Positions 1 through 23,968 of a stretch of DNA of 23,968 bases are shown piece after piece. Numbering within the stretch: the stretch's first letter is position 1; the number at the start of each line of letters is the position of its first letter. Below the pieces are notes generated by a model. That model was not told the origin of the DNA and did not search any database. It was given only the letters and a program-made list of their open reading frames with translations. Made by a program: the position numbers and the translations under genes. Origin of the DNA: a virus; the IMG/VR virus record IMGVR_UViG_3300022591_000069, positions 1 through 23,968 of that record; one strand, 5' to 3'.

Positions 1-47
1 AAACTATGTGGAATAATCATTTAAGACAAGTATTAGAAAGAAAATAA
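1..47 (+). CDS. C-terminal end of an upstream gene (partial)
   Basis: One forward frame is open from the window edge to a TAA at 45-47 and ends in TMWNNHLRQVLERK. It is followed directly by a terminator hairpin, as expected at the end of a gene. Only 14 residues are visible, so no function can be given. The charged helical tail (RQVLERK) is compatible with a real C-terminus, but a chance open stretch of this length cannot be excluded. Confidence 0.4.
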   Translation, partial: TMWNNHLRQVLERK

Positions 48-49
48 AC

Positions 50-72
50 AAAGCCCGAAAGGGCTTTCTAAC
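50..72 (+). terminator. Rho-independent terminator hairpin
   Basis: AAAGCCC (50-56) and GGGCTTT (61-67) form a perfect 7-bp stem closed by a GAAA tetraloop, starting three bases after the stop of the partial upstream gene. The T tract is short (three T within the stem), so termination may be incomplete. Confidence 0.7.
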
Positions 73-88
73 AAATAAAGGAATAGAA

Positions 89-367
89 ATGAAAATTTAT
101 AATTTTTTAAGTTGGCTAATGACATGTCTTAAAAACACTGTGGGTGAAATAGAACACTTTATTCTGATGACTTTGAGCACTCCTGGTGGTATATATGAAC
201 CCAACGGGAGTTTTCTTCGACTGATTTTAGCCGGTCTTTATACCATTCTAATGTTGGCAATTTGGATTCTAATATTGCCCATAGTTTATATAATTGGTCA
301 AACCATGTTGATTTATTGTATTATGAATCTTTTTGTTGAAATTGAAGATCGAATCAATTCCAATTAA
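89..367 (+). CDS. Small membrane protein, holin-like at best
   Basis: This 92-residue protein is dominated by a hydrophobic stretch from about residue 44 to 84, rich in L, I, Y and W. It is long enough for one extended or two closely spaced membrane helices. An acidic-polar tail (EIEDRINSN) follows, and the N-terminus (about 1-14) looks amphipathic. AAGGA at 77-81 is a good ribosome binding site for the ATG at 89. The gene is isolated by terminators on both sides (50-67 and 381-423), so it is a separate small unit ahead of the late block. Size and topology would suit a holin or another phage inner-membrane protein, but no lysis gene is next to it and I recognise no family. Confidence 0.7.
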   Translation: MKIYNFLSWLMTCLKNTVGEIEHFILMTLSTPGGIYEPNGSFLRLILAGLYTILMLAIWILILPIVYIIGQTMLIYCIMNLFVEIEDRINSN

Positions 368-380
368 AACCTAGAACCTC

Positions 381-400
381 CCTAATGTTTATTAGGTTTT
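381..400 (+). terminator. Terminator hairpin, first of a tandem pair
   Basis: CCTAAT (381-386) pairs with ATTAGG (391-396) around a GTTT loop and is followed by TTTT. It lies 14 bases after the stop of the membrane-protein gene. The stem is weak on its own but is backed up by a second hairpin directly behind it. Confidence 0.55.
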
Positions 401-423
401 GGCCTCCGAAAGGGGGCTTTTTC
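401..423 (+). terminator. Rho-independent terminator, second of a tandem pair
   Basis: GGCCTCC (401-407) pairs with GGGGGCT (412-418), with two G-T wobbles, across a GAAA loop, and the RNA would end in a run of U (418-422). This is a classical strong terminator. It separates the upstream unit from the late block that starts with the promoter-like box at 472. Confidence 0.8.
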
Positions 424-471
424 AATTAGCGATCGCCAGCGCAACGGAAAAGGTTTCAACCCAATCACGAC

Positions 472-479
472 CATAAATA
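472..479 (+). promoter_or_regulatory. T4-type late promoter box (CATAAATA)
   Basis: CATAAATA differs from the T4 late consensus TATAAATA at the first base. It lies just downstream of two terminators and heads the structural block. A start about six bases downstream would fall at about 485, on the first ATG of the next gene. This bears on which start codon is used there. Confidence 0.5.
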
Positions 480-484
480 AAATT

Positions 485-841
485 ATGGAAACCAAATTGA
501 AATCGAATGCAAAGACTGGACGGCCACGAGTGTCAAGTCGTGGTGGAGCAAGACCCGGTGCCGGTAGACCCAAGGGTGGCACAAACAAATTAAAGATGGA
601 AGACCTACTGGCTGATCTTGATCGTGAACTGGGAATACCTTACTCGGCACAAATAGCCCGCAACTATGTGGAATCAATTGATCGCAAGGACTGGACCGGT
701 GTTAGAGATTATGACAAAGTGTTTCTGGGCAAGATCATAGCTGACCGACAACATGTCGAAGTCGAAGACACCACGGACCTGGTGCAGGCCAAGAAAGCAG
801 CTTTTGCCGAAGCCTTACGAGACATAGCAGGAATAAAATAA
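485..841 (+). CDS. Terminase small subunit-like DNA-binding protein
   Basis: The 118-residue protein has a basic, glycine/proline-rich N-terminus with the string GGARPGAGRPKGG at about residues 20-32. That signature is frequent at the start of phage small terminase subunits. A charged helical segment (about 38-118) follows, ending in AKKAAFAEALRDIAG. Small terminases recognise packaging sites and load the large subunit. Against this, the gene is about 4 kb away from the large terminase, which has another small gene directly upstream. The ATG at 485 has no ribosome binding site and sits where a late transcript would begin. An in-frame TTG at 497 preceded by GGAA (487-490) matches the leader layout of other genes here and may be the true start. 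The stop overlaps the next ATG (TAATG). Confidence 0.6.
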   Translation: METKLKSNAKTGRPRVSSRGGARPGAGRPKGGTNKLKMEDLLADLDRELGIPYSAQIARNYVESIDRKDWTGVRDYDKVFLGKIIADRQHVEVEDTTDLVQAKKAAFAEALRDIAGIK

Positions 842-1101
842 TGGCTCAAGTGCGACCGTTAAATCACTTCGGCAACCGACAGAATCCCATGCCTGAACAC
901 GACCTCACACGCGAACCACGCAACACGAGTCGGCAGACCGACAGCACGAGCCATAGTGCAAGAACTGAAAGTGAATCGGTTCACTATCATGCACGCCACT
1001 TTGGTGGTAGACCGAGCAGTGCTAGAGTAACGGACCAACTTAATCCTGATCGATCAGTAAGCCGGGCCAACCGGACTGGACGCAGTTTTCCAGGATTGTA
1101 A
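841..1101 (+). CDS. Small polar basic protein, unknown
   Basis: This 86-residue protein is very rich in S, R, T, H and N and has almost no hydrophobic core, so it is probably largely disordered. Its ATG overlaps the stop of the preceding gene (TAATG at 839-843), and AGGA lies about eight bases upstream, which supports coupled translation. A GNRQNPMPE string near residue 12 resembles GNRSQMPE in the protein starting at 1531, so the two may be distantly related. Small, abundant basic phage proteins of this kind can be packaged in heads or coat DNA, but nothing in the sequence proves that. I do not recognise a family. Confidence 0.6.
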   Translation: MAQVRPLNHFGNRQNPMPEHDLTREPRNTSRQTDSTSHSARTESESVHYHARHFGGRPSSARVTDQLNPDRSVSRANRTGRSFPGL

Positions 1102-1105
1102 TAGA

Positions 1106-1113
1106 TATAAATA
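1106..1113 (+). promoter_or_regulatory. T4-type late promoter box (TATAAATA)
   Basis: This is an exact match to the T4 late-promoter octamer, placed in the only gap among these small genes. A leader containing TTGGAAAC follows (1123-1130), then the ATG at 1134. It is the best single example of the motif in the window. Confidence 0.65.
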
Positions 1114-1133
1114 AAAATACAATTGGAAACACA

Positions 1134-1283
1134 ATGCCATTAATTAAAAGCACAAGTCGACAGGCTCAAAGCCGGAACATTGCAACTGAGATGCGGGCTG
1201 GTCGACCACAAAAGCAAGCCGTAGCCATAAGCTATGCGGTTAAAAGAGAAGCTGCTAAAAAGAAAACAAAGGCTAAAAAGTAA
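1134..1283 (+). CDS. Short basic phage protein (49 residues)
   Basis: ATG at 1134 to TAA at 1281-1283 encodes 49 residues starting MPLIKSTSRQAQSRNIATEM, with AGRPQKQAVAISYAV in the middle and a lysine/alanine tail. The layout (MPLIKS, then an AGxPQKQAVAIA-like motif, then a basic end) is one I recognise from many small uncharacterised proteins of tailed phages, so the gene is credible despite its size. TTGGAAAC provides a ribosome binding site five bases before the ATG, and a TATAAATA box lies 20 bases upstream. Its stop overlaps the next ATG (TAATG). The function is unknown; the strong positive charge suggests contact with nucleic acid. Confidence 0.75.
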   Translation: MPLIKSTSRQAQSRNIATEMRAGRPQKQAVAISYAVKREAAKKKTKAKK

Positions 1284-1528
1284 TGCGTGATTCAGAATCA
1301 GCACAGGGCGAAAGCTCGATTACACGACGACCCAGTAACAGTAGCACCACTGATCAGGCGGCGACTCCTGCACACAGTGGTTCAGTTGCAGCAAGGTCCG
1401 ACGCTTATCACAGCCATGTCATAAGCCCTACATATACTAGACCCACATCAACCCGGATGACCCGTGCTGAACATCAGCTAAATAACAATGAAGACACTCA
1501 CTCCGTTGGTGAGTATACAAGGAAATAA
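1283..1528 (+). CDS. Small Ser/Thr-rich polar protein, unknown
   Basis: This 81-residue protein is composed mainly of S, T, A, R, H and N with no hydrophobic segment, so it is probably disordered. Its composition resembles the protein at 841-1101. The ATG overlaps the preceding stop (TAATG), which indicates translational coupling to the 49-residue gene. A GCTAAATA string occurs inside the gene at 1478-1485, about 46 bases before the next start. It could be an internal late promoter or chance. No known family is recognised. Confidence 0.55.
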   Translation: MRDSESAQGESSITRRPSNSSTTDQAATPAHSGSVAARSDAYHSHVISPTYTRPTSTRMTRAEHQLNNNEDTHSVGEYTRK

Positions 1529-1530
1529 AG

Positions 1531-1902
1531 ATGCGAGCAAAAGAAGCCAAAGGTGTTTACAATTTAAACCCAACTACACAAGTTATGAAGCAGGGCAGTC
1601 CGGCCAGTCGTGAAGCCAACCGGCCAGGACCGGTCAATGTGGGCAACCGTTCACAGATGCCTGAAGCACACGAGACCGCAGCCGACACTGCCAACATTGG
1701 TAGTGCAATGTCTAGTAAAAAGGCATTTGGAGAAGCACACATTAGTGACTTCTACGGTGTAGAAAATCTAGAACACAATGCAGCACATCCTGCAATGCAA
1801 ACTAGAATCGGTCATGCTCGCAATGCGAAACACGCAGATGGCCGTAAACATGAAGAAGATCATCATGCCGTTAAAATGGCGAAAGGAAAAATGTCGAAAT
1901 GA
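1531..1902 (+). CDS. Polar His/Ala/Lys-rich protein, unknown
   Basis: The 123-residue protein begins MRAKEAKGVYNLNPTTQVMK and contains GPVNVGNRSQMPEAHETAAD at about residues 34-53. The C-terminus is histidine- and lysine-rich (RKHEEDHHAVKMAKGKMSK). There is a short, more ordered-looking segment around ISDFYGVENLEHN (about 71-83). AAGGA at about 1520 is a suitable ribosome binding site. The stop overlaps the next start as ATGA (1899-1902). The GNR..MPE string is shared with the protein at 841. The neighbourhood of virion genes makes a head-associated role possible; this is inference only. Confidence 0.65.
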   Translation: MRAKEAKGVYNLNPTTQVMKQGSPASREANRPGPVNVGNRSQMPEAHETAADTANIGSAMSSKKAFGEAHISDFYGVENLEHNAAHPAMQTRIGHARNAKHADGRKHEEDHHAVKMAKGKMSK

Positions 1903-2309
1903 AAAACACAACCTTGAGCCGTAAACCCGGTAACACAATGAAACCCAATGAAGGCAAATACATGCCCAATACTCGTGCTGATCAGAAAGGCGATGGCGCT
2001 GACTTTGCATTTAATGGACAGATGGGTGATGGCGTAAACCGCGATGAGAGTCTAGCACGCCGTGGCATGAATCCAGAATGTCATAGAGTCGCAAATCCAG
2101 ATCGTATCAATGCTGGTGAGTTTGCTAGTAGCCGCAAGGGCAACACCAGTGATCAGACTCGTGATCGCATGGAAAGTGTTGGACCCTCAGCTACTCGTGA
2201 TGAGATGAAATTGACTATGGCAACTGCCGCACAGGGACGCAATTTAGGTGCTATGAAAACACCGCGTAAGTTCCCCAATCCAGATGCTATTAATGTGAGA
2301 ATGAAATAA
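1899..2309 (+). CDS. Polar Gly/Asn/Arg-rich protein, unknown
   Basis: The 136-residue protein is highly charged, with many short N, G, D, R and M-rich segments (for example KYMPNTRADQKGDGADFAFN at about 21-40) and no hydrophobic core. It may be disordered or fold only with a partner. Its start overlaps the previous stop by four bases (ATGA), so it is translationally coupled. Composition and position place it with the proteins at 841, 1283, 1531 and 3356. No family or catalytic motif is recognised. Confidence 0.65.
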   Translation: MKNTTLSRKPGNTMKPNEGKYMPNTRADQKGDGADFAFNGQMGDGVNRDESLARRGMNPECHRVANPDRINAGEFASSRKGNTSDQTRDRMESVGPSATRDEMKLTMATAAQGRNLGAMKTPRKFPNPDAINVRMK

Positions 2310-2311
2310 TT

Positions 2312-2638
2312 ATGAGTTATAATGCTTATATCGCAATACCACAGAACGCCAGTAAGACTGTTACCGCCTCCACAACCAGTAGCCAATTCTACCTGGATGT
2401 TGGCAGTGCCAACAGCATCAACAATGTGTTGGTAAGTAATTTAGATGCCACCAATACAGTCTATGTTAACTGGGCCAACTCAGGTTCAGTTACTGCCAGC
2501 AATGTGGGCTTTCCAGTAAGTCCATACTATCCAACTGTTATCACCATGAATCAGGTCAATAACTTTGACAGTAATATTACCATTGCTGTAATAGCTTCAG
2601 CTGGCACACCCACTGTAGTATTCACACCAGTAGCATAA
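2312..2638 (+). CDS. Small beta-rich protein, possible head decoration or fibre domain
   Basis: This 108-residue protein alternates short hydrophobic strands with Asn/Ser/Thr turns (SKTVTASTTSSQFYLDVG, NNVLVSNLDATNTVYVNWAN, ITIAVIASAGTPTVVFTP), as in an all-beta sandwich. Many tailed phages carry small proteins of this general pattern next to capsid or fibre genes. It starts two bases after the preceding stop, with only a weak ribosome binding site, so it is probably coupled. Decoration of the capsid is the likeliest role, but a fibre accessory is equally compatible with the sequence. Confidence 0.65.
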   Translation: MSYNAYIAIPQNASKTVTASTTSSQFYLDVGSANSINNVLVSNLDATNTVYVNWANSGSVTASNVGFPVSPYYPTVITMNQVNNFDSNITIAVIASAGTPTVVFTPVA

Positions 2639-2647
2639 GGATCTATA

Positions 2648-2884
2648 ATGGCCACCAAAAAGCCCACACACAAAGAACATATGAAACGAGCCGAGCACCA
2701 CATGGAGCAGGCACACAAATGGATTCAGAAAGCCATTCAGCATCCAGGTGCTCTAAGAGCAGAACTGCATGTGAAAAAGGGAGAAAAGATTCCTGCTCGG
2801 AAGTTGGCAGCAGCCGCTAAAAAGCCAGGAACGGAAGGCCGGCGTGCTAGACTAGCCGAAACATTACGAGGATTTAAAAAATAA
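2648..2884 (+). CDS. Small basic helical phage protein (HPGAL...KKGEKIPARKL type)
   Basis: The 78-residue protein is helical and strongly basic. A His-rich N-terminal helix (KEHMKRAEHHMEQAHKWIQK) is followed by the signature HPGALRAELHVKKGEKIPAR at about residues 32-51, and the tail RRARLAETLRGFKK closes it. I recognise this HPGAL...GEKIPAxKL...RARLAETL arrangement from small uncharacterised proteins in many tailed phages, usually among virion genes. Its charge suggests binding to DNA or to an acidic partner inside the head. AAGGA at 2637-2641 gives a good ribosome binding site. The family function is not known to me. Confidence 0.75.
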   Translation: MATKKPTHKEHMKRAEHHMEQAHKWIQKAIQHPGALRAELHVKKGEKIPARKLAAAAKKPGTEGRRARLAETLRGFKK

Positions 2885-2887
2885 TAT

Positions 2888-3340
2888 ATGGCTACTTCAC
2901 CAGGATACTTAAGTGCAGTCAATGCTGGCACTCAAGCATTATACACAACACAAACTGATGGCACAGGTAAAACATTCTTTTCACCTGTTACCAGTGCAAA
3001 TTTATTGGTTACCTCAACAACTGCCAATATTGCTGGGGGCAATGCCACAATTACTCCCAGTTTAACTACAGGCGCTATAACAGTTACTGGTAATGTCACT
3101 TATTTGTTAACTGCTTCTGCAATCGTTAACAATGTTATTGGTCAAGCGCCAGCTCCGGCTCAGATACAGTGGTATGATAATACAGCCGCTGTCAAGATTG
3201 GCAGTTTGGTTGCGTCAGGAACACCAGTTGTTTATACGCCCACACAAACCAGCGTTGTTGTGGCACAAACTGGAGGCGGCACTTATCCAGCGCAATTGTC
3301 ATCAGCTCAGATAACAGTTCAAGTTATTGATGGATTTTAA
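2888..3340 (+). CDS. Beta-rich jelly-roll-like structural protein, unknown
   Basis: This 150-residue protein is made of T/A/V/N-rich beta segments. Examples are FFSPVTSANLLVTSTTANIA (about 30-49), VTGNVTYLLTASAIVNNVIG (about 66-85) and a final ITVQVIDGF. The pattern of an LLTASA-type strand after a loop recalls the C1q/TNF-like jelly rolls found in fibres and head decorations, but I cannot assign it firmly. It starts four bases after the preceding gene with a poor ribosome binding site, so coupling is likely. With the protein at 2312 it forms a pair of beta-type candidates for surface decoration. Confidence 0.65.
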   Translation: MATSPGYLSAVNAGTQALYTTQTDGTGKTFFSPVTSANLLVTSTTANIAGGNATITPSLTTGAITVTGNVTYLLTASAIVNNVIGQAPAPAQIQWYDNTAAVKIGSLVASGTPVVYTPTQTSVVVAQTGGGTYPAQLSSAQITVQVIDGF

Positions 3341-3355
3341 TCCCAAGGAAAAATT

Positions 3356-3697
3356 ATGAAAACTAGAATATTAAAAAAGAGCAGCAGTGATCGTGAGCTT
3401 GTAGAAGAACACTATCTAGGACGCTTCTCAGGTAATCCACATGCTGTTGACAATGTGAATGCACCCATGGGACCAAGAACCGGTAACGAGGGAGCACACA
3501 GCGCCAAGCGTGGTAATTTCCTAGATGCCAAAGCCGAGCGCGAGCCCCTGGCTGAACAAGTGTTGTCGGCATTTGCGGGTCGTGCTCGAGAACTAGAAGC
3601 CAATCCTGGAGAACATGAAACACCAGGTTCTGGCGGTATAGATAGCAACAGTCAAGTTCGACGCTTTGCTGCTAGAAAGAACCGCGATCGCGATTAA
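3356..3697 (+). CDS. Polar charged protein, unknown
   Basis: The 113-residue protein is polar and charged. It opens MKTRILKKSSSDRELVEEHY, has a central NAPMGPRTGNEGAHSAKRGN segment, a predicted helix around AEREPLAEQVLSAFAGRARE (about 60-79) and a basic end RRFAARKNRDRD. AAGGA about six bases before the ATG is a good ribosome binding site. Its composition resembles the polar proteins upstream, and it is the last gene before a hairpin-containing gap. The octamer GCGATCGC (3684-3691) lies in its last codons. No family is recognised. Confidence 0.65.
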   Translation: MKTRILKKSSSDRELVEEHYLGRFSGNPHAVDNVNAPMGPRTGNEGAHSAKRGNFLDAKAEREPLAEQVLSAFAGRARELEANPGEHETPGSGGIDSNSQVRRFAARKNRDRD

Positions 3698-3706
3698 CGG
3701 AATTCT

Positions 3707-3732
3707 CTCCGATACCGGTAACCGGTTCGGAG
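3707..3732 (+). other. Imperfect hairpin with ACCGGT palindromes
   Basis: CTCCGA (3707-3712) pairs with TCGGAG (3727-3732) around two copies of the palindrome ACCGGT (3714-3719 and 3721-3726). There is no T tract, so it is not a standard terminator. It could stabilise the 3' end of the upstream message or be a protein-binding site such as a packaging signal near the terminase genes; neither is shown. Confidence 0.4.
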
Positions 3733-3741
3733 AACAGTTCG

Positions 3742-3760
3742 GGGACACTGTAAAAGTCCC
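3742..3760 (+). other. Short hairpin upstream of the terminase cluster
   Basis: GGGAC (3742-3746) pairs with GTCCC (3756-3760) across a nine-base loop, followed by an AT-rich stretch that leads into the AAGGA ribosome binding site of the gene at 3784. It may be a weak terminator or an RNA processing element; the stem is too short to decide. Confidence 0.3.
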
Positions 3761-3783
3761 TGATTTAATTTTAAGGAACGGAA

Positions 3784-4536
3784 ATGACAACCAAAAAACC
3801 AACTCGGGCCACGACGCCCACGCCCTGGGCAGACCGCGCAGCTCCCACCGACACCACCGCAGTGGCGGAATCAGAACCTCTTTATGATCTAGAAGGTTTA
3901 ATGACCGACTTTCCCACAGCACGAGATCTTGAACAGTTTGTGTTTGACCAAACTGGACATGTGCTGAATCTAAAAGGTCGAAGCAACAAATTCAAATATC
4001 AAACAGCCATGGATGTGCTCAATGGCCGAGCACCCGAGGACTACATGAAGGGCAATGAAAATCCCTACCTAGATAAAAATGATCTAATTCCGGTAGATAC
4101 TTTTCGAACCTTGCCCCCAAGACCCTCAGAAGTTGTTGGTGTGCCAGCAGTGAGCAGTTTTATTTCAAAAACATTTCCACATCCCGACCCCGAATGGGCT
4201 GCAACTGGGCAAAAATGTGAAGTGGTGTTTAGAAAGTATGTGAACAATGTGATCACATACGAAGTGATTGGACCAATCTCGACAAGACCAGTAGGCACAC
4301 GAGTCAACAAGTTTGGTAAAGAAGTGCCAGAAAAATACACCTGGGTTGATCCCAGAACCGGTGAACAAATCATTCGAGACAGTGCTGGTCGATTGACACC
4401 GCGTGGATCGGTGTTGCGAGCACAATTACAAAAGGCCAAGATCAACAACAAGACCTATTGGGAATTATGGGTTGATCGAGAATTTGTCATGGGTGATGCC
4501 AGCAACCTTAATGACAATCCTTGGGGTGTGAATTAA
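3784..4536 (+). CDS. Conserved phage protein of unknown function upstream of terminase
   Basis: The 250-residue protein has a low-complexity Thr/Pro/Ala N-terminus (about 1-30). A more ordered body follows, containing RDLEQFVFDQTGHVLNLKGR (about 47-66), a proline-rich stretch (TLPPRPSEV), PHPDPEW near 132-138, and a C-terminal block with WVDPRTGEQIIRD and YWELWVDREF. I associate this set of motifs with uncharacterised proteins encoded near terminase genes in uncultured phages, but have no function for it. AAGGA precedes the ATG by a normal distance. Position suggests a role in packaging or early head assembly. No catalytic motif is visible. Confidence 0.75.
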   Translation: MTTKKPTRATTPTPWADRAAPTDTTAVAESEPLYDLEGLMTDFPTARDLEQFVFDQTGHVLNLKGRSNKFKYQTAMDVLNGRAPEDYMKGNENPYLDKNDLIPVDTFRTLPPRPSEVVGVPAVSSFISKTFPHPDPEWAATGQKCEVVFRKYVNNVITYEVIGPISTRPVGTRVNKFGKEVPEKYTWVDPRTGEQIIRDSAGRLTPRGSVLRAQLQKAKINNKTYWELWVDREFVMGDASNLNDNPWGVN

Positions 4537-4540
4537 TGTA

Positions 4541-4804
4541 ATGGATCAAGAACAAATCAAACTCATAAGTGAAACACGCATTTTACAAAAGGTCAATCGA
4601 ATGCATCGTGAGGCCTTCGGCGACAAGTATCCCGGACAAGTCGAACACTGTTTGCGCCTGATCATGGAACGCCTGCAGGCCGGTCTAGACAAGCGTGATG
4701 GTGTTGATCCTGGCCGTCCTGAAACCTGGCGCATGAGCACACTGGAAATACATGACCTGGCAGACGCTGCACATCGACTAAACGAAATCCGTCGAGGTTT
4801 CTAA
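4541..4804 (+). CDS. Small helical protein, candidate terminase small subunit
   Basis: The 87-residue protein is almost entirely helical by composition (MDQEQIKLISETRILQKVNR, then VEHCLRLIMERLQAGLDKRD and LEIHDLADAAHRLNEIRRGF). It lies directly upstream of the large terminase, and its stop overlaps the terminase ATG (TAATG at 4802-4806). That is the classical place and size for a small terminase subunit or packaging regulator. No sequence signature confirms it, and the gene at 485 competes for the role. The ATG at 4541 has no typical ribosome binding site beyond a G-rich stretch near 4522-4528, so coupling to the upstream gene is likely. Confidence 0.65.
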   Translation: MDQEQIKLISETRILQKVNRMHREAFGDKYPGQVEHCLRLIMERLQAGLDKRDGVDPGRPETWRMSTLEIHDLADAAHRLNEIRRGF

Positions 4805-6441
4805 TGCTAGATAACGCCGTACTGATGCGTCGTGCCATACGCTGGGTTTGTGATGAGAACCGTCTGGCAGTGGACAATTTGCATCATATGCCGTTCACGG
4901 TGCGACAACAGTTTGAAGACTTGGTGTTTAGCATTCAAGAGGACATGCGCTATAATCAGCTAAAATATTTTAGACCTTTTGATCACCAGCGTAGGTTTTT
5001 TCAGACCGGGCACGCAGATCGTCGTGGTATCCTGGCCGCAAACCGAATTGGTAAAACTGTCAGCACCTGTTATGAAACTGCCATGCATCTGACCGGCCAG
5101 TATCCTGCTTGGTGGGATGGCAAACGCTTCGACAAACCGGTAACAGCCATGGTGGCCGGTGAGGGTTGGAGCCAGGTTGCGCTGGTATTGCAAAATGAAT
5201 TGTTAGGAACAAATGATGTCAAGATTCGAGACGCTATTGGGACTGGTGCTATTCCTCGTGAGTGCATTGTTGTTGATACCATGCGCGGTGATGGCGCAAA
5301 TTGTATTGGGGTTGAAATTCGTCATGCGGCGGGTGGCAACAGTTATCTTCTTTTTGCTAACTACACACAAGAAGTTAGACAAATGCAGGGATTCAAACTC
5401 AATCTTGCAGTTTTTGATGAGCAACCGCCTGATGATTTTTTTAGCGAGATCGTCACCCGAACTGCTACTACTCAGGGTCAAGTATTGTGCTCATTTACGC
5501 CGCTCAAGGGGCTTAACGGATTAGTTAGCAAATTTTGGCACCATGAAGATGGTTACGAACATATTCGAGTCAGTTGGGATGATGTGCCCGAATACGATCC
5601 CTGGGGCGAAGCATTTTTGTTAAACTCGACCCGACGACAACTTGAACGCGATTATTTGCCACACGAACGCGATGCTAGACGCAACGGTGTTCCGGTCATG
5701 GGCAAGGGTGCTGTGTTTCAAATTAGAAACTGGCCCACATATCGCACTGGAGATTATGATTTTAGAAATTACAACGGCATGCATCGTGTTATTGCTCTTG
5801 ACCTTGGCCTGGTGAATGATCGAACTGTGATTTCATTAATGTATTGGATGCCACACGAACAAGAAGCTTGGTTAGATAGACAAATAGTTGTCAAAGGAAC
5901 CGAAGAAGCCAATCCCGTAAATTATATAAATCATTTGATGCGACCCGAAGTGTTTGGCACACCCATTGTGCTTCCGGCCGATGCTGGCACTCCGGGTCGA
6001 TACACCATGAACAGTCAAAGTATTCGTGAGTTGTTTGAAAGCTACGAACTCAATGTGCATCCCGACCCCATCATGAATCCGCCCGACGCGGCCGGACGCA
6101 CCACCAACCATAAAAGTTTTGGTATCAATGTCATGCGACAAATGCTGGAACTGGGCACCCTGCATGTGAATGAAAATTGTGTGGAGTTTTTGCGTGAAGC
6201 ACAAAATTACTATGTTGATCAGCGCGGACGCTTTAGCGATCCCGACGACACAATAGATAGTGCTAGATATGCCCTGCTGGGTTGTTTAAATGGTGTTGCC
6301 GAGGCATATGATGGACGCAGTCCGCAACAACGCATGGAAGCGTTTAAACACACGGCTCGCATATCCCGAACTCAACGGCATAATCAAACAGATCGCCCGG
6401 TTTGGAAACGCAGTTGGAGTGCTGAAGGTGGTGTGATGTGA
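4804..6441 (+). CDS. terL: Terminase large subunit
   Basis: The 545-residue protein is the ATP-driven packaging motor and head-filling nuclease. The ATPase domain (about 55-240) shows a Walker A AANRIGKT (78-85), a Walker B LAVFDEQP (201-208) with the catalytic D-E pair, and a coupling segment QVLCSFTPLKG (about 226-236). The nuclease domain shows the acidic residues expected for an RNase H-like fold: D333 in VIALDLGLVNDRT, D393 in LPADAG, and D485 in DPDDTIDSARYAL. Length and domain order are normal and the gene looks intact. Its start overlaps the preceding small gene. The Walker A and B spelling resembles the AGNRxGKT/FDE type common in P22-like and T7-like packaging enzymes. Confidence 0.95.
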   Translation: MLDNAVLMRRAIRWVCDENRLAVDNLHHMPFTVRQQFEDLVFSIQEDMRYNQLKYFRPFDHQRRFFQTGHADRRGILAANRIGKTVSTCYETAMHLTGQYPAWWDGKRFDKPVTAMVAGEGWSQVALVLQNELLGTNDVKIRDAIGTGAIPRECIVVDTMRGDGANCIGVEIRHAAGGNSYLLFANYTQEVRQMQGFKLNLAVFDEQPPDDFFSEIVTRTATTQGQVLCSFTPLKGLNGLVSKFWHHEDGYEHIRVSWDDVPEYDPWGEAFLLNSTRRQLERDYLPHERDARRNGVPVMGKGAVFQIRNWPTYRTGDYDFRNYNGMHRVIALDLGLVNDRTVISLMYWMPHEQEAWLDRQIVVKGTEEANPVNYINHLMRPEVFGTPIVLPADAGTPGRYTMNSQSIRELFESYELNVHPDPIMNPPDAAGRTTNHKSFGINVMRQMLELGTLHVNENCVEFLREAQNYYVDQRGRFSDPDDTIDSARYALLGCLNGVAEAYDGRSPQQRMEAFKHTARISRTQRHNQTDRPVWKRSWSAEGGVM

Positions 6442-6443
6442 TC

Positions 6444-6451
6444 GCTAAATA
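6444..6451 (+). promoter_or_regulatory. T4-type late promoter box (GCTAAATA)
   Basis: GCTAAATA shares the TAAATA core of the T4 late box and lies in the 36-base gap between terminase and portal. A leader with CTGGAAAC (6464-6471) precedes the portal ATG. The same box and leader recur ahead of the gene at 8826, which argues against chance. Confidence 0.55.
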
Positions 6452-6477
6452 ACTAATAACCAACTGGAAACAAAAAC

Positions 6478-8796
6478 ATGTTAGATTTAAGAAATGTAGT
6501 GATATCAAACCTAAACGGTCATTCGGGCATGATGGCTCGATTTGTAAAAATGAAATCACTTCTTGACCAAAAATGTGCTGCAAATTTGCGTTTGTTGGCA
6601 ACCAAGAATAACATTAACAGGATTAGCGATTATCACTACTTAAATCTGGCCGTCACCGATTCAACAGATCCTGTTAACGGTCTTGACTATATTCATCCCG
6701 TGGTAAAACCAGTTGTGGATTATGCCACCAGCGTGATTACCAAGGGCATAGCGCAAAATGGCGAGATCAATTTTGAATTCATTGCCGACAACGAAGCGGA
6801 TGAAGCAGCAGCAAGACAAGCCACCGAGATGGTGCACAAGCTGATCAATCAAAATAACGATCCACATTTTATTTTACAACACTGGGTCATGGATGCTTGT
6901 TTGCACAAAAATGGCGAAATGTTGATTGCGCCCATGCGTGAACAAATTGTGCGTTATGTCACAACACAAGGCACCGAAGACCAATTGGCTGCTTTTGAAC
7001 AACAGGCTCGCGAAGCTGGACTCACAGCAAGACGCACCAGTCGACGCAAAAAGCATGTGGACATGCAGCAAGTATTAAAAGAAACTGCTCAACTTCAACA
7101 GGGCCTGGACCAGGCTCAACACGAAGAAATTGTACAAACGCACATCAACAATTTTCGACATATTGCAGAAACGGCCGAAGAAGATGCAGGCACAGTAGTT
7201 CCTGGTTTGCAATTGCCCGAAAGTGCCGAAGTGCGCGATATACCCGGACACATACAGGACAGTATTCGACGCAACACCATATACGAAGCCGAATACAAAT
7301 TGACCGGCTACAATCTCAATATCAAGTTTAGACCGATTGCACAACACTATTGGATGTGTGATCCCACTGTTATTGAAATACAAGAACAACCTTTCTGTGG
7401 TTTTTACAAGCCCATGAGCATACAAGAAGCCACAGAATTATATCCCGACATTGATCTAGAGGAGTTTAAAGTCTATGCCGAATATTCCAATGTGGGTTCA
7501 TATCAAGCTGGATCACTGCTTAACAATTTGGCTCTGCATGCTCGTGATAGTGTGCCAATTAATGGCCTTCCTGCACAAGGATACTCAGCGCAAGAGCCTG
7601 AAGCAAGACAAGTTACTGTGCTTACTGTTTGGAATCGTTACGATATTGATAATGATGGAGAGTTGGAACTTGTTGAACTTATCTACAGTGGCCAATATGT
7701 TATCAGTGCCCGTGAAGTAGAATTTATTCCAGTGGCCAACATGGTTCCAAAACCCTTGGCACAAAACTTTTACGGTATGGCCATTGCCGAAAGTGTGGTG
7801 CCCATGCAAGAATACATGACATCAGGTTATCGTGCTGAATTACTCACAGGCTTGTTGCAATCAACACCAAGAATTGGTGTCAAACCTGATCGAGTAGACT
7901 TTGAAGAAATACAAGATGGCGAAGCAGCAATCTTTATCTTGGACAGCAAGTTCAATCCAGCAACCGACATTTATGCAATGCCTATTCCACAAGGCAATCC
8001 CACATTCTTGGACAACACCATGGCTCGTATGCAACAAGACAGCATGGCCATGGTGGGCATGACCTCGCCACAAGATGTGTTCAATCCCGAAGTTATGGAT
8101 CCCGGCAACTCAGGAGCCAAACTAAATCTAGCACTCAGCCCCAATCAGATCATTCAAGACAACACTGTGAAGAATTGTGCCGAAGGTTTGAAAGATGCCA
8201 TTTGGTTGATCTGGAGAACCTTGGTTGCATTTGGTGATGACTACGGTGTAAAAAAATTAGCACAACAATATCACCCAGAAGGCAAAGCCGAATTCATTGA
8301 TTATAAAAGTTTTGATGACATGAATTTTAACGAGCGCAAAACCATACATATTGATCTTGCCCTGGGCATGAAGAGTGAAGAAAACAGTTTGCAACGCAGT
8401 CAGATTATCAAACAAGCACAAAATGGCCTTGCACAAGAAATTGCCGCATTGTCACAAAGCGGTGCTTTGACTCCAGCTGGATTCAAGAAGATTCGCAAAC
8501 CTTACGAAGACATGTTGTATACTCTGGGTGTAAAAGATGCCGATACTTATTTGCCCACCGAACAAGAAGCCACCGAAATTATCAAACAAAGCCAACAGGC
8601 TGCACAACAAAAAATGCAACAACAAATGCAAATGGCACAAGCGGTTCAACAAGTTGATATGGCCCACAAGCAAAGTGAAACTGCTCTCAATGCTGCCAAA
8701 ACTCAAGAAGTTCAGGCCAACACACAAGGTACCAGTGCAAAAATGCAATTGGATGGTGTCAGTTTGATTGGCGAGCATAAGGCTCGTGCATTCTAA
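6478..8796 (+). CDS. Portal protein, P22/SU10-type
   Basis: The 772-residue protein would form the dodecameric ring through which DNA enters the head and to which the tail attaches. Support comes from its place after terminase and before scaffold and capsid, its length (P22-like portals are about 700-770 residues), and the segment NRYDIDNDGELELVELIYSG (about 386-405). That segment, with IPVANMVPKPLAQNFYGMAI after it, is typical of podovirus portals of this class. D389, D391 and D393 give an EF-hand-like acidic loop. Residues about 160-230 are a charged helical insertion, and about 700-760 form a glutamine-rich coiled coil, corresponding to the helical barrel or crown at the C-terminus. The ribosome binding site is GGAAA, eight bases upstream. 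Confidence 0.9.
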   Translation: MLDLRNVVISNLNGHSGMMARFVKMKSLLDQKCAANLRLLATKNNINRISDYHYLNLAVTDSTDPVNGLDYIHPVVKPVVDYATSVITKGIAQNGEINFEFIADNEADEAAARQATEMVHKLINQNNDPHFILQHWVMDACLHKNGEMLIAPMREQIVRYVTTQGTEDQLAAFEQQAREAGLTARRTSRRKKHVDMQQVLKETAQLQQGLDQAQHEEIVQTHINNFRHIAETAEEDAGTVVPGLQLPESAEVRDIPGHIQDSIRRNTIYEAEYKLTGYNLNIKFRPIAQHYWMCDPTVIEIQEQPFCGFYKPMSIQEATELYPDIDLEEFKVYAEYSNVGSYQAGSLLNNLALHARDSVPINGLPAQGYSAQEPEARQVTVLTVWNRYDIDNDGELELVELIYSGQYVISAREVEFIPVANMVPKPLAQNFYGMAIAESVVPMQEYMTSGYRAELLTGLLQSTPRIGVKPDRVDFEEIQDGEAAIFILDSKFNPATDIYAMPIPQGNPTFLDNTMARMQQDSMAMVGMTSPQDVFNPEVMDPGNSGAKLNLALSPNQIIQDNTVKNCAEGLKDAIWLIWRTLVAFGDDYGVKKLAQQYHPEGKAEFIDYKSFDDMNFNERKTIHIDLALGMKSEENSLQRSQIIKQAQNGLAQEIAALSQSGALTPAGFKKIRKPYEDMLYTLGVKDADTYLPTEQEATEIIKQSQQAAQQKMQQQMQMAQAVQQVDMAHKQSETALNAAKTQEVQANTQGTSAKMQLDGVSLIGEHKARAF

Positions 8797-8798
8797 AC

Positions 8799-8806
8799 GC
8801 TAAATA
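8799..8806 (+). promoter_or_regulatory. T4-type late promoter box (GCTAAATA)
   Basis: This box is identical to the one at 6444 and begins three bases after the portal stop codon. The leader ATTGGAATTGAA leads straight to the ATG at 8826. It would drive the unit containing the 116-residue protein, scaffold and capsid, which ends at the terminator at 11838. Confidence 0.55.
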
Positions 8807-8825
8807 AATTAATATTGGAATTGAA

Positions 8826-9176
8826 ATGATAGATCAAGAAGTTATAGATGCATTCAATGCTCGGCCGCGTGTGGATCCTAACAATATCAAAAAGATGACA
8901 CCGGCACAACAAGACCGAATCAAGGTCTGGGGCACACAAGCAGAAAATTTACTTGCAAATAGAGATTTTGCAATGTTTGTTCATCAATTTAGATTTGAAA
9001 TGACCGATGCATTGACCGAAGTCAAATTGCATACCGAACAAGATAATAACGCTCGTATAGCTGTTGCAAATCAGTTGTCGGGCATGGAAAGTTTTATTAC
9101 AATGCTAAAACGGGCAGTGTATTATAAAAACCGAGTGGTAACTCAACAGACAAATTCTGACGAGCCCAACTCTTAA
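8826..9176 (+). CDS. Small helical head protein, unknown
   Basis: The 116-residue protein is polar and helical, with motifs MTPAQQDRIKVWGTQAENLL (about 24-43), FAMFVHQFRFEMTDAL and NQLSGMESFITMLKRAVYYK. It sits between portal and scaffold genes and has a GGAA ribosome binding site five bases before the ATG. Genes in this position in podoviruses often encode small head or portal-associated assembly proteins, but I recognise no family. It is probably co-transcribed with scaffold and capsid. Confidence 0.75.
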   Translation: MIDQEVIDAFNARPRVDPNNIKKMTPAQQDRIKVWGTQAENLLANRDFAMFVHQFRFEMTDALTEVKLHTEQDNNARIAVANQLSGMESFITMLKRAVYYKNRVVTQQTNSDEPNS

Positions 9177-9191
9177 TTTGAAAGGAACGCT

Positions 9192-10379
9192 ATGGAAAAC
9201 ATAGTAACCGATCGCCCTAATCTCGCCCCCGAGACGGTCCCGGTCGAAAATGTCAGCACCGGATTGGATGCAATAGCCCAAAAGATGGCCGCGATGAAAG
9301 AAATGACATTGCGTAACCAGATGAAGGCTACCGAACCAGCTGAAGCAGGGTCAACTGAAGCGGCAGCTAAAGAAGCTCCTGTGGCACCAGAAGGCGTTAA
9401 AGTCAGTGATGACAATAATACCGATTTAGTAGAGCCAGAAGTCGAAGCAACAGACGCAGAATATAGCGAAAGCAACGAAGCAGTAGAAGCCCCAGAAATG
9501 GTAAGCCCTACCAATTCGAATAGCGAAGATATTATTGATTTTTTAGAATTTGCCGAATCAAACCCAAACGCCAAGTTTAAGTTTAAGCGCAATGGAGAAA
9601 CAATCGAGATCGACGCCAAAAAAGCAGCAGCCATATTGGGCCAAGGAGCAGCGATAAGTGAAGACGCAAGACAATTAAAGATCGAAAAAGCCGAGTTTGA
9701 TGAGTATTTACAAAACAAACGGGCCGAATCAGAGGGTCTTATATTGGCAATGGAATTTACTGTTCAACCTCAGCTACAAAAGGCTTATGATGAAATTGTA
9801 AAAACGCAAAGTTATCAAACTGTTTTTCAGCAACAGTTGGCACAAACTCGAGACCCGGCCCAACAGGCCAGGATTAGAGCCAACATGGCCCAGAATGAAC
9901 GATACATTGCACAACAAAGTGCAACTATTAATCAATTGAAGCCAAGGATAGATGAATTCTATCAAATGCGTAGCCAACAAGTTAATGAAATACTTGAAAA
10001 CAACCGCAAGAGTTTCAAGGACAAAGAGTTAAAGAACCGTGCAATTTATGATGAAATTCGTAGCAAAGTGGCCAAGGATTGGAGTGCGGCAGAGGGACAA
10101 TTGGTTCCAGGTGTAAAAAATATTGATCTAATCGCAAGTGACGAACACTTATTGAGTTTGATACGCGATGGATTAAAATATCGAGATAGACCTGTAGCTA
10201 AAAGTTCAGGATCCAGCATAGCGGCTTTGACCAGTCGTAAAGCAGGAACCACGATTCAGACACGCAGTGGAAACCAGTTGAGTGATCTTCAAGAAAAAGC
10301 CAAGGCGGGCGATAAGAAAGCCCAAGATAACCTCTTAGTAGCAAAGATGAATGCTTTGCGAGCGCAGAGAGCAAGATAA
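9192..10379 (+). CDS. Scaffolding protein
   Basis: The 395-residue protein has the profile of a capsid scaffold. Residues about 35-110 are very acidic and low in complexity. A compact region FLEFAESNPNAKFKFKRNGE (about 118-137) follows, then a long Q/A/R-rich helical part (about 165-290) and a basic C-terminus ending in KMNALRAQRAR. A basic C-terminal end is the capsid-binding element in P22-type scaffolds. It lies directly before the capsid gene and has AAAGGA as ribosome binding site. No serine-protease signature is visible, so it does not appear to be fused to a head protease. Confidence 0.85.
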   Translation: MENIVTDRPNLAPETVPVENVSTGLDAIAQKMAAMKEMTLRNQMKATEPAEAGSTEAAAKEAPVAPEGVKVSDDNNTDLVEPEVEATDAEYSESNEAVEAPEMVSPTNSNSEDIIDFLEFAESNPNAKFKFKRNGETIEIDAKKAAAILGQGAAISEDARQLKIEKAEFDEYLQNKRAESEGLILAMEFTVQPQLQKAYDEIVKTQSYQTVFQQQLAQTRDPAQQARIRANMAQNERYIAQQSATINQLKPRIDEFYQMRSQQVNEILENNRKSFKDKELKNRAIYDEIRSKVAKDWSAAEGQLVPGVKNIDLIASDEHLLSLIRDGLKYRDRPVAKSSGSSIAALTSRKAGTTIQTRSGNQLSDLQEKAKAGDKKAQDNLLVAKMNALRAQRAR

Positions 10380-10401
10380 ATGACATTACAAGGAGATTAA
10401 T

Positions 10402-11796
10402 ATGTCAACAGGTTATAATAGCACAACAGCTATCGGCAATGGAACTGGACTATACCAAACCGATATCGTTGTTAAAGATCTAGATTTAGATGTTAGTAAC
10501 AGAGTTAAAGATGATACACCAGTTTTAAACATGTGTATGGCCAAAAAGCGTAAAGTGGTTAGCACTTTACCATTGTGGACAAACGATGTATATCGTTTAC
10601 CACAAACTCAAGCACAACAAGAAGGTGCAGCAGTAAGTTCAGCAGCAGTTGAACAACAAAGCCGTGCTAACTTGGGCAATTACACACAGATTTTCTCTAC
10701 TGTAGTTGGAGCAACTGGAACAGCTCGTGCAGTTGAGCAATCAGGTGGAGATCCACAAGCATATCAAGAAGTCAAGCAATTGATTGAATTGATGTTTGAT
10801 GTGGAAGCACAAATTGTTCGTGCAGACCAAATCGGAACAAAGTATTCAGGACAAAGTGGTATTGCATCTGGTGTAGGTATTCCTGCCACAGTGTTTACAT
10901 ATCCCACAGCTGATGCTAATCCAAACAACACATTTGCCAATGTGGCATTACCAAATGCTACTTCAAGTGGTGGAACAGTTACTGGTGCCAATGGCGTTAG
11001 TGCTTACGGTGTTGGATCTACAGTTTATTCACTAGCACTAGGTCGTAGAATGGGTTCATTGAACGCATTTGCCGGAACACACAGCTTTAACCCAGCTACA
11101 GGTTCTACATATTACACAGTGTTCAACAATGAAAGTAGCGATGCTACAACTCAAGGTACTGCCAATGTATGGACAGTTGGTGGATCACTAGTATCTACCA
11201 CATTGACCAACACAGGTGAAGGCCTAGGTTCTAGCTTCTATAGTTACACAGGCACATTGCAACAATTTGCACCTAGCTTGTACAAGCAATTGGTTACAAC
11301 TGCTGAGCAGCGTTTCAATGCAAAAATCCGCACAATCGTTTGCCCAACAAGTTTAAGAACACACCTAAGTGATACAATGCCTACAAGCCGTAGTATCAAC
11401 CGTGTAAACAGCGAGCGTGGTGACACAATTGCCACATACGAAGGTGACTTCAACTACACTTACGAAATCTTTGATTCATGGATCATGGATCAAGTGGGTT
11501 CAGGTAACCAAATTTATTTCTTGAACGAAGAAGTGTTACAATGGGGTTCATTGCGTGACCTAGGACCAAACAACGAAGTATTCTCAAATGCTGACGCTAG
11601 TTTGGACCAGTTCATTCTTGAAGGAACACTAATTGTTCGTAACCCATCTGGTGTGGCTGCATTGCACGACATCTCTGCACGCGGTCAGTCAGTAAGTTTT
11701 GGTTCAGGCAATGGCGGCGCTTCAACAATTATTGGTGGCACTCGTGCTGCAAGTAATGTTGTAAGACTCAACGCTTGGGACAACAACTCTTTTTAA
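10402..11796 (+). CDS. Major capsid protein, DUF5309/SU10 type
   Basis: The 464-residue protein resembles the HK97-fold capsid family of SU10-like podoviruses (DUF5309). Early features are a DDTPVLNMCMAKKRKV segment (about 37-52), then TLPLWTNDVYRLPQ and EGAAVSSAAVEQQSRANL, where the family has its bxxEGA..R.N pattern. Next come TGTARAVEQSGG and a helical QEVKQLIELMFDVEAQIVRA (spine-helix region). The end of the protein, GTLIVRNPSGVAALHDISA, fits the family's C-terminal strand. A glycine/threonine-rich stretch (about 180-270) may be a surface insertion. The strong ribosome binding site AAGGAG (10389-10394) suits a very highly expressed gene. The unit ends at a strong terminator 42 bases later. 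Confidence 0.88.
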   Translation: MSTGYNSTTAIGNGTGLYQTDIVVKDLDLDVSNRVKDDTPVLNMCMAKKRKVVSTLPLWTNDVYRLPQTQAQQEGAAVSSAAVEQQSRANLGNYTQIFSTVVGATGTARAVEQSGGDPQAYQEVKQLIELMFDVEAQIVRADQIGTKYSGQSGIASGVGIPATVFTYPTADANPNNTFANVALPNATSSGGTVTGANGVSAYGVGSTVYSLALGRRMGSLNAFAGTHSFNPATGSTYYTVFNNESSDATTQGTANVWTVGGSLVSTTLTNTGEGLGSSFYSYTGTLQQFAPSLYKQLVTTAEQRFNAKIRTIVCPTSLRTHLSDTMPTSRSINRVNSERGDTIATYEGDFNYTYEIFDSWIMDQVGSGNQIYFLNEEVLQWGSLRDLGPNNEVFSNADASLDQFILEGTLIVRNPSGVAALHDISARGQSVSFGSGNGGASTIIGGTRAASNVVRLNAWDNNSF

Positions 11797-11830
11797 GTAG
11801 CAAAAATATGTAGCGTATCAACTTACGCAT

Positions 11831-11838
11831 CATAAATA
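11831..11838 (+). promoter_or_regulatory. T4-type late promoter box overlapping a terminator (CATAAATA)
   Basis: CATAAATA, identical to the box at 472, ends on the first base of the terminator stem. A transcript starting six bases downstream (about 11844) would lack the start of the 5' arm of that hairpin. The promoter could therefore restart expression of the next gene after capsid transcripts have been stopped. Confidence 0.45.
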
Positions 11839-11870
11839 AAAAGGAGTGCTAGAAATAGTGCTCCTTTTTT
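11838..11870 (+). terminator. Strong terminator after the capsid gene
   Basis: A 14-base arm (11838-11851) pairs fully, with two G-T wobbles, with 11856-11869 around a GAAA tetraloop. The 3' side ends in six T. Because the A tract at the start pairs with the T tract, it could also stop transcription from the other strand. It ends the capsid unit. Confidence 0.85.
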
Positions 11871-11884
11871 ATTGGAGATTAGAA

Positions 11885-12409
11885 TTGGATGAATTAGAAA
11901 TATTTGAAAAATTATCGACGGCAAAGAAAAAATATACACAACAACAATATGCAGCCAAACAAAGAAATATTGAATGGTTATATACTTTTGAAACTTGGTG
12001 GAAACAATGGCAAGAGTCTGGTAAATGGGAACAAAGAGGTAATAAACGAAATCAATATTGTATGGGAAGAAAAGGTGACATTGGTCCATATAGTCCAGAT
12101 AATGTAGACATTATACTTGCTACAAAAAATTCAACTGATGCTAAACTAGGCAAAGTGGGATGGAATAAAGGTCAATCATTGTCAGAAGAACACAAAGAAA
12201 AATTACGACAGGCTAAAATAGGACACAAACAAAGTGATGAGACAAGACTTAAAAAAAGTTTAGCCAACCAAGGCAAAGGTTGGAGTGAAGCAAGACGAGC
12301 CGCACACCGCGGTGCATGGAACAAGGGACTAACAAAAGAAACTGATGCAAGGATAGCCGAACAAGCAGCAAATTATCCTGAAACAAGAAAAAGTAAATTA
12401 ACAATTTGA
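11885..12409 (+). CDS. Homing-endonuclease-like protein with NUMOD3-type repeats
   Basis: From TTG at 11885 the protein has 174 residues. The N-terminal part carries FETWWKQWQESGKWEQRGNK and YCMGRKGDIGPYSPDNVDII, a W..SG.W..RG...QYCM.R..D.GPY...NV pattern that I associate with phage free-standing endonucleases. The C-terminal part has repeated NUMOD3-like DNA-binding units (GWNKGQSLSEEHKEKLRQAK, then GHKQSDETRLKKSLANQGKG, then AWNKGLTKE). No complete HNH or GIY-YIG catalytic set is visible, so activity is uncertain. The TTG is preferred because GGAG (11874-11877) lies seven bases upstream; an in-frame GTG at 11846 would start inside the terminator. The gene is more A-rich than its neighbours and is flanked by two hairpins, as expected for an inserted mobile gene. 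Confidence 0.75.
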   Translation: MDELEIFEKLSTAKKKYTQQQYAAKQRNIEWLYTFETWWKQWQESGKWEQRGNKRNQYCMGRKGDIGPYSPDNVDIILATKNSTDAKLGKVGWNKGQSLSEEHKEKLRQAKIGHKQSDETRLKKSLANQGKGWSEARRAAHRGAWNKGLTKETDARIAEQAANYPETRKSKLTI

Positions 12410-12410
12410 A

Positions 12411-12433
12411 CAAAGCCCCGCAAGGGGCTTTGT
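12411..12433 (+). terminator. Terminator hairpin after the endonuclease-like gene
   Basis: CAAAGCCCC (12411-12419) pairs with GGGGCTTTG (12424-12432) around GCAA. It begins one base after the stop codon and ends two bases before the next possible ATG. The T tract is short. It resembles the hairpin at 50-67 in design. Confidence 0.7.
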
Positions 12434-12434
12434 C

Positions 12435-13064
12435 ATGAGTGCTAAATACTATATGAATACTAATGACGAATTTTCAAATTACCAAGACAAGAGCTATCTA
12501 GATAGCAGTGAAGAACCCACTTTCAATGCCGACAGTTTTCGTCAGGACACAGGTGGATTAGTAACAAAAGATAATGGAATAGCCGATCGCTTGTTGCAAA
12601 ACGACCGATTATACAACACCCTAAAAGGTGATTGGAAGCGTGAAGGATGGAATGGAAGTCGAAATGTCAAAATTACTACCGGACGAGAAGGTGGTAAATT
12701 TTTCATTAATCGAGAACAATTTAATCTTCCGCAAATTGCCGAACATTGTGCCGAATATCGCAAGCGAGCAGAAGCGGGATATATAGATCCACTAGCACCC
12801 ATTATGCCGGATGGCAAACTGGGATACAAATGGATGGAACTGCCTGATGTTATTGCAATTGATATCAGCAATGACTACTTTGGTGGCATGCCCTGGGCCG
12901 CATTGAAAAATGATCGCACATTGAAAGCACAATTTTACCGAGTTGTAGAACGAGAATACAATGCTTTTGTTTGCTATCCCGGAGGCAAATTACCAATACC
13001 CATTGAAGTTCCATATCCCAACCGAGTGGGTAGCGAGAAATTTTTTAAAGGCCATACAGCATGA
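12435..13064 (+). CDS. Conserved phage structural-module protein, unknown
   Basis: Read from 12435 the protein has 209 residues. Its N-terminal 60 residues are polar and may be disordered. The body includes GREGGKFFINREQFNLPQIA (about 83-102) and MELPDVIAIDISNDYFGGMP (about 132-151). The C-terminus has AFVCYPGGKLPIPIEVPYPN. It lies directly upstream of the adaptor, overlapping it by ATGA (13061-13064), so it probably takes part in head completion or neck assembly. No family is recognised. Neither the ATG at 12435, which follows a hairpin arm, nor the in-frame ATG at 12453 has a ribosome binding site. The box at 12441-12448 favours 12453, which would give 203 residues. Confidence 0.75.
   Translation: MSAKYYMNTNDEFSNYQDKSYLDSSEEPTFNADSFRQDTGGLVTKDNGIADRLLQNDRLYNTLKGDWKREGWNGSRNVKITTGREGGKFFINREQFNLPQIAEHCAEYRKRAEAGYIDPLAPIMPDGKLGYKWMELPDVIAIDISNDYFGGMPWAALKNDRTLKAQFYRVVEREYNAFVCYPGGKLPIPIEVPYPNRVGSEKFFKGHTA
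12441..12448 (+). promoter_or_regulatory. T4-type late promoter box inside a predicted N-terminus (GCTAAATA)
   Basis: GCTAAATA, the same octamer as at 6444 and 8799, follows a terminator and would head the adaptor and tail unit. It overlaps codons 3-5 of the frame that starts at 12435. If used, transcripts would start near 12454, almost on the in-frame ATG at 12453. Confidence 0.45.
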
Positions 13065-13801
13065 GCAATTTATTACCAGTCAGCACCGGAGATGATCTAG
13101 TTCAATTCGTGCAACAATTTACCGGTAGCAGCGACAACAACGAAATTCAGCAATGTGTATACTTGACTGAATTAATGATGCGTAATATCGAATTACCAGC
13201 ATTGAGAACCAATCCCTGGGTCACGATTGGCACAGCAAACAGTTATGGACAAGTGCCAATTCCGGCAGACATGAATCGTCCCATATTGTTTTTTAATCAA
13301 GGTTCAGGCGGCACTGGACCCAATCCCAATGGAGCTGGACCTTGGATTGTTTATGATCGTATTGGTGATCGAGACATTATTACACAAACGCTGAATCAGA
13401 ATTTATTTCTAGCACCTTACAATACACCACAAGTGTATCGTGGTAAATTTAGCGAAGTTGGACAATACTACGAATTTATTCCAATATTGTCAGCTGGTGC
13501 CCAAATCAACATGTATTATTACACCACTTGGCCTTTGTTGTTTACCACAGACAGCAACAACAATCAAGTTCAAACCAATCAGGTGTTGAGTTCGTGGCCA
13601 GAAGGTTATGTATACGGAACACTGCATAACTATTATTATAAAAGAAAAATGATGGAAGATGCCGACAAGTGGTTGGCCAAATACAATCTTGCTTATGATA
13701 CTGTAGAAGATCAAAACAACAAAGGCAAATGGAGTGGTGGACATAATAAATTATCAAGTGTATTCCAGCCACGCAAAGATAGACGATTCGGAACACGATA
13801 A
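13061..13801 (+). CDS. Head-tail adaptor protein, SU10/gp4-like
   Basis: The 246-residue protein has the layout of podovirus adaptors that dock on the portal ring. An N-terminal helical part has DDLVQFVQQFTGSSDNNEIQ (about 10-29) and YLTELMMRNIELPAL. A beta-rich insertion follows, then the diagnostic C-terminal segment VLSSWPEGYVYGTLHNYYYK (about 175-194), with MMEDADKWLAKYNLAYD after it. A P-E-xxYxYGxL...D...W...Y pattern is characteristic of this adaptor class. Its start overlaps the preceding stop by four bases. The insertion with GQYYEFIPILSAGAQINMYY is beta-rich and resembles the corresponding part of relatives. The gene appears intact. Confidence 0.75.
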   Translation: MSNLLPVSTGDDLVQFVQQFTGSSDNNEIQQCVYLTELMMRNIELPALRTNPWVTIGTANSYGQVPIPADMNRPILFFNQGSGGTGPNPNGAGPWIVYDRIGDRDIITQTLNQNLFLAPYNTPQVYRGKFSEVGQYYEFIPILSAGAQINMYYYTTWPLLFTTDSNNNQVQTNQVLSSWPEGYVYGTLHNYYYKRKMMEDADKWLAKYNLAYDTVEDQNNKGKWSGGHNKLSSVFQPRKDRRFGTR

Positions 13802-13816
13802 TTAAAGGACAACAAG

Positions 13817-16800
13817 ATGGCGAATGTATCAGTAGGTAGCACTACAGGTTTATACGGAGTAAGCACTACAAATTCAATTTTGACAAGTGCACAAAATTTA
13901 TACACATTGCTGGGTAATAGTGCCAGTGTTGGCTTTTATCTGACCAACAGCAATTTAACTGTAGATGCCACCACATTGCCCACCGGTGTTGCTTCAGGCA
14001 CATACGGTGATAGCGGTGATATTCCGGTGGTCACTGTTGGCGCAGATGGTCGTGTGACCAACATCACCACTGTGGCTGTTACAGCACCTGCTTCCAGTTA
14101 CGGTAACAGCAATGTTGCTGCTTATTTGTCCAGCAATACCGATCCCACAATACAAAGTTTAAATGCCAACACAAAACAACAACAAGGCCAAATCAATTCG
14201 GTAACGGCCAATCTGACTGCATTTGAAACCTATGCCAATGCCACCTTTGGCACCAGCAGTTATGGCAACGCCAATGTGGCAGCATACCTGCCCACTTATT
14301 CTGGTAGTTTAAACAATAGTTCAAGTATTATTTCAATTAATAGTAATGTAACTGCTGCCAATGCCGCTATTGCTACATTACAAGCCAATGTTGGTAGTTT
14401 TTACACTTATGCAAATGCTACCTATCAAACTAGTGCTAGTGCATATAGTAATGTAAATACTGCCGCTTATTTGGCAGGCAGTATAAGTGTTGGAAATATA
14501 AAATCTACAAATGGTTTCTTTTGGGCCAATGGAGTTGCGTATTCAACCGGTGGTGGAACCACCAGCACTTACAGCAATGCCAACGCACAGTCATATCTCA
14601 GCACCACCAGTGTTCTAAATATTGGTAATGCAGCACCCGGTGGCGGCCAAGTTATAATTGGACATCCAACTACAAACAATTCGGTAATACTACAGTCTGG
14701 ACCAATACCGGTAACATTCATTGTGGGTTCAGTTGGTGGTAATTTAAGTTTATCATCAAGCAATGGTTTGCAAATCAACAATACCGATTTGTCATTCTCG
14801 GGCGTGTCTGGCCAAGGTGGCAATATCAACATGAACAATGCCAGTGGCCGAGGTTATATCAATAGCGCCGCTGGTGTTACGGCACAAACTTACACTTCTA
14901 CAAATGGTTACTTCTGGGCCAACGGCACAGCTTACAGCACACAACCCACATATGGTAATACGCAAGTAAGTGCTTACTTATCTAGCGGCACAATTACACA
15001 AATTGTGGGCGGCAATACTTTGTTTATTCAACCCACCAGTGGAATAATGCAATTGACAGGAGCACCAGTTCAATTGGTGGGAACCGGACCAGGCAATGCC
15101 ACAGTTATCACAGGCGGCAATATTGTTCTTGCCGGCGTGAACGGCAGCGGTAGCGGCAGTGTGCCGGCCAATGTATGGATTATTGGTTCCACAACGCAAA
15201 CCGGAAATATAACAACCAGTGCTGGTATGTATACCACAAATGGTTACTTCTGGGCCAATGGCACAGCCTATAGCACTGCATCAGGTGCCAGCACACCGGC
15301 ATTTTCAGGTAACTTGGCCGGCAATGTTTTATATGATGGCATAAATGGTTTTGTAACTGCCAATGCTTATCCGTTCTCGGCACCAGATACCAGTGTTGGC
15401 AGCAGTTATTGGAATTTATATTATCAAAATCCCAAGCCGGTATATAGTGGTGGTGTTTTGCAACCACCATCACCCAGCGGATTAAATGGTATTCTTGTAA
15501 ACAGTCAGCATGTGGCCAACATTGCCATGGCCCATGCTTCATCAACACAAACTGTTATTGGCAACAGTAATTATATTCAAGTTTGGCCCGGTAATAGTGG
15601 CACCAACATGACCAACAATGATCGTGTGCGAGCCCTGAATGGCATTGCCGAAGTGAATCTACAGGGCGGAACCTGGGGAACCATGAGCAGTAGCAGTCAG
15701 TCTACAGCACTGATTGCGGGCATGAATGGTTTTGCCAGCATCACCGGAACAGGACAATTGGCCAGCACAGTGGGACAATTTGCCGGAGCACAAGTGGTTC
15801 CCAAAGGTGGTAGTGCCAATGTGCAATATGCCACTGCTGTTTTGGGCTCGGTGACTTTTGCTGCCAATGCAGTCAACAACTACACCACAAGCAATATTGG
15901 TTATGCTCGATTGTTTGCCGGCACAATTGGTCCCACAGGAAATCTAGTGATGACCAATGCCGTGGGCTTACACACCGTGAGTGGATGGGCCGGATCTGGC
16001 AGTGTAGTAACCAATCAGCGATATGTGTTATTGAACGAAGATGCCGCTACAATTTTACAAACCAATGGTAACATTGTGTTTGCTTCAGGATCGGCAAAAG
16101 GTATTGTGTTCCAGGACGGCAGTTATCAAACCACTGCTGCCACCAGCGGAACCACATACAGCAATGCCAATGTGGCCAGCTATCTACCAACTTCGAGTGT
16201 GAATTTTGGCGGCAATATTTTGACCGTGACCGGTAATGCAACAATTACCGCACAAAGCAATGTGGTCAACATGAGCATCAACACTGGCGGATTGGGATTA
16301 CCAATTGGTGGCAACAGTTCAAGACCCACAACAGCAACTCCGGGAACAATTCGTTTCAACAGTGATAGAAGCAATCCTGAATGGTATGATGCCACAGATA
16401 ATTTGTGGAAATTGTTTAGTCAAACTTATACTCCAACCCCGGCAACTTATTCGGCACAGTATCTAGCAGTTGGTGGCGGTGGCGGCGGTGGCTCCGATTA
16501 TGATACAGCACCAGCCGGTGGCGGTGGCGGAGCAGGTGGATTCTTGACCAGCAGCACCACGGTGACCGTGGGAACAACTTACACCATCACAGTTGGTGCC
16601 GGTGGAACTGGTGGAACCTCAGGAGCCAATCCCACAAATGGAACCGATTCTACTATCACTGCATTCAGTGTTACAGCACTTGGTGGTGGTGCTGGTGGTG
16701 GTAGCAGTGGTTCAATATATTCTGCTGCGTCGGGTGGATCTGGAGGCGGTGGCGGAAGCAATGGCTCAGGCGCCGGTGGTTCAGGTGGTTCAGGCACAAC

Positions 16801-17329
16801 TGGTCAAGGTAATGCTGGTGGTAACTTACTCAATAACGGTATTGTATATGGTGGCGGCGGCGGAGGAGCCGGTGGCTCAGGCGGTGCACCAAATAATATT
16901 GGACCAAGCTATGCAAGTAATGGTGGAGTTGGTGGAGTTGGATTATCTAGTTCAATAACAGGTTCTTCAGTTTATTATGCCGGTGGAGGTGGAGGCACTG
17001 GCGGATGGCCAGGAAACAATTATGGTGCTGGCGGCGCTGGCGGCCTTGGTGGCGGCGGAACCGGAACAAGTTTTACCAATAACGGTGGCGGCAATGCCGG
17101 ATTCGTTGCTGGAACTGCTGGAACTGCCAATACTGGTGGCGGAGGCGGAGGCGGTGGATATAAAGGCGGTGGAGAATCCAGTGATGGTTTAGCAGGTGGA
17201 AGTGGCGTTGTCATACTTTCTGTTCCAACTGCAAATTATTCAGGAACCACAACTGGATCACCAACAATAACCACAAGTGGATCAAACACTATAATTACTT
17301 TCACTTCAAGTGGAAGTTATACAGCTTAA
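13817..17329 (+). CDS. Large tail fibre with repeats and glycine-rich tip
   Basis: The 1170-residue protein has a repetitive beta-type shaft. Six copies of a YxNxxVxAYL-like unit lie at about residues 95, 149, 210, 251, 378 and 781. A TNGYFWANGTAYST unit recurs at about 231, 362 and 473. A central Ser/Thr/Gly/Asn-rich domain (about 500-780) follows, then the linker RFNSDRSNPEWYDATDNLWK (about 846-865). From 885 to about 1130 comes a glycine-rich tip with many GGGG and GGxGG runs, of the kind that forms polyglycine-II adhesin tips, and a final beta stretch ends the protein. AAAGGA is the ribosome binding site. This is a host-attachment fibre; the tip probably contacts the receptor and can diverge quickly. 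Confidence 0.85.
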   Translation: MANVSVGSTTGLYGVSTTNSILTSAQNLYTLLGNSASVGFYLTNSNLTVDATTLPTGVASGTYGDSGDIPVVTVGADGRVTNITTVAVTAPASSYGNSNVAAYLSSNTDPTIQSLNANTKQQQGQINSVTANLTAFETYANATFGTSSYGNANVAAYLPTYSGSLNNSSSIISINSNVTAANAAIATLQANVGSFYTYANATYQTSASAYSNVNTAAYLAGSISVGNIKSTNGFFWANGVAYSTGGGTTSTYSNANAQSYLSTTSVLNIGNAAPGGGQVIIGHPTTNNSVILQSGPIPVTFIVGSVGGNLSLSSSNGLQINNTDLSFSGVSGQGGNINMNNASGRGYINSAAGVTAQTYTSTNGYFWANGTAYSTQPTYGNTQVSAYLSSGTITQIVGGNTLFIQPTSGIMQLTGAPVQLVGTGPGNATVITGGNIVLAGVNGSGSGSVPANVWIIGSTTQTGNITTSAGMYTTNGYFWANGTAYSTASGASTPAFSGNLAGNVLYDGINGFVTANAYPFSAPDTSVGSSYWNLYYQNPKPVYSGGVLQPPSPSGLNGILVNSQHVANIAMAHASSTQTVIGNSNYIQVWPGNSGTNMTNNDRVRALNGIAEVNLQGGTWGTMSSSSQSTALIAGMNGFASITGTGQLASTVGQFAGAQVVPKGGSANVQYATAVLGSVTFAANAVNNYTTSNIGYARLFAGTIGPTGNLVMTNAVGLHTVSGWAGSGSVVTNQRYVLLNEDAATILQTNGNIVFASGSAKGIVFQDGSYQTTAATSGTTYSNANVASYLPTSSVNFGGNILTVTGNATITAQSNVVNMSINTGGLGLPIGGNSSRPTTATPGTIRFNSDRSNPEWYDATDNLWKLFSQTYTPTPATYSAQYLAVGGGGGGGSDYDTAPAGGGGGAGGFLTSSTTVTVGTTYTITVGAGGTGGTSGANPTNGTDSTITAFSVTALGGGAGGGSSGSIYSAASGGSGGGGGSNGSGAGGSGGSGTTGQGNAGGNLLNNGIVYGGGGGGAGGSGGAPNNIGPSYASNGGVGGVGLSSSITGSSVYYAGGGGGTGGWPGNNYGAGGAGGLGGGGTGTSFTNNGGGNAGFVAGTAGTANTGGGGGGGGYKGGGESSDGLAGGSGVVILSVPTANYSGTTTGSPTITTSGSNTIITFTSSGSYTA
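14504..15274 (+). repeat. Dispersed fibre-shaft repeat (TNGYFWANGTAYST units)
   Basis: Three copies of an STNGxFWANGxAYST-type unit start at 14504, 14897 and 15233, spaced 131 and 112 residues. They alternate with YxNxxVxAYL units. Similar DNA at the copies (for example GGTTACTTCTGGGCCAA at the second and third) suggests shaft growth by segment duplication. Confidence 0.6.
16469..17208 (+). repeat. Glycine-rich GGxGG coding repeat (fibre tip)
   Basis: A long run of GGN codons encodes glycine blocks separated by short polar or aromatic segments. The DNA is GC-richer than its surroundings, and the frames behind it are open as a side effect. It starts at V885 of the fibre and ends near residue 1130. 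Confidence 0.8.
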
Positions 17330-17338
17330 GGAAAAACA

Positions 17339-17650
17339 ATGAGTCATTATGCAAAAGTATTGAATGGAACTGTAGTCAATGTTATAGTTGCCGAACCAGA
17401 ATTTTTTAATACCTTCGTGGATTCAAGTCCAGGCACTTGGATACAAACCAGTTATAACACACGAGCAAACACACATGCCAATGGTGGAACGCCGTTGCGT
17501 GGTAATTTTGCCGGAGTTGGATACACATATGATAAAACGCATGATGTATTTTATGCTCCACAACCACAACCAGATGCTACACTAGACACCAACACTTGGA
17601 CATGGACAATACCAAATGTTGTTGTCACCGGTAATACTACACAAGGATAA
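17339..17650 (+). CDS. Small conserved phage protein after the fibre gene
   Basis: The 103-residue protein begins MSHYAKVLNGTVVNVIVAEP and continues with FFNTFVDSSPGTWIQTSYNT and GGTPLRGNFAGVGYTYDKTH. The order AKV.xGxV..VIVA, then WIQTSYNT, then GGTPLRxNxAGxGYTYD is one I recognise from small proteins of many marine and freshwater phages, where they lie near tail-fibre genes. The function is not established. A fibre assembly chaperone or a base element of the fibre is plausible from the position between fibre and nozzle genes. AAGGA lies seven bases before the ATG. The gene appears complete. Confidence 0.8.
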   Translation: MSHYAKVLNGTVVNVIVAEPEFFNTFVDSSPGTWIQTSYNTRANTHANGGTPLRGNFAGVGYTYDKTHDVFYAPQPQPDATLDTNTWTWTIPNVVVTGNTTQG

Positions 17651-17653
17651 TTT

Positions 17654-19321
17654 ATGGCAGTCACCGCAGTTAGAACGCCGTTTACAAACATGAGTTTTAC
17701 TCCTGATGTGCCCAGTAGTGCATTGAGCGCTACCGAATACAATGCCGGATACAATGTTGAAACCGATGTTCGTTCAATAAAATCAGTAGCGGGCGATGAA
17801 TACATTTTAAGCCAAATACCCGGAAACATAATATTTGTTACTGGTGGCTTTTTAAAAACTACCAATTGGTATTTTATTTGTGCAACCATACAAGGGCAAT
17901 GGTACTTGATTGATGATGTGGGTTATAGTAATATAACTCCGCCAGTGGGTACATTTACTGGATATAATACCAGCACAGTTATAACAGCAACTTGGAATGG
18001 AAATGTTGTGTTTTTCAATGACATGATTAATCCTCCAATGTTTTTTGTTTATGGACAACCCTATTTGTACTTGTATGATTTAACTGCAAACATAGGTGGT
18101 CCAGGTGCCAATGGCAGTTACATATGGAATTATGATGTAACGGTGCCAACAAGTGGTCCGCAATCGGGCAATATTATACCCTTGTATAGCAGTTTGACTA
18201 CTGGATTTGTTAGAGACTATAACAGTCCCAATGTTGGTAGTTTGTTGGTAGCTGGCAATTTGTCAGGAGAAATTGCTGCCAATGTAACTGCTTATGCTCC
18301 GGGAACAATATTGAATTTACCGACCACAATTCGTTGGAGCCAAAACTTTGGTATAAATTCAGGTCCTGAAAATTGGACACCAACCTTGACCAATGTGGCC
18401 AACCAATTGGAAATCAATGTGCGCGGACCTGCCATTGATGGATATACTTTGAATGGTAATTTTTATATTCACAGTTATTGGGATTGTGTGTTGATGGCAC
18501 CTATTGGTTATACTTCGACAACAGCTCCGGTGTTTGCATTTACCAAAGTCACCGACGGAAGGGGCCTGATAAATGAAAACTGTTTTGCAGTGGTTGACAG
18601 CACCGCCTACGGTGTTGATGCTAGAGATATTTGGAGTTTTAATGGCAGTGCCTTTACTCCTATTGGTGATCAGCGTGTTAAGAATTATTTTTACAACAAT
18701 CTAAATCCCAATTATACCAATCAAATTTTTATGGTACACAATAGCAAAAAGTACCAAGTGGAAATTTATTATCCTGATCTAAACTCAACTGGCCAATGTA
18801 ATCAAATGTTGAGTTATAGATATGATCTACAAATTTGGAATCCACCAAGACAGGTCAGCCGGGCAACAATGGCATGTGAAAGTCCGTTCTGGACCGGCAA
18901 TGTTGCCAATTTGGCCAATAGAACCATTGTTTACAGCAACTATACTGGTAATATTGCTCTAGTGCAAAAAGATGTAGGTACAAGTTTTTTAGGCAACACT
19001 GCAATCAGCAGTTTGTTTCAAAGAAACAACATCAGTTTTGGCCAAGATTATTCGGCCAGTATTCAAGTGCATCGTGTGTATCCTGAAATTTATGGAACAG
19101 GTAATATCAATGTTGCTGTTGGCGGCGCCGACAGTGTGGCCAACACTGCTGTTTATCAAACCACAGTGACCATGCCAATTACAACTGGTAACCCCTGGGT
19201 ACAAATTTCACAAAATGAAGCTCGTATCACCAGTGTGCAATTCAGCGGCAATAGCAATGTCAATGCATGGCAGTTGACAGCTGCCAATTGGCAAATCACC
19301 AAGGTACAGGATACCAGATAA
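17654..19321 (+). CDS. Tail nozzle / tail tube distal protein
   Basis: The 555-residue protein is beta-rich throughout, as expected for the propeller-type nozzle of short-tailed phages (T7 gp12-like, P22 gp10-like). The N-terminus has TPDVPSSALSATEYNAGYNV and VRSIKSVAGDEYIL, a segment common in this class. The centre has VDSTAYGVDARDIWSFNGSA (about 314-333), then IGDQRVKNYFYNNLNPNYTN and KKYQVEIYYPDL. That DxWxFxGxxFxxIGxQRVxxYF series is typical of nozzle propellers. A CNQMLSYRYDLQIWNPPRQV segment closes the blade pattern. AAGGA supports the ATG. The stop overlaps the next gene's ATG (TAATG), which supports joint production with the tail-tip protein. Alternative: another propeller-type tail protein. 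Confidence 0.78.
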   Translation: MAVTAVRTPFTNMSFTPDVPSSALSATEYNAGYNVETDVRSIKSVAGDEYILSQIPGNIIFVTGGFLKTTNWYFICATIQGQWYLIDDVGYSNITPPVGTFTGYNTSTVITATWNGNVVFFNDMINPPMFFVYGQPYLYLYDLTANIGGPGANGSYIWNYDVTVPTSGPQSGNIIPLYSSLTTGFVRDYNSPNVGSLLVAGNLSGEIAANVTAYAPGTILNLPTTIRWSQNFGINSGPENWTPTLTNVANQLEINVRGPAIDGYTLNGNFYIHSYWDCVLMAPIGYTSTTAPVFAFTKVTDGRGLINENCFAVVDSTAYGVDARDIWSFNGSAFTPIGDQRVKNYFYNNLNPNYTNQIFMVHNSKKYQVEIYYPDLNSTGQCNQMLSYRYDLQIWNPPRQVSRATMACESPFWTGNVANLANRTIVYSNYTGNIALVQKDVGTSFLGNTAISSLFQRNNISFGQDYSASIQVHRVYPEIYGTGNINVAVGGADSVANTAVYQTTVTMPITTGNPWVQISQNEARITSVQFSGNSNVNAWQLTAANWQITKVQDTR

Positions 19322-21588
19322 TGTCAACAAATTTTGCTTTAACAACAGCAAGTCCCAATGTCAACATAATTCAATCATTGAATTATTTGTTGGCCACACA
19401 GGCCAATTCGGCCGCTACAACTGGAAATATAAATTATAATGGTAATGTTTTGATTGCCAATACCACTACAGGTGTTATTAGCGGTGTAACCAATACCGGC
19501 GCCACTCAAGTGGGTGTAATTAGTTATTTGTATGGTTATGTAGAAGTTGCGTATGCCAACACTGCCACTGGTGGTGGTTTCACTAGTAATTGCACCAATC
19601 AACTTTATTATGGTGTGCACAATACAAATAGCCCTGCATTAGATACCAATCCGGTAGATTACCAATGGACTCAAGTTGCCGGTGGCGGATTTGGAAACAC
19701 CAAATATTTGTATTATACCACAGGTGGTGGAAATACTATTAATTTTGCAGTGGGCAATACTGCACCCAATAGCACTTATAGTGCAGTCATAGATAACACA
19801 CCAATATTGTTGGCCACTGTGTCAAATACTTTAGTCAGCACAGGTGCCATTCAACCACAGGCAGCAACACAAGCAGTGTTTAACTCTGCTTCTGGACAAG
19901 TTACAAAACTTAATTATGTTAATGGCAATAGTAATCCATCAAGTAGTACATATTTGTGGCCTTACAACACACGAGGATTTGCCATTGGTGGCGGTACCTC
20001 AATCATACCTACAGAAAATGGCAGTGCAAATGCAGCCACTGGATCAAGCCAAATTCAAATTACTTACAACACTTATATCAACACACAAGGCAATGCCACG
20101 GTCACCGCAAGCAATTTAATTGAATTATGGAAAGGCGGGTCAAGCACATTTTATGATAATGTTTATAGAGCTGCCAGTGGTCAAATCAATGTAACCATAG
20201 ATCCATACTTGGTTTACTTTGGTGGATTAAATGGCACAGCAGCCAATGTCAATACCACTTCAACAACATATAACAATCTAGTGACTGGTCTAAGCAATGA
20301 CATTTATTGCAGTCAAACCACAAATTTTTATATCAGTAATGGAGTAGATGGATACGATCATTTTAGTGTGGTAGATTTTTTTGGAAAACAAAATTCCACT
20401 GCTTATCAACAAAGTTACAATATTACCGAATCAGGTAGTGTATTGCCAGGAACTTTTGGATTCAATCAAACAATTTGGAATCCAAGAAGTTATCTAACTA
20501 CAGGTAATGCTAGTGCTACTTTTGACATTTATGGTGCTGCTGGCGTGGTGCAACCCAATCCTAATGCTCTTAGCAATGCATATTATCCTATTGCCAATCC
20601 TTTATTGAGTGCACCAGGATTATTGGTTGGTAGTTCAGGAACCATTATGCGTAATAGCACTTATGTTCCACTTGTTGGCACAACAGGATGGAGTTATCCA
20701 CAAACTGATGCTGGCACAATAGAATACATTGGACAATTTCCAAATCTTTACAGTGTTGCAGCAGATAATTATGGATTTGTTCCTGCCACTGTTAATAGTG
20801 GTGGTTATACTTCGACGCCCAGTAGTTATGTAAATTATGTCACAGTTGGCACCAGTGGCACAATTTTGGTTAATACTAGAAATTATTATGCCAATGGTAA
20901 TACTTTTCAAACCAGTGGATGGACACAGCCAGTTTCTGGCACCATTAATGCCCTGTACAGTGTTGCTTGTATGCATTCCAGCACATATGGCCCTGTTTGG
21001 GTAGCTGTTGGTCAAGCCGGAGTTATACTTCGTAGTGCAGGATCGTTTAACAATTGGCAATTTGTAACTTCGCCAACAAAAAACAATTTAAATGCCATTG
21101 GAGTTTATGCTTATACTAGTACTTTGGTATTTGTAGCAGTGGGCGATAACAATACTATTTTAACCAGCACCGATGGCGGTAACACTTGGATTGTGGAATC
21201 CAGTCCAGCAACCGGTAGAAATTTATACAGTGTTACTGTAATTGGGTCTGATTCAAATTTTTATGTGGGCGGCGAAGAAGTTATTTTACAAGGATCTGGA
21301 ACAGCAGGTGCAACAACTTGGACTATAGTTTATGAAGGTTCTCCAAGTTATACCACTGCATTATCAAGATTGCAATATGCTGGTTCTTGGGCCAATGTTT
21401 CACAAACTACAACACCTCCAGCATATCAACAAATTGCAAATGCACAAGTTATTAGCGGCAGTTATACCGACTACAATTATGCAGCCGGCAGTGTGCAAAC
21501 CTATTATCTAGTAGCCGGAAATATGTCAGGAAACGCCAATGTTTATGTGGGCGGAGCAAACATGACAATAACGGAGATAAAACGCTAA
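19321..21588 (+). CDS. Tail fibre / receptor-binding protein with Asp-box propeller
   Basis: From ATG 19321 (TAATG overlap) the protein has 755 residues. A start at 19267 would overlap the nozzle gene by 55 bases without a ribosome binding site, so it was not chosen. The N-terminal third has VDYQWTQVAGGGFGNTKYLY and a following INFAVGNTAP segment, a pattern seen in tail-tip and host-specificity proteins. The middle part (about 200-420) is S/T/N-rich beta sequence. The C-terminal part has repeated AVG..G.I..S motifs: LLVGSSGTIMRN, VTVGTSGTILVN, VAVGQAGVILRS and VAVGDNNTILTS. One complete Asp-box, STDGGNTW (616-623), follows. This indicates a BNR/Ycf48-like beta-propeller. No catalytic sialidase residues are identifiable, so binding rather than cleavage is inferred. 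Confidence 0.75.
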   Translation: MSTNFALTTASPNVNIIQSLNYLLATQANSAATTGNINYNGNVLIANTTTGVISGVTNTGATQVGVISYLYGYVEVAYANTATGGGFTSNCTNQLYYGVHNTNSPALDTNPVDYQWTQVAGGGFGNTKYLYYTTGGGNTINFAVGNTAPNSTYSAVIDNTPILLATVSNTLVSTGAIQPQAATQAVFNSASGQVTKLNYVNGNSNPSSSTYLWPYNTRGFAIGGGTSIIPTENGSANAATGSSQIQITYNTYINTQGNATVTASNLIELWKGGSSTFYDNVYRAASGQINVTIDPYLVYFGGLNGTAANVNTTSTTYNNLVTGLSNDIYCSQTTNFYISNGVDGYDHFSVVDFFGKQNSTAYQQSYNITESGSVLPGTFGFNQTIWNPRSYLTTGNASATFDIYGAAGVVQPNPNALSNAYYPIANPLLSAPGLLVGSSGTIMRNSTYVPLVGTTGWSYPQTDAGTIEYIGQFPNLYSVAADNYGFVPATVNSGGYTSTPSSYVNYVTVGTSGTILVNTRNYYANGNTFQTSGWTQPVSGTINALYSVACMHSSTYGPVWVAVGQAGVILRSAGSFNNWQFVTSPTKNNLNAIGVYAYTSTLVFVAVGDNNTILTSTDGGNTWIVESSPATGRNLYSVTVIGSDSNFYVGGEEVILQGSGTAGATTWTIVYEGSPSYTTALSRLQYAGSWANVSQTTTPPAYQQIANAQVISGSYTDYNYAAGSVQTYYLVAGNMSGNANVYVGGANMTITEIKR

Positions 21589-21590
21589 TG

Positions 21591-21598
21591 CTTAAATA
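21591..21598 (+). promoter_or_regulatory. T4-type late promoter box (CTTAAATA)
   Basis: CTTAAATA has the TAAATA core and starts three bases after the stop of the fibre gene. AGAGAG (21605-21610) follows as a ribosome binding site for the ATG at 21617. It is the weakest match of the set but in the expected place. Confidence 0.4.
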
Positions 21599-21616
21599 CA
21601 CTAAAGAGAGAATAAT

Positions 21617-23968
21617 ATGAGTGGTGGATTTTTTAAAGACCCGTTTCAGTCAATTGAAGGCACATTAAACAGTCTTGGTCATGACATTAGTAATGGCTGG
21701 AACAGTTTAAATCATGCAGTAGGCGGTAATCTTGGATTGATTACAGGTGCTGCCTTGATTGCTGCCGGTATCTATGATCCTGAATTATTGGGCCTGGCCA
21801 ATACCGGTGAATTGACTGCTTCAAGTCTTACCGGTAGTGCAGTTACAGATAGTCAATTGTCCACTTTGGGCGCTACTGCTACTCAAACAAGTGCTGCCAA
21901 TGTTGCCGCTGTTCAAGCAGCTGCTGCCAGTGGTGCAGTTTCTGTGCCAACTGCTGTTGCCGCTGGCGCAACCACAACAGGTATTGCAAGTACTGCTGCC
22001 GCAACAGGCGCACTAAATGCCAGTCTAGTGGGTAATTTATTATCAGCTGGTGCCAGCGTGGGCAGTTTGTTGGGCGTGGGTACTCCCGTTACTGCATTGT
22101 TGACAGCCGGTGCCAGTTATGAAAGCATGGTTGCTGGTGGACTAACTGCTGCCAATATGTTGGGCATGGGTGCCAGTGTTGCTGAATTATTGGGTGCACG
22201 AGCACCCATCATTGATTTATTAAGTGGCGGCGCCAGTGTTGACAGTTTGGTAGCCGGTGGATTGACCACAACACAAATTATCGGTGCCAGTTTAGGGGCT
22301 GGTGCAAGTGCAGCCAATTTATTAGGCGCTCCAAAAAATGTACAACAATTGTTGGCTTTGGGCGCTAGTGCAAGTAGTTTGTACAATGCTGGTGTTAATA
22401 TTAACACTATCATGAGTCAAACTCCCAGCAGTCAAGTGCCAGCAACAGTTCGAGATTTAAGCACAAACAGCAATGTCAGTACCGGAGAATTGGTACAAGC
22501 CGGGGCAACACCTGAACAAGTGGTACAAGCACTTGGTGCCAATCAAGTGGGTGCATTGTTAACCGAAGCCAATCCAACACAAGTTGTTAATGAATTGTTA
22601 AATTCTGGTACTAGCGTACAAACATTATTAGATCAAGGAGCTACTCCACAACAGTTATTAAATGCTGGACAAACTCCACAAGATTTAATGTCAGCAGGAG
22701 TAAGTACACAAAATTTACTAAATGCCGGAGTCGCTCCACAAACATTAATGCAATCAGGAGTCAGTGCTGGAGATTTGTACCAAGCCGGAGTCGGCATTAA
22801 TGATTTGACTCAATTGGGTGCAACCACTCAAGAATTATACAAAGCTGGGGCAACGCCACAAGAATTAATTACTCAAGCCGGAGCAACACCACAAGAATTG
22901 GTACAAGCTGGGGCAACGCCACAAGAATTATTAAATGCGGGTACTACTCCACAACAGTTATTGAGCAGTGGTGTCAGTGCCAGCGAATTGGCGCGATCTG
23001 GAGTAAGTGGTGAGCAATTGTTTAATGCCGGTGCAAGTCTAAATGACATTAACAATGCCGGTATCAGTACCAATCAATTGTTAATCAATGGTGTTAGTAC
23101 CGATTCATTGTTGAATGCCGGTGCAAATGTAAATGATTTGATTGATGCCGGTGCAAAACCTACAGATTTAATCAATGCCGGAGTTGATCCACAACAATTA
23201 TTAAATTCAGGCGTCAATGCCGAACAGTTATTGCAAGCAGGAACATCGCCAGGTCAATTACTAAGTGATGGAGTTGACACCAAAACATTGTTAAATGATG
23301 GAGTTAATGCTGCAACTTTATACCAAGCAGGAGCAAGTACACAAAATTTAATCAATGCTGGCGCCGCCCCTGAACAATTATTAGGTGCTGGTGCCACTCC
23401 TGAACAATTAATAAGTGCCGGTATAGATCCCAATACTGTTGCCAAAGAAATGGCAACATCAAATTTTAACGCAAATCAAATTGGTTCAGAATTGACTGCT
23501 AGTGGTGCCACACCATTAAATTCAAGTCCGGTCAATGGCGCTGCATACATGATGCCAAATGGTACATTCTTGGATGCCTATGGTAATCAATTGGCCAGCA
23601 CAAATGCACAAGGGCAAATTGTTGACACAAATGGCACAGTGTTATCACAAACTCCATTTACGCCCAATGCCGGTCCTCAAACAGTAATATCAACATCAAC
23701 ACCAACAACAACTACCGCGCCTACCGCTCCGGTTGCTCCAACCGAGCCAACAACTATCGCAACTGCTGCGCCTACCGCGCCTACCGCTCCGGTGGCACCT
23801 GTTGTTCCTGAAACAGATCCGGCTACTACGGTTACAAATACACAAGTTACTCCATATGGTACATATACCACTTATGCCGACGGAACAACTTATTTGCAAA
23901 ACCAATATGGTATTACTAATTTAGAAACATTGCAAAAAGTAAATGCATTGCCGGCACCGGCAACATCG
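21617..23968 (+). CDS. Large decapeptide-repeat virion protein, 3' end beyond window
   Basis: The frame is open from ATG 21617 to the window end: 784 residues seen, no stop. Residues 1-60 hold SGGFFKDPFQSIEGTLNSLG and a hydrophobic segment GLITGAALIAAGIY (about 40-53). About 60-142 are Ala/Thr/Ser-rich. Residues 143-266 and 329-609 are arrays of ten-residue units of the form xAGxTPQxLL, about 40 in all. A short unrelated domain follows (MMPNGTFLDAYGNQLAS), then a Thr/Pro/Ala linker (about 694-735). The start resembles large internal or tail-associated proteins that follow fibre genes in uncultured phages, so an ejected internal protein or a structural spacer is possible. The repeat recalls short Leu/Ala/Gly solenoid units but I cannot name a family. 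Function unknown. Confidence 0.8.
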   Translation, partial: MSGGFFKDPFQSIEGTLNSLGHDISNGWNSLNHAVGGNLGLITGAALIAAGIYDPELLGLANTGELTASSLTGSAVTDSQLSTLGATATQTSAANVAAVQAAAASGAVSVPTAVAAGATTTGIASTAAATGALNASLVGNLLSAGASVGSLLGVGTPVTALLTAGASYESMVAGGLTAANMLGMGASVAELLGARAPIIDLLSGGASVDSLVAGGLTTTQIIGASLGAGASAANLLGAPKNVQQLLALGASASSLYNAGVNINTIMSQTPSSQVPATVRDLSTNSNVSTGELVQAGATPEQVVQALGANQVGALLTEANPTQVVNELLNSGTSVQTLLDQGATPQQLLNAGQTPQDLMSAGVSTQNLLNAGVAPQTLMQSGVSAGDLYQAGVGINDLTQLGATTQELYKAGATPQELITQAGATPQELVQAGATPQELLNAGTTPQQLLSSGVSASELARSGVSGEQLFNAGASLNDINNAGISTNQLLINGVSTDSLLNAGANVNDLIDAGAKPTDLINAGVDPQQLLNSGVNAEQLLQAGTSPGQLLSDGVDTKTLLNDGVNAATLYQAGASTQNLINAGAAPEQLLGAGATPEQLISAGIDPNTVAKEMATSNFNANQIGSELTASGATPLNSSPVNGAAYMMPNGTFLDAYGNQLASTNAQGQIVDTNGTVLSQTPFTPNAGPQTVISTSTPTTTTAPTAPVAPTEPTTIATAAPTAPTAPVAPVVPETDPATTVTNTQVTPYGTYTTYADGTTYLQNQYGITNLETLQKVNALPAPATS
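22043..22413 (+). repeat. Degenerate decapeptide repeats, first array
   Basis: About 12 units of roughly ten residues begin with SAGASVGSLL and end with NAGVNINTIM. They keep a glycine at position 3 and a hydrophobic pair at 9-10. One unit carries extra residues (GASLGAGASAANLL). They are more divergent than the second array, suggesting greater age. Confidence 0.75.
22601..23443 (+). repeat. Regular decapeptide repeats, second array (28 units)
   Basis: Twenty-eight consecutive units run from NSGTSVQTLL to SAGIDPNTVA with a 30-base period. All have ten residues except one of eleven (TQAGATPQELV, at about 22870). The consensus is N-A-G-(A/V)-(T/S)-P-Q-(E/Q)-L-(L/I). G at position 3 is invariant, and L at 9 nearly so. 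Confidence 0.9.
23713..23793 (+). repeat. Thr/Pro/Ala linker with a direct DNA repeat
   Basis: An identical stretch of 21 bases occurs at 23713-23733 and 23773-23793, exactly 60 bases apart. Both copies are in the same frame and encode TAPTAPV-type sequence. This is a proline-rich, probably extended linker in the repeat protein. Confidence 0.65.

Follow-up and report, generated by a model that had tools for sequence, protein, structure and literature searches.

The gene at the 3' end of the window, i.e., of the whole stretch of DNA analysed here (23,968 bases, IMG/VR virus record IMGVR_UViG_3300022591_000069, which ends inside this gene), encodes a protein with long arrays of decapeptide repeats. 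The phage is short-tailed and of SU10 type, and this product is probably a component of its DNA-ejection apparatus, namely a "pilot" protein carried inside the virion and ejected from it, in which a modular alpha-solenoid would serve as spacer. As a podovirus ejection-type protein it is most likely ordinary; unusual is the presence of the decapeptide of DotG on a chassis with exchangeable repeats. The decapeptide itself is already known, both as Pfam family PF25296 and from DotG/IcmE of the Legionella Dot/Icm channel; what is new is its occurrence in a phage.

Judging from its genes (Table 1), the window phage, which is from freshwater, is an SU10-type short-tailed phage. The profile of the nozzle family also matched SU10 gp17, at 4e-10. 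A tail tape-measure protein was considered for the repeat gene and rejected on account of the SU10-type portal, adaptor and nozzle and of the lack of a tail-tube gene among the window genes scanned. An open reading frame with homing-endonuclease-like motifs, recognized by eye, separates the capsid gene from the structural gene that follows it (11846-12409), and was not seen there in most relatives. The tail-fibre-like gene at 13817-17329 ends in a glycine-rich domain with GGGGG runs, which is a separate gene in the related contigs L016 (8831-9688) and L025 (8778-9626).

Table 1. Coordinates of genes, repeat arrays and other features in the window
Feature	Position	Strand	Remarks
Terminase gene	4804-6441		Pfam/PHROG scans of window genes
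Portal gene	6478-8796		PF23899 SU10_portal, 7e-45
Major capsid gene	10402-11796		PF17236 SU10_MCP, 1.6e-29
Adaptor gene	13061-13801		PF24175 SU10_adaptor
Nozzle protein gene, relative of SU10 gp17	17654..19321	+	PHROG 3287; opens syntenic block
Spike/short-fibre-like gene	19321..21588	+	Between nozzle and decapeptide-repeat genes
TAAATA(A)-box variant TTAAATAC	21592..21599	+	Possible late promoter element before decapeptide-repeat gene
Decapeptide-repeat protein gene	21617..23968	+	784 residues visible; 3' end open at contig end
Conserved N-terminal hydrophobic domain GGNLGLITGAALIAAGIYDPELLGLANTGELT	21716..21829	+	Common to tens of IMG/VR contigs
Array 1, 12 decapeptide units	22043..22414 (aa 143-266)	+	Units colinear with those of L061 array 1
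Array 2, 28 decapeptide units xAGxTPQxLL	22601..23443	+	One 11-residue slip
C-terminal part, start	23444..23968	+	Thr/Pro-rich linker, Y-x-DGTT motif resembling those in relatives; remainder beyond contig

The initial annotation of this DNA had placed a late box before the repeat gene, and this appears plausible: TAAATA occurs ten times on the + strand of the window, and six of these copies, including TTAAATAC, fall within the 738 intergenic bases, which make up 3% of the window. The intergenic TAAATA(A) boxes (+ strand positions 474, 1108, 6446, 8801, 11833 and 21593), which precede several genes, resemble late promoters of the T4 type, here in a short-tailed phage.

The description of the arrays in the initial annotation, i.e., their coordinates, the 28 units of array 2 with one 11-residue slip (residues 409-419) and about 40 units in total, was borne out, and arrays 1 and 2 together occupy about 52% of the visible residues, where about half had been given. 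The spacing of G at position 3 and L at position 9 also holds in array 2, with 28/28 and 26/28 units, respectively; in array 1 the expected G is found in 10/12 units, the other two being variants (GARAP.., GAPKN..). A chained-unit statistic for the whole window protein counted 33 units with a longest chain of 28, compared with a mean of 1.5 units, a maximum of 10 and a longest chain of 6 in 500 shuffles, and residue identity at a lag of 10 was 42% versus about 5-7% at most other lags. The units use all four Gly codons and their mean DNA identity to each other is 52%. Since the protein pattern was kept while the DNA diverged, the array is not the product of fresh slippage, and recent DNA slippage as its origin is excluded by this low identity between units. 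Invariant glycines with diverged codons and DNA are as expected for an old array, which would be held by selection on the protein.

AlphaFold2 predicted a very regular alpha-solenoid, in which every unit of the arrays consists of a helix of six residues and a loop of four, both for array 2 alone (190 amino acids; mean pLDDT 93.3, pTM 0.76) and for residues 1-640 of the window protein (mean pLDDT 80.4). The model agrees with the initial annotation, which had suggested a regular solenoid or a stack of short turns and helices. Comparisons of the solenoid with PDB and BFVD by Foldseek and VIA-align yielded no clear fold relative, an absence of matches which does not amount to a new fold: in PDB the best values were a Foldseek E of 6.9e-3 and a VIA Z of 3.5 for the array model, and a single Foldseek match at 3.6e-6 with a TM-score of 0.05-0.07 and a VIA Z of 4.8 for the 640-residue model; in BFVD the best E for the solenoid was 0.4.

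The initial annotation had regarded the repeat as undescribed, which has to be corrected. A Pfam search assigned the window protein to PF25296 (Decapeptide) with 194.9 bits and an E of 1.6e-58 over six stretches, well above the gathering cut-off of 45 bits; a complete relative, the protein of contig L061, scored 334 bits. Among PDB proteins the DotG/IcmE entries were the only strong matches (phmmer to DotG chains, E 6e-59), and NCBIfam NF033900 (DotG/IcmE) gave 195.9 bits (E 1e-57). A true DotG/IcmE homologue, i.e., a part of a type IVB secretion system taken up as an auxiliary gene for interaction with a eukaryotic host, might be read from these E values, and icmE/dotG was indeed counted among the "symbiosis genes" of coral phages by Wallace et al. 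2024, of which it formed 11% (PMC11309003). We consider this origin very improbable. The NF033900 score of 196 bits lies far below the equivalog cut-off of 750 bits, so that the repeat and not the DotG family is matched, and the DotG matches to the window protein are driven by the repeats alone. By Pfam, no VirB10/TrbI domain was present in the complete L061 protein, the C-terminus of the window protein lying beyond the contig. Instead of dot/icm neighbours, genes for phage terminase, portal, capsid, adaptor, nozzle and spike were found, and every neighbour with a match is a phage virion gene.

What DotG/IcmE and the window protein have in common is large arrays of a 10-residue repeat, in which the spacing of G and L is constant, and, if the proposed role is correct, participation in machines which move macromolecules across the Gram-negative envelope; they differ in the N-terminal domain, in the gene context and, as far as can be told from L061, in the VirB10-type C-terminal domain. 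Tandem repeats of 30 bp have been reported for icmE (PMC2639597), and in the 2021 maps of the Dot/Icm channel residues 791-824 and the C-terminus of DotG were modelled, with the decapeptide part of about 600 residues outside (PMC8486379). The calls in the coral-phage study required a BLASTp identity of 40% or more across 20 residues or more (PMC11309003), a filter likely to let decapeptide ejection proteins through; the icmE/dotG genes of that study may be decapeptide virion proteins. In the literature searched there was no published work on decapeptide ejection proteins. Among 50,697 records of isolate phages there was no relevant match to the whole protein, its N-terminus or the arrays (one match had an E of 0.3), a result that covers detectable matches only, since tblastn masks low-complexity sequence.

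A first scan of IMG/VR with the whole window protein found no relative. Relatives were gathered with the nozzle protein, the N-terminal domain (N-domain) and the 240-residue protein encoded after the repeat gene in relatives (p240) as probes, together with a degenerate repeat pattern; the latter yielded 95 stretches, mostly of unrelated repeats, and a stricter pattern matched solely the contig of L061. The three probes gave tens of related contigs, nearly all of them unassigned IMG/VR records. Among them are L085, a contig from a bacterial MAG (beta proteobacterium), and MW202484, a GenBank phage genome from a spring, which has no N-domain. The complete gene in L061 encodes 1656 amino acids with three long decapeptide stretches, about 90 units in total, and linkers between them. 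The term "giant", which had been applied to the window protein, is thus appropriate for this relative; of the window gene 784 residues are visible.

In L061 the order of genes is nozzle, spike, repeat protein, 240-residue protein and large protein. The order nozzle, spike, N-domain protein, 240-residue protein, large protein, (300-340 residue protein) and Dps-like protein recurs, whole or incomplete, in the majority of contigs covering this region. In most syntenic relatives the large protein is a transglycosylase or has a match to one: in L013 it has a Pfam SLT domain, in L019 its matches include PHROGs annotated as endolysin and as "released from the phage upon host infection", most of these relatives have homologues of it, and in L061 the match is weaker (3.2e-25). 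The block with a lytic transglycosylase follows the tail/nozzle genes in the syntenic relatives; the window ends before it, and since the C-terminus of the window protein and the downstream genes lie beyond the contig, its assignment to an ejection cassette relies on these relatives. The Dps-like gene (PHROG 3636/858) closes the block in many of these phages, at 11165-11647 in L019, and is syntenic in L016, L021, L059, L061 and L063.

The ends of the family proteins are conserved. The N-domain has the consensus IPGGWATVGAAALLAAGITDPELL across family members, and the hydrophobic N-terminal segment mentioned in the initial annotation is present in the window protein at residues 34-52 (Kyte-Doolittle value 1.68) and conserved in the family; AlphaFold2, with low to middling confidence on this segment, did not model it as a single long transmembrane helix. 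Several members have a C-terminal region in common, e.g., NPGxNPGxI...YYWG. The middle is of different types: decapeptides in the window protein, L061, L012, L028 and L052; a different repeat of about 14 residues, with GFTNAxxYxxA units, in L063, L044, L060 and L089; a Q/A-rich stretch in L013 and L120, as well as in L016, which is without N-domain; and a short middle in L051 and L059. The GFTNAxxYxxAxxA repeat replaces the decapeptides on the same N-domain (L063 3113-7336, L044 305-2296, L060 6339-7976, L089 4205-6049), and Pfam gave no match to it in the three proteins scanned (L063, L044, L060). In L012 the N-domain (5375-5668) and the decapeptides (5650-7212) are in two overlapping frames, by frameshift or by sequencing error.

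On the nozzle tree the types of middle are scattered, with 13 changes versus 12.8 for shuffled labels, and the nozzle closest to that of the window by tree path is that of L013, which has no decapeptides. The comparison of repeat numbers across related phages, as had been proposed, showed a variation from 5 to about 90 units. When the arrays of the window protein and L061 were compared, none of 1000 shuffles of unit order reached the observed score for the first 8 units of array 1, and the last 4 units had their peak at the continuing offset; for array 2, 64% of the shuffles reached the observed score. The first 12 units therefore appear fixed, whereas the second array turns over. A spacer length set by repeat number, as suggested initially, finds partial support in the variable number of units and in the turnover of array 2 next to a fixed array 1; the length is tied to no measured distance.

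So free an exchange may speak against an ejection role, in that the spacer is perhaps functionally loose. It would also suit a part with few contacts, such as an internal virion protein or a non-virion protein without a conduit across the envelope, which could organise DNA, fill the capsid from inside or act in the host cytoplasm after ejection. We regard such a protein as improbable. The composition of the window protein (no Cys, Lys+Arg 1.3%, net charge of array 2 -19) is strongly acidic and Lys/Arg-poor in the arrays, which argues against binding or condensation of DNA, and a DNA-condensing internal protein in particular is disfavoured by this charge.

The most direct evidence for an ejection protein comes from domain fusions in other phages. 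The N-domain is fused to PHROG 598 in L033 (3e-19), and decapeptides are fused to it in L166 (3.3e-24) and, with weaker scores (2.6e-4 to 8.7e-4), in L156, L182 and L183. PHROG 598 is the P22 gp7 family, P22 gp7 itself scoring 2e-95. A comparison with PF25296 covered the decapeptides of L156, L182 and L166; those of L166 scored 37.5 bits, which is under the curated cut-off. The fusion gene of L166 has on one side a gene for head closure resembling P22 gp10 and on the other a gene for an "internal virion protein with endolysin domain". A short match to a C-terminal motif of tape-measure proteins was present in L030, L085 and L191; tape-measure proteins are likewise delivered with the DNA. P22 gp7 is an ejection protein which enters the cell together with the DNA and takes part in forming a trans-periplasmic conduit (PMC8402733). 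The fusions to the gp7 family and the synteny of the cassette in relatives support an ejected internal virion protein, as had been surmised from the window.

Another possible role is that of an external tail component beside the nozzle, such as a tail needle, short fibre or adhesin, for which the solenoid would provide the stalk or spacer. The repeat gene stands directly after the spike/short-fibre-like gene, SU10 gp18 and gp19 are situated between the nozzle protein gp17 and the ejection genes, and surface-type proteins are among the decapeptide-like matches in plasmids. This location is nevertheless unlikely, since other phages have fusions of decapeptides, and of the same N-domain, to DNA-ejection domains of the P22 gp7 type, the N-domain is hydrophobic, and a Pfam scan of the complete L061 protein detected no receptor-binding, pectate-lyase or fibre domain.

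For the ejection protein which we prefer, three known systems offer comparisons. The P22 cassette of gp7, gp20 and gp16 is similar in that other phages fuse the same N-domain or decapeptides to a gp7 domain with a transglycosylase in the cassette. It differs since neither the visible window protein nor L061 matched PHROG 598 (the visible window protein has no PHROG match), L061 has a C-terminal region of its own, and p240, which was considered as a gp7 relative, was dropped because the comparison gave no demonstrable relationship. SU10 (Kuravirus) is similar in the type of virion, by its related portal, capsid, adaptor and nozzle proteins, and in the comparable position of the gene after that for the nozzle. 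Its gp20-24, whose genes come after that of the nozzle, are lost from the particle during infection and genome release and are therefore known as ejection proteins; among them gp20 is the transglycosylase, and an extension of the nozzle across the periplasm by gp20-24 has been proposed (PMC9509320). However, no similarity of gp20-24 to p240, the SLT protein or the 340-residue protein (p340) was detected, and the searches of phages returned no SU10 match for the decapeptides. The ejectosome of T7 (gp14, gp15, gp16), likened here by function alone, corresponds to the proposed role, since its ejected helical proteins refold, after passage through a narrow channel, into a periplasmic tunnel (PMC8954989).

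With these systems as a guide we infer ejection, a periplasmic location and a role in a conduit, which could proceed as follows. An exchangeable spacer would be held between the hydrophobic N-domain, which is conserved, and a C-terminal region, conserved according to the relatives; in the window phage this spacer should consist of the two alpha-solenoid arrays of 10-residue helix-loop units with a linker between them and a Thr/Pro-rich stretch after them. The protein would be packaged in the head, and its units, having only local contacts, could leave through the narrow portal/nozzle channel in an unfolded or extended state and regain their fold singly once in the periplasm; these steps are modelled on the T7 ejection proteins because of their refolding after a narrow channel. 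The N-domain might engage a membrane, the Cys-free, Lys/Arg-poor, acidic solenoid could bridge or sleeve the path of the DNA and perhaps span the periplasm, and the transglycosylase encoded downstream would open the peptidoglycan. It may be suggested, with considerable doubt, that phage ejection machines and the Dot/Icm channel both use a decapeptide alpha-solenoid as a trans-periplasmic spacer, and that unit number and type of repeat can be swapped on a fixed chassis, the reach of the conduit being tuned by copy number.

For the annotation of viral metagenomes, icmE/dotG calls can be phage virion proteins and not host-interaction genes. A repeat of the DotG type on phage DNA-ejection proteins would link two envelope-crossing machines, and the phage family could provide a simple modular system for the study of decapeptide repeats. 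Since the ends are kept and the middle is swapped between unlike repeats, the requirements of an ejected spacer should be testable with natural variants.
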